Below, in pieces: positions 1 to 61,943 of a DNA stretch of 61,943 nt. Both the position numbers and the translations under genes were made by a program. The notes beneath the pieces are model-generated. The model was not told the origin of the DNA, ran no database searches, and saw only the letters and a program-made list of their open reading frames with translations. Source of the DNA: a virus; IMG/VR virus record IMGVR_UViG_3300025120_000046, positions 1 to 61,943 of that record; one strand, written 5' to 3'. Numbering within the stretch: position 1 is the first letter of the stretch; every line of letters starts with the position of its first letter.

Positions 1-633
1 GAGGTAAAAGCAAGAAAAAAATCAACTAAAGGATTTCAAAAGCATTTACTAGTATTCAGAAATGATGATGTTGTTATTAATGGTGAAGATGGTGATACAG
101 TTTACCCACAAATTATATTAACTAATTCTCATGATGGAAAAAATTCATTCCAATTTCAAGCAGGTTTATTTAGATTAGTTTGTTCAAATGGATTAGTAAT
201 TGCAGATACTCAGTTTGAAGCAGTTAAAATGAGACATATGGGTTATTCATTTGAAGATCTTCAAGTTAAAATTAAAGAAATGGTTGAAAAATTACCATTA
301 ACAGTTGAATCGATGAATAAAATGAAAGCTACAGAAATGGAGCAAGATGCGATTCTTCAATTTGCTAAAGATGCTTTAAATACTAGATTTTCAGATGATG
401 AAATGAAAAGAATTAAAGTTGATATGGATGAATTTCTTACACCAGTTAGGAAAGAAGATTCAGGTAGTGATCTTTGGAGTGTATTTAATTTAGTACAAGA
501 AAAGGTTATTACAGGTGATTTTGATTACACAATAGGTACTAAACATAGAAAAGCTAGAGAAATTAAAAATTTCAAGCAAGATATGTTAATCAACAAAGAG
601 TTATTTAATGTAGCATTAGAGTATGCCTCATAA
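1..633 (+). CDS. DUF932-family phage/plasmid-like protein (5' partial)
   Basis: The reading frame is open from the first base of the window, so the start lies upstream; the internal ATGs near 229 are not the real start. The visible 210 residues contain the segment FQAGLFRLVCSNGLVIAD followed by MRHMG, which is characteristic of the DUF932 family found in phages and plasmids. The C-terminal half is helical and charged (VESMNKMKATEMEQ, REIKNFKQDML). The biochemical function of DUF932 is not established. The gene overlaps the next one by 11 bases, so the two are probably co-translated. Family call is from motif memory only. Confidence 0.75.
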   Translation, partial: EVKARKKSTKGFQKHLLVFRNDDVVINGEDGDTVYPQIILTNSHDGKNSFQFQAGLFRLVCSNGLVIADTQFEAVKMRHMGYSFEDLQVKIKEMVEKLPLTVESMNKMKATEMEQDAILQFAKDALNTRFSDDEMKRIKVDMDEFLTPVRKEDSGSDLWSVFNLVQEKVITGDFDYTIGTKHRKAREIKNFKQDMLINKELFNVALEYAS

Positions 634-1030
634 AAATATAGTTTGGATTAATGGTTGTTTTGATGTGCTCCATATGGGGCATATCAAACTCTTCCAACGA
701 GCAAGACAGATGGGTCTTCCGGTGATAGTGGGGATAGATACGGATGATAGAATTCAGTCGATGAAGGGAGAGGACCGTCCTATAAATAACTTACAACATA
801 GGGTAGAATTTTTAAGGGCTATTAAATATATAGATGCGGTAGTATCCTTTTCAACGGATGATGAATTAATTAATATAATTAAAGAACATTCACCCAAATA
901 TATGTTAATTGGGGATGACTATAAAGATAAGGAAATAATAGGTAGTGAGCATATTAAGGAAATTATATATGTAAAACGCTATGGTGAGTTAAGTTCTTCG
1001 GATATTATAAACGGAACCCACAAAACGTGA
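623..1030 (+). CDS. Cytidylyltransferase-like nucleotidyltransferase (TagD/HldE-C type)
   Basis: A 135-residue single-domain protein of the HxGH nucleotidyltransferase superfamily. The N-terminus NGCFDVLHMGHIKLFQRA (residues 10-27) holds the HMGH nucleotide-binding motif, and SSSDIIN near the C-terminus matches the S-S/T-x-I/R motif of glycerol-3-phosphate cytidylyltransferases and HldE adenylyltransferase domains. Such enzymes transfer NMP from NTP to a sugar or polyol phosphate. The length equals the usual 130-140 residues, so it looks intact. G+C is slightly higher in its first third than in neighbouring genes, possibly a recent acquisition. The substrate cannot be told from sequence. A late-type box follows directly after its TGA. 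Confidence 0.85.
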   Translation: MPHKNIVWINGCFDVLHMGHIKLFQRARQMGLPVIVGIDTDDRIQSMKGEDRPINNLQHRVEFLRAIKYIDAVVSFSTDDELINIIKEHSPKYMLIGDDYKDKEIIGSEHIKEIIYVKRYGELSSSDIINGTHKT

Positions 1031-1039
1031 TATTTATAA
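1031..1039 (+). promoter_or_regulatory. Late-type box TATTTATAA
   Basis: TATTTATAA begins immediately after the TGA of the preceding gene and ends 15 bases before the ATG at 1055. It is one of 15 copies of this box in the window, placed just upstream of starts of mainly structural genes. It is the reverse complement of the T4 late promoter core TATAAATA; use as a gp55-dependent promoter is inferred. Confidence 0.7.
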
Positions 1040-1054
1040 TAAAAATATTCCAGC

Positions 1055-1885
1055 ATGGCAATAACCAACTTCACAGCAGCAGAAATGCACGGTCAGGGAC
1101 AATTAGGTCCTACTTTAACTACGACCGTACAACTCACATTTACCAACACACTCGACTCTAATAATCAATATCCTGCGGGATATCTTATTTTACAAGGAAA
1201 CTCAACCGCTAACTCTAATCTTGATAGTTCTGTTGATATAGGCAAGAATTACTTTTTTGTTGGTGATGATGGTGAGTGGCCCACAAAAGCAACAATTGCA
1301 AATAATATGCGTAATTCAATTGCAATACCTATCAAGCAAGCTTCTAATGATAGCTCTCCTATAACACAAGGTATTTTATATAAAAAAGTAATTGATGCTA
1401 ATGGTAATTACTTAATGAGTAAAGGAAGTGGTAAACCATGGCCCACTCGTTATGATCTTCTCCTACCGGCCAACGCCTTAGGATTAGAAGTTATTGGATA
1501 TGATCCTTCAATTTCATATGATAGATTTGCTGGTACTCGACAAATGAGTTGGAATCCTGACCCTGAAAATACTGAATTAATTTGCACTGATTCTTTTGGA
1601 AACGTTGTTGGTCCTCCTTTTGGACAAGATGCAAATTTTTGTGTTGATTTTGACAACAACGGTTTCATAGAGAAAATATATGTTGAAGAATTTGAAAAAG
1701 ATATTCCTATTGCTTTAGGATTAACTATTATGTGTAATGGACCAAATGCCGAATCCAAATACCATAACTTAGGTGTTAAATTTAGTGATTCTAGATGTTT
1801 AATGGATGCTGCTACTGGTACTGAAACTAATCCTTACTATGTAAAGTCTACCGGTAATTTTTCACTTAAAATGGAAGACGTTTAA
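1055..1885 (+). CDS. Putative virion structural protein
   Basis: A 276-residue protein I do not recognise. It is rich in Asn, Thr, Ser, Gly and aromatic residues (NFTAAEMHGQGQLGPTLTTT at the N-terminus), with no signal peptide and no membrane segment, the composition of a beta-rich virion protein. It stands alone behind a late-type box and is followed by an early-type promoter, so it forms a one-gene late unit inside an otherwise early/middle region. Structural role is inferred from composition and promoter class only. Confidence 0.6.
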   Translation: MAITNFTAAEMHGQGQLGPTLTTTVQLTFTNTLDSNNQYPAGYLILQGNSTANSNLDSSVDIGKNYFFVGDDGEWPTKATIANNMRNSIAIPIKQASNDSSPITQGILYKKVIDANGNYLMSKGSGKPWPTRYDLLLPANALGLEVIGYDPSISYDRFAGTRQMSWNPDPENTELICTDSFGNVVGPPFGQDANFCVDFDNNGFIEKIYVEEFEKDIPIALGLTIMCNGPNAESKYHNLGVKFSDSRCLMDAATGTETNPYYVKSTGNFSLKMEDV

Positions 1886-1951
1886 TATATACGTATTTAT
1901 AGATGCTATATTGTCGAAGAGAGAAGTTTCGAGACCGCCTTTATAAATAAA

Positions 1952-1981
1952 TTTGGAGAAGCAAAAAATCGTTCGTATATT
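1952..1981 (+). promoter_or_regulatory. Bacteroidetes-type promoter (-33 TTTGG, 19 bp, -7 TATATT)
   Basis: TTTGG at 1952-1956 and TATATT at 1976-1981 are separated by exactly 19 bases, with TTCG directly before the -7 box. The same arrangement recurs at 3093, 4053 and 40518. It lies 26 bases upstream of the ATG at 2008. The rest of the 1886-2007 gap holds another TATTTATA (1894-1901) without a credible gene behind it, and no convincing terminator. Confidence 0.7.
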
Positions 1982-2007
1982 CACCCCATAATAATAAAAT
2001 AAAGGTT

Positions 2008-2469
2008 ATGTCACTACAAAGATTAAATTTAAAAGAATCCGAACAATACTTCCCTTCTAAAGGTATTGAAGATGCTTCTTTCTTTACTTTAACCCCCTCT
2101 TCTAAAGGTGGTGATTGGGAAGATGTCACATATTTTACAAGTCGTAAAAAACTTTCATATACTAATCGTGATGGAGATCATGATTCTTGGGTATATGTTT
2201 TATCTAATCCTTCACAACCCGGGATTTTTAAAATTGGTTATACAAGTAATACTCCCGAAGAAAGAGCAAGACAATTATCTAATGCAACAGGTGTTGCTTT
2301 ACCTTATGAAGTTGAGTATGCTTATAGTTGTTGGAATGGTTTAGAGTTAGAAAAAGATATTCATGAAAGGTTAAATGAGTATCGTTTGACTAAACAACGT
2401 GAATTTTTTCAAGTTGATTTGGAAGAAGCAAAAGAAATAATTAATGAAATAGGAGAAAGTTATGTATAG
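2008..2469 (+). CDS. T5orf172/MUG113-like GIY-YIG superfamily protein
   Basis: A 153-residue protein. Residues about 55-150 match the T5orf172 (Mug113) branch of the GIY-YIG superfamily: WVYVLSNPSQPGIFKIGYTS replaces the GIY...YIG signature, followed by EERARQLSNATGVALPYEV, a central Glu in ELEKDIHERL, and REFFQVDLEEA at the end. Phage members of this branch are often free-standing and of unknown function; nuclease activity is possible but not shown. The ATG is preceded by AAAGGTT with no Shine-Dalgarno. It overlaps the lipoprotein gene downstream by 8 bases. Confidence 0.8.
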   Translation: MSLQRLNLKESEQYFPSKGIEDASFFTLTPSSKGGDWEDVTYFTSRKKLSYTNRDGDHDSWVYVLSNPSQPGIFKIGYTSNTPEERARQLSNATGVALPYEVEYAYSCWNGLELEKDIHERLNEYRLTKQREFFQVDLEEAKEIINEIGESYV

Positions 2470-3091
2470 ATTATTATTAATATTACTTGTTTTATCTTCT
2501 TGTACTAAAGAAGAAATTAACCAAACTCCATGTATGGGAGATTGTGAAACTCAATATAGAGTATTATATAAAAATCAACCTATTAATTTAAATAATGGTT
2601 ATTATGAAATTACTTGGGATGATTTAGATTATTTTCAAATAGAAGGTAATTTATCTACATTAAATGATCAATATGTTTTAAATGATGTTCCATTAATTGA
2701 AGCAAAATTTGACTCTGATTATTGGGTTATTATGGATACTATCCAGTATCAAACCCCGATGTATTCTTATTTAGGTTGGTTTAATGATCAAACTTTAAAT
2801 ACACCCATTTCAATTGGTCCTCACATATATACTATGATTGATTTAGCTAATATCAACCCCCCATTAAATATTGTAGGCTATCAAATTCCTAAACATTTTT
2901 GTTTTGAATGTCCTTATGCTTCTTCTATAGTAGGAACATACTCAAAATATAACTATAACCCAAAACAAAATATATTTTTAGATAATGAGATGATTGGTGA
3001 TACAATTAATTTATTTATAGAAACTACATTTAACACCGATGTAGGTGAAAGTGAAATAATAAGAGATCAGATTAAAGTTATTATATTATAA
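2462..3091 (+). CDS. Predicted surface-exposed lipoprotein with Bacteroidetes export signal
   Basis: A 209-residue protein with a short type II signal peptide: MYR, a hydrophobic stretch LLLILLVL, then the lipobox SSC at residues 12-14. Directly after the cysteine comes T-K-E-E, matching the lipoprotein export signal (C-x-K-[D/E]2) known from Capnocytophaga and other Bacteroidetes to send lipoproteins to the cell surface. The mature part is beta-rich with four further cysteines (CMGDC, CFEC) and no recognised domain. It is translated with the T5orf172 gene from an early-type promoter, so it would appear on the host surface early in infection. A role in blocking adsorption by related phages is a reasonable guess, not shown. 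Confidence 0.75.
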   Translation: MYRLLLILLVLSSCTKEEINQTPCMGDCETQYRVLYKNQPINLNNGYYEITWDDLDYFQIEGNLSTLNDQYVLNDVPLIEAKFDSDYWVIMDTIQYQTPMYSYLGWFNDQTLNTPISIGPHIYTMIDLANINPPLNIVGYQIPKHFCFECPYASSIVGTYSKYNYNPKQNIFLDNEMIGDTINLFIETTFNTDVGESEIIRDQIKVIIL

Positions 3092-3092
3092 A

Positions 3093-3122
3093 TTTGGTTT
3101 CCCCAAATATTGTTCGTATATT
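3093..3122 (+). promoter_or_regulatory. Bacteroidetes-type promoter upstream of the UvsE gene
   Basis: TTTGG (3093-3097), 19 bases, TATATT (3117-3122), then the ATG 17 bases on. The -33 box sits in an inverted repeat ATTTGG-N5-CCAAAT (3092-3108), also present at 4052-4068 with a different 5-base loop, which could be an operator or a small hairpin. Confidence 0.72.
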
Positions 3123-3139
3123 AATATAAAATAAAGGTT

Positions 3140-4036
3140 ATGAATTTAGGTTATGCTTGTATCAATACTGCTTTAAGTAGCAATGGAATAATGACAAATC
3201 GCACAATGCGTAGAAAAACATTCGATGCTAAAGGTATTGATTATGTGTCAGATTTATCTTTATTAAATGTTAAAGATTTAAAAACTATTATTCAATGGAA
3301 TAACGAGATGGGTATTAAATTATTTAGACTCTCTTCTCAAATATTTCCATGGTCCGATGAATATAATATTAAAGATCTTAAAGATTATAAAGAAATTTGT
3401 GATTTAATGTTAGAAATTGGAACCATTGCAAAGGATGCAGGCCAGCGTCTTACAATGCATCCAGGTCCATATAATTGTTTAGCTTCACCTACAAAAAAGG
3501 TTGTTGAAAAAACTATTAGGGAACTTAATTTCCATAGCCTACAATTTGATATGATGGGGTATGAACCTTCTCCATATAATAAAATTAATATCCATGTTGG
3601 AGGCGCATATAACGACAAAGAATCTACATTAATACGTTTCTGTGATAATTTTGAATTATTGGATACTAACACTAAAAAACGGCTAGTAATCGAAAATGAT
3701 GATAGCCCAAATGAATATTCTGTTAAAGATTTATTGAATGGTGTCCATTTAAAAATTGGTATACCTATTACATTTGATTATTTTCACCATAAATTTAATA
3801 CTGGTGGTTTAACTGAAGAAGAAGCATTGATTGTAGCATCTTCTACTTGGCCTGATGGTATTGCTCAATGTTGCCATTATTCTGAAAGTAGAAGGAAAGA
3901 ACAATTAGATGAATCAATTAGACCACAAGCACACTCAGATATTATCTACGAAAAAATTCAAACTTATGGGTTAGAGCCAGATATTGTAATTGAAGCTAAA
4001 TTAAAAGAACAAGCAATATTCAAAAGAGTTATTTAA
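3140..4036 (+). CDS. uvsE: UV damage endonuclease (UvsE/UVDE)
   Basis: A 298-residue protein matching the UV damage endonuclease family, a TIM-barrel metal-dependent enzyme that nicks DNA 5' to pyrimidine dimers and starts alternative excision repair. Visible family features are NLGYACINTAL at the N-terminus, FRLSSQIFPW, the metal-binding His in LTMHPGPYNCL, INIHVGGAYNDKE, LVIENDD, FDYFHHKF, and the final HYSESR. Length is in the normal range of about 280-310. It has its own early-type promoter and an AAAGGTTATG start without Shine-Dalgarno. T4 uses the unrelated DenV for the same task. A small-phage-genome UvsE suits a surface-water host exposed to sunlight. Confidence 0.93.
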   Translation: MNLGYACINTALSSNGIMTNRTMRRKTFDAKGIDYVSDLSLLNVKDLKTIIQWNNEMGIKLFRLSSQIFPWSDEYNIKDLKDYKEICDLMLEIGTIAKDAGQRLTMHPGPYNCLASPTKKVVEKTIRELNFHSLQFDMMGYEPSPYNKINIHVGGAYNDKESTLIRFCDNFELLDTNTKKRLVIENDDSPNEYSVKDLLNGVHLKIGIPITFDYFHHKFNTGGLTEEEALIVASSTWPDGIAQCCHYSESRRKEQLDESIRPQAHSDIIYEKIQTYGLEPDIVIEAKLKEQAIFKRVI

Positions 4037-4052
4037 GACTCCCGGTGGAAAA

Positions 4053-4082
4053 TTTGGAGAAGCCAAATATTGTTCGTATATT
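4053..4082 (+). promoter_or_regulatory. Bacteroidetes-type promoter for small ORF cluster
   Basis: TTTGG (4053-4057), 19 bases, TATATT (4077-4082). The 30-base region is nearly identical to the one at 3093, including the ATTTGG-N5-CCAAAT inverted repeat (4052-4068). The string TATTCACCCCAT after the -7 box also matches the promoter at 1952. The ATG at 4118 follows after an A-rich leader. Confidence 0.72.
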
Positions 4083-4117
4083 CACCCCATATTAATAATT
4101 AAAAATAAATAAAAGTT

Positions 4118-4303
4118 ATGTCAAAAATAAATGTAAATTCCAAAAACAGTATCCTAATTAATAATAGATTATATATTACTGCTTTAAAAGCTCAAACAAT
4201 TTCTAAAAAATTAAGTGAAGAGTTTATCAACACAGGAAATAATATTAATCATCCTGTAAAAGGACTTCATTATGAGTTTACGGGTAATTATTCAAGATCA
4301 TAA
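4118..4303 (+). CDS. Hypothetical small protein
   Basis: A 61-residue protein, Asn- and Lys-rich, with no recognised domain. It starts with AAAAGTTATG, the standard initiation context in this genome, and lies 36 bases downstream of an early-type promoter. It is first in a cluster of three small genes spaced 2 and 17 bases apart. Confidence 0.6.
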   Translation: MSKINVNSKNSILINNRLYITALKAQTISKKLSEEFINTGNNINHPVKGLHYEFTGNYSRS

Positions 4304-4305
4304 TT

Positions 4306-4503
4306 ATGAATATTGTTCAAAAACGTTTTTTAGAAAAAGCAACATCTGAAGAGATTTTAGATTTTGCTAGTTGTCTTGATCAAGCTAGTAGAGCAGGAAA
4401 GACAGTTGAAGTAGTATACTCAGCACTAGAAACAATTAACTCAATACCCAGTATATCTCCATTACTAGCTATGCAAATAGCATGTGGGGATTGGGATGTC
4501 TAA
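4306..4503 (+). CDS. Hypothetical small protein
   Basis: A 65-residue, mostly helical protein (SEEILDFASCLDQASRAGK, then a hydrophobic helix around SISPLLAMQIACG). No recognised domain; the hydrophobic part is too short and polar to call a membrane segment. It starts 2 bases after the previous stop, so it is probably translationally coupled. Confidence 0.6.
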   Translation: MNIVQKRFLEKATSEEILDFASCLDQASRAGKTVEVVYSALETINSIPSISPLLAMQIACGDWDV

Positions 4504-4520
4504 TTTAAAAAAATTAAAAT

Positions 4521-4685
4521 ATGTCAGAAAATTCAAAACCAATTACAATGGAAGAAATGCAATCTCTACATGATGAATGGTGGAATAGTTTATCCGAAGA
4601 TGAAAAAATTAAACTATTTCAAGAACAAAAAGAAGCAGAAGATTACTTCTATAATCAAAAACAATCTAATAAAGATTTAAAATAA
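4521..4685 (+). CDS. Hypothetical small acidic protein
   Basis: A 54-residue frame starting MSENSKPITMEEMQSLHDEW and ending in KDLK. It is acidic and rich in Gln, Glu and Trp (EWWNSL). It follows the preceding gene by 17 bases with an A-rich leader (AAATTAAAATATG). No domain recognised. Coding is supported by position, codon use like its neighbours and an intact frame, but the short length keeps confidence moderate. Confidence 0.55.
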   Translation: MSENSKPITMEEMQSLHDEWWNSLSEDEKIKLFQEQKEAEDYFYNQKQSNKDLK

Positions 4686-4804
4686 TCTTACACTATTTTG
4701 AATAGCGATATTGCATTATAACGCGAAATTACGCGATTTAATACAATACTTACCATGTTATATAACACTATATAACTTTAATATAAAATTAATTATATAC
4801 ATTA

Positions 4805-4878
4805 GGACCAGTAGCTCAGTTGGATAGAGCATCTGCCTTCTAAGCAGACGGTCACAGGTTCGAATCCTGTCTGGTTCA
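4805..4878 (+). tRNA. tRNA-Arg (anticodon TCT)
   Basis: A complete cloverleaf: acceptor arm GGACCAG pairs with CTGGTTC (one G-T pair), D-arm AGCTCAGTTGGATAGAGC, anticodon stem TCTGC/GCAGA with loop CTTCTAA giving anticodon TCT, and T-arm with GGTTCGAATCC. No CCA is encoded. It reads AGA, which is the dominant arginine codon in the phage genes. The region before it (4686-4804) contains short palindromes (GTTATATAAC) and a direct repeat of ACGCGA but no gene. Confidence 0.95.
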
Positions 4879-4909
4879 CTATTTCTTTAAGAATCATTTG
4901 GATTTAGTA

Positions 4910-4917
4910 TATTTATA
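4910..4917 (+). promoter_or_regulatory. Late-type box TATTTATA
   Basis: TATTTATA lies 32 bases after the tRNA and 18 bases before the ATG at 4936. The ninth base is C rather than the usual A. Confidence 0.55.
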
Positions 4918-4935
4918 CCATATATTCAAGATTAT

Positions 4936-5115
4936 ATGGGACATTATGAAGATTTTTTTATTGAAATGACACAATCACTGGATGAGAGAGGTCTAAGAGG
5001 TAAGTTTGATTCTCAATTACAAAAGATGCAATATCAAGAAAAACATCAAAGTAAGGATATTAGAGATAAGTGGAGATATGCTTTTGAAAAAATTATAAGT
5101 GATAAAAATGCTTAA
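4936..5115 (+). CDS. Hypothetical small protein
   Basis: A 59-residue helical, charged frame beginning MGHYEDFFIEMTQSLDERG and ending ISDKNA. It starts 18 bases after a late-type box. Its stop overlaps the following gene's ATG (ATGCTTAA). No domain recognised. Confidence 0.55.
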   Translation: MGHYEDFFIEMTQSLDERGLRGKFDSQLQKMQYQEKHQSKDIRDKWRYAFEKIISDKNA

Positions 5116-5524
5116 TCTAGATAATCTGTTTAATTTATTTCCCCCTAAGGATGTTATTGAAAACAATGATGTTCATATTGATTTTAAAGAATCCCCTACA
5201 TATTATTTAGGTATGTGGAAAAAAATAATATTAAACCATATAAACTTTAATAAAAAAATCTTAACATTTTTTAAAAAAACAAATAATGAATTTGACATAC
5301 AAGATATTGCTGAAGCTGGTAGGTATGTAACATTTGGAAGGGCTTGGTTTTACTTAAAAAAACTAGATCTTAATAATAAAGAGCATGTTAAAGCTATTCA
5401 AAATTACAGTGATGATTATTTAGATACATCCTTAGAATTAGGCATTCAGCATTTCCAAGAAAAAGAAGAATATGAAAAGTGTGCCCAAATCTTAAAAATA
5501 TTAAAAATCTCTCAAGAAATTTAA
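5108..5524 (+). CDS. Hypothetical protein
   Basis: A 138-residue helical protein of unknown function. I use ATG at 5108 rather than the in-frame GTG at 5099 because ATG overlaps the previous stop in the manner typical of this genome. It contains AEAGRYVTFGRAWFYLKKLDL and ends in EEYEKCAQILKILKISQEI, which resembles a helical-repeat protein, but no family is recognised. Confidence 0.65.
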   Translation: MLNLDNLFNLFPPKDVIENNDVHIDFKESPTYYLGMWKKIILNHINFNKKILTFFKKTNNEFDIQDIAEAGRYVTFGRAWFYLKKLDLNNKEHVKAIQNYSDDYLDTSLELGIQHFQEKEEYEKCAQILKILKISQEI

Positions 5525-5652
5525 ATCTAAGCTTGGTTACCCTATTTCCCTCCGGTACCTTGGAAATACGGGAATTTTGAAAAATTAGGAATGATTAGGG
5601 AAATAAGGGATGTAGGAATAAGGGTGGATAGGGGAATAATTATTCGTATATT
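5525..5652 (+). promoter_or_regulatory. Non-coding interval: hairpin, purine-rich tract and weak -33/-7 promoter
   Basis: This gap has no gene. It contains an inverted repeat TATTTCC/GGAAATA (near 5545-5573). A long purine-rich stretch follows with four G-runs (GGG at 5598, 5607 and 5622; GGGG at 5631). A promoter-like end has TATATT at 5647-5652 preceded by TTCG as in the other promoters, with GGTGG rather than TTTGG at the -33 position (5623-5627). The promoter would drive the gene at 5682. G-runs of this kind are rare elsewhere in this AT-rich sequence. Confidence 0.5.
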
Positions 5653-5681
5653 ATATCATATTAATTAATTAAACAAAAGTC

Positions 5682-5879
5682 ATGGATTTCAGAAATAAAA
5701 CACTAGTAGACAAAAGGTTTACTCAAATCAAATCAAAAGTAAAAAATTTAGACCTTATGGTAGCTAGAGGTCAATCAACCCAGCAAGATTTTAGAAATAG
5801 TCTTAAAGATCTATATGAAACAGTTGAAGATCTTGAAACTCTAATTGAAAGAGAAACTCAAGAATTAAGAAACGGTTAA
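5682..5879 (+). CDS. Hypothetical small coiled-coil protein
   Basis: A 65-residue protein predicted to be almost entirely helical, with heptad-like spacing (LMVARGQSTQQDFRNSLKDL, then ETVEDLETLIERETQEL). It starts in an AAAAGTCATG context behind a promoter-like element and is followed after 16 bases by the HD hydrolase gene, so the two probably share a transcript. Function unknown. Confidence 0.65.
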   Translation: MDFRNKTLVDKRFTQIKSKVKNLDLMVARGQSTQQDFRNSLKDLYETVEDLETLIERETQELRNG

Positions 5880-5895
5880 AATTAAAATAAAAGTT

Positions 5896-6672
5896 ATGAA
5901 ACTATCAGCAGAACAAATCCAATCAAATTGGGAAGAATTTCATTCTAATATAAAAAAATATATTAAGGGTGATAGGCAAACACAATTATTAGCATTTTAT
6001 ACTAAATTTCAAGATCGTCTTGTAATGATGCCTGCTTCACATAAAAAAGAGTACCATAATGCATTCCCAGGTGGATATATCGATCATGTAAATAGAGTAG
6101 TTAGATGTGCTCTTAAACAATATAAATTATGGGAAGAAGAAGGTGCAGATATTACTACTTTTACAGTTGAGGAATTAGTATTTTCTGCTATCAACCATGA
6201 TTTAGGTAAAATGGGGGATGATACTCATGAATCTTATTTACCTCAGACTGATAAATGGAGAAAAGATAAATTGGGAGAAGATTATATGCACAATAAAGCT
6301 ATTGCTTTTGCTGCTGTCCCAGATAGAGGTTTATTTTTACTCCAACAACATGACGTTAAATATACATTTAATGAAATGATAGCTATTCAAACACATGATG
6401 GTTTATATGATTCAGCAAATGAAAAATATTTAAAATCATATATGCCAGAAACTAAACCTAGAACTTCATTACCTTTTATATTACACCAAGCAGATATGAT
6501 GGCCGCAAGAATAGAATTTGAAGTTGAATGGTTACCTAAGTTTAAAAATAACTTGGATGGGCAAGAAAAGAATTTTACATTAAACAACAATAGCAAAAAA
6601 TCTAATGTTAAAAACAAAGCTTTAGGTTCTATTCAAAGTGAAGGTTTAAAAAACATATTCGATAAATTATGA
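5896..6672 (+). CDS. HD-domain phosphohydrolase
   Basis: A 258-residue protein with the HD metal-dependent phosphohydrolase signature. The first His is in GGYIDHVNRV (H64), the HD pair in AINHDLGKMG (H101, D102), a further His-Asp in IQTHDGLY (H167, D168), and the last Asp in LHQADMMAARIE (D200). These residues would bind the metal centre. Phage HD proteins may hydrolyse nucleotides, cyclic nucleotides or nucleic acid; the sequence does not decide which. The start is AAAAGTTATG. The last codons overlap the next gene by 4 bases (ATGA), so it is coupled to the membrane protein and gp55 genes. Confidence 0.85.
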   Translation: MKLSAEQIQSNWEEFHSNIKKYIKGDRQTQLLAFYTKFQDRLVMMPASHKKEYHNAFPGGYIDHVNRVVRCALKQYKLWEEEGADITTFTVEELVFSAINHDLGKMGDDTHESYLPQTDKWRKDKLGEDYMHNKAIAFAAVPDRGLFLLQQHDVKYTFNEMIAIQTHDGLYDSANEKYLKSYMPETKPRTSLPFILHQADMMAARIEFEVEWLPKFKNNLDGQEKNFTLNNNSKKSNVKNKALGSIQSEGLKNIFDKL

Positions 6673-6962
6673 TTATAACAGGTTCAACCATAGTTATTAT
6701 ACTTCTTTCAATAATTGTACTTCTTTTAGGGTTTACAACTCTTAATTTACTTAGAAAAAACGAAAAAGCAGAAGATATTGTTGTTGGTTATCTTACATAT
6801 CTAGATCAAATATCTAGAGTAATTGAGGCAGCCGATATTAAAATCAAAAAAATAGATATTAAAGGTTCATTTGAATCCGATGATGAGATAGGTTTTTTCT
6901 TCAAACAAATTAAAAAAGTACAAGAAATTCTAAATGAATTTCAATTGAAAAAATTTAAATAA
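6669..6962 (+). CDS. Small membrane-anchored protein
   Basis: A 97-residue protein with one N-terminal membrane segment (about residues 8-28, IVIILLSIIVLLLGFTTLNL) followed by a charged helical cytoplasmic part ending in FFFKQIKKVQEILNEF. It overlaps both neighbours by 4 and 1 bases. Small proteins of this build sit next to gp55 in other marine T4-like phages as I recall, but no function is known. Confidence 0.7.
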   Translation: MIITGSTIVIILLSIIVLLLGFTTLNLLRKNEKAEDIVVGYLTYLDQISRVIEAADIKIKKIDIKGSFESDDEIGFFFKQIKKVQEILNEFQLKKFK

Positions 6963-7777
6963 TGGATGAAATAATAAGAAAGCATAAAGCACAAAAACAA
7001 AGTAGAGTATATTTTTCAAAAGAAACAGAAGCCGCGATTGTTAGTTACAATCGCTCTTCTGATCCCGATGAACGAAGTAATTTATATCAAGAAAAAATAC
7101 ATTGGGCCTTTTATAAATTAACAGAAAATATTATCCATACATTTAAGTTCTATTATACTGATGGAGTTGAAAATTTAGAAGATCTTCAACATGAGATAAT
7201 AACTTTTTTATTGTCTAAAATACATAAATTTGATCCTACTAATGGGGCTAAAGCATATTCTTATTTTGGTACTATAGTTAAAAGATGGTTAATAGTTTAC
7301 AACCAAAAAAATTACGGAAAGAAAATTAAAAATATTTCTATATCAGATTTAAATCATTATTCACAATTAGATACTACAGATCCTGCTTTTATTACATCTA
7401 AAAGAGTAGAGGATGATGTTTCTCATGTAATTAATGTTGAAGAATTTAGTAACTATACAAATTCTAAAATACCTAAAGATTATAAATATGAAGATCGTTT
7501 ATCTTTATTTGTAGATCAATATGTAAAATATTGTACCGATAGAATATATGAATTATTCCCTAAAGGAAATGATGCTACTATAGCTGATGCAATCTTAGAA
7601 TTATTTAGAAAAAGAGATGCTATAGATGTTTTTAATAAAAAAGCATTATATATTTACATACGTGAAATGGTTGATGTAAAAACCCCAAAAATAACTAAAA
7701 TAGCAAATAAGTTATATGGCATTTTTAAAGAAAAATATTTATTTTATTTAGACCACGGATATTTTCCTCCAAAATAG
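6962..7777 (+). CDS. 55: Late-transcription sigma factor (T4 gp55-like)
   Basis: A 271-residue protein resembling the gp55 sigma factors of marine T4-like phages. The region from about residue 40 to 120 has ENIIHTFKFYY, LEDLQHEIITFLLSKIHKFD and AYSYFGTIVKRWLIVYNQKN, corresponding to sigma region 2, which melts and recognises the late promoter box. It is longer than T4 gp55 (185 residues). With the host core polymerase it should recognise the TATTTATA box found before late genes in this window. It is coupled by a 1-base overlap to the membrane protein upstream. No gp33 co-activator or sliding clamp is visible in the window. Confidence 0.85.
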   Translation: MDEIIRKHKAQKQSRVYFSKETEAAIVSYNRSSDPDERSNLYQEKIHWAFYKLTENIIHTFKFYYTDGVENLEDLQHEIITFLLSKIHKFDPTNGAKAYSYFGTIVKRWLIVYNQKNYGKKIKNISISDLNHYSQLDTTDPAFITSKRVEDDVSHVINVEEFSNYTNSKIPKDYKYEDRLSLFVDQYVKYCTDRIYELFPKGNDATIADAILELFRKRDAIDVFNKKALYIYIREMVDVKTPKITKIANKLYGIFKEKYLFYLDHGYFPPK

Positions 7778-7790
7778 TTTTAAAAATATA

Positions 7791-7799
7791 TATTTATAA
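7791..7799 (+). promoter_or_regulatory. Late-type box TATTTATAA
   Basis: The box lies 13 bases after the gp55 gene and only 9 bases before the ATG at 7809. It opens the long baseplate gene run. Confidence 0.72.
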
Positions 7800-7808
7800 C
7801 CAAAAATT

Positions 7809-8144
7809 ATGGGACAATTAGATTCATTAGTTTTTGGTAAAAAATCATTTTCCGATATATTGGAAGAAATTTACCAAAACCAAAAAAAGAGAGACGCTCA
7901 AGTAGTAGCTTTAATATCTGAATTAAAACCATTAGTTCAAGAAATAGGTGATGCTACTCTTATAGTACCACTTATTAAAGAATATATGGAAATTGGAGTT
8001 AAAAATGATGATGCATTAATAAAGATGGCAACTATAGTACAAAGAGTACTTCAAAATGAAGGAGATGGTGATACATTAGGCATTACAGATGAAGAAAAAC
8101 AACAACTTTTAGCTGAAATGGATAAACTTCAATTAGATAAATAA
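7809..8144 (+). CDS. Hypothetical protein at head of baseplate operon
   Basis: A 111-residue helical protein (DILEEIYQNQKKRDAQVVAL, later EEKQQLLAEMDKLQL). No domain recognised. It is the first gene behind the late box and lies 8 bases before the hub/spike-like gene, so it may be a small virion or baseplate assembly protein. Assignment is from context only. Confidence 0.6.
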   Translation: MGQLDSLVFGKKSFSDILEEIYQNQKKRDAQVVALISELKPLVQEIGDATLIVPLIKEYMEIGVKNDDALIKMATIVQRVLQNEGDGDTLGITDEEKQQLLAEMDKLQLDK

Positions 8145-8152
8145 ATATAAAT

Positions 8153-9385
8153 ATGCCAAGATTAGCAAAAACTCTAGCATCATTTGCTGCTATATCAACA
8201 GCAACACCATCTAGAGCAAATATTTTTCCTGCAAGGGTAAAATTTGCAATGGTAGATGATAAGACCCAAAGTAAAGTGTTTAAAAACTTTGGAGAATGGA
8301 GTTCTATTGGTTGTATTTTCTTTGATAGATTAAATCAACCAAATGCTAACCCTCAATTTACTACTGATAATTTTGCTAGACCTTTATTTCCTAACAATTC
8401 AAATATACCACTACATAATGAATTAGTTTACATAATGGCTTTACCTAATAGTAATGTTCAAGCTGATGTAAATGAATTAGCATATTATTATTTTCAAGCT
8501 ATTAATATATGGAATAGTACTCATCACAATGCTATACCAGACCCAATATTTGGGGATGCAAATCCAGATTCTCAACAAGCAGATTATCAACAAACAGAAG
8601 CAGGTGCCGTAAGAAGAGTAACTGATGGTGGTACTGAAATTGATTTAGGGGATGATTTTCAAGAAAAATTAGAAGTAAGAAATTTACAACCATATGCAGG
8701 AGATTTAATATACCAAGGTAGGTGGGGGCAATCATTTAGATTTGGATCAACCTTACAAGGAGCGCAGATTCCTAATCCATGGTCAAAATCTGGAGAAGAT
8801 GGAGACCCAATAACAATTTTAAAAAATGGTCAACATGAAGATAGTAATGAACCGTGGGTACCACAAGTTGAAGATATAAATACAGATTTATCTAGTATTT
8901 ATTTAACTTCAACACAAGAGATTCCAATTGAAGTAGCTAGTAAAAACTATAAATCATATGATTCATCACCTGAAGCACCCCCAAAATTTATAGGAGAACA
9001 AGTAATTATTAACTCTGGTAGATTATTATTTAATTCAAAAAATGATAATATTTTACTTTCATCTTCCGATACAATTAATTTAAACTCAATAAATAGTTTT
9101 AATGTAGATACACCTAAAACAATTATAGCATCTAAAGAAATATATTTAGGTGATAAAGGAGCAACAGAACCTATTATTTTAGGTAATAAATTTTTAGATG
9201 ACTTTCAAAAATTATTATCATCTTTAATATCATTGTGTGGTGCTTTAGGTACTCCTATAGGATCAGGACCACCTTTTGCAATTAATGGTGCTATTCCTGG
9301 ACCTGCAACTCAAACACTAGTAAAAGCCCAAAATATGTTAAATAAAATAACTCAATATAAATCAAAGGTTAGTAAATCTAAATAA
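8153..9385 (+). CDS. Baseplate hub/spike-like protein (T4 gp5-like)
   Basis: A 410-residue protein. The N-terminal part (ANIFPARVKFAMVDD ... SIGCIFF) fits an OB-fold like that of gp5/VgrG spikes. The C-terminal part (about residues 280-350) has short repeating beta strands: IINSGRLLFNSKNDN, ILLSSSDTINLNS, TIIASKEIYLGD. This is the pattern of a trimeric beta-helix spike, ending in a conserved GNKFLDDFQKLLSSL helix. Gp5 forms the central puncturing device of the baseplate. The T4 lysozyme domain is absent. The position before gp25 and gp6 fits. Similar phage proteins are annotated as baseplate spike, but T4 gp5 identity itself is tentative. Confidence 0.65.
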   Translation: MPRLAKTLASFAAISTATPSRANIFPARVKFAMVDDKTQSKVFKNFGEWSSIGCIFFDRLNQPNANPQFTTDNFARPLFPNNSNIPLHNELVYIMALPNSNVQADVNELAYYYFQAINIWNSTHHNAIPDPIFGDANPDSQQADYQQTEAGAVRRVTDGGTEIDLGDDFQEKLEVRNLQPYAGDLIYQGRWGQSFRFGSTLQGAQIPNPWSKSGEDGDPITILKNGQHEDSNEPWVPQVEDINTDLSSIYLTSTQEIPIEVASKNYKSYDSSPEAPPKFIGEQVIINSGRLLFNSKNDNILLSSSDTINLNSINSFNVDTPKTIIASKEIYLGDKGATEPIILGNKFLDDFQKLLSSLISLCGALGTPIGSGPPFAINGAIPGPATQTLVKAQNMLNKITQYKSKVSKSK

Positions 9386-9387
9386 CA

Positions 9388-10995
9388 ATGTCGGCATTAG
9401 GAAAATTATTAGTAAAATCTACTACCAGAGCTATAAAAAACACTGCTAAATTTGAATTAGCAGTTGATAACTTAATTGAAAAGTTTTCAGAGGCATGCCC
9501 ACCAAAAAATCAACTGTTACAAATAGTTAAACAAAAGAACCAAATACAGTCTGCATTACAAAATGTATTAGGAGAATTTTCAAGAGTCAATTCAGTAGTT
9601 GATACTACTAAAACAATTGTTACAACTGTAGGAACAGCAGTTAAAGTTATTAAAGCAATTCCACTACCAACATCAGTTCCCCCAGGTGTTGGTATTCCTG
9701 TTAATGTTATTACATTACTAGCTGATTCATTAGATACTTTAGGGGATTTAGTAAAAGGAGCAAAAGCATCTCTTAAAATAGTCCCACCAGTAGCAAAAAC
9801 AATTACTAGTTCAGCTGAAGTTGTATTAACTAAATTATCATCTTTAGATGGAGTTTTAAATGTATGTATTGAAGCATTATTAGATAATTTAGAATGGAAA
9901 GATAATGTAGAATATAATATAGGTAATCATGTTACTTATCAAGGTAATTATTATGCTTCTCAAATTGAACCTAATTTAAATATTCCTCCAATACCTGAAA
10001 CTGTACCTATATCATGGACATTATCAGATGCCGCAAGTGCTTTAAATGAATTAATGAATGAAATAGGAAATGTAGCAGCATCATCAGGAGCTAGTGTTGA
10101 TACTGGGTTAAATGAAGCAGATGATAAATTATTACTTGATAGATTAGATCCAAATTCTAATGATCCTTTATTTTACAAAAAATCAGGCTTTCCGTATAAA
10201 GATTGGAAATTAACAATAGAATATAACCCAAATAATGATTTTACTTTTCCCCAAAGAAGGATTAGAGCTGAAAATGTAAATAAATATGATGGTAATCCTT
10301 TTAAAGGAATAACTGTATATAACATATATGGGAAAAAATATTCATATAGTACTTCAGTAGCTGTATTAATTGATGAGGTTAAATTTGTTATAGAACAATT
10401 AGATACTAACTGGTATAAACAAAATAATCCAGAATATAATTCCTCAGGAACATTTGATCTAAATGCAAACTTTGAATTTAACTATCAAGGAATAGGAGAA
10501 AATACATTAGGTGAAAATATTAGTTCAAATTCAACCTCAAATACTGCCCCATTACCTCCACCAGCACCATTAGTTCCAATTCAATTTATTGCAGAGAATT
10601 TAGAAGAAAATGGAACAGAAACTAAAAAAATAATTCTCCCAACAAATATAAATAATGGGGTTTTAAATGCGATAGCAGGTAAAGTTGTAACTACTAACCC
10701 TTCTCAATCTATAGAAATAGTAGTAGATACAGGAACTAATTTTAGTTTTGGTAGTGGAAATCAAAACCAACCAGCAGAAGCAAGAGTAGAATTTACCCCA
10801 GATATATTGAAATCACTTAATAATTACACCTACCCAGATCTAGCTATAACTTATGCAACAGCATATGATGAAGAATATGTTAGAAGATTTACTTATAATG
10901 AACCTGGGGAATATACATTTAAATTACGAGTATTACATCAATATAGTATCAACACAACCGCAAACGGTAAAACTTATTTGCGATTGGAGCAATAA
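9388..10995 (+). CDS. Baseplate/tail structural protein with CBM5/12-like segment
   Basis: A 535-residue protein. The N-terminal 165 residues are helical and hydrophobic-alternating (SVPPGVGIPVNVITLLADSL), resembling a tail core or hub helical domain. Residues about 169-212 read like a carbohydrate-binding module 5/12: W170, NVEYNIGNHVTYQGNYY, then P-x(2)-P and a closing SWTL. The remainder is beta-rich with a proline-rich hinge (APLPPPAPLVP). It directly follows the spike gene by 2 bases. Such a module on a baseplate protein could contact glycan on the host surface. No homologue is named with confidence. Confidence 0.65.
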   Translation: MSALGKLLVKSTTRAIKNTAKFELAVDNLIEKFSEACPPKNQLLQIVKQKNQIQSALQNVLGEFSRVNSVVDTTKTIVTTVGTAVKVIKAIPLPTSVPPGVGIPVNVITLLADSLDTLGDLVKGAKASLKIVPPVAKTITSSAEVVLTKLSSLDGVLNVCIEALLDNLEWKDNVEYNIGNHVTYQGNYYASQIEPNLNIPPIPETVPISWTLSDAASALNELMNEIGNVAASSGASVDTGLNEADDKLLLDRLDPNSNDPLFYKKSGFPYKDWKLTIEYNPNNDFTFPQRRIRAENVNKYDGNPFKGITVYNIYGKKYSYSTSVAVLIDEVKFVIEQLDTNWYKQNNPEYNSSGTFDLNANFEFNYQGIGENTLGENISSNSTSNTAPLPPPAPLVPIQFIAENLEENGTETKKIILPTNINNGVLNAIAGKVVTTNPSQSIEIVVDTGTNFSFGSGNQNQPAEARVEFTPDILKSLNNYTYPDLAITYATAYDEEYVRRFTYNEPGEYTFKLRVLHQYSINTTANGKTYLRLEQ

Positions 10996-11011
10996 AAATT
11001 AATAAACATAA

Positions 11012-11020
11012 TATTTATAA
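11012..11020 (+). promoter_or_regulatory. Late-type box TATTTATAA
   Basis: This box ends only 6 bases before the ATG at 11027. If transcription starts about 6 bases after the box, as in T4, the mRNA would have a leader of about two bases. Confidence 0.7.
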
Positions 11021-11026
11021 TAAAAA

Positions 11027-11374
11027 ATGAAGTCATCACAATTAAAAACGCTAATTAAAGAAGCGGTAAAAGAAGCAATTCAAGAAGAATTGAAAGAAAT
11101 TTTATTGGAAGCTGTTAAGACTCCTAAAGTTGCAACAATAACATCTGCACCATATCAACCTGTTGTAGAATCAAATATTCCTCAACAACCTCAGATGAGT
11201 GCTGAAGAGAAAAGAGCAGCATATAAAAATATATTAGGTGATACAGCAGCATCCTTTACTACTAATAATGTTCCTCAAGGATTTAGACCTCAAGCAGGTT
11301 ATGATTCAAGTAATGGTACATTACCATCAGGTGAAGTTGATATGTCAATGATAGCAGGATTAATGAAAAAATAA
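11027..11374 (+). CDS. Predicted capsid-targeted small protein
   Basis: A 115-residue protein whose first 29 residues form an amphipathic basic/acidic helix beginning MKSSQLKTLIKEAVKEA and ending ILLEA. The (L/I)xE|A ending (E28|A29, also E12|A13) is the form cut by T4 prohead protease gp21 in capsid-targeting peptides. The remaining part is Pro/Gln-rich and low complexity and ends MSMIAGLMKK. The same N-terminal type occurs in at least six other genes here. Alternatively it is simply a baseplate accessory protein, since gp25 follows after 2 bases. Confidence 0.6.
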   Translation: MKSSQLKTLIKEAVKEAIQEELKEILLEAVKTPKVATITSAPYQPVVESNIPQQPQMSAEEKRAAYKNILGDTAASFTTNNVPQGFRPQAGYDSSNGTLPSGEVDMSMIAGLMKK

Positions 11375-11376
11375 TA

Positions 11377-11784
11377 ATGGCAAGAATAATACAGAGTAAA
11401 TACCCAATTGATTCAATCGCTAGAAAAGCGGTAGGGTTTTCTCTTCCTTTTAATGGTCCTGCTGTTTTTAACCCCACATTTACTACTAGAGAACAAACAA
11501 AATCTAATTTAATTAATTATTTATTAACTAATTTAGGTGAAAGAGTATTTAATCCTAATTTTGGAGCTAATTTAAGAGCTTTAGTATTTGAAAATATATT
11601 AGATAGAACTACAGATGAACTTAAAGAAAGAATACAAAATGATATTACTCTTTTTTTCCCACAAGTTACAATTGCCGAAATACAATTTAATAACCAACCA
11701 GATGATAATACAATAAATTTTACTTTAACGTATACTATTCAAAATTTTGGTATAACTGATGAAATAAACATATTACTACAATAA
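11377..11784 (+). CDS. 25: Baseplate wedge protein (T4 gp25-like)
   Basis: A 135-residue protein matching the gp25/W family of contractile tails, which joins the baseplate wedge to the sheath. Family features are the helical LINYLLTNLGERVFNPNFG, which carries the hallmark GERxxxPxFG motif (here GERVFNPNFG), followed by LRALVFENILDRTTDELKER and the strand INFTLTYTI. T4 gp25 is 132 residues, so it is full length. It overlaps gp6 downstream by 1 base (TAATG), which matches the conserved 25-6 order of T4-like phages. Confidence 0.93.
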   Translation: MARIIQSKYPIDSIARKAVGFSLPFNGPAVFNPTFTTREQTKSNLINYLLTNLGERVFNPNFGANLRALVFENILDRTTDELKERIQNDITLFFPQVTIAEIQFNNQPDDNTINFTLTYTIQNFGITDEINILLQ

Positions 11785-13646
11785 TGGCCGATTTAAAAAG
11801 AGACATAAGATATATTGATAGGGATTTTAACCAATTTAGAAATGCTTTAATTAACTATTCTAAAACTTACTTTCCTAACACATACAATGATTTTACAGAT
11901 ACATCTACAGGTATGCTATTTATGGAAATGGCTTCTTATGTAGGTGATGTATTATCATTTTATTTAGATAATCAAATACAAGAAACATTTATTCAAAAAG
12001 CTAGACAGCAAGAAAATTTATACCAAATGGCTTACTTATTAGGTTATGAACCTAAAGTAACAACAGCTGCTAGTGTTGATATTGATTTTTACCAACAAGT
12101 CCCTGCAATTCAAGTAAGCGGAGAATGGGTACCTGATTATGATTATGCTATGATAATTCCAGAAAATACTTCAATAACATCTAATTTAAATGCAACCCAA
12201 CAATTTTTAATTGAAGATGTAATAGATTTTTCGGCATCAGGATCTTTAGATCCAACAACAGTATCAGTATATCAAATATCAGGAACAGATCCAACATATT
12301 ATTTATTAAAAAAGACAAGAAAGGCTATATCAGCTACTATACAAACCCAAGAGTTTACATTTACAGCAGCTGAAAGATTTGATACTAGAACAATACAGGC
12401 ATCTAACATTATAGGCGTATTAGACTGCGTAGATACAGATAACAATACTTGGTATGAAGTACCAAATATGGCGCAAGAAAACGTATTTAATTCCATTAGA
12501 AACACAAATACTAATGACCCAACCTATAATTTAGAAGAAGATGCTCCATACTTATTACAACTAAAACAAGTTCAAAGAAGGTTTGTAACTAGATTTTTAG
12601 ACTCAGGTTCATTACAAATCCAATTTGGAGCAGGTTCAACTAAATCTAATGATGAAAATATTATTCCTAACCCAGATAATGTAGGTTTAGGTTTACCATT
12701 TGAAAGAGATCAATTAACAACAGCTTTTTCACCTTTAAATTTTATATTTACAAATACTTATGGAATTGCTCCTTATAATACAACATTAACATTTAGATAT
12801 TTAACAGGTGGAGGTATTGCTTCAAATGTAGAAGCAGGTGTATTAACGGTTTTAGATGATACTAATTTTAGATTTATAAATCCAAATTTAGCAAACACAG
12901 CTTTAGCAAATCAGATATTTGCTTCTGTATCATCAAATAATCCTTTAGCAGCTGATGGTGGTCAGGATGGAGATACAGTAGAAGAATTAAGATTAAATGC
13001 AGTAGGTAATTTTCAAAACCAATTAAGAGCAGTAACTAAAGAAGATTATTTAATTAGAGCATTATCAATGCCTTCTAATTTAGGCACAATAGCAAAAGCT
13101 TATGCAGTCCCTGCAAAAATAGGAGAATACCAACCCGGTGAATTACCTACAATTTTAGATTTATATGTTTTAACATATGATGCTAATAGTAATTTAAGAA
13201 CAGCTTCAAAATTAATTAAAAGAAATTTAGCAACCTATTTAGCAGAATATAGAATGATTAATGATTCTATTAAATTAAAAGATGCTTTTATTATAAACAT
13301 AGAAGTAGTATTTGATATAATAGTATTACCAAACTTTAATAATAATGAAACTATTACTAAATGTATAGCTTCATTAAGTAATTATTTTAAATTAGATGAT
13401 TGGCAAATTAATCAACCTATAATATTTTCAGATTTATATGTTTTATTAGATAAAGTAGAAGGAGTTCAAACAGTTAAAAATGTATCAGTTAATAATCTAT
13501 CAGGAGAAGCCTTAGGGTATAGTTCTTATGCATATGATATAGCAGGAGCAACTATTAATGATGTAGTTTATCCATCAATAGATCCTATGATTTTTGAAGT
13601 CAAATACCCTAATACTGACATTAAAGGTAGAGTAGTACCATTATAA
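11784..13646 (+). CDS. 6: Baseplate wedge protein (T4 gp6-like)
   Basis: A 620-residue protein matching the gp6/J-like baseplate wedge family (T4 gp6 has 660). The N-terminus has the typical FTDTSTGMLFMEMASYVGDVLSFY segment, then FIQKARQQENLYQMAYLLGY. The C-terminal third carries the J-domain-like segment with TKEDYLIRALSMPSNLGTIAKA and VEGVQTVKNV. Gp6 dimers link the six wedges into the baseplate ring. The start overlaps the gp25 stop. This is one of the most secure calls in the window. Confidence 0.93.
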   Translation: MADLKRDIRYIDRDFNQFRNALINYSKTYFPNTYNDFTDTSTGMLFMEMASYVGDVLSFYLDNQIQETFIQKARQQENLYQMAYLLGYEPKVTTAASVDIDFYQQVPAIQVSGEWVPDYDYAMIIPENTSITSNLNATQQFLIEDVIDFSASGSLDPTTVSVYQISGTDPTYYLLKKTRKAISATIQTQEFTFTAAERFDTRTIQASNIIGVLDCVDTDNNTWYEVPNMAQENVFNSIRNTNTNDPTYNLEEDAPYLLQLKQVQRRFVTRFLDSGSLQIQFGAGSTKSNDENIIPNPDNVGLGLPFERDQLTTAFSPLNFIFTNTYGIAPYNTTLTFRYLTGGGIASNVEAGVLTVLDDTNFRFINPNLANTALANQIFASVSSNNPLAADGGQDGDTVEELRLNAVGNFQNQLRAVTKEDYLIRALSMPSNLGTIAKAYAVPAKIGEYQPGELPTILDLYVLTYDANSNLRTASKLIKRNLATYLAEYRMINDSIKLKDAFIINIEVVFDIIVLPNFNNNETITKCIASLSNYFKLDDWQINQPIIFSDLYVLLDKVEGVQTVKNVSVNNLSGEALGYSSYAYDIAGATINDVVYPSIDPMIFEVKYPNTDIKGRVVPL

Positions 13647-13656
13647 AATTTAAATT

Positions 13657-14247
13657 ATGCCAACAGGAAATAATACAATACCAAATATAAAACCTCTTCT
13701 AACTAAAGAAGATGGAACAAGGGAAGTAAAATCATTAGCAAATAGCTTTAACCAAACTAATCTAGATTTAGAAAACAAATCTCCTTTAGGAGGTCCTATT
13801 AATACTGATCCTGTTACAATAAATGGTGTTGAATATGGAGGATTCTCAGCTAAATATTCTCCAACAGAACCTTACATACAAGAAGGAAATCAAAAATCAT
13901 CATTAGTAACAGTTGAACCTGGTGGGGATGTTTCAGATTTAGGAACATTAAAAGTAACAGCATTAGATATTGCATCAGATGAAGCAGGGACAAAACAAGG
14001 AGGAACGGGTGGACCAAATAGAACTAATGCTATAAATCAATATAATACAGTTGGAAGTGATGGTACATATCAATTAAAACGATATCCAAGTGAAAAAAAC
14101 AATTTTACTCCCTCTCCAAGTAATGGAACACCATTAAAAAATAGAGAGGGTAAAGACGTTGAAAACCAAACCCTTTCAGCTTATACCCCTGATAACACTT
14201 ATATGGATTATGTTATAGAACAAAAATCAAAACTAGACAAATTATAA
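13657..14247 (+). CDS. Hypothetical baseplate-region protein
   Basis: A 196-residue protein rich in Asn, Gly, Thr and Pro with few predicted helices, so it is probably extended or disordered; the last 25 residues (TPDNTYMDYVIEQKSKLDKL) look helical. No family recognised. It lies 10 bases after gp6 and 3 before the next gene, inside the baseplate run, and starts with AAATTATG. Confidence 0.6.
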   Translation: MPTGNNTIPNIKPLLTKEDGTREVKSLANSFNQTNLDLENKSPLGGPINTDPVTINGVEYGGFSAKYSPTEPYIQEGNQKSSLVTVEPGGDVSDLGTLKVTALDIASDEAGTKQGGTGGPNRTNAINQYNTVGSDGTYQLKRYPSEKNNFTPSPSNGTPLKNREGKDVENQTLSAYTPDNTYMDYVIEQKSKLDKL

Positions 14248-14250
14248 GAT

Positions 14251-15405
14251 ATGGCTATATATAAAATATTTCCTGAAAAAGATGCTACATTATATACTGA
14301 ATTCCCAAACCAAAACACTGGTAGGGATGAAATTTTAGAAGCATCAACATATTTAAAAAATTCACAACCTCAAGTTAGTAGATATCTTGTAAAATTTGCA
14401 ACTAGTGAAATTACAAATGTAATATCATCAAAAATAGGAACTGGGAAATCTGAATGGACAGCATATTTTAGAAATTTCCATGCTGTAGTAACAGGTTTAA
14501 ATTTAGATCAAAAATTAGAATTTTACCCAATATCAGGAAATTGGGGAATGGGAACAGGAAAATATAATGACATCCCAAAAGTTGAAAATGGTACAAGTTG
14601 GAATTGGGTAGATTATTCAGGATCAACTTTATGGCCTACAAGTGGATTTCCAATTTATGTAACAGCTTCCTGGTCTGGTAGTGTAACAGGAGGTGGAAAT
14701 TGGTATACAGGTTCAAATTTATCATCACCTTTAAATGAAGTAACCCAATCTCAAACTTTTACATATTCAGATACAAAAGATATAATAGTAGATGTAAAAA
14801 ATACAGTTGAAACCTGGTATAGTTATTCTTTAAATAATGCTAATGGTTTTGCTAATGAAGGATTTTTAGTAAAAAATACAGGATCTGTAGAATTTATTAA
14901 TACTAAAAATGCAACTACAACTTTTAAATATTTTTCAATTGATACTAATACAATATATCCCCCACAATTAGAATTTAGATGGAATGATTATACGTTTAAC
15001 ACAGGTTCATCTAATAATACTATTTTACCTCAGGTAGAAAGTTTTATTTCTATATACAACAATCAAGGAACTTATTATTCTCAAAGTATACCAAGACTAA
15101 GATTTGCAGCAATGCCAAAATACCCTGATAGAGTATTTTTAACTGCTTCATTATATAATACAAATTATTACCTACCAGAATCCCAGTCATTATATGCTGT
15201 TAAAGATACTGAAACAAATGAATTCGTAATTGATTTTGATAGTGATTATACAAGAATCAGTTCGGATACTACTTCAAGCTTTTTTGATTTATATTGTAAT
15301 GGTTTAGAACCTGAAAGGTATTATACAATTTTAGTAAAAACAACTATAGATGGTACTACTAAAGTTTTTGATGAAAACATAATGTTTAAAGTAGCTAAAG
15401 GATGA
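14251..15405 (+). CDS. DNRLRE-type virion protein in baseplate operon
   Basis: A 384-residue protein. The N-terminal half starts MAIYKIFPEKDATLYTEFPN and continues with TGRDEILEAS, a beta-rich jelly-roll of the DNRLRE/disaggregatase-related kind that begins with an 'atlys' strand and ends with a DIIVDVKNTVETWYS helix. The C-terminal part (residues about 260-384) is a beta-sandwich-like region with TEFNEFVIDFD-type strands. It occupies the position of gp8 in the T4 order, but I do not see gp8 similarity. It overlaps the next gene by 4 bases. Confidence 0.62.
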   Translation: MAIYKIFPEKDATLYTEFPNQNTGRDEILEASTYLKNSQPQVSRYLVKFATSEITNVISSKIGTGKSEWTAYFRNFHAVVTGLNLDQKLEFYPISGNWGMGTGKYNDIPKVENGTSWNWVDYSGSTLWPTSGFPIYVTASWSGSVTGGGNWYTGSNLSSPLNEVTQSQTFTYSDTKDIIVDVKNTVETWYSYSLNNANGFANEGFLVKNTGSVEFINTKNATTTFKYFSIDTNTIYPPQLEFRWNDYTFNTGSSNNTILPQVESFISIYNNQGTYYSQSIPRLRFAAMPKYPDRVFLTASLYNTNYYLPESQSLYAVKDTETNEFVIDFDSDYTRISSDTTSSFFDLYCNGLEPERYYTILVKTTIDGTTKVFDENIMFKVAKG

Positions 15406-15806
15406 GTACAAATAAAAATATAAATTTAAAAAGACAAGTATTTGATAAAGCTAAATTTAATGAGACAGTTAATACTAACTTTACTCAATTAAAATCTGAA
15501 TTAGATCCTCAATTTTTTGATTTAAGTTTGGCTACATTAGATGATTTTTGGAGCTTATATGAAAAGTTTTTTTATGATATTCCTAAAGATGGTGATATAA
15601 ATTCACATTTATATTTAGTAAAAACTAGTGGTGAATATATTAATTATACCCCTCAAAAAGAAGAAATTGAAGCATTGTTAGAAGAAATAGCAGAATTAAG
15701 AACAGAAAATCTAGAAGTAAGACAAGAAATAGCAGAAGTTATAGCTAATTTCAATTCAAATTCAGCATCAGCTGAAGCAATAGATAGTCAAACTCAAGCT
15801 GGTTAA
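15402..15806 (+). CDS. Hypothetical protein with C-terminal coiled coil
   Basis: A 134-residue protein. Residues about 30-80 are mixed and aromatic (LDDFWSLYEKFFYDIP); residues 88-118 form a clear coiled coil (IEALLEEIAELRTENLEVRQ). The end is low complexity (NSNSASAEAIDSQTQAG). It overlaps the gene before it by 4 bases and sits 13 bases before the giant gene, so it may be a chaperone or adaptor for that protein. Function unknown. Confidence 0.6.
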   Translation: MSTNKNINLKRQVFDKAKFNETVNTNFTQLKSELDPQFFDLSLATLDDFWSLYEKFFYDIPKDGDINSHLYLVKTSGEYINYTPQKEEIEALLEEIAELRTENLEVRQEIAEVIANFNSNSASAEAIDSQTQAG

Positions 15807-15819
15807 AATAAAGAATTGG

Positions 15820-18800
15820 ATGAAATATAATGAGTCTTTAAGAAAAGAAAAAAGCAGAAAAGAGAAAGAAATTGAACTAGGTTATTCTCCTATAATGGTA
15901 ACCACATCTTCAATTGAACTATCTAATCCAGTTCAACAACTGGAAGTATCAGATGTTACTAATAATAATGAAAATATTATTCCTGTTAGTGCTTCTTGTA
16001 CACCCGTTAATCCTAGTACTTTATCAAGTGATGGTTTTGAATTACAAGACCAAGAAATAATACCGAGTGAAAATATTACAGGTTCATTTACACCAGGAAA
16101 AAATCTAGTAGAATTTTTTGTATATGATGCTGATAAAAATTTATCAAGTGTTAATTATAATTTTACAAATTGGACCACAGGTAAAGAACCAGGTAATGAA
16201 TTACTATCAGGATCAGTTGAAGAACCTCCAACATCATCTATAACAAATGCTATTTCATTAGACCCAGCATTAAATGCTTATAATTTAGGATTTGACACAG
16301 GGCAAGTATTTACATCATATAATTTTGTAAATTATGAATTAGGGTCAAGTATTGAAGAAACGTTTTATATATCTGAAATATCCGGAGATAGAACAGAAAT
16401 AGCTATTAAATCTAATTTTATATCTTCTTCTGTTGCACTTTCAGGATATCTATCTTTAAAAAATCAACTAGAAACAGCAACTAATTTTGATGAGTTCTAT
16501 ATTAGTTTATTTAATAATGATTATCAAATAGCTATTAATATAGATATTATTTCTGAAGATACTGACGATCCTACTATCTTAATTAAATTATATGATGCTT
16601 TACCACCCCAATTTAGTACAAAAGATGAACTATATGTTGTAACTAAAGTAGGTGAAAGTGTAGCTTATAAAATTAATTTTGTTGAAGATGTACAATTATT
16701 TATTGATAATGCTAATTATATTAAAGGGCCTAATATTAATATTTCATTACAAGATTTAGTTAATAACTCAACAACATTAAAATCAAGAGAAGATTTATTA
16801 AATACTAATGCAACATCTTCTTTAAATAATGTTTTAAATATTTTAAATCAAAAAGGTGTAGCAATTACTCCTAATTATTCATATAACACCTATAGTGAAT
16901 TTGTTAATTTTTCATCAGCAAAAGAAAGAGTTAATAATTTTTACGAAAAAGTATCTCAAATCCAAGCATATGAAGCTGATATAACTTCAATACAAACAAC
17001 AGTAGCAAGTAATCCAGGAGTATCAGCAATATCCCAAAGTTTAGCTAGTTTGCAAACTAATATAACTAATCTAATTGAAAATTTTGATGGATATGAAACT
17101 TATTTATATTATAATACTTCTTCTTTATATGCTTACCCTAAAAATACAGGTTCAGGCACGTCTTATCCTTATGATTTATTATCTACAAGTTCAGCTGAAG
17201 TATTAACATGGTTAGGTAGTGATGTTGAAAATAATCAATATTATGGAGGAATAATTAATTCAGCATCTATATATGATGAAAATAACCAAAATTGGTTATA
17301 TTATACTATACCTCAATACATTATAGATAACTCAGATAATGTAAATTATCTAACATTTGCTAATATGGTAGGCCAATCCTTTGATGAAGTTTGGATTTAT
17401 ACTAAAGCATTAAGTGAAAGATATAATACTACAAATGATCCTGATTCTGGTTTACCTTTAGATTTAGCTGCTGATGCTATTGAAGGTTTAGGATTTCAAA
17501 CTTTTGGTAATAATTATGATAATCAAGATAATTTTATAGGTTTAGCAGGTTATAATGATGGTGTTTATACCCCGCCAACTGGAAGTGAATTAATTACTAA
17601 ATATATAGCAGTTAATAGTGGTTCTATCATTAATTATTGGGACCCAGAATATTCATTTGCTGATTATGTTGAATCCGTTACTGAAGCAGCATTTCCTTAT
17701 GCTATTGATAAAGTAAGTAAAGAAATTTATAAACGTCTTTACCATAATATGGCTTACCTTACTAAAAAGAAAGGTACTATATCTGGCTTAAGACAATTAA
17801 TTAATATTTGGGGTATTCCTAATACTATACTTCGAATTAATGAGTTTGGAGGTAAAAATAGAGATAACAGTAATGATTATGATTTATGGTATAATAGATT
17901 TAGTTATGCTTATACACCTGTAGCAACACAATATTTAGCAAGTTCCTCTATTTTAGTACCATGGCAACCTTTATATAGAAATTATTTAACTGACATAAAT
18001 GAAGCAGGAGATAATGAATTTATAGTACCAGATGGTGTAGGTGTTAGATTTAAAACTACAGGTTTCCCATCTTCTAGTTATGCTGGTACTTTTTATAGTC
18101 AATCAATTTTAGCTAAAAAATCTAATACTACTAAAAATAGTGCTGTTGATTGGGCTATATCACTACAATATGATAATCAACCATCAGGTTCATATAGTGG
18201 ATCTAGTTTTAGTGATTATTATGAATATGGAAATTTATCGTTCTTTTTATCAGGTTCTGAAAGTGAAGGTGGTACAATCCAATCAGAAAAAATATACTTA
18301 CCTTTCTTTAATAGAGGGTGGTGGACAGTTTTATTACAGAGAGATACCCATGCTTCAGCTAGTAATAATTCTGCGGATGTAACATATACTCTATACGCAG
18401 CTAATAATCAATATAATGGAGCGGATGGTAATACTATAGGGTGGACAGGATCAGTAAGTGTAAGTCTTAATACTCCAGGAGCTTCACAATCATTAAATGA
18501 ATCTTGGAATAAATTCTCTACAGGAGTAAATGATGGTGTTTATATAGGTGGTTATGTATCAGGATCAAATGTAGGTGTTGTAAAAAGTGGATCTGGGGGT
18601 ACAAATGGATTCCAAGCAATAACTAATGGTGCTGGTAAAATATTTTCTGGATCATTTCAAGAATTTAGATATTATTCTCATGCAATTGGTGAAGAGGTAT
18701 TTTATGATTTTGTAATGAACCCTGAATCAGTTGAGGGTAATTCAATTACAGGATCACAATCATCATTTGATATAGTTAATTTTAGAGCACCTTTAGGGAA

Positions 18801-21800
18801 TGAATTAGAGCAATTATATACATCCTCAGGAAGTAATTATTATGTAACAGAAATATCTTCATCACACCCAGCAGTAACAGGATCAGCACCATCTGTAATA
18901 ACGGCTTCATTTATAAACCCAGCAGATTTTTCATTAACATCTAGTTATGATTGGATAGTATATGATAATACAAGTACTAGAACTTATAGTAAACCTAATT
19001 ATGAGGTTTATCAATTAGATCAACCAGCAATAGGAATTAGAAATAGGGTATCAAATAAAATACAGGATGAAAGTGGAGATGCTTATGGGAATGTTTTATC
19101 AACCCAAATAAGTATAGATCAAAACTATTTAATAAGTCAAAGTTACACTGAAGACACAAATAATTTAGAAGTAGGATTTTCACCTCAAGATGAGGTAAAT
19201 GATGATATTATAGCTACATATGGTTATGGAGTAATTTCTGATGCTATTGCAGATCCAAGATTTGTAACATCATCAGATTCATATTATCCAAAATTAAGAG
19301 AAACAGCAGAAGATTATTTCAAAAAATATACTGAAGGTAATGTTTGGGATTATTTAAGATTAATAAAATATTTTGATAATTCATTATTCAAAGCAATTAA
19401 ATCATATGTACCTGCTCGTACTAGTGTAACTACAGGTGTTATAATTAAACAACATATGTTGGAGCGTAATCGTCGCCCAGCTATACAAATAACGCCTAAT
19501 ACTACAATAGCTTTTAGTACTAGTGGTTCATTTGTTACTCAATCTACAGACACAGGAGCTACATATGGATTTGGTTTATATGGAGTAGCTAATTATGGTA
19601 CTGAAGGAGAAATTGCAAGGTGGGGTGCTAATACTTTAAATGTACATAATGTGTTCCAAAATTTAGAATTAAATGCTAATATACCTTTAGGCTCTTACTC
19701 AGGAACTATTCAAACATTTACAGGAGGACATGCATTTAAATCTCCACCAGTAGATTTTACACATTTTACTTCAAGTGGTGCGGTTTCAATTACGGGTTCA
19801 ACATCTTTAATTCCTTTATCAAATTCAGGATCTTTTTTCTATAGTTCTTCAGTAGCTACAGAACCTTCTACTGAATTAGATTTATTTAATTTTATACAAG
19901 CTGGATTCCAAATGACTGGCTCTGCAACTAGAATTACAATGGATCTTAATAATACTTACATTCAATCACCTAATGATGCTGAAGAATACAATCCAGGTTC
20001 TTGTTTTATAGAAACAACAAAACACATAAAATCTAAAGTCCAATGGAATCTTAGCAGAGTAGCAGATGGGAGTGATCCAGCATTAAAATTTCAAATAACT
20101 TCAAGTGAAAGAGGTGTAATATTTAATAGAACATTAACAACAGTGGGTAATGTTTCTACAATTGAGTATACATCTTCATATATGGAATTTTTCCCTGGGG
20201 AGCAATTGTATTTTAATTTTATTGGGGGTGATCAAGGCCAAGTTTATACAAATACATTCCTTAGATTTGGTGATTTAAAGGATGAAAATTCAGGGAGTAT
20301 AGGTAAATTTATAGGAGATTCTGTTTCACAACAAGGATATTTTGAAAAAAATGAAACAATATCAGGTAGTGTATTAGAATGGAATGGAACTCAAGAACAA
20401 CTTTATAATGGAGAATATAGTGGTAGTGTAATAACAGCAACTACCCAATCATTATTAAATAATCCATTTGCACTTGCCCCACCACCAGATACAACTTACC
20501 ACTTAATAATAGATCAAGACAATGGATTAGCAGATCCAATCTCAACTACTGAACTGTTTGGGATGAGGATGTTAATATTTGAATATGACTCAGCTCAATC
20601 AGCAATGGAACAAATTGAAACGGATTTTGCTCCTTATTTAAGTACAGAGTATACAGGAGCAATAGCTATTAAACAAGCAGACTTAACAGGAGTAAATCAT
20701 TTTATATATGCTATGGTAATGCCTATGAGGGTAATTAGAAATCCTTCATCTCCATCAAGTGCAGATTTAGCATTAGTAAATGGAGAATTTAGATCAGATT
20801 TATCAGTGCCCTTTCCAAATATCTCTCCAGATGAAAATATGGCGTATTCAACTTGGACTCAACCAGTTTATGATACTGCTACTAATACATTCGAATATGG
20901 TTTTAACCAAATTAACCCACTTATAAAATGGTCTCAAATGCCTGTTACAACAGGTGGTTGGGAGTTTCTCGATACAGGGTTATTAGGAAATTTAAATTCA
21001 GGTATACTTCACTCAGGGTATTTTGGAAGAACTCGTATTGTGGAAAGATATTTTGGTAGTCCTTCAGGTCTAAAAACTAATCCTCCTGCAGGAACAGAAA
21101 AATTTGTAATGTATAAATTTCCGGGTGCAGAATCTAATAAAGGTAGACCAATAAGATTAGCTGAAGTAGGTACTGGAACAGCACCAGGAAATGCAGGTAC
21201 TCCTACTAGTTTTAGAAATCTTGTTAGTAATGGTACGGGGACTGAAAAAGGAGTTGCATTAACATTTAATTATAGTAAATTTGCTACTAAACAACAAAAC
21301 TTCTTAAATACAATTGCAACTGCATCTTATGGACCAGGAACAGGTAGTTTATTTTTATTGGGAACATCTTTTACATCATCTTATTTCCATGATATTGGAA
21401 ATTGGGTACCATCAGCATTAGTATTTAATAAAAATAGTATAGATTCTCAAGGAAATCTTATTAATAATGAAAGTACATTGTTAAATGAAAATGTTGATTT
21501 TGCATTTAATTTAAATGTTAGTCAAAGTGGTAGACCATTTTTAGATAGTACAAATGTTTTGGGAAGTAGATTTGTACAAAGTTTAAATCAATTAAATGGT
21601 GTAATATCATCTAATGATAATTCAATGATTGGTTATTCATATGTTGCAAATTCAATGGGTGTGAATGGTACTAGAGTATTAAGTGGGTCAGCAGCTGGAT
21701 ATGTTTCAACTGCTGTAAGTTCTATGAATTTAGATGACGATGGTGGTGGATTCTCAGTAGGACAAACTTACACAACAATAAATAATAATACAGGAGTAGA

Positions 21801-23730
21801 TTCAGGTATTGTAATTAGAGTAGATACAGTTGTTGGATCCGGTGGTATTGCTACATTTACTATAATAGATGGAGGTAGTGGAAATACTAATGGAGATGAA
21901 ATTGAAACTAACAAAGGTAGTAATGAGGCTATGTTTTTAGTTACAGGAATAGCAACAGCCCAAAATGGTATATATTCATCTTCATTTGCTAATTCACAAT
22001 TTATATCATTTAATCCTACAGCACCAGATGAAACTAGTTTTTATAATACAGCATTTAATCCATTAATTAATAATGCATCTTCAAGTGTTAAAAACACTTA
22101 CATTATGAAGGTTGAATATGATGATGGTGAAGCAATACCATCAAATATTTTACCTATTATTAGTAGAACAGCTGAGAAAGCTCAAATACCAGATAGTAAT
22201 TATACTACAACTAGAATAATTAACCCTAGATATGTAGGTAGTAGATTACAAAGTGCTGATTACAATAATTATACTCCTGCAACATCAAGTATTACATTTT
22301 TAAATGCATTAAGTGGAAGTGCAGAATCACAATCAGCTTGGAATGGGGATGATAGCTATGCTAATCAAGCAGTAATTAATAAAAACCCAATTTATTTTGC
22401 CCATTTCAAATCATCATTTAATAATTTAAATCTTCCTGGAACTTATACATTTGAAATTGATTCATTAATTTTATCACCTTCATCAAGTGTTCAAGGTGAA
22501 AAAGCACCACAAACACCAGTAGTAATTAAAGTAGATGGTAGTGGAAACGCACTAACTGAAGTTAGAAGTACATTTGAAGTAGATAGAAAAGTAGCAGTAA
22601 CATACGATTCTTTAAAATTTGCTAGTGTAAATTATGCTAAATTAAAAACTGGGGATAATGTTATATTTCAAGGAGCTTTAGAAATGTTAACAGTGGGAGC
22701 TTCAACAACAGGAGAAGAAGGACCTATAGATCAATTTAGATACCCAACATTTACACCAACTATGTCGTTTAATTCATCAAGTTGGGTTGATGGAGGAGGT
22801 TCAGCAACTAATTATACTGAAGTATCTGCATCTTTAAAAGTTTTTGGTATTAATACAAATGATGGGTATTTAGCGACAGGGAGTAAATGTTTATTTTTAA
22901 GAGGATCTGGTGGTTTTATGTCAGCACCATTTAGAAATGATGGAAATGGTGTTCAATATGTAAGTGGTCCTGGATTAGCTATAATAAATAGTATGAATCA
23001 TTGTGTAAGCCAATCTCTTACTGGATCCATAGTTGTTCAAGAATCTGAAAATAGAATTATACCAGGAATTCCTCAGTCATTGTCTCAATCATTTTCAGAA
23101 AACCCAGGTTTAAATGAAAAGGGTATTTATTATTGGAGTCAAAACTTTACAGGTAGTAATTTAGGTGGTTATCGTGCCTCAGAAGGAGCTATACCATTTT
23201 TAATAAAAAAGAATGATGAAATAGAATGTACTTTTGTAAATAATACACAACTAGCAGCAACAGATGGAAAAAATTATGAAACAGTAACATTTATTGTGAC
23301 ATCCATAAGTGGGTCAGTCCCAGGTGATTCCGAAGGTCCACCTACGGCACCTGTAGAAGGAGAATTTTCTGGTTCATATTGCAACTCTACGGTATGTTTT
23401 CAAGCTAAACCTATGGCAACAGCAGCAGGTGTTACTAACATTAGAAATAAAATTAATGTATACCCAGACCCATCAACCTATAATATAGTTGGGGGATTAA
23501 TAGGTTCATTTACAATTAGAAGAAGAGTAAATGCTGATGATAGGGTAATTGTTTATCAAACCGCACCTATAAATACTGGAATAGGTGAAACAACAGGATC
23601 AGGTGGTGGGTTCTTAATACCAAATGACTTTTCACCTCAACAAAAAAGAAATGCTTTAACATTAATTAACCAACTAAAACAGAAAAATGCATTTAGGGAT
23701 GATTCAGAATTACCAGATCCAGTTAAATAA
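15820..23730 (+). CDS. Giant baseplate/tail protein (gp7-region)
   Basis: At 2636 residues this is the largest gene in the window, in the place that gp7 occupies after gp6 in T4. Residues about 560-690 hold a tail-module segment, IYKRLYHNMAYLTKKKGTIS followed by LRQLINIWGIPNTILRINEF, seen in baseplate wedge proteins of many contractile phages. Residues about 775-975 form a LamG/concanavalin-like lectin domain (WAISLQY ... GWWTVLL ... FSGSFQEFRYY). GVIIKQHMLERNRRPAI near residue 1205 is another conserved tail motif. The rest is Ser/Thr/Gly-rich beta repeats ending in FSPQQKRNALTLINQLKQKN. T4 gp7 has 1032 residues, so more than half of this protein is extra, probably surface-exposed modules. 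No frameshift is seen. Confidence 0.75.
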   Translation: MKYNESLRKEKSRKEKEIELGYSPIMVTTSSIELSNPVQQLEVSDVTNNNENIIPVSASCTPVNPSTLSSDGFELQDQEIIPSENITGSFTPGKNLVEFFVYDADKNLSSVNYNFTNWTTGKEPGNELLSGSVEEPPTSSITNAISLDPALNAYNLGFDTGQVFTSYNFVNYELGSSIEETFYISEISGDRTEIAIKSNFISSSVALSGYLSLKNQLETATNFDEFYISLFNNDYQIAINIDIISEDTDDPTILIKLYDALPPQFSTKDELYVVTKVGESVAYKINFVEDVQLFIDNANYIKGPNINISLQDLVNNSTTLKSREDLLNTNATSSLNNVLNILNQKGVAITPNYSYNTYSEFVNFSSAKERVNNFYEKVSQIQAYEADITSIQTTVASNPGVSAISQSLASLQTNITNLIENFDGYETYLYYNTSSLYAYPKNTGSGTSYPYDLLSTSSAEVLTWLGSDVENNQYYGGIINSASIYDENNQNWLYYTIPQYIIDNSDNVNYLTFANMVGQSFDEVWIYTKALSERYNTTNDPDSGLPLDLAADAIEGLGFQTFGNNYDNQDNFIGLAGYNDGVYTPPTGSELITKYIAVNSGSIINYWDPEYSFADYVESVTEAAFPYAIDKVSKEIYKRLYHNMAYLTKKKGTISGLRQLINIWGIPNTILRINEFGGKNRDNSNDYDLWYNRFSYAYTPVATQYLASSSILVPWQPLYRNYLTDINEAGDNEFIVPDGVGVRFKTTGFPSSSYAGTFYSQSILAKKSNTTKNSAVDWAISLQYDNQPSGSYSGSSFSDYYEYGNLSFFLSGSESEGGTIQSEKIYLPFFNRGWWTVLLQRDTHASASNNSADVTYTLYAANNQYNGADGNTIGWTGSVSVSLNTPGASQSLNESWNKFSTGVNDGVYIGGYVSGSNVGVVKSGSGGTNGFQAITNGAGKIFSGSFQEFRYYSHAIGEEVFYDFVMNPESVEGNSITGSQSSFDIVNFRAPLGNELEQLYTSSGSNYYVTEISSSHPAVTGSAPSVITASFINPADFSLTSSYDWIVYDNTSTRTYSKPNYEVYQLDQPAIGIRNRVSNKIQDESGDAYGNVLSTQISIDQNYLISQSYTEDTNNLEVGFSPQDEVNDDIIATYGYGVISDAIADPRFVTSSDSYYPKLRETAEDYFKKYTEGNVWDYLRLIKYFDNSLFKAIKSYVPARTSVTTGVIIKQHMLERNRRPAIQITPNTTIAFSTSGSFVTQSTDTGATYGFGLYGVANYGTEGEIARWGANTLNVHNVFQNLELNANIPLGSYSGTIQTFTGGHAFKSPPVDFTHFTSSGAVSITGSTSLIPLSNSGSFFYSSSVATEPSTELDLFNFIQAGFQMTGSATRITMDLNNTYIQSPNDAEEYNPGSCFIETTKHIKSKVQWNLSRVADGSDPALKFQITSSERGVIFNRTLTTVGNVSTIEYTSSYMEFFPGEQLYFNFIGGDQGQVYTNTFLRFGDLKDENSGSIGKFIGDSVSQQGYFEKNETISGSVLEWNGTQEQLYNGEYSGSVITATTQSLLNNPFALAPPPDTTYHLIIDQDNGLADPISTTELFGMRMLIFEYDSAQSAMEQIETDFAPYLSTEYTGAIAIKQADLTGVNHFIYAMVMPMRVIRNPSSPSSADLALVNGEFRSDLSVPFPNISPDENMAYSTWTQPVYDTATNTFEYGFNQINPLIKWSQMPVTTGGWEFLDTGLLGNLNSGILHSGYFGRTRIVERYFGSPSGLKTNPPAGTEKFVMYKFPGAESNKGRPIRLAEVGTGTAPGNAGTPTSFRNLVSNGTGTEKGVALTFNYSKFATKQQNFLNTIATASYGPGTGSLFLLGTSFTSSYFHDIGNWVPSALVFNKNSIDSQGNLINNESTLLNENVDFAFNLNVSQSGRPFLDSTNVLGSRFVQSLNQLNGVISSNDNSMIGYSYVANSMGVNGTRVLSGSAAGYVSTAVSSMNLDDDGGGFSVGQTYTTINNNTGVDSGIVIRVDTVVGSGGIATFTIIDGGSGNTNGDEIETNKGSNEAMFLVTGIATAQNGIYSSSFANSQFISFNPTAPDETSFYNTAFNPLINNASSSVKNTYIMKVEYDDGEAIPSNILPIISRTAEKAQIPDSNYTTTRIINPRYVGSRLQSADYNNYTPATSSITFLNALSGSAESQSAWNGDDSYANQAVINKNPIYFAHFKSSFNNLNLPGTYTFEIDSLILSPSSSVQGEKAPQTPVVIKVDGSGNALTEVRSTFEVDRKVAVTYDSLKFASVNYAKLKTGDNVIFQGALEMLTVGASTTGEEGPIDQFRYPTFTPTMSFNSSSWVDGGGSATNYTEVSASLKVFGINTNDGYLATGSKCLFLRGSGGFMSAPFRNDGNGVQYVSGPGLAIINSMNHCVSQSLTGSIVVQESENRIIPGIPQSLSQSFSENPGLNEKGIYYWSQNFTGSNLGGYRASEGAIPFLIKKNDEIECTFVNNTQLAATDGKNYETVTFIVTSISGSVPGDSEGPPTAPVEGEFSGSYCNSTVCFQAKPMATAAGVTNIRNKINVYPDPSTYNIVGGLIGSFTIRRRVNADDRVIVYQTAPINTGIGETTGSGGGFLIPNDFSPQQKRNALTLINQLKQKNAFRDDSELPDPVK

Positions 23731-23785
23731 TCACTTAAATCAATAAATTTAAATTATAACTTGGAGTAGAAACTAAAAAATTATA

Positions 23786-23794
23786 TATTTATAA
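23786..23794 (+). promoter_or_regulatory. Late-type box TATTTATAA
   Basis: The box lies in the 80-base gap after the giant gene, 16 bases before the ATG at 23811. Confidence 0.7.
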
Positions 23795-23810
23795 CTAAAA
23801 CACATTTAAT

Positions 23811-24479
23811 ATGGGATATTTAAATAATCAGGTAGTAACAGTAGATGCTATCTTAACAACAAAAGGAAGGGAACTCTTGGCAAGAGGAGATGGTTCTTTT
23901 AATATAACACAATTTGCTTTATCTGATGATGAAATCGATTATACTTTATATAATCCAACCAACCCATCAGGATCAGCTTACTATGGAGAAGCTATTCAAA
24001 ATATGCCCCTATTAGAAGCATTTCCTGATGAAGGACAAATGTTAAAGTATAAATTAGCAACTCTTCCTAGAGACACAGCTAAAATGCCAGTACTTGACAT
24101 TGGTTTAGGTTTAGTTAAATTAGCTCAAACAGCTCAAACTACAATTAATCCACAAACATTAAATTATTTAGGTAATAATTCAGTTGTAGAATCATCAGGA
24201 TATGTATTTACATTAAGTAATGCAACACAATTTCAATCTATAGTAGGAGCAGGTATTGATACAGATGCTGCACTTACTTTAAATTCAACAACAACTAACG
24301 GAACAGATGTATCAAAAACAGTAATTGGAACTTCGCTTACATTAGTAGCAACAGGAATTAATACTTTATTTGGTACAGTAGGAACAGCTACATCTACATT
24401 ATATAGTTTATTAACTATAGTAGGTAGAGATTCAGGTGCAAGATTACAAGTTCCAATTAATATTACTAAAACATCATAA
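23811..24479 (+). CDS. Virion structural protein (tail/fibre region)
   Basis: A 222-residue protein with the N-terminus MGYLNNQVVTVDAILTTKGR followed by ELLARGDGSFNITQFALSDDEIDY, a segment I recognise from conserved but unnamed structural proteins of T4-like phages. The C-terminal part is a Thr/Ser/Val-rich beta region. It is first in a set of three virion genes behind a late box. The exact role, probably at the baseplate rim or a fibre attachment, is not determined. Confidence 0.65.
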   Translation: MGYLNNQVVTVDAILTTKGRELLARGDGSFNITQFALSDDEIDYTLYNPTNPSGSAYYGEAIQNMPLLEAFPDEGQMLKYKLATLPRDTAKMPVLDIGLGLVKLAQTAQTTINPQTLNYLGNNSVVESSGYVFTLSNATQFQSIVGAGIDTDAALTLNSTTTNGTDVSKTVIGTSLTLVATGINTLFGTVGTATSTLYSLLTIVGRDSGARLQVPINITKTS

Positions 24480-24490
24480 AAAAATAAACT

Positions 24491-25534
24491 ATGGCTGGAG
24501 CATTTCAAACATTAGACCCAAGAGATTTACTTATTAGTAATGAAAATGTTACCAATACGGTCTGGTTAAACAATTCACCTACAATAACGGCGTATTACAC
24601 ATCATCAGTTCAGGTAGCAAGTACAACAGGACAGTTTTATTATAATGTATTCTTCGGCCCTGCGGCAACAGGATCAGTTCAGTTTGCAATTACTTATTGT
24701 GATCAAGATGGTAGTGGAAGTTTACTATATAATCCGAATGTAAATCAATTTTCACCATCAAGAACAAATTATGGTCAATATAGATCATTAATTATTGGAG
24801 ATGAAGGTAATTCATTTGTATTTGGTAATCAATCAGCATCTTATTTTTATGCTTTACCTGTTGAAAGATCAGGATACAAAGAGGAATTACTTCCAGGAGT
24901 AATGACTTTATGTATATCAGGATCTGGAGCTAGTGATGAGTTATATCTTACAGATGATAGTAAATTAGGTGGAGCAGCTGTATTTTCAGAAGCAGGTAGA
25001 ATATATAATTTAGTATCAGGTTCAGCTGGAACTGTTTTTACAGGAGTAAATGCTAATGGTTGGACGGTAAATTCAGGATCATATGGTTGGTTTTTACCAG
25101 ATATTGGAACTGTATTATTAAATGGACCTGCATTACAAGGTACTTTTGCTGAAGGGGGTATTGCTTTAGCAACTACACGAAATTCCAATCAGGCTGATAA
25201 CAACCCAGAAAAATTATTTAATAGATTAAATTTAGGAGGAGCAGCAGCAACATCCCCTGGTTGGACTTTAAACTCAAACGAACAATTATCATCTGATTTT
25301 GTATTTGTTAGAGCAAGAAGTGATGAATTTAATTACTCAACTAACCCATCATTTATTTCAGGTTCTACAGGAGCTGTTTTATTTGATTCATTTATTAACG
25401 ACCCACAAGTGTATATTACTTCAGTAGGTCTTTATAATAATAATCAAGAATTAGTAGCAGTAGCTAAATTATCTAGACCATTATTAAAAGATTTTACTAA
25501 GGAATTACTTGTAAGAGTTAAGTTAGACTTCTAA
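24491..25534 (+). CDS. Virion structural protein, paralogue A
   Basis: A 347-residue beta-rich protein with no signal or membrane segment. The last 75 residues (FNYSTNPSFI ... VYITSVGLYNNNQELVAVAK ... LLVRVKLDF) are clearly related to the C-terminus of the next gene product. The N-terminal parts differ. This suggests a duplicated assembly or attachment domain carrying different distal parts. It lies 11 bases after the preceding gene. Confidence 0.68.
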   Translation: MAGAFQTLDPRDLLISNENVTNTVWLNNSPTITAYYTSSVQVASTTGQFYYNVFFGPAATGSVQFAITYCDQDGSGSLLYNPNVNQFSPSRTNYGQYRSLIIGDEGNSFVFGNQSASYFYALPVERSGYKEELLPGVMTLCISGSGASDELYLTDDSKLGGAAVFSEAGRIYNLVSGSAGTVFTGVNANGWTVNSGSYGWFLPDIGTVLLNGPALQGTFAEGGIALATTRNSNQADNNPEKLFNRLNLGGAAATSPGWTLNSNEQLSSDFVFVRARSDEFNYSTNPSFISGSTGAVLFDSFINDPQVYITSVGLYNNNQELVAVAKLSRPLLKDFTKELLVRVKLDF

Positions 25535-25537
25535 TGA

Positions 25538-26551
25538 ATGAGCGCATTCAAACAATTTACAACCAAGGACGTTACTGTAACGCCATTTATAGCAGATAAA
25601 GGATTTGATATTTCTGGTAGTAATATTACTGCCTCTGAATTTGGTATAAATGTATATTATGGAGCAAATGAAACTGTAGGCACATCTACTTATGATGCAA
25701 CAACGGGATTCGTTTTTACATCATCTCAAGGAAATATCTATAATAGTGCTAAACATCTTTATTACACAAATTTTTTAACCCAAAGTACAGGTGATTTTGC
25801 AACAACACAAAGTGTAATTCCTGGGGCAATGAGGGAAGATGATTATTTTTATGGTCCTATTATAGCACCAAGATTTGAAAATTATTTACAATCAACACTT
25901 ACCCAATCTAGATTTTTCCCTACAGGTTCTGGTGCTGCGGGAGTGATTTCTACATTTTCATTACCCCAAAAATTATTTGGTGAAAAAATAATGCCTTATA
26001 CTTTTAAACTCCAATATACAAAATCAGGTACTTTTCCAACTGGACTTCTTATAGAAGATGATGGCGAAGGAAATCTTATAAGTAGTTCAATTAGCTCATC
26101 AGGTGGAGATTTAAATACAAGTTTAATTGTAGGTCAAATATTTTATTCTCAAGGTATAGCTGTATTTACTACTGGAAGTAATAATGGTAGTATTTTAGCA
26201 GGTTTAGGTAAATTTTTGGGTACAACCCAAGGTGCAACCCCAGATCTAGATAATTTAAGAATTCAATTTTCTTCATCATTAACAATATTTGAACAACAAT
26301 ATAAATGTACAATTTTAGAAAATGAGTTTGGATACTCAACTAATCCATCGTTACTTACTAACGGAGGTGGAACTGGAAGTTTAAATGTTGAATATTATCC
26401 GTTTGTTACAGCATCATACTTCACCCCATATGTTACTAGTGTTGGATTATATAATGAAAACACTGAATTAGTAGCGGTAGGAAAATTATCATTCCCAGTC
26501 CCAATTTCACAATTTACGGATACAACAATAATAGTCAATTTCGACGTATAA
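25538..26551 (+). CDS. Virion structural protein, paralogue B
   Basis: A 337-residue beta-rich protein sharing its C-terminal domain with the gene before it (FGYSTNPSLL ... YVTSVGLYNENTELVAVGKL). The N-terminus MSAFKQFTTKDVTVTPFIAD is a recurrent start of T4-like tail proteins in my recollection. An ATG 4 bases earlier is out of frame. The stop overlaps the ATG of the endonuclease gene (TAATG). Confidence 0.68.
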   Translation: MSAFKQFTTKDVTVTPFIADKGFDISGSNITASEFGINVYYGANETVGTSTYDATTGFVFTSSQGNIYNSAKHLYYTNFLTQSTGDFATTQSVIPGAMREDDYFYGPIIAPRFENYLQSTLTQSRFFPTGSGAAGVISTFSLPQKLFGEKIMPYTFKLQYTKSGTFPTGLLIEDDGEGNLISSSISSSGGDLNTSLIVGQIFYSQGIAVFTTGSNNGSILAGLGKFLGTTQGATPDLDNLRIQFSSSLTIFEQQYKCTILENEFGYSTNPSLLTNGGGTGSLNVEYYPFVTASYFTPYVTSVGLYNENTELVAVGKLSFPVPISQFTDTTIIVNFDV

Positions 26552-27000
26552 TGAACAATTGGACATATCAAAATCAGGAAGTAGATACAGTATCTGACTT
26601 TCCTGATAATACTTATGGATTTGTATACTCTATAACTCATTTACCTACAGGTAAAAGATATATAGGTAAAAAAATATTATTCTTTACAAGAAAAGTAAAA
26701 CTTACAAAAAAAGATTTACTAGAATATAAAGGAGTAATAGGTAGAAGACCTTCATATAAGCTAGCAGTTAAAGAATCAGATTGGAAAACATATTGGGGAT
26801 CTAATAAAGAAATGTTAGATCTTGTAAAATCTGAACCTGATGAAAATTGGGAAAGAGAAATACTAGAATCAGCATCCACCAAAAAACTATTAACTTACTA
26901 TGAAACAAAATATCAAATGGTTTATCAAGTATTAGAAAAACCAGATGAATTTTGGAATGATAATATTTTAGGTAAATTTTACACTAAAGATTTCCAATAG
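26551..27000 (+). CDS. GIY-YIG-type putative endonuclease
   Basis: A 149-residue protein. YGFVYSITHLPTGKRYIGKK (about residues 31-50) is a GIY-YIG signature with F-V-Y and Y-I-G, followed by WKTYWGSNKEMLDLV, the W-x-Y-x-G-S motif typical of phage free-standing enzymes, and a Glu in NWEREILES. T4 carries many related homing endonucleases (Seg). It starts at the stop of the preceding structural gene and lies next to the primase gene, a typical invasion site. Homing activity is inferred, not shown. Confidence 0.75.
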   Translation: MNNWTYQNQEVDTVSDFPDNTYGFVYSITHLPTGKRYIGKKILFFTRKVKLTKKDLLEYKGVIGRRPSYKLAVKESDWKTYWGSNKEMLDLVKSEPDENWEREILESASTKKLLTYYETKYQMVYQVLEKPDEFWNDNILGKFYTKDFQ

Positions 27001-27006
27001 TATAGC

Positions 27007-27035
27007 TTTGATGTCTAAAATTAGTTTTGTATATT
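27007..27035 (+). promoter_or_regulatory. Bacteroidetes-type promoter for primase operon
   Basis: TTTGA (27007-27011), 18 bases, TATATT (27030-27035); the ATG at 27044 lies only 8 bases downstream. The spacing is one base shorter than in the other copies. It allows the primase gene to be expressed before the late structural genes around it. Confidence 0.55.
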
Positions 27036-27043
27036 GATGGAAC

Positions 27044-27979
27044 ATGGTAAACGAACTATTAATTAATCTAGTAAATTCAGTACTAGGATCTGGTAAACGT
27101 ACTGCACGAGGCAACCAAGCTCATACTTGTCCTTATTGCAACCACCATAAACCTAAATTAGAAATAAATTTTTCCGAGAATAAAAAAGGTTATAACCCAT
27201 GGCATTGTTGGGTGTGTAATAAAAAAGGTACTAGAATCTCCTCTTTATTTAAAATGGTTAAAGCATCATCTGAAAAATTTGATGAATTGTTTAAATTAAT
27301 AGGTAATGAAAAAGAATACAAAGCTAAAGATAGTACTAAAATTCAATTAAAATTACCTGAGGAACTTAAACAATTTTCAGATATTACTACATCAAATATT
27401 GAAGGTAGACGTGCTTTATCTTATTTAAAAAATAGAGGTATTACTGATGATGATATAATTAAATATAATTTAGGATATTGTACATCTGGTAGATACCAAA
27501 ATATGATTATTATTCCTTCATATGATGGGAATGGTCATTTAAATTATTTTACGGGTAGATCATTTGAAAAAGATCCATATATTAAATACCGTAATCCAGA
27601 AACATCAAGAGATATAATTCCATTTGAATTATTTATTAATTGGGACTTACCATTAGTATTATGTGAAGGACCTTTTGATGCAATAGCAATTAAACGTAAT
27701 GCTATACCTTTATTAGGTAAAAATTTACAACAAAATTTATTAATGAAAATAGTAAGATCAACAGTAGAGAAAATATATATTGCTCTAGATTCTGATGCTA
27801 GAAAGCAAGCACTAAAGTTTGCTGAACAGTTTATGGATGAAGGAAAGGAAGTCTACTTAGTAGAACTCGAAGGGAAAGACCCTAGTGAAATGGGATTTAC
27901 CTATTTTACAAATTTAATCCAAAGTACATTTCCATTAACACAATATGATTTAATGGAAAAAAAATTACAACTAGTATGA
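27044..27979 (+). CDS. 61: DNA primase (T4 gp61/DnaG-like)
   Basis: A 311-residue primase. The N-terminal zinc-binding domain has CPYC (C29, C32) and HCWVC (C55, C58) within a CHC2-like fold. The catalytic Toprim domain has LVLCEGPFDAIAI (about residues 205-217, catalytic Glu) and IYIALDSDARKQAL (about 246-259, DxD). It would make RNA primers for lagging-strand synthesis together with a gp41-type helicase, which is not in this window. Length is close to T4 gp61 (342). It overlaps the nuclease gene by 4 bases. Confidence 0.9.
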   Translation: MVNELLINLVNSVLGSGKRTARGNQAHTCPYCNHHKPKLEINFSENKKGYNPWHCWVCNKKGTRISSLFKMVKASSEKFDELFKLIGNEKEYKAKDSTKIQLKLPEELKQFSDITTSNIEGRRALSYLKNRGITDDDIIKYNLGYCTSGRYQNMIIIPSYDGNGHLNYFTGRSFEKDPYIKYRNPETSRDIIPFELFINWDLPLVLCEGPFDAIAIKRNAIPLLGKNLQQNLLMKIVRSTVEKIYIALDSDARKQALKFAEQFMDEGKEVYLVELEGKDPSEMGFTYFTNLIQSTFPLTQYDLMEKKLQLV

Positions 27980-28749
27980 GTAAAAAGAATATTAAAAAGT
28001 CCTATAATAGGATTTTAGAAATCAGTGAGGATGCAAAGCAAATCACACTACCAGATTCAAGGTATTATAGACGAAATGGGAAATATTACCCATCAATTAC
28101 CTATGTACTACAATATTACCCAAAAGGCAAATTTTTCCAAGAATGGTTAAAAAAAGTTGGTTATAGTGCTGATTGGATAGTTAAAAAAGCAGGTGAAGAA
28201 GGTACTTTAGTACATGAAATGTGTGAAGATTATCTTAATGGGAAAGAATTAAATTTCTTATCACCAAGTGGTAATCCAATGTATAACCCATTAGTATGGC
28301 AAATGTTTTTAAGATTTGTTGATTGGTGGGAAACTTACAACCCAAAATTAATTGAAACTGAAGTACACATATTTTCAGATGAATTAAAAGTAGCAGGTAC
28401 TTGTGATATGGTATGTGAAATTGGTGGTGAGCTATGGATTATTGATTTTAAAACATCTAACCATTTACAAACAACATATGATTTACAAACTGCAGTTTAT
28501 GGTAAATGTTATGAAGAATGTTATGGTAAAACTCCTGATCGTTATGGTGTGTTATGGTTAAAATCTTCTAAAAGAGGTCCTAAAGAAGGTGCAATGCAAG
28601 GTAAAGGATGGGAAATGTATGAATCAAAACGTACACAAGAAGAAAATATTGACATTTTTAACACAGTTAAAAAATTATTTGATTTAGAAAACCCAAGACA
28701 CAAACCAGTATTTACTGAATTTAGAACTACAGCTAAACGAAATTTGTGA
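27976..28749 (+). CDS. PD-(D/E)XK nuclease (RecB/Cas4-like)
   Basis: A 257-residue nuclease-like protein. The core motifs of the RecB/Cas4 clade are present: an N-terminal His in EEGTLVHEMCEDYL (H80), ETEVHIF, GTCDMV (D144), IIDFKTS (D157, K159), and YDLQTAVYG (Q171, Y175). These residues bind the metal in the exonuclease active site. No Cys cluster for an iron-sulfur centre is evident, unlike typical Cas4. It is coupled to the primase, so a role in phage DNA replication or recombination is likely. A late-type box begins directly after its TGA. Confidence 0.85.
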   Translation: MSKKNIKKSYNRILEISEDAKQITLPDSRYYRRNGKYYPSITYVLQYYPKGKFFQEWLKKVGYSADWIVKKAGEEGTLVHEMCEDYLNGKELNFLSPSGNPMYNPLVWQMFLRFVDWWETYNPKLIETEVHIFSDELKVAGTCDMVCEIGGELWIIDFKTSNHLQTTYDLQTAVYGKCYEECYGKTPDRYGVLWLKSSKRGPKEGAMQGKGWEMYESKRTQEENIDIFNTVKKLFDLENPRHKPVFTEFRTTAKRNL

Positions 28750-28758
28750 TATTTATAA
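28750..28758 (+). promoter_or_regulatory. Late-type box TATTTATAA
   Basis: The box abuts the TGA of the nuclease gene and ends 15 bases before the ATG at 28774. It opens the predicted capsid-cargo block. Confidence 0.72.
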
Positions 28759-28773
28759 CAAAATATTCACTTT

Positions 28774-29574
28774 ATGATATCATTAGTAACATTATTGAAA
28801 GAAGCAACTGAAACCCCAAAAGCAATTATATTAGCTGGGGCACCAGGTGCTGGTAAAGGATATATATTAAAAGGTTTAGATTTAGGTGGTTTAAAAGTAT
28901 TAAATATTGATAATATTTTTGTTAACATGCTTAAAAAAGCAAATGTATCTTTAGATTTAAAAAACGCAACACCAGAAGAAAGAAGCCAACAAGCTAAATC
29001 TATGGCAGCTGCAAATAAAGAATTTAAAGGAGATGTTGCAAGTGTAATTTTAAATAAAGAATCATTTATATTAGATGGTACGGCTGCATCATTAAGAAAT
29101 ACTCTTAAGCTAAAAGATGAATTAAAGGAAGCAGGGTATGAAGTATTTATGCTTTATGTTTATACTGATTTAGAACGTTCATTAAGACAAAATCAAAATA
29201 GATTTGAAAAATCAGGTGGTGAAGATAGAAGTTTAGCACCTGCAATTGTATTACGTACTTGGAAAAATGTAACTGATAATTTACCTGAATATGCTAATGC
29301 ATTTGGTGATAATTTTGTAGCAGTTGCTAATACTTTAGAAGGTCAAAAAATTGGAGATATAGAAAAAATAGTTCAAAAATACCTTAATCCATTCAAACCA
29401 GAAGGTACTAAACCTAAAACACCAGCTCAACAAAAAAAATCTGACGAACAAAAAGCAGAATTAAATGCTGAAATTCAAGATATGTTAAGTGATGAATTTT
29501 TATATGATGTAATTGAATACACTATGTCTAAAGAAGAAGCACAAATGAGATTAAAACAATTTTTAAATGGGTAA
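28774..29574 (+). CDS. P-loop kinase with N-terminal capsid-targeting-like peptide
   Basis: A 266-residue protein. The first 11 residues, MISLVTLLKEA, have the shape of a T4 capsid-targeting peptide with a gp21 site LKE|A. Then follows a zeta-toxin/AAA_33-like kinase: Walker A GAPGAGKG (residues 22-29), NIDNIFVNML, FILDGTAASLRNTL, VYTDLERSLRQNQNR, and VLRTWKNV, which supplies the LID arginine. The substrate is unknown. A late box drives it. It would be made late, packaged in the head and injected next round, much like T4 Alt. It overlaps the next gene by 8 bases. Targeting is inferred from the N-terminus and the neighbourhood. Confidence 0.75.
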   Translation: MISLVTLLKEATETPKAIILAGAPGAGKGYILKGLDLGGLKVLNIDNIFVNMLKKANVSLDLKNATPEERSQQAKSMAAANKEFKGDVASVILNKESFILDGTAASLRNTLKLKDELKEAGYEVFMLYVYTDLERSLRQNQNRFEKSGGEDRSLAPAIVLRTWKNVTDNLPEYANAFGDNFVAVANTLEGQKIGDIEKIVQKYLNPFKPEGTKPKTPAQQKKSDEQKAELNAEIQDMLSDEFLYDVIEYTMSKEEAQMRLKQFLNG

Positions 29575-31618
29575 AGTAATAGCAGCATACGGAGGTGGTT
29601 TTAAACCACCAACAAGAGGTCATTTTGAAATAGTACAAAAAGCTCTTAATGAGTTTCCTGAAATAGATGAATTTTTTATTTATGTAGGGGGTAAAGAACG
29701 TAATGGTATTGATCAAGCTGAAGCTATTCAAGTTTGGGAAATATATAAAAAATATTTAGCTAATAAAATTGATATTCAACCTGCTAAACAACCAATTAAA
29801 AGTGTATTAGATTTAGCCAAAGAAAATCCTCAGGATATAGTATATTTTATTTTAGGTTATAGAGAAGGCAGAGAAGATGATACTCAAGATATAACAGATA
29901 GATCTAAGTTAGAAGAAAAATATCCAAATTTAATAGTAAAAACACTAGGAACTCCAGATCCAAATATGAGTGGAACTAATGCTAGAAAAGCAATAGCTGA
30001 TGAAGAAGAATTTATAAAATTTTTACCTGATGAAGTTGAAGAAAAATCTGAAATTTGGAATATAATAAGACCAGCAGTAAATGAAAATGACCCTAAAAAA
30101 GGTACAGGTAAAAAACCTGAAGGATCAAAACGTAGATTATACACAGATGAGGATCCAAAAGATACAGTAGGTATAAAATTTTCTACTAGACAAGATATAG
30201 TAGATACATTAGGTAAAGCATCTTTTAAAGCTAAATCACATGCTAGACAATCTCAAATTATTAATTTAATACACCAAAGAGTAAGAGCAGCGTATGGTAG
30301 AGCAAAAGATCCTGCTGTAAAAAAACGATTAAAAACTGGTTTAGATTATATTACAGATAAAAAAGAAGCATCTAAGAAAAAGACACAACGTTTAAAAAAT
30401 CAAAAAGAAAATATAGATCCTAAATCACAAAAGCAACATAAAGGTAAAGCAGCACCATTTGGCTCAGCATATAAACCATTAAGTGAAGAAATAGTAGGTA
30501 GTAAAATACACTGTAATAACTGTGATTGGAGTTGGGAGATTGAAGATGGTGGTGCTGATTTGTTTATTTGTCATAAATGTAATCATGATAATACTGAATA
30601 TATAGAAAGACAAAAGTTTACAATTAATGAAAATGCTACTTATACTAAAAAAATTAATTTAATAGATATTTTAGCAACTTTTACTCAACATATGTTAGAT
30701 ATAGGTATGAATATTTCTCCATTACCTAAGTTAGAATTTATAGATGGTGATAGTGAAAATGCTAGTCAATTTTTAGGCAAAACTGCGTATTACGACCCAA
30801 ATACCCAAACTATAGTACTATATACGGAAGGTAGACATCCTAAGGATATAACGCGTAGTTACGCGCATGAAATGGTACACCACATGCAAAATTTAGAAGA
30901 TAGATTAGGCAATATCCAAACAACAAATACACAAGAAGATGATAATTTAAATAATATTGAAGCTGAAGCTAATTTAAAAGGTACAATGACATTTAGAAAT
31001 TGGACTGATAGTTTAAATGAAGATAAATCTTATAAACATAAATTTGGATTTAATGATAAATTAGGTAAGGATCCATTTGGTTTAAATCAATTTGCTAGAG
31101 AAATAGCAACAGAAGTTGAAGACGTTATGAATAAAGAAAAAACAAGTTATAAAATATTTTCAGATATGGATGGTGTTTTAACAGATTTTGATAAATCATT
31201 TTTAAAATATTCAGAAGGAATACCACCAAGAGAATATGAAAAAACATATGGTAAAGAAAAATTTTGGGAATTAATTGATGGTAAAGGTAAAGTAGGATTT
31301 TGGGTAGGAATGCCTTGGATGGAAGATGGAAAACAATATTGGGATTATATTAAAAATTATGACACAGAACTACTATCTTCACCTTCAAGATCATCAACAT
31401 CTAGATTAGGTAAAAGATTATGGGTAAGAAATAATATGCCTGGAATTAAATTAACGTTAGCTCAAGCGGCTAAAAAACAAAATTATGCAGCACCTAATCA
31501 TATACTAATTGATGATAGACCTTCAAATATAGATCAATGGAGATCACAAGGTGGAATTGGTATATTACACACATCAGCTGCCGATACAATATCACAACTT
31601 AAAAAATTAGGATTATGA
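29567..31618 (+). CDS. Four-domain fusion: nucleotidyltransferase, zinc ribbon, HExxH peptidase-like, HAD phosphatase
   Basis: A 683-residue multidomain protein. Residues 1-150 are an HxGH nucleotidyltransferase (GGGFKPPTRGHF, MSGTNARKAI), close to NadM-like enzymes. Residues 185-285 are a basic helical linker. Residues 312-345 are a zinc ribbon (CNNC ... CHKC). Residues 355-480 are a zincin-like domain with HEMVHH (434-439). Residues 525-683 are a HAD/5'-nucleotidase-like phosphatase (DMDGVLTDFD at 533-542, LSSPS, ILIDDRPSN). Possible gp21 sites (L/I)xE fall between domains at E307, E355 and E485, so it may be a polyprotein cut in the prohead. It overlaps both neighbours by 8 and 4 bases. 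The frame is continuous; no stop or shift is seen. Confidence 0.8.
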   Translation: MGKVIAAYGGGFKPPTRGHFEIVQKALNEFPEIDEFFIYVGGKERNGIDQAEAIQVWEIYKKYLANKIDIQPAKQPIKSVLDLAKENPQDIVYFILGYREGREDDTQDITDRSKLEEKYPNLIVKTLGTPDPNMSGTNARKAIADEEEFIKFLPDEVEEKSEIWNIIRPAVNENDPKKGTGKKPEGSKRRLYTDEDPKDTVGIKFSTRQDIVDTLGKASFKAKSHARQSQIINLIHQRVRAAYGRAKDPAVKKRLKTGLDYITDKKEASKKKTQRLKNQKENIDPKSQKQHKGKAAPFGSAYKPLSEEIVGSKIHCNNCDWSWEIEDGGADLFICHKCNHDNTEYIERQKFTINENATYTKKINLIDILATFTQHMLDIGMNISPLPKLEFIDGDSENASQFLGKTAYYDPNTQTIVLYTEGRHPKDITRSYAHEMVHHMQNLEDRLGNIQTTNTQEDDNLNNIEAEANLKGTMTFRNWTDSLNEDKSYKHKFGFNDKLGKDPFGLNQFAREIATEVEDVMNKEKTSYKIFSDMDGVLTDFDKSFLKYSEGIPPREYEKTYGKEKFWELIDGKGKVGFWVGMPWMEDGKQYWDYIKNYDTELLSSPSRSSTSRLGKRLWVRNNMPGIKLTLAQAAKKQNYAAPNHILIDDRPSNIDQWRSQGGIGILHTSAADTISQLKKLGL

Positions 31619-31821
31619 GTACATTAAATGCAATAAATGGAGGTTATACAGGAGGTTCTCCTAGAGTAAGAAGTGAAAATGTTAAAGATTTTGCTCCCCA
31701 AGAACCAGTACAAAAAATATTAATAAATGATTTAGTAAAACAAATAAAAATATGGAAAGTTGATGGTAAGCTTACTTCAGAAGAAATACAAACAATAATT
31801 GCAGAATTAAAAAAAATATAG
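31615..31821 (+). CDS. Hypothetical small protein
   Basis: A 68-residue protein with a Gly/Ser-rich N-terminus (NAINGGYTGGSPRVRSENV) and a helical C-terminus (ILINDLVKQIKIWKVDGKLT then a second helix). The D-G-K-L-T-x-E-E pattern resembles an EF-hand-like turn but lacks the acidic ligands. It overlaps the fusion gene by 4 bases. Function unknown; part of the predicted cargo run. Confidence 0.6.
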   Translation: MSTLNAINGGYTGGSPRVRSENVKDFAPQEPVQKILINDLVKQIKIWKVDGKLTSEEIQTIIAELKKI

Positions 31822-31823
31822 TT

Positions 31824-32402
31824 ATGAGTAAAGTACAGGGGTTAAATAAAGAATTTACTGAAAAAGATGTAAAACGTATGCGTAATCTTATTCAAGGTAA
31901 ACACGGAGAAAAAGTAGGTCAAAGTGTAGGTTATGCTAAAAAAGATATACATTATAAAGAAGGTGATGTTTGGGAAATAGATGGCCGCAAATGGACTATT
32001 AAAAATGGTATTAAGCAAAACATAACAAAATTAGATAAAGCTAAAAAAGCTCATTTAATGCCTTTATTTTGTCCTAATTGTAGATCTAAAATGCATACTG
32101 ATATTGATAAACCATATTATAATATACATAAAAAATGTTTTAACTGTGTTGTTGAATTTGAGCATCATTTAAAAACATCAGGATTATATGAAGCTTATGT
32201 TAAAAAAATTAACAATGCTGACATTGATGGTGTTATAGAAGAATTTAAATTATTTATAGAATCCGAATTATCTATATCAAATAATTCATTTATTACAGAG
32301 CAAGGTGATGTTGAAAAATGGGTTGGTAGACCCAATGCCGAAAAAGTTTTAGAAGGTTTAGCTAAAACTATTAAACATTTAGAAAGTATCAAAAGTAAAT
32401 AA
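31824..32402 (+). CDS. Zinc-ribbon phage protein
   Basis: A 192-residue protein with a four-cysteine zinc site (CPNC at 83-86, CFNC at 105-108). The N-terminus (LNKEFTEKDVKRMRNLIQG) is basic and helical; KEGDVWEIDGRKWTIKNGI forms a small beta domain. The C-terminal helix is amphipathic. I have seen similar proteins in marine T4-like phages without an assigned function. The zinc site suggests nucleic-acid or protein binding. Start TAGTTATG. Confidence 0.65.
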   Translation: MSKVQGLNKEFTEKDVKRMRNLIQGKHGEKVGQSVGYAKKDIHYKEGDVWEIDGRKWTIKNGIKQNITKLDKAKKAHLMPLFCPNCRSKMHTDIDKPYYNIHKKCFNCVVEFEHHLKTSGLYEAYVKKINNADIDGVIEEFKLFIESELSISNNSFITEQGDVEKWVGRPNAEKVLEGLAKTIKHLESIKSK

Positions 32403-32411
32403 ATCTTTATA

Positions 32412-32420
32412 TATTTATAA
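32412..32420 (+). promoter_or_regulatory. Late-type box TATTTATAA
   Basis: The box reads TATTTATAAATA, a perfect palindrome containing both box orientations. It ends 11 bases before the ATG at 32432. Confidence 0.7.
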
Positions 32421-32431
32421 ATAAAATTAAC

Positions 32432-33457
32432 ATGAGCAATTTCGATATTCATTCTTTTTTCAAAAATCAATATATAAACGAAGCGATTAATTCTAAACTT
32501 AATTCTAATGAAATGAGTAAAGAAGAAGATGCTAAAATATTAATATCTGCTGTAGAAGAAGCAGTTGGTGGGATTGATGATAGATTTGGATCAGGAGGAT
32601 ATAATGGTAGAGATGGATATTATTTAAGAGTATATGATTTAGAATATTGGGAAGATGAAGAAGTTGATGCTATTAAAAAAGCATTCGAAATGGCAAATAC
32701 CCAAACCGAAAAATATGATTTTGAATTTTATAGTGTAACTGATTATGATGAGGATCCAGGTGAAAGAACATACCCGGCTTCAATATCATTTTTTGCTGTG
32801 GAAAAACCAGTAAATGAAATAGATATGAATGATCCTGTTGTAATGAAAGCAAGAGCGGCTAAAATGGCTGATGAAAAAGAAATGGCTAGACAAGCATCAT
32901 TAGATAAAAAATATGGTTCTACATTCATGGATAAATTAGATGCTGAAATAAGTTTAAAACAAGAACTTCAAGATCTAAAAGACGAAAGAGAACAGCTAAT
33001 GATAGATATGGAGCAAGAAGCAGAACCAGAAGGAGGAGAAATAGCTGATAGATACGGTTCTAGACTTAATGACATTGATGCTAGAATGGCTGAAATAAAA
33101 CCTGAATTAGATGATTTAAGAATGTATGAATCAGTTAATGAAAGTTCTTCTTCTGAAGAAAAAAGAATTGCTATGCGTGCTATTAAAAGTATTGCTAAGT
33201 ATAGAGGTGTTAGTGAAGATGAAGCAAGAAACGATCTTATGAGAGCAGCTAAAGAATTAGGTAGTTTAAAAGAAGCAATACTAGATATTAAAGAAACTAT
33301 TGAATTAGGAAAAAATTTAAATGAAGAACTTTGCGCTAAAGGTAAAGCATATAGAAAACGTAGAATGGCTGCAGGTGAAAAATCATCAGCTTACTTATCA
33401 GGACGTGCTGTTAAAGTATGTAAAGGTCAAATGAGTGGTAGGAAAAAAAAGAAGTAA
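32432..33457 (+). CDS. Predicted capsid cargo protein with basic Cys-pair tail
   Basis: A 341-residue protein. The N-terminus MSNFDIHSFFKNQYINEAIN ends in INE|A, a possible gp21 site after residue 17. An acidic globular region (about 30-130) is followed by a long charged coiled coil (LKQELQDLKDEREQLMID). The last 41 residues are strongly basic with two cysteines (C301, C330) and end in KKKK. A similar Cys-pair basic tail is seen at 34105, so it may bind DNA in the head. No enzyme motif seen. It overlaps the next gene by 1 base. Confidence 0.65.
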   Translation: MSNFDIHSFFKNQYINEAINSKLNSNEMSKEEDAKILISAVEEAVGGIDDRFGSGGYNGRDGYYLRVYDLEYWEDEEVDAIKKAFEMANTQTEKYDFEFYSVTDYDEDPGERTYPASISFFAVEKPVNEIDMNDPVVMKARAAKMADEKEMARQASLDKKYGSTFMDKLDAEISLKQELQDLKDEREQLMIDMEQEAEPEGGEIADRYGSRLNDIDARMAEIKPELDDLRMYESVNESSSSEEKRIAMRAIKSIAKYRGVSEDEARNDLMRAAKELGSLKEAILDIKETIELGKNLNEELCAKGKAYRKRRMAAGEKSSAYLSGRAVKVCKGQMSGRKKKK

Positions 33458-34098
33458 TGAATAACTTTGATTTAAAAAAATATTTATCTGAAGGTAAATT
33501 AACTGAAGATATTCCTGTAGAAGAAATGGAATCTTTTGCTGAAGGTAGAGGTGAAGGCGCAGAAACAATAGCTGACAATGCTAAAGAAAAAGGTGGTAAT
33601 TCAATGTTGACTTATCACCATTTTAAAGTTAAAGCACCTTATTATAAAAAAGCAACAGATGGTAATTTTGATAAAGATGAATTTACTGAAGATTATAAAG
33701 GATTTTTGGAAGAATTATATGAAAAAACTAAAGATGGTATGAACATTGAACCTATAGCTTTTCAAGAGATTATGGGTAAAATTGAAGTATTAGGTGAACT
33801 TTTAGTTGAAAATAAAGAACCATTAAATGAAGCAGAAGAAGACAGTAATATAGTCCCTGAAGCTGAATTAATTTTACCTAGAGGCAAAAAAGTAGTATTA
33901 CAAGCTGAAGACACAGATTATAAAAGAGGTTTAATAGTTGAACTACTAGACAATGGTGGTTATGAGATGGCCTACTGGTATGATAAACCAGATAAACCAT
34001 ACCCAGTTGAAATATTAGTTGATGGTCAAAGTATTAAGGAAGATGGTAAAATCGTTGAAATGAAATTTCACCCACAAGATTATTATGATAAACAATAG
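33457..34098 (+). CDS. Predicted capsid cargo protein
   Basis: A 213-residue acidic protein. N-terminus MNNFDLKKYLSEGKLTED offers LSE|G and LTE|D gp21-like sites; a further LNE|A lies near residue 125 between a helical first part and a beta-rich second part (LILPRGKKVVLQAED ... VEILVDGQ). Internal processing into two pieces is therefore possible. No known domain. Start overlaps the stop of the gene before it. Confidence 0.6.
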   Translation: MNNFDLKKYLSEGKLTEDIPVEEMESFAEGRGEGAETIADNAKEKGGNSMLTYHHFKVKAPYYKKATDGNFDKDEFTEDYKGFLEELYEKTKDGMNIEPIAFQEIMGKIEVLGELLVENKEPLNEAEEDSNIVPEAELILPRGKKVVLQAEDTDYKRGLIVELLDNGGYEMAYWYDKPDKPYPVEILVDGQSIKEDGKIVEMKFHPQDYYDKQ

Positions 34099-34104
34099 AT
34101 AATA

Positions 34105-34380
34105 ATGACTAGAGAAAGATTAGATGAAATAATACAAGAATCCCTACGTGACTGGTTTAAAAAAGAAAACTGGGTTCGCATCAATACTTCAGGTAATATT
34201 GCTGGTGATTGTGGTACTATGAAAAAAGGTAAAGCAACTACTAGATGTTTACCTAAGAAAAAAGCTCAATCTTTAACTAAAGCTGAGCGAAAAGCAACAG
34301 TTGCTAAAAAGGTTCGAGGAGATAAAAAAGGTAAACAATTCGTTAAAAATACAAAAAAAGCAGAATACAAGAAAAAATAA
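34105..34380 (+). CDS. DUF6321-like basic protein
   Basis: A 91-residue protein with an amphipathic N-terminus (MTRERLDEIIQESLRDWF, gp21-like IQE|S) followed by WVRINTSGNIAGDCG, a C-x11-C pair (C36, C48) and a very basic tail (about 25 Lys in 55 residues). The W-V-x-I...C-G...K-G-K...C-L-P...S-L-T-K-A-E-R pattern matches the phage DUF6321 family as I remember it. It is probably a DNA-associated internal protein. Followed by a 79-base gap with a late box. Confidence 0.65.
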   Translation: MTRERLDEIIQESLRDWFKKENWVRINTSGNIAGDCGTMKKGKATTRCLPKKKAQSLTKAERKATVAKKVRGDKKGKQFVKNTKKAEYKKK

Positions 34381-34422
34381 CAATAATCACGTAAAAATAC
34401 GCGATTAGGAACTATTTCGATA

Positions 34423-34431
34423 TATTTATAA
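34423..34431 (+). promoter_or_regulatory. Late-type box TATTTATAA
   Basis: The palindromic form TATTTATAAATA, 28 bases before the ATG at 34460, giving the longest leader among these boxes. Confidence 0.65.
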
Positions 34432-34459
34432 ATAAACCCAACTAAAATAAAAATTTAAA

Positions 34460-35155
34460 ATGAAAAAATCTGAATTAAAAGAAATTATAAAAGCATCATT
34501 TCTTGCTGAAGCTGAGGATTCCAAAAAAGGAAATAAAGAAGAGCAAAAGCGTATGGAAGGTGCTATCCGTGATGATAGAGATCATATAAAAGATCTTGAA
34601 AAAGACATTAAGGATAACGAAGAAAAATTAGCTAAACTTAAAAAAGACTTTAAAGATGACGTTTCTGAAGAAATGAAAAAAGATGATGTTGATGAAGCTA
34701 TGAGAGGTGGAGATGACGTTGATGAAGCTATGCGTAACAGATATGAAGATGATACAATGAGAGAAGCTGAAGAAGTTAATGTTGAAGATAATGAAGACAT
34801 TAATGTTGACGTTGAAGATGATATTGATATTGATGATGTATCTAAAAAATCAGAAATTGAAGTTGATTCTGAATTAGCAGGTGAAGATGCTGATGTAGCA
34901 GCTATATTAGGTCTTTTAACAAAAGCTCAAGCAAATGCTAAAGATTTAGGTGATGAAAAACTAATGGATCAAATCGGAAATACTATTACTTATTATACTA
35001 GAACTCATGTTGTTGCTGAAGAAATGAAAGATGATATGGATGAAGCTATGAGAGGTGATATGGATGAAGAAATGAAAGATGATAAAATGGAAGAAGCTAT
35101 TAATTTAGATGAATCATTATCAAGATTTAGAAAATTAGCAGGATTAGACAAATAA
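34460..35155 (+). CDS. Acidic internal/scaffold-like protein sharing ends with gp22
   Basis: A 231-residue, extremely acidic protein. The N-terminus MKKSELKEIIKASFLAEAED carries a gp21-like LAE|A site. Two exact-type repeats DDVDEAMRG/N and further DDMDEAMRG/DMDEEMKD units flank the middle. The last residues ESLSRFRKLAGL closely match the end of the scaffold protein (MVARFKKLAGII at 52633-53910). It could be a second scaffold or internal core protein, like the acidic T4 gp67/gp68, but no direct homology to these is visible. Confidence 0.65.
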   Translation: MKKSELKEIIKASFLAEAEDSKKGNKEEQKRMEGAIRDDRDHIKDLEKDIKDNEEKLAKLKKDFKDDVSEEMKKDDVDEAMRGGDDVDEAMRNRYEDDTMREAEEVNVEDNEDINVDVEDDIDIDDVSKKSEIEVDSELAGEDADVAAILGLLTKAQANAKDLGDEKLMDQIGNTITYYTRTHVVAEEMKDDMDEAMRGDMDEEMKDDKMEEAINLDESLSRFRKLAGLDK

Positions 35156-35183
35156 AAAAGTTATTAAAATAAAATTTATAAAG

Positions 35184-35357
35184 ATGAATACTCAAGAACT
35201 ATTCGAAAGATTAGATGTTCTATTTGAAACATTTAAAGATGAGCATGGAAGTAAATCCAAAGCTGCTCATGGTCGTGCAAGAAAAGCATTAGGTGAAATT
35301 AAAAAACTTGTAACTGAATACAGAAAAGCATCTGTAGCAGAAGATAAAGCAAAATAA
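35184..35357 (+). CDS. Small basic helical protein
   Basis: A 57-residue frame from MNTQELFERLDVLFETFKDE to SVAEDKAK. The second half (SKAAHGRARKALGEIKKL) resembles a small histone-like or DNA-binding helix; phages of this group carry short proteins of this type, as far as I recall. It starts after a 28-base gap and ends 1 base before the next ATG. Confidence 0.6.
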   Translation: MNTQELFERLDVLFETFKDEHGSKSKAAHGRARKALGEIKKLVTEYRKASVAEDKAK

Positions 35358-35358
35358 A

Positions 35359-36912
35359 ATGGCGATAAACGAACGTAAACTGTCTAAAGACGAACTTAAA
35401 AAAAGGGAAGACATTATCATGAAAATGAAAGGTAACAAACGTGACCTTGTAAAAAAATATGGTAAAGATGCTGAAGCAGTAATGTACGGACGTGCCACTA
35501 ATATGGCTAAAAAAGCTACTGAAGAATCAAAAGATTCTAAATTAACTGAGTTAATTAAAGATGCTTTAAAAAATCCTAAAAAAGCTGATTTAGATAAAGA
35601 TGGTAAATTATCTGATTATGAAGAAGCAAGAGGAAAAGCTATTGAAAAATCAATAGAAAAGGATAAAGTAGAAGAAGTAATTCCGTTGGAGAAAGATTTT
35701 ACTTATGATTATGAAGATATAGGTCAATTTTATTTAGAGGGTTTTGGTAAACCATATTCATTAAATAATAGTGAATTAGAGATATTAGGTAAACAAATTG
35801 TTGATAGATTATATAAAGGAGATATTGGTAAAGCATATGATGATCTAGTAAAAAGAAGCAACGTAGATGAGGATTTAGATTTAGGTCATGAAGATAATGA
35901 GCCAGGTATGATTAAAGGTGATTTATATCAAATTGGTAAAGCATCTATGGAGTTATACAAAGTACTAGATCAATTTGATGATGCGGGTGAAGTAGATTTA
36001 CCTTCATGGTGGCAAAGTAAAATATTTAAGGCAAAAGAGGCTGTGGTTGGTGCTCAAGAATACCTTGAATTTGAACTTAAAGAACCACAAATTGATGCAA
36101 TAGTAGATGATGCTACCCTAGAAGAAATGGGCCAATTAGGCACAGATGATGATACAGGGTTTACTCCTAACTTATATACACCGAATGAAGTAGGCGATGA
36201 AGCAGTTCACCAAAGAGCAGCATCGGGGGCATTTGAAGAAAACTTAAATAAAGACAAAGACATGAAAGAACAAAGTAATGCAAATTCAAATTATGGATCA
36301 AATGATGGTTCAAATGAAAATTCAAATGATAACTTATCTTCATACTCAGGACTTAAAAAATTCGTAGCAGAAAAATTAGCTAAAGAATTAAAATCATCAG
36401 AAATTGATTTTGAAGAAGTTGAGGATGCAAATACAAGTGGTGTTGGTGATGGTTTAGCTGAAGATTTACTTAAAAAAGGTGGTAAAATATCTAAAGCATT
36501 AGAAGCATTAGAAAAAGCAGCGGCAGATGCTAAGATATCTGGTGATGCTGCAAAAGAATTATTTGCTAAATTTAAAAAAGAAATGGCACTAGCAGAACAA
36601 ATGCCTGGTGACCCAGAAAGGTTTGTTGGCTCAGGTGGTGATGAAATTGACTCAGATAACATTGATAATGTAACAGTTGATAGACCAGATAAAGATGCTG
36701 AAATAGGATTTGCATTAGATGAAGAAGAAACTAATGAATCTTTTGGTTCATTAGCTAAAAAAATTGACAAACAAAAAGGTAAAACTAAAAAAGATGCAGC
36801 TAACATAGCTGGATATATAGCTAATATTAAAAGAAAAGGTGGTGGGTCAGGTCCAACTACAAAACAAAAGAAAAGAATGGCTGAAACCGTTCTTAAACAA
36901 CTAAGAAAATAA
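35359..36912 (+). CDS. Large acidic predicted cargo/structural protein with EF-hand-like and NS-rich segments
   Basis: A 517-residue protein. Residues 15-50 (IIMKMKGNKRDLVKKYGKDA, then VMYGRATNMAK) and 75-92 (KADLDKDGKLSDYEEARG, an EF-hand-like D-x-D-x-G loop) are recurrent phage modules. Residues 120-245 form a helical domain with LPSWWQSKIFKAKEAVVGAQ. Residues 306-333 are an Asn/Ser-rich linker ending in SYSGLKKF, nearly repeated at the end of the protein encoded at 50645. The C-terminus is basic (KRKGGGSGPTTKQKKRMAE). It has no enzyme motif. It is likely an internal head protein; LTE sites near residue 64 may be processed. Confidence 0.65.
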   Translation: MAINERKLSKDELKKREDIIMKMKGNKRDLVKKYGKDAEAVMYGRATNMAKKATEESKDSKLTELIKDALKNPKKADLDKDGKLSDYEEARGKAIEKSIEKDKVEEVIPLEKDFTYDYEDIGQFYLEGFGKPYSLNNSELEILGKQIVDRLYKGDIGKAYDDLVKRSNVDEDLDLGHEDNEPGMIKGDLYQIGKASMELYKVLDQFDDAGEVDLPSWWQSKIFKAKEAVVGAQEYLEFELKEPQIDAIVDDATLEEMGQLGTDDDTGFTPNLYTPNEVGDEAVHQRAASGAFEENLNKDKDMKEQSNANSNYGSNDGSNENSNDNLSSYSGLKKFVAEKLAKELKSSEIDFEEVEDANTSGVGDGLAEDLLKKGGKISKALEALEKAAADAKISGDAAKELFAKFKKEMALAEQMPGDPERFVGSGGDEIDSDNIDNVTVDRPDKDAEIGFALDEEETNESFGSLAKKIDKQKGKTKKDAANIAGYIANIKRKGGGSGPTTKQKKRMAETVLKQLRK

Positions 36913-36913
36913 C

Positions 36914-37360
36914 ATGACCAAAGCAGAACTAAGGGAAAAGATAAGATTACTCGTCCCAACTGTTGTTGGTAATAAAAAACAAGCTGAAGCAGCTGCAGTT
37001 GAGTACGACGAACTTACAAAATTCCCAGAATTAAAAGCAGTAATTGTTGACTTATTAACACATGAGTTTGACAATTTTCTTGCATCTATAGATTGGGTAG
37101 CTCCAAAACCTACTACGTTCAGAATTAATTTAAAAAACGATCAAGATTTTTATTTAATATATTCAAGAACAAGTTGGATAGCTCAAGTTGAAGGTAAAAA
37201 ATATTATTTACTTAATTTACCAGAAGAAGAAAGAGCTACTGAAGCAATTGCTCGTATATTAAGATATGGAACTGCATCATCAGGTGAAGCAGCTGATACT
37301 GATAGTGGTGGTGAAGATGTTGATGTTGAAGTAGATGATAACGTTGATATAGATGTATAA
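36914..37360 (+). CDS. Hypothetical protein with acidic tail
   Basis: A 148-residue protein with a globular alpha/beta first part (MTKAELREKIRLLVPTVVG; FRINLKNDQDFYLIYS) and a very acidic last 30 residues (GGEDVDVEVDDNVDIDV). The tail resembles the acidic runs in the scaffold and in the product at 34460. Spaced 1 base from the gene before and directly abutting the one after. Confidence 0.62.
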   Translation: MTKAELREKIRLLVPTVVGNKKQAEAAAVEYDELTKFPELKAVIVDLLTHEFDNFLASIDWVAPKPTTFRINLKNDQDFYLIYSRTSWIAQVEGKKYYLLNLPEEERATEAIARILRYGTASSGEAADTDSGGEDVDVEVDDNVDIDV

Positions 37361-38395
37361 ATGGATAATATAACTAAATATTTAAATAGGATAGCATATA
37401 AATTTCCTAAAGGATATCCTGACATGAATAATGATCAGGATGTTTTGTTATTAGAATCACTTATTAGTAAGTTAGGTATTAATATTGGTGAAGATCAATT
37501 TATTCAAAAAATAAATGAAGATATTAAAGGTAAAGCAACTTTATTTGAAACAGCTTTAGTAAAAGCATGGTATGAATTAAAAGAAGAGGAAGTACCTGAG
37601 GGAAATGCCCCAACAAAAGATCTAGCAGCCTTAACTACTGAAATGGTTGAAGATGCAAAAAACATACTAAAACAAACAAAACTAACAGGTGGAAGCGAAG
37701 CATACCAGCTTGGATCTTCATCAGCAGGTTTAACATCATTTTGGAAAGATCATGGAGCTACAAATACAACACCAAAAACAGATATTGTAATAGATGGAAA
37801 AAAGATTTCATTAAAAGTAGGTCCATCTCAACTTATGTCAGGTGCTGGAAATGAATTAACAGCAACTTTTTATGCTGCTCTTAAAAATACACCTAATGTT
37901 AAAAAAGAAATAATAGATGATATTTCAAAATCTATTAAAGATGTATTTGTTAGAGGAACAACTAAACAAGGTAATGTAAGACAGGCTAAAAAAGAAGGTA
38001 ATGATGCCGTTTTAAACAAAGCTGTGGATGAAATGGGTATTTTAAAGGTTAAAATTGCTGATTTTTTAGAAAATAATAAAGATTTCCAAACAGCCTTTGC
38101 TTATGAAGCAGCAACGGGATCAGAAAAATTTGGAAATAATGATGGTACTGCTAATTATATATTATCGATTTCATCAAATTATAAAAATGGTGTATTAAAA
38201 CCAATAGATTTAGATTATGCTTCTAAAATAGCTAGTAAAATAAAGTTAGATATTAATATGAAATCTGGTTCTCAAAAAGTAAAGGGAATAAAAACAGGAA
38301 AATATAATTACTATACAGTTTTAAGAGCTGGATTAGCAGACTTATTCCAGGATGCTTCTGATGGTATAACTGTAGATAATGAAATAACCTTATAA
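37361..38395 (+). CDS. Possible restriction-endonuclease-like fold protein
   Basis: A 344-residue protein. Its centre reads TKDLAALTTEMVEDAKNILK ... TPKTDIVIDGKKISLKVGPS, where K-T-D-(I)-x-I-x(4)-I-S-L-K resembles the D...xxK core of PD-(D/E)XK-type enzymes, with S in place of the usual E. The following QLMSGAGNELTATFYAAL helix fits phage proteins I have seen with this motif. Nuclease activity is a weak inference. An INE|D site near residue 53 is a possible gp21 cut after an N-terminal 53-residue segment. Confidence 0.58.
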   Translation: MDNITKYLNRIAYKFPKGYPDMNNDQDVLLLESLISKLGINIGEDQFIQKINEDIKGKATLFETALVKAWYELKEEEVPEGNAPTKDLAALTTEMVEDAKNILKQTKLTGGSEAYQLGSSSAGLTSFWKDHGATNTTPKTDIVIDGKKISLKVGPSQLMSGAGNELTATFYAALKNTPNVKKEIIDDISKSIKDVFVRGTTKQGNVRQAKKEGNDAVLNKAVDEMGILKVKIADFLENNKDFQTAFAYEAATGSEKFGNNDGTANYILSISSNYKNGVLKPIDLDYASKIASKIKLDINMKSGSQKVKGIKTGKYNYYTVLRAGLADLFQDASDGITVDNEITL

Positions 38396-38404
38396 TGAAA
38401 TAAT

Positions 38405-39352
38405 ATGTGTAAAAAATGTGGATGTAATACGTGTGAAACTGAAAGTACAATGTTAGTACTTAATGAGAGCAAAGCTCCGGCGACTATATTGTCTGAAGGT
38501 TTAAAGCACCATATAGACACTAATAAACCGCTTACTGAGCATTTATATCGTGCTGGCTCACGTGCTTACTTTGATTTATTTGCAGAAGCAAGATCATTAT
38601 ATAGTAGAGGTATTTTAGAATTTACTCATGAAGATGATGTAGCTTTACTTACAGAAACTAACTTAGGTCATTTTGGCATGTTTGAAGGTAAAAAAGTGCC
38701 TTTAGATTTTCCTATTGAATTAAATGAGCAAATGGATCTTGAAGATGAGTTAGCAAATATGGAATTTGGAATGGATTATGATCAATTAGGTGATAATGAA
38801 AAAGAATGGGTTCGTGATGAAATGGACAATATGTCTATGAATGAAGTTACCCGTTATAGTGGTTTTAATAGAAACCCAGAAGATCCAGATTCAGAACCAT
38901 TTAATCCAGAAGGAGCAGTAGCTGAATTTAAAGAAGAGTTAAGAGCATTATTTGGTAAATTTAAAGGTGATTTAAAAAATCCTGAATTTATAAAAGGAGT
39001 AGCTCAAATAATGGTTAATTGGAAACCACTTTTAAGAAGTCAATTAGACGAAGCTAAAAAGGCTAAGAAAAAAGATAATAGACCAATAGGAAAACCAATG
39101 CGCTCATCATCAGGTGGAAAAGCATATAAAGTATATGTTAAGGATCCTAAAACTAAAAAAATTAAAACTGTCAGATTTGGATCTGGTGGTTTAAGAGCTA
39201 AAATAAATGACTCAAAAGCACGTGCTGCATTTGCAAAAAGGCACAAATGTTCAACTAAAAAAGATAGAACAAAAGCTGGATATTGGAGTTGTAGATTACC
39301 ACGTTATGCAAAATTACTCGGACTTAAATCAAGTTTCTCTGGATTCTGGTAA
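38405..39352 (+). CDS. Cargo-type protein with Cys-rich N-terminus and DUF5872-like C-terminus
   Basis: A 315-residue protein. The first 11 residues have four cysteines (MCKKCGCNTCE). Possible gp21 sites follow at LNE|S, LSE|G and LNE|Q. The last 85 residues, with GKAYKVYVKDPKTKKIKTVR, FGSGGLRAKI, ARAAFAKRHKC and GYWSCRLPRY, match the basic DUF5872-like module common in phage head-region proteins. The middle is acidic and helical. It overlaps the next gene by 47 bases. Confidence 0.7.
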   Translation: MCKKCGCNTCETESTMLVLNESKAPATILSEGLKHHIDTNKPLTEHLYRAGSRAYFDLFAEARSLYSRGILEFTHEDDVALLTETNLGHFGMFEGKKVPLDFPIELNEQMDLEDELANMEFGMDYDQLGDNEKEWVRDEMDNMSMNEVTRYSGFNRNPEDPDSEPFNPEGAVAEFKEELRALFGKFKGDLKNPEFIKGVAQIMVNWKPLLRSQLDEAKKAKKKDNRPIGKPMRSSSGGKAYKVYVKDPKTKKIKTVRFGSGGLRAKINDSKARAAFAKRHKCSTKKDRTKAGYWSCRLPRYAKLLGLKSSFSGFW

Positions 39353-39617
39353 ACCATATACAGATTTAGAAGTAACAGAAGATTATACTTTAAGACAATT
39401 TGATGAGTCAATTGACCCAATTGAATTACTATGGCATCGTGATGATGAAGATAGAGTAGTTGAAATTGTAGGAGACACAGATTGGATGTTACAGTTAGAT
39501 AATTCTCTGCCGACTTCACTTCAAGAGCGTATATTTATACCTAGACATAAATGGCATAGAGTCATTAAAGGAACTGGAATATTAAAATTAAAAATATATA
39601 AAAATGGAAAATTGTAA
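39306..39617 (+). CDS. Small cupin-like phage protein
   Basis: A 103-residue protein with start ATG at 39306 (a longer upstream extension is open but would lie inside the previous gene). Residues about 30-100 have the beta pattern HRDDEDRVVEIVGDTDWMLQ, LQERIFIPRHKWHRVIKG and LKLKIYK typical of a small cupin-like family in marine T4-like phages. The His residues H81 and H85-type positions may bind a metal, but enzymatic activity is unknown. It overlaps genes at both ends. Confidence 0.68.
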   Translation: MQNYSDLNQVSLDSGKPYTDLEVTEDYTLRQFDESIDPIELLWHRDDEDRVVEIVGDTDWMLQLDNSLPTSLQERIFIPRHKWHRVIKGTGILKLKIYKNGKL

Positions 39618-39672
39618 TTGTACGGCATGTGGGTGTAAAAAATCTTGTAGTTGTTCTTGTTGCGATTGTTAA
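39604..39672 (+). CDS. Cysteine-rich 22-residue microprotein
   Basis: The frame encodes 22 residues with nine cysteines, starting MENCNCTACGCKK and ending CCDC. It overlaps the preceding gene by 14 bases in another frame, and a late-type box follows 10 bases after its stop. The density of CxC and CC pairs is like a metallothionein or a zinc/copper-binding peptide. The four-cysteine N-terminus of the product at 38405 (CKKCGCNTC) has a similar pattern. It is too short for normal gene callers. Coding is plausible from the extreme composition, but proteomic support is needed. Confidence 0.55.
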   Translation: MENCNCTACGCKKSCSCSCCDC

Positions 39673-39681
39673 AAACCATTA

Positions 39682-39690
39682 TATTTATAA
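39682..39690 (+). promoter_or_regulatory. Late-type box TATTTATAA
   Basis: The palindromic form TATTTATAAATA, ending 20 bases before the ATG at 39711. Confidence 0.7.
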
Positions 39691-39710
39691 ATAAAGAAAA
39701 AAATTAAATT

Positions 39711-40451
39711 ATGGCTAAACATTCATTTTTCGCAGGAGCAGCCGATGGAAATATAAACACAACAGCACTTGCTAATGCCGGATACAATTTATTTGGAAAG
39801 TATGACTCAACTGAAGGATCCGCAGGATACCAAGAAGTACCAAATGGTATAGGAGCAGTAATTAATACTCCTAATGTAACAACTATTGGATCCGCAAACA
39901 TACCCTTAAATAATGCAAAAGCAGGAACAGTAGTTGCAACAGGAAATAGTGGCGAATTAGCAACTGTCCAGGCCTCAAGTTTTATGGGAGGAGTTAACAA
40001 TGGTGAGGATTTAGGAGGTACTGGAAAAAGATACTATTACATAGGTTGTATAAACTATAACAACTATAATCTTGGCACAACTTCATCTGAAAATACAATT
40101 CCTGGAAATAATGTAGATGGAATGTATTCAGTTGATGAAGGTATAGCTCAATACACAACTGCTGGAGATGTTGGTGGGTCAGGAACAGATTACACAGTAT
40201 GTTTATTATCTAATAATAAAAATGGACAATCCGCTGCTGGTAGACAAGGAACAAGAATTACTTTTAGATTTGCAAATGGAGGTTTAGGTGCTGGTTTATC
40301 TGCTTTAGCTTATTATGTAAATGAAGAGGGAGATTATGGTTTACAAATTACTGCACTTATGAATGATGAAAACGCAGCCGGAAGATGGTTAGGAGCTGGG
40401 TATGGTATATTAAAAGGTGCACAACCTACTTTTTGGGATGGTGCTAATTAA
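39711..40451 (+). CDS. Putative virion (head or decoration) protein
   Basis: A 246-residue Gly/Asn/Thr/Ala-rich protein starting MAKHSFFAGAADGNINTTAL. No signal or membrane segment. The codon mix is somewhat richer in G+C than that of neighbours, similar to the highly expressed capsid gene. It forms a single-gene late unit: a late box in front and a strong terminator 55 bases behind, which suggests abundant expression. Role not recognised. Confidence 0.65.
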   Translation: MAKHSFFAGAADGNINTTALANAGYNLFGKYDSTEGSAGYQEVPNGIGAVINTPNVTTIGSANIPLNNAKAGTVVATGNSGELATVQASSFMGGVNNGEDLGGTGKRYYYIGCINYNNYNLGTTSSENTIPGNNVDGMYSVDEGIAQYTTAGDVGGSGTDYTVCLLSNNKNGQSAAGRQGTRITFRFANGGLGAGLSALAYYVNEEGDYGLQITALMNDENAAGRWLGAGYGILKGAQPTFWDGAN

Positions 40452-40505
40452 AAACTTACAGCTCGATTCATAGCCGAGCGACTATATAAAATCAATTTTG
40501 AGATC

Positions 40506-40539
40506 TGTGGCCTTCTATTTGGAGGTCACATTTTTTTTT
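40506..40539 (+). terminator. Rho-independent terminator after late virion gene
   Basis: A 9-bp stem (TGTGGCCTT/GGAGGTCACA region, two G-T pairs) with a short loop is followed by nine T residues. The loop and 3' arm contain the TTTGG -33 box of the next promoter, so terminator and promoter overlap. Confidence 0.85.
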
Positions 40540-40547
40540 CGTATATT
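40518..40547 (+). promoter_or_regulatory. Bacteroidetes-type promoter for metabolic cassette
   Basis: TTTGG (40518-40522), 19 bases including the terminator T-run, TATATT (40542-40547), with TTCG before the -7 box. It drives the FAD enzyme gene at 40571. Confidence 0.75.
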
Positions 40548-40570
40548 AATAACAAATAAATTAAGTCTAG

Positions 40571-41884
40571 ATGAATAATAAAATAGTAATGATAGGTGCA
40601 GGAGTAGCAAATGTAAATGCTGCTACTAAATTAATTGATGAAGGTTTCCAAGGTAAAATCACTATTATTGATATGGGTAAAGATCCGTATAGAAGACCAT
40701 ATGAAGAAGTAATGACTGGTTTTTTAGGGGCTGGTGGGTGGTCTGATGGTAAATTAACTTATCATACATCAATTGGGGGTCAATTAAGTAAATATTGTGG
40801 TGAAGAAAAAGCAATGGAGTTATTTGATCAAGTAATTGATAATTTTAAACGTTTTCACCCTAACCCATCAGAAGTGCAATGTTCGAACCCTATAGCGGAA
40901 CCAGAATTTATTAAACCATATTTTGGATTACGTTTATTTCCAGTATGGCACGTTGGTACTGATTATTTACATGAAATAGGTAAAAATTGGTATAATTTTT
41001 TAGCTGATAATGGTGTTGAATTTATATGGGAAACAAAAGTTACTTCAATTGATTTTGATAATAATGAATTATTTATAGGAGAAGAAGAATCTTTTTTAAA
41101 TCCAAAAAATTGGCCTATTTCATATGATACACTTATCTTTGGTGTAGGTAAATCAGGAATTGACTTTGGTAAACAATTAGCAGAACAATATGATTTGCCA
41201 ACTGAACCAAAACCAGTACAAATAGGTGTTAGATTTGAAGCACCACAAAAACACTTTCAAAAATTAATTGATGTAAGTTATGATTTCAAATTATATAGAA
41301 AATATGAAGACAAAGGAGTATCATTACGTTCTTTCTGTACAAACAACAATGCAGCATATGTTGCCGTTGAAGAAACGTATGGAGACCATAGCTACAATGG
41401 ACACGCTAAAAAAGATGAAGCATTCCGAAATGATATGACCAATTTTGGTATATTAATGGAAGTTCAAGGCATTGATAAACCATTTGATTGGTCTAGAGAA
41501 TTAGTAGGAAAAGTACAAAAAGAAAGTACTGGATTATTTTATAGTCCTACAAGAAAACCTACTACTACATCTGAAGGTATAGGTGTTAGTGCAGTTCAAA
41601 TTGATTCATTAGATGAAGTAAGAGAAGCATTTCAAGGATATTACACATACATTGATGATTTTATTGATGATATGAAGAAAGTATTTCCTACATTAGGAGA
41701 TGATTGGGGTGTGTATGTACCTGAAATTAAATATCTATCACCTGAACCTCTAGTTAATTATAATGATTTAAGTTTAACAAAATATCCTAATGTTCACTTT
41801 GTTGGTGATGCATTAAGTGCAAGAGGAATTACAGTATCTGGGGCACAAGGAACATTAGTAGCAGAACAAATAATAAAAAAATAA
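40571..41884 (+). CDS. FAD-dependent oxidoreductase (COG2509-like)
   Basis: A 437-residue flavoprotein. The N-terminal Rossmann motif is IGAGVANVNAATKLI (residues 8-22) for FAD. GGWSDGKLTYHTSIGG corresponds to the G-x-F-S-D-G-K-L motif of the uncharacterised FAD-dependent dehydrogenase group COG2509. VRFEAPQKHF, SLRSFC (conserved Cys), SAVQID and the C-terminal FVGDALSARGITVSGAQG, which closes the FAD site, are all present. Length fits. The reaction is unknown for the whole family. It starts a middle-type operon (40571-43813). A host-derived metabolic gene in a phage is likely. Confidence 0.82.
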   Translation: MNNKIVMIGAGVANVNAATKLIDEGFQGKITIIDMGKDPYRRPYEEVMTGFLGAGGWSDGKLTYHTSIGGQLSKYCGEEKAMELFDQVIDNFKRFHPNPSEVQCSNPIAEPEFIKPYFGLRLFPVWHVGTDYLHEIGKNWYNFLADNGVEFIWETKVTSIDFDNNELFIGEEESFLNPKNWPISYDTLIFGVGKSGIDFGKQLAEQYDLPTEPKPVQIGVRFEAPQKHFQKLIDVSYDFKLYRKYEDKGVSLRSFCTNNNAAYVAVEETYGDHSYNGHAKKDEAFRNDMTNFGILMEVQGIDKPFDWSRELVGKVQKESTGLFYSPTRKPTTTSEGIGVSAVQIDSLDEVREAFQGYYTYIDDFIDDMKKVFPTLGDDWGVYVPEIKYLSPEPLVNYNDLSLTKYPNVHFVGDALSARGITVSGAQGTLVAEQIIKK

Positions 41885-41888
41885 AATT

Positions 41889-42164
41889 ATGGGTAAAAAA
41901 TCAAAACTATATGAAGAAAAAGTAATTAAGTATAAAGGTGCAAGACATTATTTAATTAGAATGGAAGGTGAAGAGCATTTTAAACACCATAGATGGGACA
42001 ATCCAGCAATAGTACCCCTATCAAGAAAAAGTGAATTTAAAAAAGGATATTTTTTAAGTGGGATTGAATACCCAGAAGAAGTATATAACGAAATAATGAA
42101 AGAAAGAGAAGGTTTACCTTGGTATAAGCAATCAGCACCTAAAGGAGAAACATATAGAAACTAG
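41889..42164 (+). CDS. Hypothetical protein
   Basis: A 91-residue charged protein (KLYEEKVIKYKGARHYLIRM; HHRWDNPAIVPLSR). No domain recognised. It lies 4 bases after the FAD enzyme gene and 2 before the cupin gene, so it belongs to the same transcript. Confidence 0.62.
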   Translation: MGKKSKLYEEKVIKYKGARHYLIRMEGEEHFKHHRWDNPAIVPLSRKSEFKKGYFLSGIEYPEEVYNEIMKEREGLPWYKQSAPKGETYRN

Positions 42165-42166
42165 TT

Positions 42167-42580
42167 ATGAGAGAGTCAACAATACAAGCTTTACCTTATA
42201 AAGGTGAGATTCATAAAAAAGCTTGGGGTCATGAGTTATGGATTATCAATAATGAAAAATATTGTGGTAAATTATTAGTATTTAAAGCTAATAAACAATT
42301 TTCAATGCATTATCATATGTTAAAAGATGAAGCATGGTATATTAATAAAGGAGAATTTGAATATAAATATATTGACACAGAAACTTCAGAATTAAGGTCT
42401 AAAATAGTTAGAGAAGGAGATTGTATTCATTTAATTCCAGGACAACCTCACCAAATGTTGGCTTTGCAAGAAGGAAGTTGTATATTCGAGGTATCAACAC
42501 AACACTTTGATAGTGATAGTTATAGGATTTTACCTGGGGCATCACAAGATGAAAATAATAATGAAGATTTACCATTTTAA
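42167..42580 (+). CDS. Cupin, mannose-6-phosphate isomerase-like
   Basis: A 137-residue single cupin. KAWGHELWIINNEKYCGKLL leads into FSMHYHMLKDEAWYINKGEF with the metal ligands H-x-H and E (motif 1). GDCIHLIPGQPHQMLAL supplies the last His (motif 2). It resembles the C-terminal domain of bifunctional mannose-6-phosphate isomerase/GMP enzymes and stand-alone sugar-binding cupins. In this operon next to an FkbM methyltransferase it may handle a sugar or nucleotide sugar; the substrate is not known. Confidence 0.82.
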   Translation: MRESTIQALPYKGEIHKKAWGHELWIINNEKYCGKLLVFKANKQFSMHYHMLKDEAWYINKGEFEYKYIDTETSELRSKIVREGDCIHLIPGQPHQMLALQEGSCIFEVSTQHFDSDSYRILPGASQDENNNEDLPF

Positions 42581-42582
42581 AT

Positions 42583-43272
42583 ATGGAAAGAAACGGAAAA
42601 CAGTTTTATACAGTTGGGGGAAAATTAATTGATATTTCAAATTGGAATATTAGTGGAAGTATTGCTGACTTTGAAAAAAATTATGGCTGGGAAGGTGCAA
42701 TGGCTTATGGAAATTTAGTTCATGATGAATTAAACCAACATGGTCCAGGAATCCAACCAGGAGATGTATATTTAGACTTGGGGGCAAATATAGGTATGTC
42801 GGCTTTAAGAGCTGAATTGTGTGGTGCCTCTAAATTATATTGCATTGAACCAGATCCGGGTGTATATAAAGCTTTAGAAATAAATAAATCAGATAAATGG
42901 GAAACATTTAATTTAGCAATTGCTGATTATGATGGAGAAATAAATATACCTAGATGGCCTAATTGGAGAGATAATGTTTTACGTTCTTGTATTACTTTAG
43001 AAAATTTTATTTATTCTAATAAAATCCCACACATTGATTATATGAAAGTAGATATTGAAGGACATGAAATTCAAATTATGCCTCAAATTACTAAAGCAAT
43101 ATACAGTAAAATTTCTAAAATATTTGTAGAATATCATGAGGACACTACAATTTCTAATGAAGAAAGAGATACAAATAGATTAAAATTTATTAAATCAATC
43201 AAATCAAAAGGTTATAATAATTTTCATGTTCATCTTGGATGGGCTCAAAGTTGGTTGTATTTTTGGAAATAA
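42583..43272 (+). CDS. FkbM-family SAM-dependent methyltransferase
   Basis: A 229-residue protein with the FkbM methyltransferase pattern. The SAM-binding motif is VYLDLGANIGMSALRAE (about residues 63-79). The acidic strand YCIEPDPGVYKALE, then DYMKVDIEGHEIQIM (motif with D-x-E-G-x-E) and IFVEYHED are typical. FkbM enzymes O-methylate sugars or other hydroxyls, often on cell-surface glycans. It starts 2 bases after the cupin gene. Modification of host surface or phage glycan is plausible. Confidence 0.88.
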   Translation: MERNGKQFYTVGGKLIDISNWNISGSIADFEKNYGWEGAMAYGNLVHDELNQHGPGIQPGDVYLDLGANIGMSALRAELCGASKLYCIEPDPGVYKALEINKSDKWETFNLAIADYDGEINIPRWPNWRDNVLRSCITLENFIYSNKIPHIDYMKVDIEGHEIQIMPQITKAIYSKISKIFVEYHEDTTISNEERDTNRLKFIKSIKSKGYNNFHVHLGWAQSWLYFWK

Positions 43273-43282
43273 ATAATAAGTT

Positions 43283-43813
43283 ATGAAAATAGGTTTTTGT
43301 GGAACAATGTCAGTAGGTAAAACAACTTTAGTTAATGCTTTAGCTGAATTATCTGAATTTAAAGATTATAAGTCAACAACAGAACGATCTAAATATTTAA
43401 TGGGGTTAGGTATTCCTTTAAATACTGATTCTACAGTTAAAGGTCAAGCTGTATTTTTAGCTGAAAGAGCTAGTGAATTAATGAATGATAATATTATTAC
43501 TGATAGAACTATTATTGATGTAATGGCGTTTGCTAAATGTTCTAAATCAATGAATTATATAGAAGCAAATGATTTTTGTCATTTTGCAAGTAATATGTTA
43601 AATGAGTATGATTATATATTTTATGTATCTCCTGAAGGTGTTGACATAGAAAATAATGGAGTTAGAGAAACTAATGCAGATTATAGAAAACAAATTGATG
43701 AGGCAATTCAACTATTAATTATTAAATATAGGCATAAAATTAAAAATTTAGTTGAAATTAAAGGATCAACAAAAGAGCGTATAAAATCAGTTAAACTATC
43801 AGTCCTTTCGTGA
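43283..43813 (+). CDS. AAA_28/NadR-like P-loop kinase
   Basis: A 176-residue P-loop protein: Walker A GTMSVGKTTL (residues 7-16), then TTERSKYLMGLGIPL, ERASELMNDNIITDRTIIDV (D-R as in nucleoside and NadR-type kinases), YDYIFYVSPEG and a LID-like ETNADYRKQID. It resembles small phage kinases of nucleosides or nicotinamide riboside. The substrate is not determined. It ends the middle-type operon, and a late box begins at the base after its TGA. Confidence 0.8.
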   Translation: MKIGFCGTMSVGKTTLVNALAELSEFKDYKSTTERSKYLMGLGIPLNTDSTVKGQAVFLAERASELMNDNIITDRTIIDVMAFAKCSKSMNYIEANDFCHFASNMLNEYDYIFYVSPEGVDIENNGVRETNADYRKQIDEAIQLLIIKYRHKIKNLVEIKGSTKERIKSVKLSVLS

Positions 43814-43822
43814 TATTTATAA
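43814..43822 (+). promoter_or_regulatory. Late-type box TATTTATAA
   Basis: Abuts the TGA of the kinase gene and ends 16 bases before the ATG at 43839, opening the head gene region. Confidence 0.72.
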
Positions 43823-43838
43823 CCAAAATACTCTTAAA

Positions 43839-44192
43839 ATGAAAAAATCTGAATTAAAGGCATCAATAAAAGAAGAAATAATTGAAATATTATCTGAAGC
43901 AGAAACAGCAGATGATATTAGTGATAAAGCAAAGGCACAAGCTGAATTAAATAAGGAATTAGAAAAAACTAAAGAACTTACTTCAGAAGCAGATGATGAT
44001 GAACCTACAACATCACAATTAAAAGGTGACTCTGTATCTAAATTAGGTACTAAATTACAACAAACAACAGCAGAAATGAAACGAGTAGTTAAAAAATGGA
44101 AAGATGCTGAAGGTGCTGAAAAAGTTAAATTAACTGATAGATTAAGAGAATTAACAAAAATTAAAAAAGAGATAGAATCTCTACTACAATAA
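43839..44192 (+). CDS. Predicted capsid-targeted small protein
   Basis: A 117-residue highly charged helical protein. The N-terminus MKKSELKASIKEEIIEILSE with LSE|A at residues 18-21 is nearly the same design as at 34460 and 49271. The rest is a helical coiled coil (MKRVVKKWKDAEGAEKVKL). It starts 16 bases after a late box and belongs to the head gene run. Cleavage by gp21 and packaging are inferred. Confidence 0.62.
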   Translation: MKKSELKASIKEEIIEILSEAETADDISDKAKAQAELNKELEKTKELTSEADDDEPTTSQLKGDSVSKLGTKLQQTTAEMKRVVKKWKDAEGAEKVKLTDRLRELTKIKKEIESLLQ

Positions 44193-44196
44193 AGTT

Positions 44197-44499
44197 ATGA
44201 AAAACATTTGGAAAATTATTTTAGCAATTGGAGGAACAATTGCAGGTATATTAGCTATATTTGCTTCTTCAAAATCCAACCAAAGTAAAAAAGAATTTAA
44301 TAAACGAGTTAAAGCTAATAATAATAAATTAGATTTTATTACAAATCAATCTGCTGGAGTAGAAAAAAAGAAAAAAGCTACAAAAGCAAAAATTAAAAAA
44401 ACATCTACTAAAATTAAATCAACAAAATCAAAAGTAAAAAGTACTAAAAATGCTAAAAATACAGTAGATAGTTTTGAAAAGAAGTACAGAAAAAAATAA
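44197..44499 (+). CDS. Lysine-rich membrane protein
   Basis: A 100-residue protein with one N-terminal membrane segment (about 5-24, WKIILAIGGTIAGILAIFAS) and a tail with about 30 lysines in repeats such as KKTSTKIKSTKSKVKSTKN. The tail would be cytoplasmic or bind nucleic acid or anionic lipid. It lies just before a spanin-like gene, so a holin-like or lysis-related role is possible, but nothing in the sequence proves it. Confidence 0.62.
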   Translation: MKNIWKIILAIGGTIAGILAIFASSKSNQSKKEFNKRVKANNNKLDFITNQSAGVEKKKKATKAKIKKTSTKIKSTKSKVKSTKNAKNTVDSFEKKYRKK

Positions 44500-44500
44500 C

Positions 44501-44881
44501 ATGAAAAATATATTGTTAATTTTATTAACGATTATAACATTTAATTGTTATAGTCAGTCTACAGTTGAAATTCCTCAAGATGAACTAGAAGAATTTTTTT
44601 TAGCTATTGATACCCTTAAACAACAAGATTCAGTTAAATCAGTTTTAATAACAGATTTAGAACTTCAAATAAAAAATTATACATTATTATCACAGCAAGA
44701 TAGTTTAATTCTTAATTATAGATCTCAAGAAATTACTTTACTAAAAGATCAAATTAAATTATATGATAATAGGTTAAATCAAGTAGATAAATGGTATAAA
44801 AAACCTTGGGTGGGTGTAGTAGGAGGAGTTGTAGGTACACTATTTACAATTCATATAATAGATTACTCATTACCTAAATAA
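44501..44881 (+). CDS. Candidate spanin-like protein (signal peptide, coiled coil, C-terminal membrane segment)
   Basis: A 126-residue protein starting at ATG 44501 (an in-frame ATG 27 bases upstream lies inside the previous gene). N-terminal signal MKNILLILLTIITFNCYSQ; the cysteine could be lipidated, or cleavage may follow the YSQ that is typical of Flavobacteria. A coiled coil spans about residues 27-95 (LELQIKNYTLLSQQDSLIL, ITLLKDQIKLYDNRLN). A C-terminal membrane segment VGVVGGVVGTLFTIHIIDY ends the protein. This topology fits a unimolecular spanin, which fuses inner and outer membranes during lysis. Its stop overlaps the terminase ATG. Confidence 0.65.
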   Translation: MKNILLILLTIITFNCYSQSTVEIPQDELEEFFLAIDTLKQQDSVKSVLITDLELQIKNYTLLSQQDSLILNYRSQEITLLKDQIKLYDNRLNQVDKWYKKPWVGVVGGVVGTLFTIHIIDYSLPK

Positions 44882-46461
44882 TGGCTGAGGATATAAAAAA
44901 AATAATAAGACAAGAATATTTAAAATGTGCTAAAGATCCTGCTCATTTTATGAAAAAATACTGTTTTATTCAACACCCACAAAGAGGTAGAATACAATTT
45001 GGTTTATATCCATTTCAAGAAAAAGCATTACATTTATTTAGAGATAACCCATACTCAATTATTCTTAAGTCTAGACAGTTAGGTATATCAACTCTATCAG
45101 CTGGTTATTCTTTGTGGTTAATGTTATTTCATAAAGATAAAAATGTATTATGTATTGCAACTAAGCAGGAAACAGCACGTAACATGGTTACTAAGGTTAA
45201 GTTTATGTATGATAACTTACCTTCATGGTTATCAATTAAAGCTGATGAAAATAATAAATTATCATTAAGATTAAGTAATGGATCAATAATTAAAGCAACA
45301 TCAGCAAGTAGTGATGCTGGTAGATCAGAAGCAGTATCCTTACTATTAATTGATGAGGCTGCCTTTATTGATAATATTGGAGAAATTTGGGCATCATCAC
45401 AGCAAACATTAGCTACAGGGGGTGGGGCTATAGTATTAAGTACACCTTATGGTACTGGGAATTGGTTCCATAAAACATGGGTTAACGCTGAATCAGGTGA
45501 AAATCAATTCTTACCAATTAAATTACCATGGTGGGTTCACCCCGAAAGAAATCAAGAATGGAGAGATGAACAAGATTCATTATTAGGTGATCCTAGATTA
45601 GCAGCACAAGAATGTGATTGTGATTTTAGTACCTCAGGTGATATAGTATTTTACTCTGAATGGATTGATTTCTTAAAAGAAACAACTATAAAAGATCCAA
45701 TGGAAAGAAGAGGTGTAGATCAAAATTTATGGATTTGGGAAGCAGCTGACTATTCTAGAGAATATATGGTTACAGCTGATGTAGCTAGAGGTGATGGTAA
45801 AGATTTTTCAGCATGTCATGTAATGGATATAGCAACAAACACACAAGTAGCAGAATATAAAGGACAAATGCCACCCAAAGAATTTGGATATTTTTTAACT
45901 GGTTTAGCTACAGAATTTAATAACGCAATGTTAGTAGTTGAAAATGCTAATATAGGTTGGGCAACATTAGATGCAGTTAGAGAAAGAGGATATAGAAACT
46001 TATATCAGTCTCCAAAATCAGATGCATTAACCGCAGAATCTTTTTTAAGAGTATATGAAGGCAATTCAGAGATGGTACCTGGTTTTACAATGTCAATGAA
46101 AACTAGACCACTTTGTATCAATAAATTTAGAGAATTTGTTGGTGATAAATCAGTAACTATACGTTCAAAGCGTTTACTTGAAGAAATGAAAGTGTTTGTT
46201 TGGAAAAACGGAAGGCCAGAAGCCCAAACAGGCTACAACGATGACTTGGTTATGTCATTTGGGATTGGTATGTTTCTACGAGACACGTCGTTAAAATTTC
46301 AACAACAAAGTTTAGATATGGCAAGAGCAGCATTAGGAGGAATTAAAAGTAATAGAGCTAGTCAAACAGGGGCATACACTGGTTTAGGAAGAGAAATTGC
46401 AAACCCATATAAAGTAGAAATAGATGGAAAGCCTCATGACATAAAATGGTTATTAGGGTAA
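44881..46461 (+). CDS. 17: Large terminase subunit (T4 gp17-like)
   Basis: A 526-residue packaging motor and nuclease. The ATPase has Walker A SRQLGIST (residues 64-71) and Walker B LLLIDEAAF (residues 154-162). The RNase H-like nuclease has VTADVARGDGKDFSA (first catalytic Asp), VVENANIGWAT and the last acidic residue in GYNDDLVMSF. It cuts concatemers and pumps DNA into the prohead through the portal. T4 gp17 has 610 residues, so this version is compact. No intron or insertion is seen. No small terminase (gp16) is recognised. Confidence 0.95.
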   Translation: MAEDIKKIIRQEYLKCAKDPAHFMKKYCFIQHPQRGRIQFGLYPFQEKALHLFRDNPYSIILKSRQLGISTLSAGYSLWLMLFHKDKNVLCIATKQETARNMVTKVKFMYDNLPSWLSIKADENNKLSLRLSNGSIIKATSASSDAGRSEAVSLLLIDEAAFIDNIGEIWASSQQTLATGGGAIVLSTPYGTGNWFHKTWVNAESGENQFLPIKLPWWVHPERNQEWRDEQDSLLGDPRLAAQECDCDFSTSGDIVFYSEWIDFLKETTIKDPMERRGVDQNLWIWEAADYSREYMVTADVARGDGKDFSACHVMDIATNTQVAEYKGQMPPKEFGYFLTGLATEFNNAMLVVENANIGWATLDAVRERGYRNLYQSPKSDALTAESFLRVYEGNSEMVPGFTMSMKTRPLCINKFREFVGDKSVTIRSKRLLEEMKVFVWKNGRPEAQTGYNDDLVMSFGIGMFLRDTSLKFQQQSLDMARAALGGIKSNRASQTGAYTGLGREIANPYKVEIDGKPHDIKWLLG

Positions 46462-46470
46462 TAAATATTA

Positions 46471-46479
46471 TATTTATAA
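46471..46479 (+). promoter_or_regulatory. Late-type box TATTTATAA
   Basis: Palindromic TATTTATAAATA, ending 11 bases before the portal ATG at 46491. Confidence 0.72.
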
Positions 46480-46490
46480 ATAAATAAAAC

Positions 46491-48389
46491 ATGGCAGATA
46501 CAGGTTTATTTTCAAGATTAAGAAGATTATTTTCTACAGACGTAATTATTCGTAATGTAGGAGGTGCTCAATTAAAAGTTTTTGATGTTAATAAAATACA
46601 ACAATCAGGGGAGATTGAAACAAATACATTAGTAGATAGATTTAATAGAATTTATTCTAATTCATCAACATCCTTATGGGGCCAACAATCCCATTTTAAT
46701 TATCAATACTTAAGACCACAACTATATTCAGAGTATGATGCAATGGATACAGATGCAATTGTAGCATCAGCATTAGATATTATAGCTGATGAATCTACTC
46801 TTAAAAACGATATGGGAGAAGTATTACAAATTAAATCCCCAGATGAAGATATACAAAAAATACTTTATAATTTATTTTATGATGTATTAAATATAGAATT
46901 TAATCTTTGGCCTTGGGTTAGAAATTTAGCTAAATATGGTGATTTTTTCCTTAAATTAGAAATAGCAGAAAAATATGGTGTTTATAATGTAATACCTTAT
47001 ACTGCGTTTCATATTGAAAGAATGGAAGGTTTAGATCAAGAAAACCCAACTGAAGTAAAATTTAGATTTTCTCCAGATGGTGTTTCTGCTTCTGATTATG
47101 GTTATTATAATGTACCTAATACTGGAACATTTGAAAATGCTATTATATTTGATAATTATGAAATGGCTCATTTTAGATTATTAACAAATATGAATTTTTT
47201 ACCTTATGGTAGATCATATATTGAGCCAGCTAGAAAATTATTTAAACAATATGTGTTAATGGAAGATGCTATGTTAATCCATAGAATTGTTCGTGCACCA
47301 GAAAAACGTATTTTCTATATGAACGTTGGAGCAATACCTCCAAATGAAGTAGATGCGTTTATGGAAAAAACATTAAGTAAACTTAAACGTACTCCTCACG
47401 TAGATGAAAAAACAGGTGAGTACAATTTAAGATACAACATGCAAAACCTACTTGAAGATTATTACATACCAGTTAGAGGTAATGATGCAAGTACTAAAAT
47501 TGAAAGTGCTAATGGTTTACAGTGGGATGGTATTGCTGATGTTGAGTATTTAAGAGATAAATTATTTGCTGCTCTTAAAGTGCCTAAAGCCTTTATGGGT
47601 TATGATGAAAACACAGACGGTAAAGCTACATTAGCAGCCCAAGATATTAGATTTGCTCGTACAATTGAAAGAATACAAAGAATTGTAGTTTCGGAATTAT
47701 ATAAAATAGCATTAGTTCATTTATATACTCAAGGTTATAAAGATGAACAATTAGCTAATTTTGAATTATCATTAACTACTCCATCTATTATTTATGATCA
47801 AGAAAGAGTAGCATTAATGAAAGAAAAAATGGATTTAGCTGCTCAAATGGTTGAAACAAATATATTCCCAACTGATTTTATTTATGATCATTTATTCCAT
47901 TTAAGTGAAGATCAATATGATGACTTTAGAGATTTAATTAGAGAAGATGCTAAACGTAAGTTTAGAATTACTCAAATTGAAGCTGAAGGTAATGACCCAG
48001 TTGAAACAGGTCAATCATATGGTACACCTCATGATTTAGCTTCACTATATGGTAAAGGAAGAATGTATTCAAACCCAGGTGATACCCCAGAACCAAATGA
48101 TAAAGGTCAATATATAGGAGATAGAAAAACTCCATTAGGTAGACCTAAAGAAAAAGCATCTAAACGAAATACTCAAGATGATAATTTCGGTAAAGATAGA
48201 TTAGGTACTAAAGGTATGAAAAGAGATTATAATGATCCTAAAAAAAGTTCTTTAGCATTAGAAAGTAATGCTGAGTTTGCTAAGCATCAATCTATGTTAA
48301 AATCAATTTCTAAAAAGAAAAAGTTGGTATTTGAGCAAAATAACGCAGAAAGTTCGTTACTTGATGAATCAAACATTAAGGAACAGTAA
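46491..48389 (+). CDS. 20: Portal protein (T4 gp20-like)
   Basis: A 632-residue protein of the T4 gp20 portal family. Recognisable stretches are the N-terminal DTDAIVASALDIIADESTLK, FFLKLEIAEKYGVYNVIPYT, LLTNMNFLPYGRSYIEPARK, MEDAMLIHRIVRAPEKRIFY and DKLFAALKVPKAFMGYDE. It forms the dodecameric ring for DNA entry and the start point for capsid assembly. T4 gp20 has 524 residues; the surplus is a charged C-terminal tail of about 80 residues after GRPKEKASKR, ending in SNIKEQ. Confidence 0.95.
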   Translation: MADTGLFSRLRRLFSTDVIIRNVGGAQLKVFDVNKIQQSGEIETNTLVDRFNRIYSNSSTSLWGQQSHFNYQYLRPQLYSEYDAMDTDAIVASALDIIADESTLKNDMGEVLQIKSPDEDIQKILYNLFYDVLNIEFNLWPWVRNLAKYGDFFLKLEIAEKYGVYNVIPYTAFHIERMEGLDQENPTEVKFRFSPDGVSASDYGYYNVPNTGTFENAIIFDNYEMAHFRLLTNMNFLPYGRSYIEPARKLFKQYVLMEDAMLIHRIVRAPEKRIFYMNVGAIPPNEVDAFMEKTLSKLKRTPHVDEKTGEYNLRYNMQNLLEDYYIPVRGNDASTKIESANGLQWDGIADVEYLRDKLFAALKVPKAFMGYDENTDGKATLAAQDIRFARTIERIQRIVVSELYKIALVHLYTQGYKDEQLANFELSLTTPSIIYDQERVALMKEKMDLAAQMVETNIFPTDFIYDHLFHLSEDQYDDFRDLIREDAKRKFRITQIEAEGNDPVETGQSYGTPHDLASLYGKGRMYSNPGDTPEPNDKGQYIGDRKTPLGRPKEKASKRNTQDDNFGKDRLGTKGMKRDYNDPKKSSLALESNAEFAKHQSMLKSISKKKKLVFEQNNAESSLLDESNIKEQ

Positions 48390-48397
48390 TTTTAGTA

Positions 48398-48406
48398 TAT
48401 TTATAA
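48398..48406 (+). promoter_or_regulatory. Late-type box TATTTATAA
   Basis: 9 bases after the portal gene and 14 before the ATG at 48421. Confidence 0.7.
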
Positions 48407-48420
48407 AAAAATAAGTATTG

Positions 48421-49278
48421 ATGTATATAAAACATTCAAAATTCAGGAATACGGGTATTTTATTTGAAGTAGTAGTTAGAAAAATTACTTCAGAGACTCT
48501 ATCAGGTAAAGATTCCCCCGCAATTAACATATTAAAAAAACATTTTGTTAATACAGAGTTAGGTAAAGAGTATAAATTGTATGAAACTACATTTAGATCT
48601 AAAAATTTAAATGATAGTAAGGCAAATACTATTTTAAATACAGTATTAGAACAATCTAAAAAGCTTAATAGAAGTAGGATTAGAAAAGAAAAATACAATT
48701 TAATAAGTGAGCTAAAATTGCATTATAATGTAGAAGATTTATTTAAAACCAAAATGAATGATTATAAAGCACAAGCATCACTTTATACTTTATTAGAAGC
48801 TTATAATACAGATAAACTAATAGATCCTAATCAAATTATAGATAATAAAGTAACTTTATTAGAATATTTAACATCTAAAGATGTAAATAGAAATAACGTA
48901 AAAGATGATATCATATCAGAATTTAAATCTCAAGATAAAGATATTCGTACATTAACATATCATGTAATGTTAGAAAAATTTAATGAAAAATATGATGAGT
49001 TAAATTTAAAACAAAAATCAATACTTAAAGAATTTATTGAGTCTGTAGATAATACATCTAGGTTAAAAGAATTTTATAATAATGAAGTTAAAATAATTAA
49101 AGAATCAATTAAATCTTCAATATCCAAAGTTAAAAGTGAAGTTGTTAAAATTAAATTAAATGAAGTTTCTTCTTTAATTAAAGAATTAGATAAAAGAACT
49201 ATTATTAAAAGTGATCATTTAGTTGATTTGTTACAATATCATTCATTATTAGAAGAATTAAATACAGCTCATGGATAG
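48421..49278 (+). CDS. Conserved head-region protein between portal and protease
   Basis: A 285-residue helical basic/acidic protein. I use ATG 48421 rather than the TTG one codon earlier. N-terminus MYIKHSKFRNTGILFEVVVR resembles a gene found between gp20 and gp21 in marine T4-like phages (TGILFELLVRQIT... type), whose role is unknown. The whole chain is helical with SILKEFIESVDNTSRLKEFY. It overlaps the next gene by 8 bases. Confidence 0.7.
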   Translation: MYIKHSKFRNTGILFEVVVRKITSETLSGKDSPAINILKKHFVNTELGKEYKLYETTFRSKNLNDSKANTILNTVLEQSKKLNRSRIRKEKYNLISELKLHYNVEDLFKTKMNDYKAQASLYTLLEAYNTDKLIDPNQIIDNKVTLLEYLTSKDVNRNNVKDDIISEFKSQDKDIRTLTYHVMLEKFNEKYDELNLKQKSILKEFIESVDNTSRLKEFYNNEVKIIKESIKSSISKVKSEVVKIKLNEVSSLIKELDKRTIIKSDHLVDLLQYHSLLEELNTAHG

Positions 49279-50641
49279 AACTAAAATAATTAATAAAGTA
49301 ATTAAAGAAATCCTATCAGAAGCTCCTGGAGATGATTTACCTAAAGTTGATAAAAGTGGTAAATCAAAAGTAGGAGATGTTAAAATTAGTAATGGTATAA
49401 AATCAACTATTACTAATATAGATAAAGAAACAGGAGCAATTAAGTGGGATATAGCTTATTTACCTAATTTTGATAAATTATTTGATGATGTAACTGATTT
49501 AGTGGGCACAGCAAAAGGTGTTTATACTAAAGCAAAAGGAGATGATGTATTAAGGGTAATATATGATGAAGCTCGTGTATTAAGAAATAAAATTCGTACA
49601 CATATTAGAAATGAATATCCTGAAGAATATAGAAGGATAACAATGAATGAAGGTGAATTAGAAGAAATGTCTACAACAGGTGGTGGAGCTGGATCAGCTA
49701 CATTTACACCAGGTACAGGAATGCAGTATGCAACACCATATGCATTTAAAAGAGTTAAAAAGAAAAAAGAAGAAGTTAAAGAAAATTTAAAAGATTATAT
49801 AAAAATATCTGAACCAAGTTTTAGGAAAGATAAAAATAATCCTAATTTCTTATCTGGGTATATAAAGTATGATACTGGAGGTGGTTCATCTATGGCATTA
49901 GGTAAAGAAACAATGTCAGGTCAAATCAGAAGATTAAGTTCAGCTGAAGCTGTAAGACAAATGGATAATATAGCTAAAAAGCTTAATGATAGTTTTGATA
50001 TAGAAGATATTGAAGTAACAGATTTAGAAAATGGTGTAGTTGAATTATTTGCTGTATCAGATGATTTTATAGATATGGATCCAAGATCTGAATTAAGTAT
50101 GGCTTTATTAGAAGTAGATGAAAAATGGGATAAGATTGCAAGAGATGAGTATGGCAAACCTTGGATGGAATTAAGTATTGCCCAAAAGCAAGAGATGCTA
50201 AGTTATGCGAATAGAGAGACAGAAAAGAAATTTGAAACAGATTTTGAAAGACGTAGAAAAGAAACATCTGATTATGTAGATGAAGGAATTGGAGCTTCAT
50301 TAGGCCCAGGTCCTAAAGCAAGTGCTGATGGAGTTAAAGATAATTCATACGTAAAAGAATTTGGGTATAAATTAGTACCTAAAAAAATTAAAGGATCAGG
50401 TTTAATAGTAAAACAACTATTTGAAGCTGCTGAATCAACAGATGACTTTCAAGGTGGAAGATTAAAAGCATTTGATCGCATTGAACAAGAAATAAATGAT
50501 ATTTATAAAATGTTGAGTAATGCTAAAAATGAAACAGCTGAATACTATAAAGAAAACCCAGGTTCATACTCTGTAGTAAAACCAACAGATTTAGTTTTAG
50601 ACTATATAAAAGATATTAAAGACTTATTAAAAGGAGAATAA
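49271..50641 (+). CDS. Head-region protein with capsid-targeting peptide and MCP-like segment
   Basis: A 456-residue protein. N-terminus MDRTKIINKVIKEILSEAPG has the LSE|A site at residues 15-18. Residues 128-151 read GELEEMSTTGGGAGSATFTP followed by GTGMQ, nearly identical to the segment after the presumed cleavage site of the major capsid protein (TGGGAGSGTFTP). A basic stretch KRVKKKKEEVKEN follows. The rest is alpha/beta with LEDGVVELFAVSDDF-type strands. No enzyme motif is recognised. It is probably a core or internal head protein processed by gp21. Confidence 0.68.
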   Translation: MDRTKIINKVIKEILSEAPGDDLPKVDKSGKSKVGDVKISNGIKSTITNIDKETGAIKWDIAYLPNFDKLFDDVTDLVGTAKGVYTKAKGDDVLRVIYDEARVLRNKIRTHIRNEYPEEYRRITMNEGELEEMSTTGGGAGSATFTPGTGMQYATPYAFKRVKKKKEEVKENLKDYIKISEPSFRKDKNNPNFLSGYIKYDTGGGSSMALGKETMSGQIRRLSSAEAVRQMDNIAKKLNDSFDIEDIEVTDLENGVVELFAVSDDFIDMDPRSELSMALLEVDEKWDKIARDEYGKPWMELSIAQKQEMLSYANRETEKKFETDFERRRKETSDYVDEGIGASLGPGPKASADGVKDNSYVKEFGYKLVPKKIKGSGLIVKQLFEAAESTDDFQGGRLKAFDRIEQEINDIYKMLSNAKNETAEYYKENPGSYSVVKPTDLVLDYIKDIKDLLKGE

Positions 50642-50644
50642 AAA

Positions 50645-51835
50645 ATGAAAACATTACAAGAACAATACAACCAAATAAAAAAAGGAAATGGTAGTAAAGA
50701 AATTTTCCTTAAAGAAGTAAAAGCAAAATACCCAAATTTAGTTCGTAACGCAGCTCAATTTGATGAAGCTTCAGCTATTTTAGCAAAAAGAAATATTATA
50801 TCAGAAAATCTATATGTTACTAATAAACCAAAAGACCCAAATTGGTTTAAATTATTTGATGAAAATATGAATCTTGTTTCTTTAGAAGAAGCAAAAGCAA
50901 TTGAAAAAAAAGTAACTAAAGAAGTAACTGATTTACAAGCGCCAACTAAGGGATATGACTATAAAAATGATAGTCTAATTGATAATGTATCAGGTGAACA
51001 ATTCCGTCAAGGTTATTATACAGAACTTACTGATGCTTCTAATGCAGATAAATCTAAAAAAGAATTAATTGATTTAGTTATTAAAAATATGTCTAAAAAT
51101 CCACAATATTATACTGAAGAAGCTCAGTTTGGTGTTAAAGGAATAGGATATACAGAAGATGCTCCGGCATTAGGAAAAGGAAAACAAGTAAAAGACCCAG
51201 GTGTTGGTGGTGGATATGGTGAAGCTACTAAAAAAGACTTTGATAAAGGAGAAGTTGGTACTGGTTATTTAGAATTAAAAGAAAACAAAATGATATCATT
51301 ATTAGATTTATTAAACGAATCACCATTAGGTGAAAAACCAAAAGCTAAAAAAGTTAAAAAAGCTAAAAAAGAAACAACCGAAAGTAAATTAGCCGAAATT
51401 GAAAAAAACGGTAGAATTGCTACTATGGAACTTCAAATTGAAGCTTTATATGAAATTATTGAAGGTAAACAAGAAAGAATTTCTATGGTTACTGAAGATG
51501 ATAGCCTATCAGAATTAGTAGATAAAACTAAAATGAAAGAAATGCAACGTGAAGTAAAGATTCTTGAAAAGCGTAAAGATAAGATGGAAAAAGTTTATGA
51601 AAAGATGTGTGGTAAAGCATATAAAAGACAAATGGATGAAGATTTAGGTTCTTCTAATTATGCTGGAGCAGCTAATAATGATAAATCACAAGAAGCTTTT
51701 AGAAATAATGCTGATCAAGAAATTGCTGAAGAAAGTAATGCTGGTTCAAATGAAGGTTCAAATGATAATTCAAATGAAAATTCAAACGATAACAAAGAAT
51801 CATATTCTGGTTTAAGTAAATTTAGAACTGCATAA
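50645..51835 (+). CDS. Head-region protein with NS-rich C-terminal repeat
   Basis: A 396-residue charged helical protein. The N-terminal 70 residues are compact (LQEQYNQIKKGNGSKEIFLK, LKE|V). A central coiled coil spans residues about 255-330 (IEALYEIIEGKQERISMV, REVKILEKRKDKMEKVYEK). The end (EESNAGSNEGSNDNSNEN ... SYSGLSKF) almost repeats a segment of the protein at 35359. It lies 8 bases before gp21 and is a probable scaffold-core or internal protein. Confidence 0.65.
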   Translation: MKTLQEQYNQIKKGNGSKEIFLKEVKAKYPNLVRNAAQFDEASAILAKRNIISENLYVTNKPKDPNWFKLFDENMNLVSLEEAKAIEKKVTKEVTDLQAPTKGYDYKNDSLIDNVSGEQFRQGYYTELTDASNADKSKKELIDLVIKNMSKNPQYYTEEAQFGVKGIGYTEDAPALGKGKQVKDPGVGGGYGEATKKDFDKGEVGTGYLELKENKMISLLDLLNESPLGEKPKAKKVKKAKKETTESKLAEIEKNGRIATMELQIEALYEIIEGKQERISMVTEDDSLSELVDKTKMKEMQREVKILEKRKDKMEKVYEKMCGKAYKRQMDEDLGSSNYAGAANNDKSQEAFRNNADQEIAEESNAGSNEGSNDNSNENSNDNKESYSGLSKFRTA

Positions 51836-51843
51836 AATATACT

Positions 51844-52446
51844 ATGAGTCAATTATTAATAGAAACACACGTATTTAAACCTAAAGGGGTACGTTTAAAC
51901 GAATCACGTTCAAAACGAGGTTTACCTATAGTTGAAGGAATATTAGCTACTGCTGAAGTAAAAAACGGTAATGGCAGATATTATTCTAAAGAACTTTGGG
52001 ATAGAGAAATAGACAAATACAGAGTATTAGTTGACGAAAATAGAGCAATGGGTGAATTAGACCACCCTGAATCATCAGTAATAAATTTACAAAATGTATC
52101 ACATAATATATCAGATATGTGGTGGGATGGAGATAATGTAATGGGTAAAATAGAAATTTTACCTACCCCAAATGGTAATATACTTAAGGCATTAGTTGAA
52201 AGTGGAATTACAGTTGGTGTTTCATCTAGAGGAATGGGTACATTAGAACAAAAAGGTGAATTAATGGAAGTACAAGATGATTTTGAATTACTGTGTTGGG
52301 ATTTTGTTTCAACACCTTCTAATCCAGATTCATTTATGCATTTAGTTAGAGAAAATAAAGAATATAAAGCACAAGATAATTATAAAAAAGTAAATACAAT
52401 ACTAGGTGAAATATTATGTTCGCATGGTTTTTGCCCTATTGTATAA
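51844..52446 (+). CDS. 21: Prohead protease (T4 gp21-like)
   Basis: A 200-residue serine protease of the herpesvirus-assemblin-like fold. The catalytic His is in MGELDHPESSVI (H74) and the Ser in VGVSSRGMGTL (S127 or S128), the standard spacing for gp21. The N-terminus has VRLNE|S near residue 20, a likely self-processing site. The enzyme removes scaffold and N-terminal peptides at (L/I)xE sites during head maturation, and so would also process the cargo proteins predicted here. T4 gp21 has 212 residues. It ends the operon; a hairpin terminator follows. Confidence 0.93.
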   Translation: MSQLLIETHVFKPKGVRLNESRSKRGLPIVEGILATAEVKNGNGRYYSKELWDREIDKYRVLVDENRAMGELDHPESSVINLQNVSHNISDMWWDGDNVMGKIEILPTPNGNILKALVESGITVGVSSRGMGTLEQKGELMEVQDDFELLCWDFVSTPSNPDSFMHLVRENKEYKAQDNYKKVNTILGEILCSHGFCPIV

Positions 52447-52476
52447 TTTAAGATTTTACCCCTGATTCCTGAGAAG

Positions 52477-52514
52477 AGGCGTTTTCAATTATTTGAAGCG
52501 CCTTTTCGCTTTTC
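52477..52514 (+). terminator. Probable terminator between gp21 and gp22
   Basis: Stem AGGCGTTTT/GAAGCGCCT with a 9-base loop (two G-T pairs), then TTTTCGCTTTT. It partly overlaps a -33/-7 promoter (52492-52521). Weaker T-run than at 40506 and 55699. Confidence 0.55.
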
Positions 52515-52521
52515 GTATCTC
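52492..52521 (+). promoter_or_regulatory. Promoter-like element before gp22, with downstream hairpins
   Basis: TTTGA (52492-52496), 19 bases ending in TTCG, TATCTC (52516-52521): the same layout as the other class 1 promoters but with a poorer -7 box. The leader to the ATG at 52633 is over 100 bases, the longest in the window. It carries two small inverted repeats, ATACCAT/ATGGTAT and ACGTTT/AAACGT. No TATTTATA box is present before gp22 or gp23. Confidence 0.5.
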
Positions 52522-52632
52522 CCCATATACGTATAAACATAATATACCATCTTCTATATGGTATTAATTTAATACAAACCCCCTATTACGTTTCTTAATA
52601 AACGTAGTTTCCCAACAAAAAATTTAGGAAAA

Positions 52633-53910
52633 ATGAACAGAAACTTTTTAAAAGAAGCAATCGCTGATGCTAAAGCAGTCAAAGAATCTGCAATAGCAAA
52701 TGCTAAAGTCGCTCTAGAAGAAGCTTTTTCCCCACAAGTTCAAGCCATGTTCGCTAGTAAAATAGAAGAAATGGAAAAAGAAGATGTGAAGGAAGAAATG
52801 GACGATAAAGTAGACGAAGCTAAAAAAGATGATGATAAAATGGAGGAAGGAAAAGAATACATGACCAAAAAGGAAAAGCGCGAAGGTGACGATCGTAAGT
52901 CTGATAACAAGGCTGAGACTGAAACTGAAAAAATGCGTAAAATCAAAGAGGAAGATGTATCTGATCTAGACGAAATTTTAGCAGAATTAGAAAAAGATGA
53001 AGATCTAAAGGAAAACAAAGACAAAGAAATCGACGAAGCAAAAAAGGACGACGACAAGGAAGACATCAAAGAAGATGAAAGAACTGACGCTGAAGAAGAA
53101 GGCTACGAAGATGGAATGGAAGACGAAAAAGAAGATGAGGACGATGAAGATATCGACCTTGATGACTTATCGGAAGAAGACCTTAAGAAATTTATCGAAG
53201 ATGTAATCGAAGATATGGTTAACGCTGGTGAAATTGAAGCTGGTGAATCATTCGAAGATGATGTAGATGTTAATGTTGACGTAGACGGAGAAATTGAAGT
53301 AGAAGATGATGAAGAAACTTCTGTGGATGTAGCCGAAGCTAAAGAAGACATTGATGAAGCAAAAGATAAAGTTGACGAAAAGAAAAAACAAGGATACGAT
53401 GCAAGATTGGATGATGCTGAAGGTGCTAGACATGGTAAAAAGAAACAAGATATGGCTCAAAGAAGAGCTGATTCTGAAAACATGGAAAAAGCTGACGGTA
53501 AAAGAAAATTTGCAGGAGACAAAGAAATGGACAAAGTTAAAGAAGAATTAGCTGAAGCATACGCTACAGTTAAAACTTTAAAAACTGAGTTAAATGAAAT
53601 CAACTTATTGAATGCTAAATTACTCTACACGAATAAAGTGTTCCGTGGCAAAAACTTAACTGAATCACAAAAAGTTAAAGTATTAGGAGCTTTTGATAAA
53701 GCTGAATCTGTGAAAGAAGTAAAACTTGTGTTTGAAACTATCGATGGTAGTGTTAAAACAAAAGTATCTAATAAATCTATAAGCGAAGGCTTTAGATCTA
53801 AAGGAAGTGCTTCTAACATGACAGTAAATAAGAAAGAGACTAAAAAACAACCTATTGTTGAATCAGATGAGATGGTCGCTCGCTTTAAGAAATTAGCTGG
53901 AATAATCTAA
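52633..53910 (+). CDS. 22: Prohead core scaffold protein (T4 gp22-like)
   Basis: A 425-residue, strongly acidic and helical protein directly between gp21 and gp23, the conserved place of gp22. The N-terminus MNRNFLKEAIADAKAVKESA matches the start of gp22 scaffolds and has LKE|A. The middle (residues 45-270) is highly acidic (EDEKEDEDDEDIDLDDLSEE). Residues about 300-345 form a coiled coil followed by VFRGKNLTESQKVKVLGAFD and the end SDEMVARFKKLAGII, a conserved gp22-type C-terminus. It fills the prohead and is degraded by gp21. T4 gp22 has 269 residues; the extra length is the acidic insert, with somewhat different codon use (more GAC, GAT mixtures). Confidence 0.88.
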   Translation: MNRNFLKEAIADAKAVKESAIANAKVALEEAFSPQVQAMFASKIEEMEKEDVKEEMDDKVDEAKKDDDKMEEGKEYMTKKEKREGDDRKSDNKAETETEKMRKIKEEDVSDLDEILAELEKDEDLKENKDKEIDEAKKDDDKEDIKEDERTDAEEEGYEDGMEDEKEDEDDEDIDLDDLSEEDLKKFIEDVIEDMVNAGEIEAGESFEDDVDVNVDVDGEIEVEDDEETSVDVAEAKEDIDEAKDKVDEKKKQGYDARLDDAEGARHGKKKQDMAQRRADSENMEKADGKRKFAGDKEMDKVKEELAEAYATVKTLKTELNEINLLNAKLLYTNKVFRGKNLTESQKVKVLGAFDKAESVKEVKLVFETIDGSVKTKVSNKSISEGFRSKGSASNMTVNKKETKKQPIVESDEMVARFKKLAGII

Positions 53911-53953
53911 TTCATTAAAAATTAATAATAATTAAACTTAAAATTGTAAAAAA

Positions 53954-55669
53954 ATGTCACAATTAAATTCTCTATTAGAAAGTGCTAATCCTTACAAGTC
54001 GCTACAAAGTGATGCGGCTAGATTAGCAAACAAATGGAATAAGACAGGTTTATTAGAAGGTATCGGTAACGAAACTGAGAAAAATAATATGTCTATTATT
54101 CTTGAAAACCAAGCTAAGCAGTTGGTAATGGAAGAAAGTAATACTGGTGGTGGTGCAGGTTCAGGAACATTTACTCCTGGAACTGGTGCTCAATGGGCTG
54201 GTGTAGCTTTACCATTAGTAAGAAAAGTATTTGGTCAAATCGCAGCAAAAGAATTTGTTTCGGTTCAACCAATGAACTTACCTTCTGGCCTAGTATTTTA
54301 TCTTGATTTCCAGTATGGTACTACAAAAGATCCATTCACAAGAGGAAATTCATTATTTGGTGATACAGTAGCAACTCAAACAGGTCCTATTAATGACGTA
54401 ACTTCTCCATTTGGTAACACAAATGCAGGTGGTCTTTATGGTGCTGGTAGATTTGGTTACTCTATTAACAACACACAATCATTAGCTTATAAGCCAGTTT
54501 CGGCTTCAGTTGATTGGTATGTAGATTTACAAGCTGATTCTTCAGTTTCTCAATCTTATCTTGCAGGTAATGTAACTAACGCTGCTGGAACAGGTATTAC
54601 AGGTGCTAAGCAAATTGGTGCGTTCAACGTACCAGTAGCTTCTTTACCTAACTACGATACTAGAGCCGTAAAAGGATTCTATTTATCAGGTTCTGCTGCT
54701 ACTATTCCTGCTACTACAGTTCAATACCCACAATTTACAAAAGTAACGCAATCAGCTGGTGTTGATGTAATTGCTTTCTTCGTAGATTCTGATATTGATG
54801 CTTCTGCTGCAGGTGCAAACGTTAAAGTTGTTTATACTCTTCAAACTTCTGACAATGAAAGAGGTGATTTCGAAGATGGTAACACTAACTTAAACGGAAA
54901 TAACGACCCAATCACTATCCCTCAGATTAACATTCAAATGCAATCAGAGGCTATAGTTGCTAAAACTAGAAAATTAAGAGCAGTTTGGACTCCTGAGTTC
55001 GCTCAAGATCTTAACGCTTACCATTCTCTAGATGCAGAAGCTGAATTAACTTCAATCATGAGTGAGTACATTTCATTAGAAATTGACTTAGAAATTCTTG
55101 ATATGTTGATCGAATCAGCTGCAGCTGGTACAGAATGGTGGAGTGCTCAGAACAACTTAGCAGTTGGTTCTACAGGTGTTGTAAATGCTGACTTAGGGTT
55201 CTTTAACTCTCAAGGACAATGGTTCCAAACTTTAGGAACTAAAATCCAAAAGTTAAGTAATATCATTCACCAGAAAACTCTTAGAGGTGGTGCTAATTTC
55301 TTAGTATGTTCTCCAACAGTAGCTACAATTATCGAATCTATACCAGGATTTGCTAGTACTTCTGATGGTGATGCTGCTAAAGCTTCTTACGCTTTTGGTG
55401 TACAGAAAGCTGGTACTATCAACTCTAGATATACTGTTTATAAGAACCCTTACATGACTGAAAACACAATCCTATTAGGATTTAGAGGAGGTCAGTTCTT
55501 AGAAGCTGGTGCTGTATTTGCTCCATATATTCCGTTAATTATGACTCCATTAGTATACGATCCAAATACCTTTACTCCAAGAAAAGGTCTATTAACTCGT
55601 TACGCTAAGAAAGTCGTAAGACCAGAATTCTATGGTAAAATCTTTGTTAATGGTTTAAATACTCTTTAA
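53954..55669 (+). CDS. 23: Major capsid protein (T4 gp23-like)
   Basis: A 571-residue HK97-fold capsid protein. The first ~61 residues (MSQLNSLLESANPYKSLQSD ... QLVMEE) form the delta domain removed by gp21, the cut being near E60/E61 before SNTGGGAGSGTFTPGTG. Typical gp23 stretches follow: WAGVALPLVRKVFGQIAAKE, FVSVQPMNLPSGLVFYLDFQ, TRKLRAVWTPEFAQDLNAYH, LEIDLEILDMLI and YNPKTF-like VYDPNTFTPRKGLLTRYAKK. Codon use is more G+C-rich than neighbours, as expected for the most abundant protein. A strong terminator follows 29 bases after the stop. Confidence 0.96.
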   Translation: MSQLNSLLESANPYKSLQSDAARLANKWNKTGLLEGIGNETEKNNMSIILENQAKQLVMEESNTGGGAGSGTFTPGTGAQWAGVALPLVRKVFGQIAAKEFVSVQPMNLPSGLVFYLDFQYGTTKDPFTRGNSLFGDTVATQTGPINDVTSPFGNTNAGGLYGAGRFGYSINNTQSLAYKPVSASVDWYVDLQADSSVSQSYLAGNVTNAAGTGITGAKQIGAFNVPVASLPNYDTRAVKGFYLSGSAATIPATTVQYPQFTKVTQSAGVDVIAFFVDSDIDASAAGANVKVVYTLQTSDNERGDFEDGNTNLNGNNDPITIPQINIQMQSEAIVAKTRKLRAVWTPEFAQDLNAYHSLDAEAELTSIMSEYISLEIDLEILDMLIESAAAGTEWWSAQNNLAVGSTGVVNADLGFFNSQGQWFQTLGTKIQKLSNIIHQKTLRGGANFLVCSPTVATIIESIPGFASTSDGDAAKASYAFGVQKAGTINSRYTVYKNPYMTENTILLGFRGGQFLEAGAVFAPYIPLIMTPLVYDPNTFTPRKGLLTRYAKKVVRPEFYGKIFVNGLNTL

Positions 55670-55698
55670 TCAATAGATTTTAAATAATAGTAATTAAG

Positions 55699-55725
55699 AG
55701 CCCCGCATTAGCGGGGCTTTTTTTT
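55699..55725 (+). terminator. Rho-independent terminator after gp23
   Basis: Perfect 8-bp stem AGCCCCGC/GCGGGGCT with loop ATTA followed by seven T residues. It is the strongest terminator in the window and stands right after the capsid gene. Confidence 0.95.
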
Positions 55726-55755
55726 ATTATTTGGTTACCTAGTAGGTACTTAGTA

Positions 55756-55763
55756 TATTTATA
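55756..55763 (+). promoter_or_regulatory. Late-type box TATTTATA
   Basis: Box variant TATTTATAC, 22 bases before the ATG at 55786; the same preceding TAGTA is found at 48391 and 4905. Confidence 0.62.
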
Positions 55764-55785
55764 CTCAAACAAAACAGTTATTAAA

Positions 55786-56700
55786 ATGAAAGAAACTCCC
55801 TCGCAGTTACCAATTCAAAGTTACGTAATGAATTTCCCACATACATTTTCAACAGATGATCCAAATAATGTTTGGATGAAGGAAATGTCCGATAAAGAAT
55901 TAGCAATAAATAGACCAAAGGCATATAAGCAGTTTATGGACTTGTATAACTTTATGGCTGGACAATCATTAGTACATTTATTACCTGCAGAAGGTAATTT
56001 CCAAGATTTAATTTATGTAGCAAATTTAGGATTACAATTACCACATATTTGTGATGAAAATCATATTTTATTATCAAATTATACTTCACCCCCAAGACAA
56101 GGAGAAGAATATGTAGGTGAAAAATTCTTTAAACAAATGGGTTATAATACTCACATATCACCTCATAAATGGGAAGGTGAAGCAGATATAAAATATTTAA
56201 AAGATAATGTTTATATAGGGGGATATGATATTCGTTCAGATATAAAAACATACCATTGGATGGAAGAAAACTTTAATATGAAAGTTATTAAAGTTAAAAT
56301 GGTTGATGAGTATATGTACCATTTAGATTGTAGTATATTCCCGTTAAATACGCGGTCAACTATGGTTTGTACTGAGTTATATGATAAAACCGAGTTAGCG
56401 CAAATTAGCAAATATACTAACATAATAGACATAGATGCAGAAGACTCAATGTATGGAATGGCTAATTCTGTTAGATTAGGTAATATGATTTTATGTGCTT
56501 CAAATATTTCTGAAATGAAAAAAGGAGATGAATTTTATGAAGGTGAAAAACATAAAATTGCTTCATTAGAAAAAATATGTTCTGATGAAGGGATGGAACC
56601 TGTAATTTTTAATCTATCAGAATATATGAAATCTGGAGCTATGTTAAGTTGTATGGTAATGCATTTAAACAGAGTTGATCATTTTAAATCACTTCTTTAA
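55786..56700 (+). CDS. Amidinotransferase/dimethylargininase-like enzyme
   Basis: A 304-residue protein of the guanidino-group-modifying (pentein) superfamily. Near the N-terminus NVWM (residues 28-31) corresponds to the N-P-W-M of DDAH-like enzymes. LPAEGNFQDLIYVANLGLQL matches the LP...DxVFxANAGL segment. PPRQGEE, WEGEADIKYL (129-138, E of the catalytic set), YHLDCSIFPL (H179) and GAMLSCMVMHL (C289 nucleophile) follow in order. Glu, His and Cys of the active site are all kept, so it is probably active on arginine, methylarginine or a similar guanidine. It overlaps the next gene by 1 base. The substrate is undetermined. I know no standard T4 counterpart. Confidence 0.82.
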   Translation: MKETPSQLPIQSYVMNFPHTFSTDDPNNVWMKEMSDKELAINRPKAYKQFMDLYNFMAGQSLVHLLPAEGNFQDLIYVANLGLQLPHICDENHILLSNYTSPPRQGEEYVGEKFFKQMGYNTHISPHKWEGEADIKYLKDNVYIGGYDIRSDIKTYHWMEENFNMKVIKVKMVDEYMYHLDCSIFPLNTRSTMVCTELYDKTELAQISKYTNIIDIDAEDSMYGMANSVRLGNMILCASNISEMKKGDEFYEGEKHKIASLEKICSDEGMEPVIFNLSEYMKSGAMLSCMVMHLNRVDHFKSLL

Positions 56701-57434
56701 TGGCTGAGACTTTAAAAGATTGGTTAAATGGTGAAGTAAATAAATTATCTAAATTATCAGTAGGAGAATTAAGCAACACATTCTTTTTTAGAGATCCCTT
56801 AAGATCAACCCACATAGATTATAAACATTTTTATAGTCCAGCAGATGGAACTATTTTATATCAAAAATTAGTTCAACCTGGTGAACAAGTTTTAGAAATA
56901 AAAGGTATTGATTATACTATCCAAGATGTAATGGGTGATAGCGATTATAATAAACCTTCTTTAGTTATTGGAATATTTATGTCATTTTATGATGTACATA
57001 TTAATAGAATTCCTTATGGTGGTGTACTTAAGTATAAACGTTTGGAACCTATTGAATCTACAAACAAACCAATGTTAGCGGTAGAGAAGGATATTTTAAA
57101 TAAAGTAATCAATCCGAATAACATGGCGTACTTAAAGTACAATGAAAGGATGTCTAACCAAGTGTATGTTCCTTCTTTAGATTACACATATCATATAATA
57201 CAAATAGCAGATGAAGATGTAAATGTAATAGCCCCTTTTAAACAACAGGGGGATCTTTGTACACAAAACGAAAGATTCAGTTTGATTAGATGGGGGTCAC
57301 AAGTAGATTTAGTTCTACCTCTAGATTCTAGATATAAATTTGAGACCATTCTAGATGATACAATGCATGTAAATGCAGGTCTTGATAAATTAATCAAAAT
57401 TAAAGAAACGAATAATGACATCGAACCATCATAA
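56700..57434 (+). CDS. Phosphatidylserine decarboxylase-like enzyme
   Basis: A 244-residue protein with the hallmark motifs of phosphatidylserine decarboxylases, pyruvoyl enzymes that turn phosphatidylserine into phosphatidylethanolamine. Visible are FFRDPLR, YSPADGTIL (residues 45-53), VIGIFMSFYDVHINRIPYGG (89-108), VLEIKGIDYT and the self-cleavage region RFSLIRWGSQVDLVLP with the G-S pair at 199-200, the serine of which becomes the pyruvoyl group. No membrane anchor is present. Length fits the short PSD class. It is coupled with the amidinotransferase-like gene and PhoH. The true substrate might be another amino-acid head group. Confidence 0.85.
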   Translation: MAETLKDWLNGEVNKLSKLSVGELSNTFFFRDPLRSTHIDYKHFYSPADGTILYQKLVQPGEQVLEIKGIDYTIQDVMGDSDYNKPSLVIGIFMSFYDVHINRIPYGGVLKYKRLEPIESTNKPMLAVEKDILNKVINPNNMAYLKYNERMSNQVYVPSLDYTYHIIQIADEDVNVIAPFKQQGDLCTQNERFSLIRWGSQVDLVLPLDSRYKFETILDDTMHVNAGLDKLIKIKETNNDIEPS

Positions 57435-58149
57435 GGACGAAGTATTCAGAAAAAAAAGAATAGTAAAAAACCCAATTAAATTTAAATTACAATTAAACGA
57501 AGAACAAAAAGAAGCAAAGGCAAAAATACTAGATCACACATTATCAGTATTAGCTGGTAGAGCAGGTTCAGGAAAAACATTATTAGCTTGTAATATAGCA
57601 TTAGATGGATTGTTAAGAAGACATTACACAAAAATTGTAATTACACGTCCTACAGTATCAAAAGAAGAAATAGGATTTTTACCTGGTGATTTAAGAGAAA
57701 AAATGGATCCTTGGATTCAACCAATTTATCAAAATATGTATTCTTTGTTTGATAAAGTTAAAGTTGAAAAATTAATTGAAGATGGAAAAATAGAAATAGT
57801 ACCTTTAGCATTTATGCGAGGTAGAACATTTTTAGATTCATGTATTATAGTAGATGAAGCACAAAATGTTACTCATGAACAAATGGAAATGATTTCAACT
57901 CGTATAGGTTTAAGATCAAAAATGATAGTTTGTGGTGATGATCATCAAATTGATTTAAGAGGTAAAGCAGATTCTGGTTTTAGATTTTTATATGCTGCTG
58001 CTAGAAGAATTAAAAAAATGACTAGTATAACTTTAATGCAAAATCATAGAGATCCTATTGTTGATAATTTAATTGAAATCTATGAGGAAGCAGAAGAAAA
58101 AGGTATGTTTAAGGGTACCTCAGGAAGTAGCGGAAAAACCCGGAAATAA
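57415..58149 (+). CDS. phoH: PhoH-like ATPase
   Basis: A 244-residue P-loop ATPase of the PhoH family. LNEEQKEAKAKILDHTLSVL leads into Walker A GRAGSGKT (48-55); ITRPTVSKEEIGFLPGDLRE and MRGRTFLDSCIIVDEAQNVT (Walker B) follow, then VCGDDHQIDLRGK, and MQNHRDPIVDNLIEIYEE closes the domain. PhoH is common in marine phages; ATPase and RNA helicase-like roles have been proposed. It overlaps the preceding gene by 20 bases. The Ser/Gly-rich tail GTSGSSGKTRK is unusual but short. Confidence 0.93.
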   Translation: MTSNHHKDEVFRKKRIVKNPIKFKLQLNEEQKEAKAKILDHTLSVLAGRAGSGKTLLACNIALDGLLRRHYTKIVITRPTVSKEEIGFLPGDLREKMDPWIQPIYQNMYSLFDKVKVEKLIEDGKIEIVPLAFMRGRTFLDSCIIVDEAQNVTHEQMEMISTRIGLRSKMIVCGDDHQIDLRGKADSGFRFLYAAARRIKKMTSITLMQNHRDPIVDNLIEIYEEAEEKGMFKGTSGSSGKTRK

Positions 58150-58172
58150 ATAATTGGGAATAATTTTTTATA

Positions 58173-58181
58173 TATTTATAA
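58173..58181 (+). promoter_or_regulatory. Late-type box TATTTATAA
   Basis: Follows the phoH gene by 23 bases and ends 13 bases before the ATG at 58195. It opens the neck gene run. Confidence 0.7.
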
Positions 58182-58194
58182 CAAAAAATATATT

Positions 58195-58656
58195 ATGGCA
58201 TCAACATTAACTCCAACAAAATTTCAAATAAAAATTAAGGAGGAACATATTGTTAAGGATATTAAAACTCTTAATGAAACGTTTTTTACAATTGATAATG
58301 TAACTAATGTGGATAGAAGATTTGTAACTGTACCTCAAACAACATCTATAGATTTAATTAATGTTAATGGTGTTGATCCTGGCGCTGGTACATTTCCATC
58401 TAGTAGTATGAAATATGTAAGAATTTCTAATTTAGATAATTCAGCATCTTTAGCAGTTAATTTTACATCATCAGATGATGGTGGAGGAGCTAAATATTGG
58501 ACTATGGAATGTTTACCAACTTCATCTTTAATGTTTTCAAGCCCTAATGTAACAAGTAGTTTATTTAATGGAACTTTTGGTCAAGATATAGAATTTATAT
58601 CTGTTTATTCTTTAAGTTCTAGTATTGATGTTGAATACGTAGTAGTTAACGCTTAA
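58195..58656 (+). CDS. Putative virion protein ahead of neck genes
   Basis: A 153-residue beta-rich protein (SIDLINVNGVDPGAGTFPSS; VRISNLDNSASLAVNFTS; VEYVVVNA at the end). No known family. It may be a head decoration or neck accessory protein; it is first behind a late box and 12 bases before gp13. Confidence 0.6.
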   Translation: MASTLTPTKFQIKIKEEHIVKDIKTLNETFFTIDNVTNVDRRFVTVPQTTSIDLINVNGVDPGAGTFPSSSMKYVRISNLDNSASLAVNFTSSDDGGGAKYWTMECLPTSSLMFSSPNVTSSLFNGTFGQDIEFISVYSLSSSIDVEYVVVNA

Positions 58657-58668
58657 AAATAAAATAAT

Positions 58669-59829
58669 ATGGCAAATATACCAATATGGCCCGGTTCTAG
58701 TTCATTCCACCCAGGAGATACACCTTTTGGATTTTATGATAATGATATAGAATTCCAGCAAGACGCAGATAAGTTTGCAAAATTTGCAGCACAAAGATTA
58801 GGTTATCCAATAGTTGATATTGAATTACAAAAATTTAATTTTTATACAGCATTAGAGGAAGCAGTTACTGATTATGCTAACGAAGTATATGCTTATAGAG
58901 TTAGGGATAATTATTTAACATATGACGGTGCTGAAGGGACATTTGATGCTGAAGAAACACTTGTAATTCCTAATTTAGGAAGAGTTATTCAAATTGCTGA
59001 GCAATATGGAGTTGAAGCTGGTACTGGGGGTAATGTTACATGGCATAAAGGTGAAATACAATTAACAAAAAGTGTTCAAGATTATGATTTAGAAAAATGG
59101 GCGGATGAAAATATTCCTCATTATAAAGGACATGATATAGAAATTATGAGAGTGTTTTACGAAGCACCCCCAGCATTATTAAGATTTTTTGATCCTTATG
59201 TAGGATCAGGAATGGGTACTATGGATTTAATGGATTCATTTGGTTTTGGTAATTACTCACCAGCAGGTGTTGATTTTGTATTAATGCCTATGAATTATGA
59301 TTTACAGGTAATTCAACAAATTGAATTTAATGATATGATTAGAAGATCTAATTATTCATTTGAAATGCATAATAATAATTTAAGATTATTTCCTATACCT
59401 GATGGACATCCTCAAACAATGTGGTTTGAATATATTCTAAATTCCGAACGTTCAAGTGCTTCATTTGTAGTAGGTGGAAGTAGTACAATAACTAATATCT
59501 ATGATGTACCTTATAAAAATCCAAATTATGATAAAATTAATTCTATAGGTAGAGCTTGGATATTTGATTATGCTTTAGCAGTATGTAAAGAAATGTTAGG
59601 ATATGTTAGAGGTAAATATCAGGTAGTACCAATACCAGGAGATAACGTTACATTAAATGCAAATGACTTAATTACAGCCGCAACAGGTGAAAAAGAAAGA
59701 TTAATTGACAGATTAAGAGCTTATTTAGGTGAAATGTCAAGAGAAAAATTATTAGAAAGAAGAGCAATAGAAGGTGATTACCTGGAAAAAGAACTAGGAA
59801 AAGTTCCATTTCCAATTTATATAGGATAA
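58669..59829 (+). CDS. 13: Neck protein (T4 gp13-like)
   Basis: A 386-residue protein with the features of gp13-like neck proteins of marine T4-like phages: DADKFAKFAAQRLGYPIVDI, FNFYTALEEAVTDYANEVYA, GHDIEIMRVFYEAPPALLRF, NYDLQVIQQIEFNDMIRRS and a C-terminal KERLIDRLRAYLGEMSREKL. Gp13 forms a ring with gp14 that seals the head after DNA packaging. T4 gp13 has 309 residues. Directly followed by gp14 after 1 base, as in T4. Confidence 0.82.
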   Translation: MANIPIWPGSSSFHPGDTPFGFYDNDIEFQQDADKFAKFAAQRLGYPIVDIELQKFNFYTALEEAVTDYANEVYAYRVRDNYLTYDGAEGTFDAEETLVIPNLGRVIQIAEQYGVEAGTGGNVTWHKGEIQLTKSVQDYDLEKWADENIPHYKGHDIEIMRVFYEAPPALLRFFDPYVGSGMGTMDLMDSFGFGNYSPAGVDFVLMPMNYDLQVIQQIEFNDMIRRSNYSFEMHNNNLRLFPIPDGHPQTMWFEYILNSERSSASFVVGGSSTITNIYDVPYKNPNYDKINSIGRAWIFDYALAVCKEMLGYVRGKYQVVPIPGDNVTLNANDLITAATGEKERLIDRLRAYLGEMSREKLLERRAIEGDYLEKELGKVPFPIYIG

Positions 59830-59830
59830 T

Positions 59831-60427
59831 ATGGCATTATTTGGAGGAGCAAGAGACATAAGCCTATTTAGACACGTAAATAGGGAGTTAATGGCAGATG
59901 TTATTACTCAACAATGCTCATTCTATAAGTTTAAATTAGAAGAAACTAAAGTAAATTTATATGGTGAAGCAGCTGAGGAAAAATATTACATGGGTCCTGT
60001 CTTGTTAAATTGTCTTATTGATAGAGCAAATGAAGATTTCCCTGAAACAGATTTAGGTACTGACTTTACTTGGGGTGCTACATTTAAGTTTTTAAGAGAT
60101 GACTTATTAGGCAAAATGGAAGATTTTAATTTAGATTTTGAACCTACAAATTATCAATATGGAGCAGATTTAGTTCCTGAAGTAGGTGATATTATTTTAT
60201 ATCAAGAAGGTTACTATGAAGTAGATGTGGTTAATGCTAACCAATATTTTATGGGTAAAAATCCAGATTATCCTAATTCACCACAAATACAAAATCCTGG
60301 ATTAGATCAATTTGGCCAGTCAGTTTCTATAATTTGTGAAACACATTATGTACCAGCTGATAAAGTAGGAATAACACAAGAAAGATTATATACAGGAAAT
60401 AATTCAAACCCATCACTAAATGGCTAA
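59831..60427 (+). CDS. 14: Neck protein (T4 gp14-like)
   Basis: A 198-residue protein. The N-terminus MALFGGARDISLFRHVNREL and the stretch YKFKLEETKVNLYGEAAEEK match gp14-type neck proteins (conserved N-R-E and L-Y-G-E), followed by VEVGDIILY-like PEVGDIILYQEGYYEVDVV. Partner of gp13 in the neck ring. T4 gp14 has 256 residues. It overlaps the next gene by 8 bases. Confidence 0.85.
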   Translation: MALFGGARDISLFRHVNRELMADVITQQCSFYKFKLEETKVNLYGEAAEEKYYMGPVLLNCLIDRANEDFPETDLGTDFTWGATFKFLRDDLLGKMEDFNLDFEPTNYQYGADLVPEVGDIILYQEGYYEVDVVNANQYFMGKNPDYPNSPQIQNPGLDQFGQSVSIICETHYVPADKVGITQERLYTGNNSNPSLNG

Positions 60428-61379
60428 TAGAGGAAAAACACCAATACCGAAGACTCAAAGAGAAATATTAAATTCTCAAATTGAACCATATAACCCGCCT
60501 GCGGGTTCACCTGGTTTTTCGGATACAGGTAATCCTAATGATTCTGGTACTTTTAATAGAGGAAATCAAGTATCATTTAGAGATGATAATACAAAACCAT
60601 TTTCTTTAGGTATTAAAGATATTGATGAAGCTATAATGTACTATATGGAAGAAGTAATTCAACCTACTGTTATGCAAAATGGAGTAGTTCAACAAGTACC
60701 TTTTATTTATGGCTCCCCTGAAAGATGGAAACAAGTACAAAAAGATGGTTACTATAGAGATAAAAAAGGCAAAATTATGTTACCTTTAATTACTTTTAAA
60801 CGTAATAATATTGAAAAAGTAAGAAATATAGCTAACAAATTAGATGCAAATAATCCACATAATGTAAATGTATTTCAAAAGAAATATAGTACTAAAAATG
60901 CATATGATAATTTTGCAATATTAAATAATCAACAACCATTAAAAACAAACTATGCAGTAGTAGTCCCAGATTATGTTAATATGACTTATGATTTTATAAT
61001 TGCTACTTATTATGTAGAACAATTAAATAAAATTATTGAAGCTATAAATTACGCATCAGATTCATATTGGGGTAATCCTGAAAGATATCAATTTAGAGCT
61101 AGAATTGATAATTTTGCTACTCCAGTACAAATAGAACAAAAAGGAGAAAGATCAGTTAAAGCAACATTCTCTTTAAAATTATATGGATATTTAGTCCCAG
61201 ATACAGTTCAAAAACACCTAAGTAAACTTAATAGAAAATTTAATACACCCTCACAAATTATATTTAATATGGAAACAGTACAAAGTATAGAGCAGTTAAA
61301 TCAAAATAGTAATAATAATCCATCACGATTAGAAATTCAAAGTGATAATGATTTTACAGGATTTACAGAAAATATATAG
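60420..61379 (+). CDS. 15: Tail completion/sheath stabiliser (T4 gp15-like)
   Basis: A 319-residue protein. VPFIYGSPERWKQVQKDGYY corresponds to the VPITYASKEHF segment of T4 gp15; MLPLITFKRNNIEKVR, YVNMTYDFIIATYYVEQLNK and IEQKGERSVKATFSLKLYGY align with later gp15 regions. It forms the ring that ends the tail and joins it to the neck. The 13-14-15 order matches T4. The N-terminal 60 residues are Pro/Gly-rich and extra. Confidence 0.78.
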   Translation: MANRGKTPIPKTQREILNSQIEPYNPPAGSPGFSDTGNPNDSGTFNRGNQVSFRDDNTKPFSLGIKDIDEAIMYYMEEVIQPTVMQNGVVQQVPFIYGSPERWKQVQKDGYYRDKKGKIMLPLITFKRNNIEKVRNIANKLDANNPHNVNVFQKKYSTKNAYDNFAILNNQQPLKTNYAVVVPDYVNMTYDFIIATYYVEQLNKIIEAINYASDSYWGNPERYQFRARIDNFATPVQIEQKGERSVKATFSLKLYGYLVPDTVQKHLSKLNRKFNTPSQIIFNMETVQSIEQLNQNSNNNPSRLEIQSDNDFTGFTENI

Positions 61380-61397
61380 TAATATTGAATTTCATAA

Positions 61398-61406
61398 TAT
61401 TTATAA
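61398..61406 (+). promoter_or_regulatory. Late-type box TATTTATAA
   Basis: Palindromic TATTTATAAATA, ending 10 bases before the ATG at 61417. Confidence 0.7.
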
Positions 61407-61416
61407 ATAAAATTAG

Positions 61417-61943
61417 ATGGGTATAATATTAAGACAGAACAAAGGTTCCGAGTTAACGTTCGCAGAAGTAGATGGCAATTTCCAGTCACTCTACTACTCT
61501 AGTTCTCTGTCTGCATCTATTTTATCATTTTTCTTTCCTAGCAGTAGTGTTACACATAGTGTAGATATAGCAGGAGCAGGTGGAGTTAACCAAATTGTAG
61601 CCGGATCTAATGTTACAATTTCTCCTGCAGATGGTAAAGGTATAGTAACAATAAATTCTACAGGTGGTAGTGGTGGATCAGGTATATTTGTTGAAACTGG
61701 TTCATTTTACGCTACTACAAATGATTTACAAATAACAGGTTCACTTGGTCTTAATGGAGATCTTTCTTTACCAGATAATACTTTTATAAGATTAGGTGAC
61801 AAAGCTGGTGGGGGTGGTGGTGATTTAAAAATTTATCATGATAGTAGTAATAGTTACATAGAGGATCAAGGGCAAGGATTTTTATTTTTAAGAGCAGCAA
61901 ATTCACTTGTATTAGAAGATAATCTTGGTGGTAATTATTTTAG
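61417..61943 (+). CDS. Fibre-like virion protein (3' partial)
   Basis: An open frame to the window end, 175 visible residues. The N-terminus MGIILRQNKGSELTFAEVDG with NFQSL is a known phage motif (L-T-x-x-E-V-D-x-N-F-x-x-L) at the start of fibre and structural proteins. Later GDLSLPDNTFIRLGDK and GDLKIYHDSSNSYIED are repeats typical of marine phage tail-fibre proteins. The rest lies outside the window. Confidence 0.75.
   Translation, partial: MGIILRQNKGSELTFAEVDGNFQSLYYSSSLSASILSFFFPSSSVTHSVDIAGAGGVNQIVAGSNVTISPADGKGIVTINSTGGSGGSGIFVETGSFYATTNDLQITGSLGLNGDLSLPDNTFIRLGDKAGGGGGDLKIYHDSSNSYIEDQGQGFLFLRAANSLVLEDNLGGNYF

Follow-up and report, generated by a model that had tools for sequence, protein, structure and literature searches.

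A predicted virion-cargo polyprotein in a T4-like phage, with prohead-protease-type sites at its module joints

Introduction

Why would a single phage gene string together a nucleotidyltransferase, a zinc ribbon, a zincin-like metallopeptidase, and a HAD-fold phosphatase, and would the resulting chain act whole or in pieces? The question is raised by a long open reading frame in IMG/VR record IMGVR_UViG_3300025120_000046, analyzed here over its full 61,943 nucleotides (hereafter, the window). An earlier note, made from the letters alone, had read this frame as a possible capsid polyprotein with (L/I)xE protease sites between its domains, such that gp21 cleavage in the prohead would let a single packaging signal deliver several enzymes. 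In T4, gp21 cuts after L/I-x-E, and the capsid-targeting sequence (CTS) comprises 10 residues; in the IPIII targeting sequence, positions 4 and 7 serve targeting and positions 8 and 10 serve processing, and IPIII is no longer processed when P1 is Asp (PMC9026906). The reading that we favor, with a probability of roughly 0.68, is that the frame encodes one of a family of mosaic polyproteins, virion cargo of T4-like phages, which would be cut in the prohead by the phage's own gp21-type protease. The earlier proposal is supported by comparison (module joints, alignment breakpoints, CTS-tagged single genes, and the presence of gp21), from which we infer that the pieces would be packaged, cleaved, and ejected.

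Results

The 683-residue frame on which that proposal rested is real, running from an ATG at 29567 to 31618 on the plus strand, which carries all of its modules and sites. The count of four enzymatic domains had to be revised: We find five modules, three of them enzyme-like, as one domain (D2) had gone uncounted and the zinc ribbon is non-enzymatic. Module 1 (residues 1-167, 29567..30067) is a nucleotidyltransferase (NT) of the NadD/NMNAT/PPAT fold, identified from its motifs and by Foldseek. It had been called an HxGH enzyme; the domain is there, but its motif reads P-T-R-G-H (T16-H19), that is, the TxGH form of the signature (P-T-x-G-H at 16-19), and is accompanied by S135-G-T-N-A-R140 (SGTxxR, 135-140). 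NT thereby shares the alpha/beta fold and the T/HxGH and SxTxxR motifs with NadD, NMN adenylyltransferase, and PPAT, its best Foldseek matches being NadD (E = 7e-6) and PPAT (TM 0.73-0.76), but it stays far below the curated family cut-offs, with 21.5 bits against the NadD family TIGR00482, where 112.45 are required.

Module 2, D2 (residues 174-283, 30086..30415), is a basic domain (KKGTGKKPEGSKRRLYTDE), and module 3 (residues 308-350, 30488..30616) is a zinc ribbon with C316-x2-C319 and C335-x2-C338. Module 4 (residues 356-482, 30632..31012) is a zincin-like metallopeptidase domain, H434-E-M-V-H438, in which H434-H438 and Glu 465 and 467 are invariant in an alignment of 25 sequences; searched against PDB sequences, profiles of this zincin and of the GRYD type described below retrieved no solved relative. 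Module 5 (residues 525-683, 31139..31615) is a HAD-fold 5'(3')-deoxyribonucleotidase-like domain with D533-x-D535, which matches phrog_2643 (E = 2.2e-22), HAD structures by Foldseek, and, below the cut-off of 24.8 bits, Pfam NT5C (17.6 bits). From these signatures, NT, zincin, and HAD would each be active enzymes. Structure prediction, which the earlier note had proposed as a check, returned confident domains joined by low-confidence linkers: The AlphaFold2 (AF2) model, built on an alignment of 41 rows, has a mean pLDDT of 80.8 and a pTM of 0.37, which together suggest well-defined domains with no fixed mutual arrangement, and its low-pLDDT linkers lie at about residues 172-195, 292-311, 343-358, and 487-524.

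Every joint between folded modules carries a protease-type site, as in viral polyproteins. The sites E307, E355, and E485 lie exactly where the earlier note had placed them, and a fourth that it had missed, VNE at E173, lies at the joint of NT and D2. The predicted sites (a slash marks the putative scissile bond) are V171-N172-E173 / N174 (AVNE/N, 30077..30085), within a low-pLDDT segment and at a joint conserved in relatives; L305-S306-E307 / E308 (PLSE/E, 30479..30487), within 292-311; I353-N354-E355 / N356 (TINE/N, 30623..30631), within 343-358; and L483-N484-E485 / D486 (SLNE/D, 31013..31021), which abuts 487-524. The last one had been described as standing before the HAD domain; it is indeed upstream of that domain, but it closes the zincin, and ~40 residues, including a linker with a helix, separate it from the HAD core (~525). 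Because no [LIV]xE stands directly before that core, HAD, once released, would still carry 40 extra residues that include the predicted helix (504-518).

The placement of these motifs, unlike their number, is not at chance level. The protein contains nine [LIV]xE where its composition predicts 9.0, and we accordingly rejected the raw count as evidence. The five that are not at joints all lie inside NT, at 29, 35, 58, 117, and 159, with F, F, I, K, and K as their P1' residues. After filtering for a P1' residue [AGSNDEQT], as learned from joint sites elsewhere in the family, exactly four sites are left, all at joints. Since 134 of the 683 residues (20%) lie in or at most 3 residues from an AF2 linker, such a four-out-of-four placement would arise by chance with a probability of ~0.0015, a value that is indicative only, as the filter was picked after the family joint sites had been seen.

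A scan of IMG/VR for relatives yielded 80 loci (given L numbers below). Modules have been gained, lost, and reordered among them, resulting in mosaics such as NT-ZIN, NT-ZIN-ZnR-HAD, NT-D2-ZIN-HAD, NT-ZnR-D2-ZIN (ZIN, zincin; ZnR, zinc ribbon), and others. The zinc ribbon stands before the zincin in some relatives and after it in others, and at three loci a second HAD, with an N-terminus of the same kind (MNQLVQELIKDLLE/Q), takes the place of NT. The sole cultured relative with NT is Flavobacterium phage immuto, where the NMNAT-annotated protein and a nucleotidase are neighboring genes. In immuto_2-6A, the joints of gp088 and gp087 have motifs of the [LIV/M/T]xE type, for instance TLAE/ALDD, RLPE/GAEQ, and VMAE/GRYD, and, in gp087, LLLE/E. 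MAG contigs bearing the zincin are labeled Flavobacteriales, Winogradskyella, or uncultured bacterium, which makes Bacteroidota hosts likely, and the phages of the family probably infect marine Bacteroidota. An AF2 model of an eight-module relative (L045), made for domain identification, was dropped for its poor mean pLDDT of 61.8.

A lack of the sites in homologues would, according to the earlier note, have refuted the polyprotein reading; we found them present at the joints. In the 25 residues that precede a module, an [LIV]xE occurs for the zincin in 39/42 nonredundant cases (16.8 after shuffling), for internal HAD domains in 19/21 (shuffle 11.8), for D2 in 12/12 (shuffle 6.5), and for the zinc ribbon in 14/16 (shuffle 8.5). 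These joint sites are Leu-rich at P3 and have N, E, A, or G at P1', and sites within domains of the relatives have L, K, F, Y, or W at P1'. A separate search with a second, HEIEH-type zincin, which starts with G[RK]YD, gave 79 loci, where the motif immediately precedes the domain in 22 of 25 nonredundant embedded cases (shuffle 2.2). As a separate gene, this zincin follows 10-14 residues in all four cases (MISLKKLIVE/GRYD, MIKLINILKE, MQLTLSDILFE, and MKYIKQFENFLINE). We also noted that some polyproteins contain two copies of this second type (HEIEH or HELEH) beside HEMxHH, as in L035:3341-3910 and 4745-5389.

The same association is found when the joints are defined independently of the motif, as breakpoints at which local alignments among 58 nonredundant proteins of the family start or end. 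Within 8 residues of these, [LIV]xE was present at 202 of 373 starts (expected 85) and 211 of 356 ends (expected 80), while the 8-residue controls [LIV]xD, xK, xN, xS, and xA, [AGST]xE, and [KRDE]xE reached 0.7-1.2 times expectation. With a 4-residue window and the P1' filter, [LIV]xE[AGSNDEQT] was found at 121/373 starts (expected 28) and 128/356 ends (expected 26), corresponding to ratios of 4.3 and 5.0, against 0.4-1.7 for the D, K, Q, and N analogues. Collapsing the breakpoints by context lowered the share near [LIV]xE to 87/256 and 108/254, and as the proteins share ancestry, all these counts are not independent and z-scores overstate certainty; the firm part of the test is the contrast with the control motifs.

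Several modules occur both inside polyproteins and as genes with a short N-terminus ending in [LIV]xE: HAD, the second zincin, D2, a PRGK module, an LYHxT module, an "IGDSSPLK" module, and a DUF5661-containing pair. D2, for example, forms its own gene in L028 behind MIKLIDILFE/GDPK; in a 53-kb Pelagibacter phage, used as a control, it has no CTS (MAKKREPKKGTGK). A short N-terminal [LIV]xE peptide precedes the separate HAD in 17 of 17 nonredundant genes, where those with fewer than 8 residues before the core were left unscored, as in the exceptions L039 and L040, whose HAD genes begin directly at the domain. The HADs of N4-like phages, of siphoviral phages, and of most jumbo phages (two) likewise start at the domain, with no [LIV]xE peptide. 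The HADs of HTVC008M and Melnitz, both T4-like Kyanoviridae, carry [LIV]xE extensions (...HLVQE/Q and ...SINE/E), and that of the T4-superfamily phage Cr30 lacks an extension and stands among nucleotide-metabolism genes. In Ochrobactrum phage ORM_20, HAD follows an extension that contains one such triplet and is unclassified.

These N-termini follow the same grammar as the T4 IPIII CTS. The retrieved loci contain 572 nonredundant ORFs, among which the late region is heavily represented. Positions 4, 7, and 8 are hydrophobic in 89 of these, and residue 10 is Glu in 35 of the 89 (expected 7.2), with no other residue comparably enriched there. The LYHxT...ISTTR module (L045:6289-6663, L024:9070-9552, L110:238-699), which in one setting forms a CTS-tagged gene of its own and in another is part of a polyprotein, looks by eye like ADP-ribosyltransferases (cf. 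T4 Alt); it matched no family, and we keep this as a resemblance only.

The 61.9-kb contig of the window carries T4-type head genes, with the terminase at 44881 and the portal at 46491, and a T4 gp21-type prohead protease (51844..52446, +; phrog_207 head maturation protease, E = 4e-59), so that cargo of the T4 CTS type and its protease would be encoded by the same phage. The window protease and gp70 of immuto have GELDHPE and SSRG in common, and 12 of 12 long family records checked contain a gp21-type protease. The gp22-like scaffold core (52633..53910, +), assigned from its position and its likeness to immuto gp67, contains 25 [LIV]xE versus 12.1 expected; the major capsid protein gp23 (53954..55669, +; phrog_138, E = 6e-72) has N-terminal sites GLLE/G and ILE/N that are conserved between the window and immuto; and the large tail genes have no [LIV]xE excess.

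Further late genes of the window, at 32432-35155, 43839-44192, and 49271-50641, have N-terminal [LIV]xE peptides as well (e.g., MNNFDLKKYLSE/GKLTE/D and MKKSELKASIKE/EIIE/ILSE/A) and are candidates for head cargo or core proteins. The N-terminal region of gp23 (53954-55669) and the head-region protein at 49271-50641 share TGGGAGSxTFTPGTG just after an [LIV]xE. A basic C-terminal cassette, ELCAxGKAYRKRRMAAGEKSSAYLSGRAVKVCKGQMSGRKKKK, is found in 32432-33457 and in L035:7545-9746, preceded by NLNE/ in the window and by TITE/ in L035, and an Asn/Ser-rich repeat, SNxGSNxxSNDN...SYSGLxKF, occurs in both 35359-36912 and 50645-51835.

The window protein itself, which starts MGKVIAAYGGGF, has no N-terminal CTS of ~10 residues ending in [L/I]xE, and neither does its closest clade; many relatives, the separate HAD, D2, and zincin genes, and the overlapping kinase gene do have one. 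For the "single packaging signal" of the earlier note, which is thus missing from the N-terminus, the only candidate is an internal amphipathic helix, FGLNQFAREIATEVE (residues 504-518, 31076-31120, +), which recurs in the family. The element reads K-D-P-F-G-L-N-Q-F-A-R-E-I-A here and KDPFGLNQ(F/Y)ARELAxGLEE in most relatives, and is present in 36 of the 58 nonredundant NT-bearing members (39 counting fragments), with or without an N-terminal CTS. It occurs only inside polyproteins and never begins a separate gene; the idea that the FGLN helix is a variant N-terminal CTS of other genes was rejected, as none was found. Our guess is that the FGLNQFAREIA helix acts as the entry signal of the window protein. 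The distant, short members L034, L038, L066, L073, and L077 have neither a CTS nor the internal helix.

Immediately upstream, with an 8-nt overlap with the polyprotein gene, lies the gene of a zeta-toxin-like P-loop kinase (28774-29574, +; PF06414, E = 5.7e-16), whose residues 1-10 form a T4-type CTS, MISLVTLLKE/A. The overlap resembles coupled translation. A frameshift fusion to this CTS-bearing kinase was unsupported, given the coupled stop/start overlap (8 or 4 nt) and no conserved slippery sequence. In relatives the kinase has either the same CTS or another N-terminal peptide (MDNFNLKKYLTE/GSLLKE/A in L019, similar in L031), as if tags had been swapped.

Discussion

On the reading that we favor, the polyprotein would be made late in infection and enter the prohead core, where the gp21-type prohead protease would cut after [L/I/V]-x-E at E173, E307, E355, and E485; the head would then contain NT, D2, zinc ribbon, zincin, and HAD nucleotidase as separate pieces, to be ejected together with the DNA. 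Over evolution, CTS-tagged cargo genes and polyprotein modules may have been converted into each other, as fusion of a CTS-tagged gene brings along its targeting and cleavage peptide as a ready-made linker. A more far-reaching version, for which we see the odds as about even, is a cassette system: Modules flanked by protease sites would shuttle between CTS-tagged genes and polyproteins of up to ~8 modules, each chain would be cut into many enzymes in the prohead, and the FGLNQFARELA helix would be the packaging signal of the clade that lacks a CTS. Counting against cleavage is that [LIV]xE is short and common, with five copies inside NT.

Fusion of CTS-tagged genes could, by itself, account for every joint with no further selection. 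The linker sites might then be fossils of the fused cargo genes in a protein that stays uncut, either packaged or acting as an intracellular multidomain protein, like polyvalent proteins. That many relatives encode HAD as its own gene, and others as part of a fusion, fits such a history. We nevertheless consider it unlikely: At the joints, the middle residue of the motif is variable and yet the hydrophobic P3, the Glu at P1, and the small or polar P1' persist, and the same protease is present and the linkers are predicted to be flexible. We give a distinctly smaller chance to an ordinary late enzyme that stays out of the head and works inside the cell, in NAD or nucleotide metabolism. A window protein devoid of an N-terminal CTS, a site count equal to chance, and an immuto homologue annotated as NMN adenylyltransferase would suit such an enzyme, but the motif placement would then have to be a by-product of E-rich linkers, in which the control motifs are not enriched, and relatives have CTS-like N-termini that are absent from the HADs of non-T4 phages. 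Least probable of all is that the polyprotein is cut by its own zincin (one or two copies in each chain), which is conserved in nearly all members, as Iyer et al. 2017 proposed for the polyvalent proteins of other phages (PMC5512222): Separate genes that have no zincin also have N-termini ending in this [LIV]xE peptide, and the motif is that of T4 gp21 (PMC9026906).

The statement that no described phage system resembles this one was too strong, as gp21-cut CTS cargo of T4 (PMC9026906) and polyvalent proteins (PMC5512222) are close precedents. T4 IPI-IPIII and Alt share with the family an N-terminal peptide of ~10 residues, hydrophobic at 4, 7, and 8, with Glu at 10 and ending in L/I-x-E (PMC9026906), as well as the T4-type protease and enzymes as cargo (here predicted). 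T4 cargo consists, however, of single proteins with terminal cuts (at both ends for Alt), whereas the chain here links many folded modules, and each of its joints has a site. Polyvalent proteins (Iyer et al. 2017, PMC5512222), compared here by description, likewise combine several unrelated enzymatic domains around a zincin hub, in shuffled architectures with predicted capsid delivery. The window protein resembles them in having at least two biochemically unrelated domains (NT, zincin, and HAD) and a zincin-like MPTase with HExxH and a downstream Glu (E465/E467). Processing of polyvalent proteins is ascribed to the zincin or to a fused assemblin-like peptidase (PMC5512222); the present family, by contrast, has joint sites for a separate gp21, and its modules also exist as CTS-tagged genes. 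The ejection proteins of phiKZ and SPN3US, cut by gp175/gp245, are again head proteins with a short x-x-E motif and several cuts per propeptide, but there the propeptides are discarded and the cuts do not separate different functional modules (PMC10052503). Our literature search, which mostly lay outside subscription journals, returned work on CTS cargo, on maturation by prohead proteases, and on polyvalent proteins, but none that describes a cargo polyprotein whose modules are joined at prohead-protease sites.

If the favored reading is true, a tailed DNA phage would use a polyprotein strategy, with its capsid maturation protease also serving to process cargo, and large, shuffled multidomain proteins could be loaded and yet act as separate enzymes. 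The sequence rule ([LIV]xE joints and a 10-residue CTS) would help to predict which proteins are injected by the T4-like phages that infect marine bacteria, phages in which most late genes have no assigned function. Virion proteomics of immuto and its group was not found in the literature, including the Flavobacterium phage paper PMC7077304; with this phage in culture, the idea can be tested at once.

As to what the enzymes would do, the suggested attack on, or rebuilding of, host NAD or nucleotide pools is not supported, given how far NT falls below the curated NadD cut-off. By analogy with other phage enzymes, which are known to restore NAD against host defences (NARP1, PMC12774641), an NMN/NaMN adenylyltransferase could act in the first minutes to restore NAD depleted by such defences, a reading that the weak NadD profile match (21.5 bits versus 112) weakens. 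Elsewhere, the window encodes a heptose-phosphate-adenylyltransferase-like protein (623-1030), a UvsE-type UV endonuclease (3140-4036), an FkbM methyltransferase (42583-43272), and a phosphatidylserine-decarboxylase-like protein (56700-57434), and the only tRNA found in it is a tRNA-Arg (tct) at 4805-4879.
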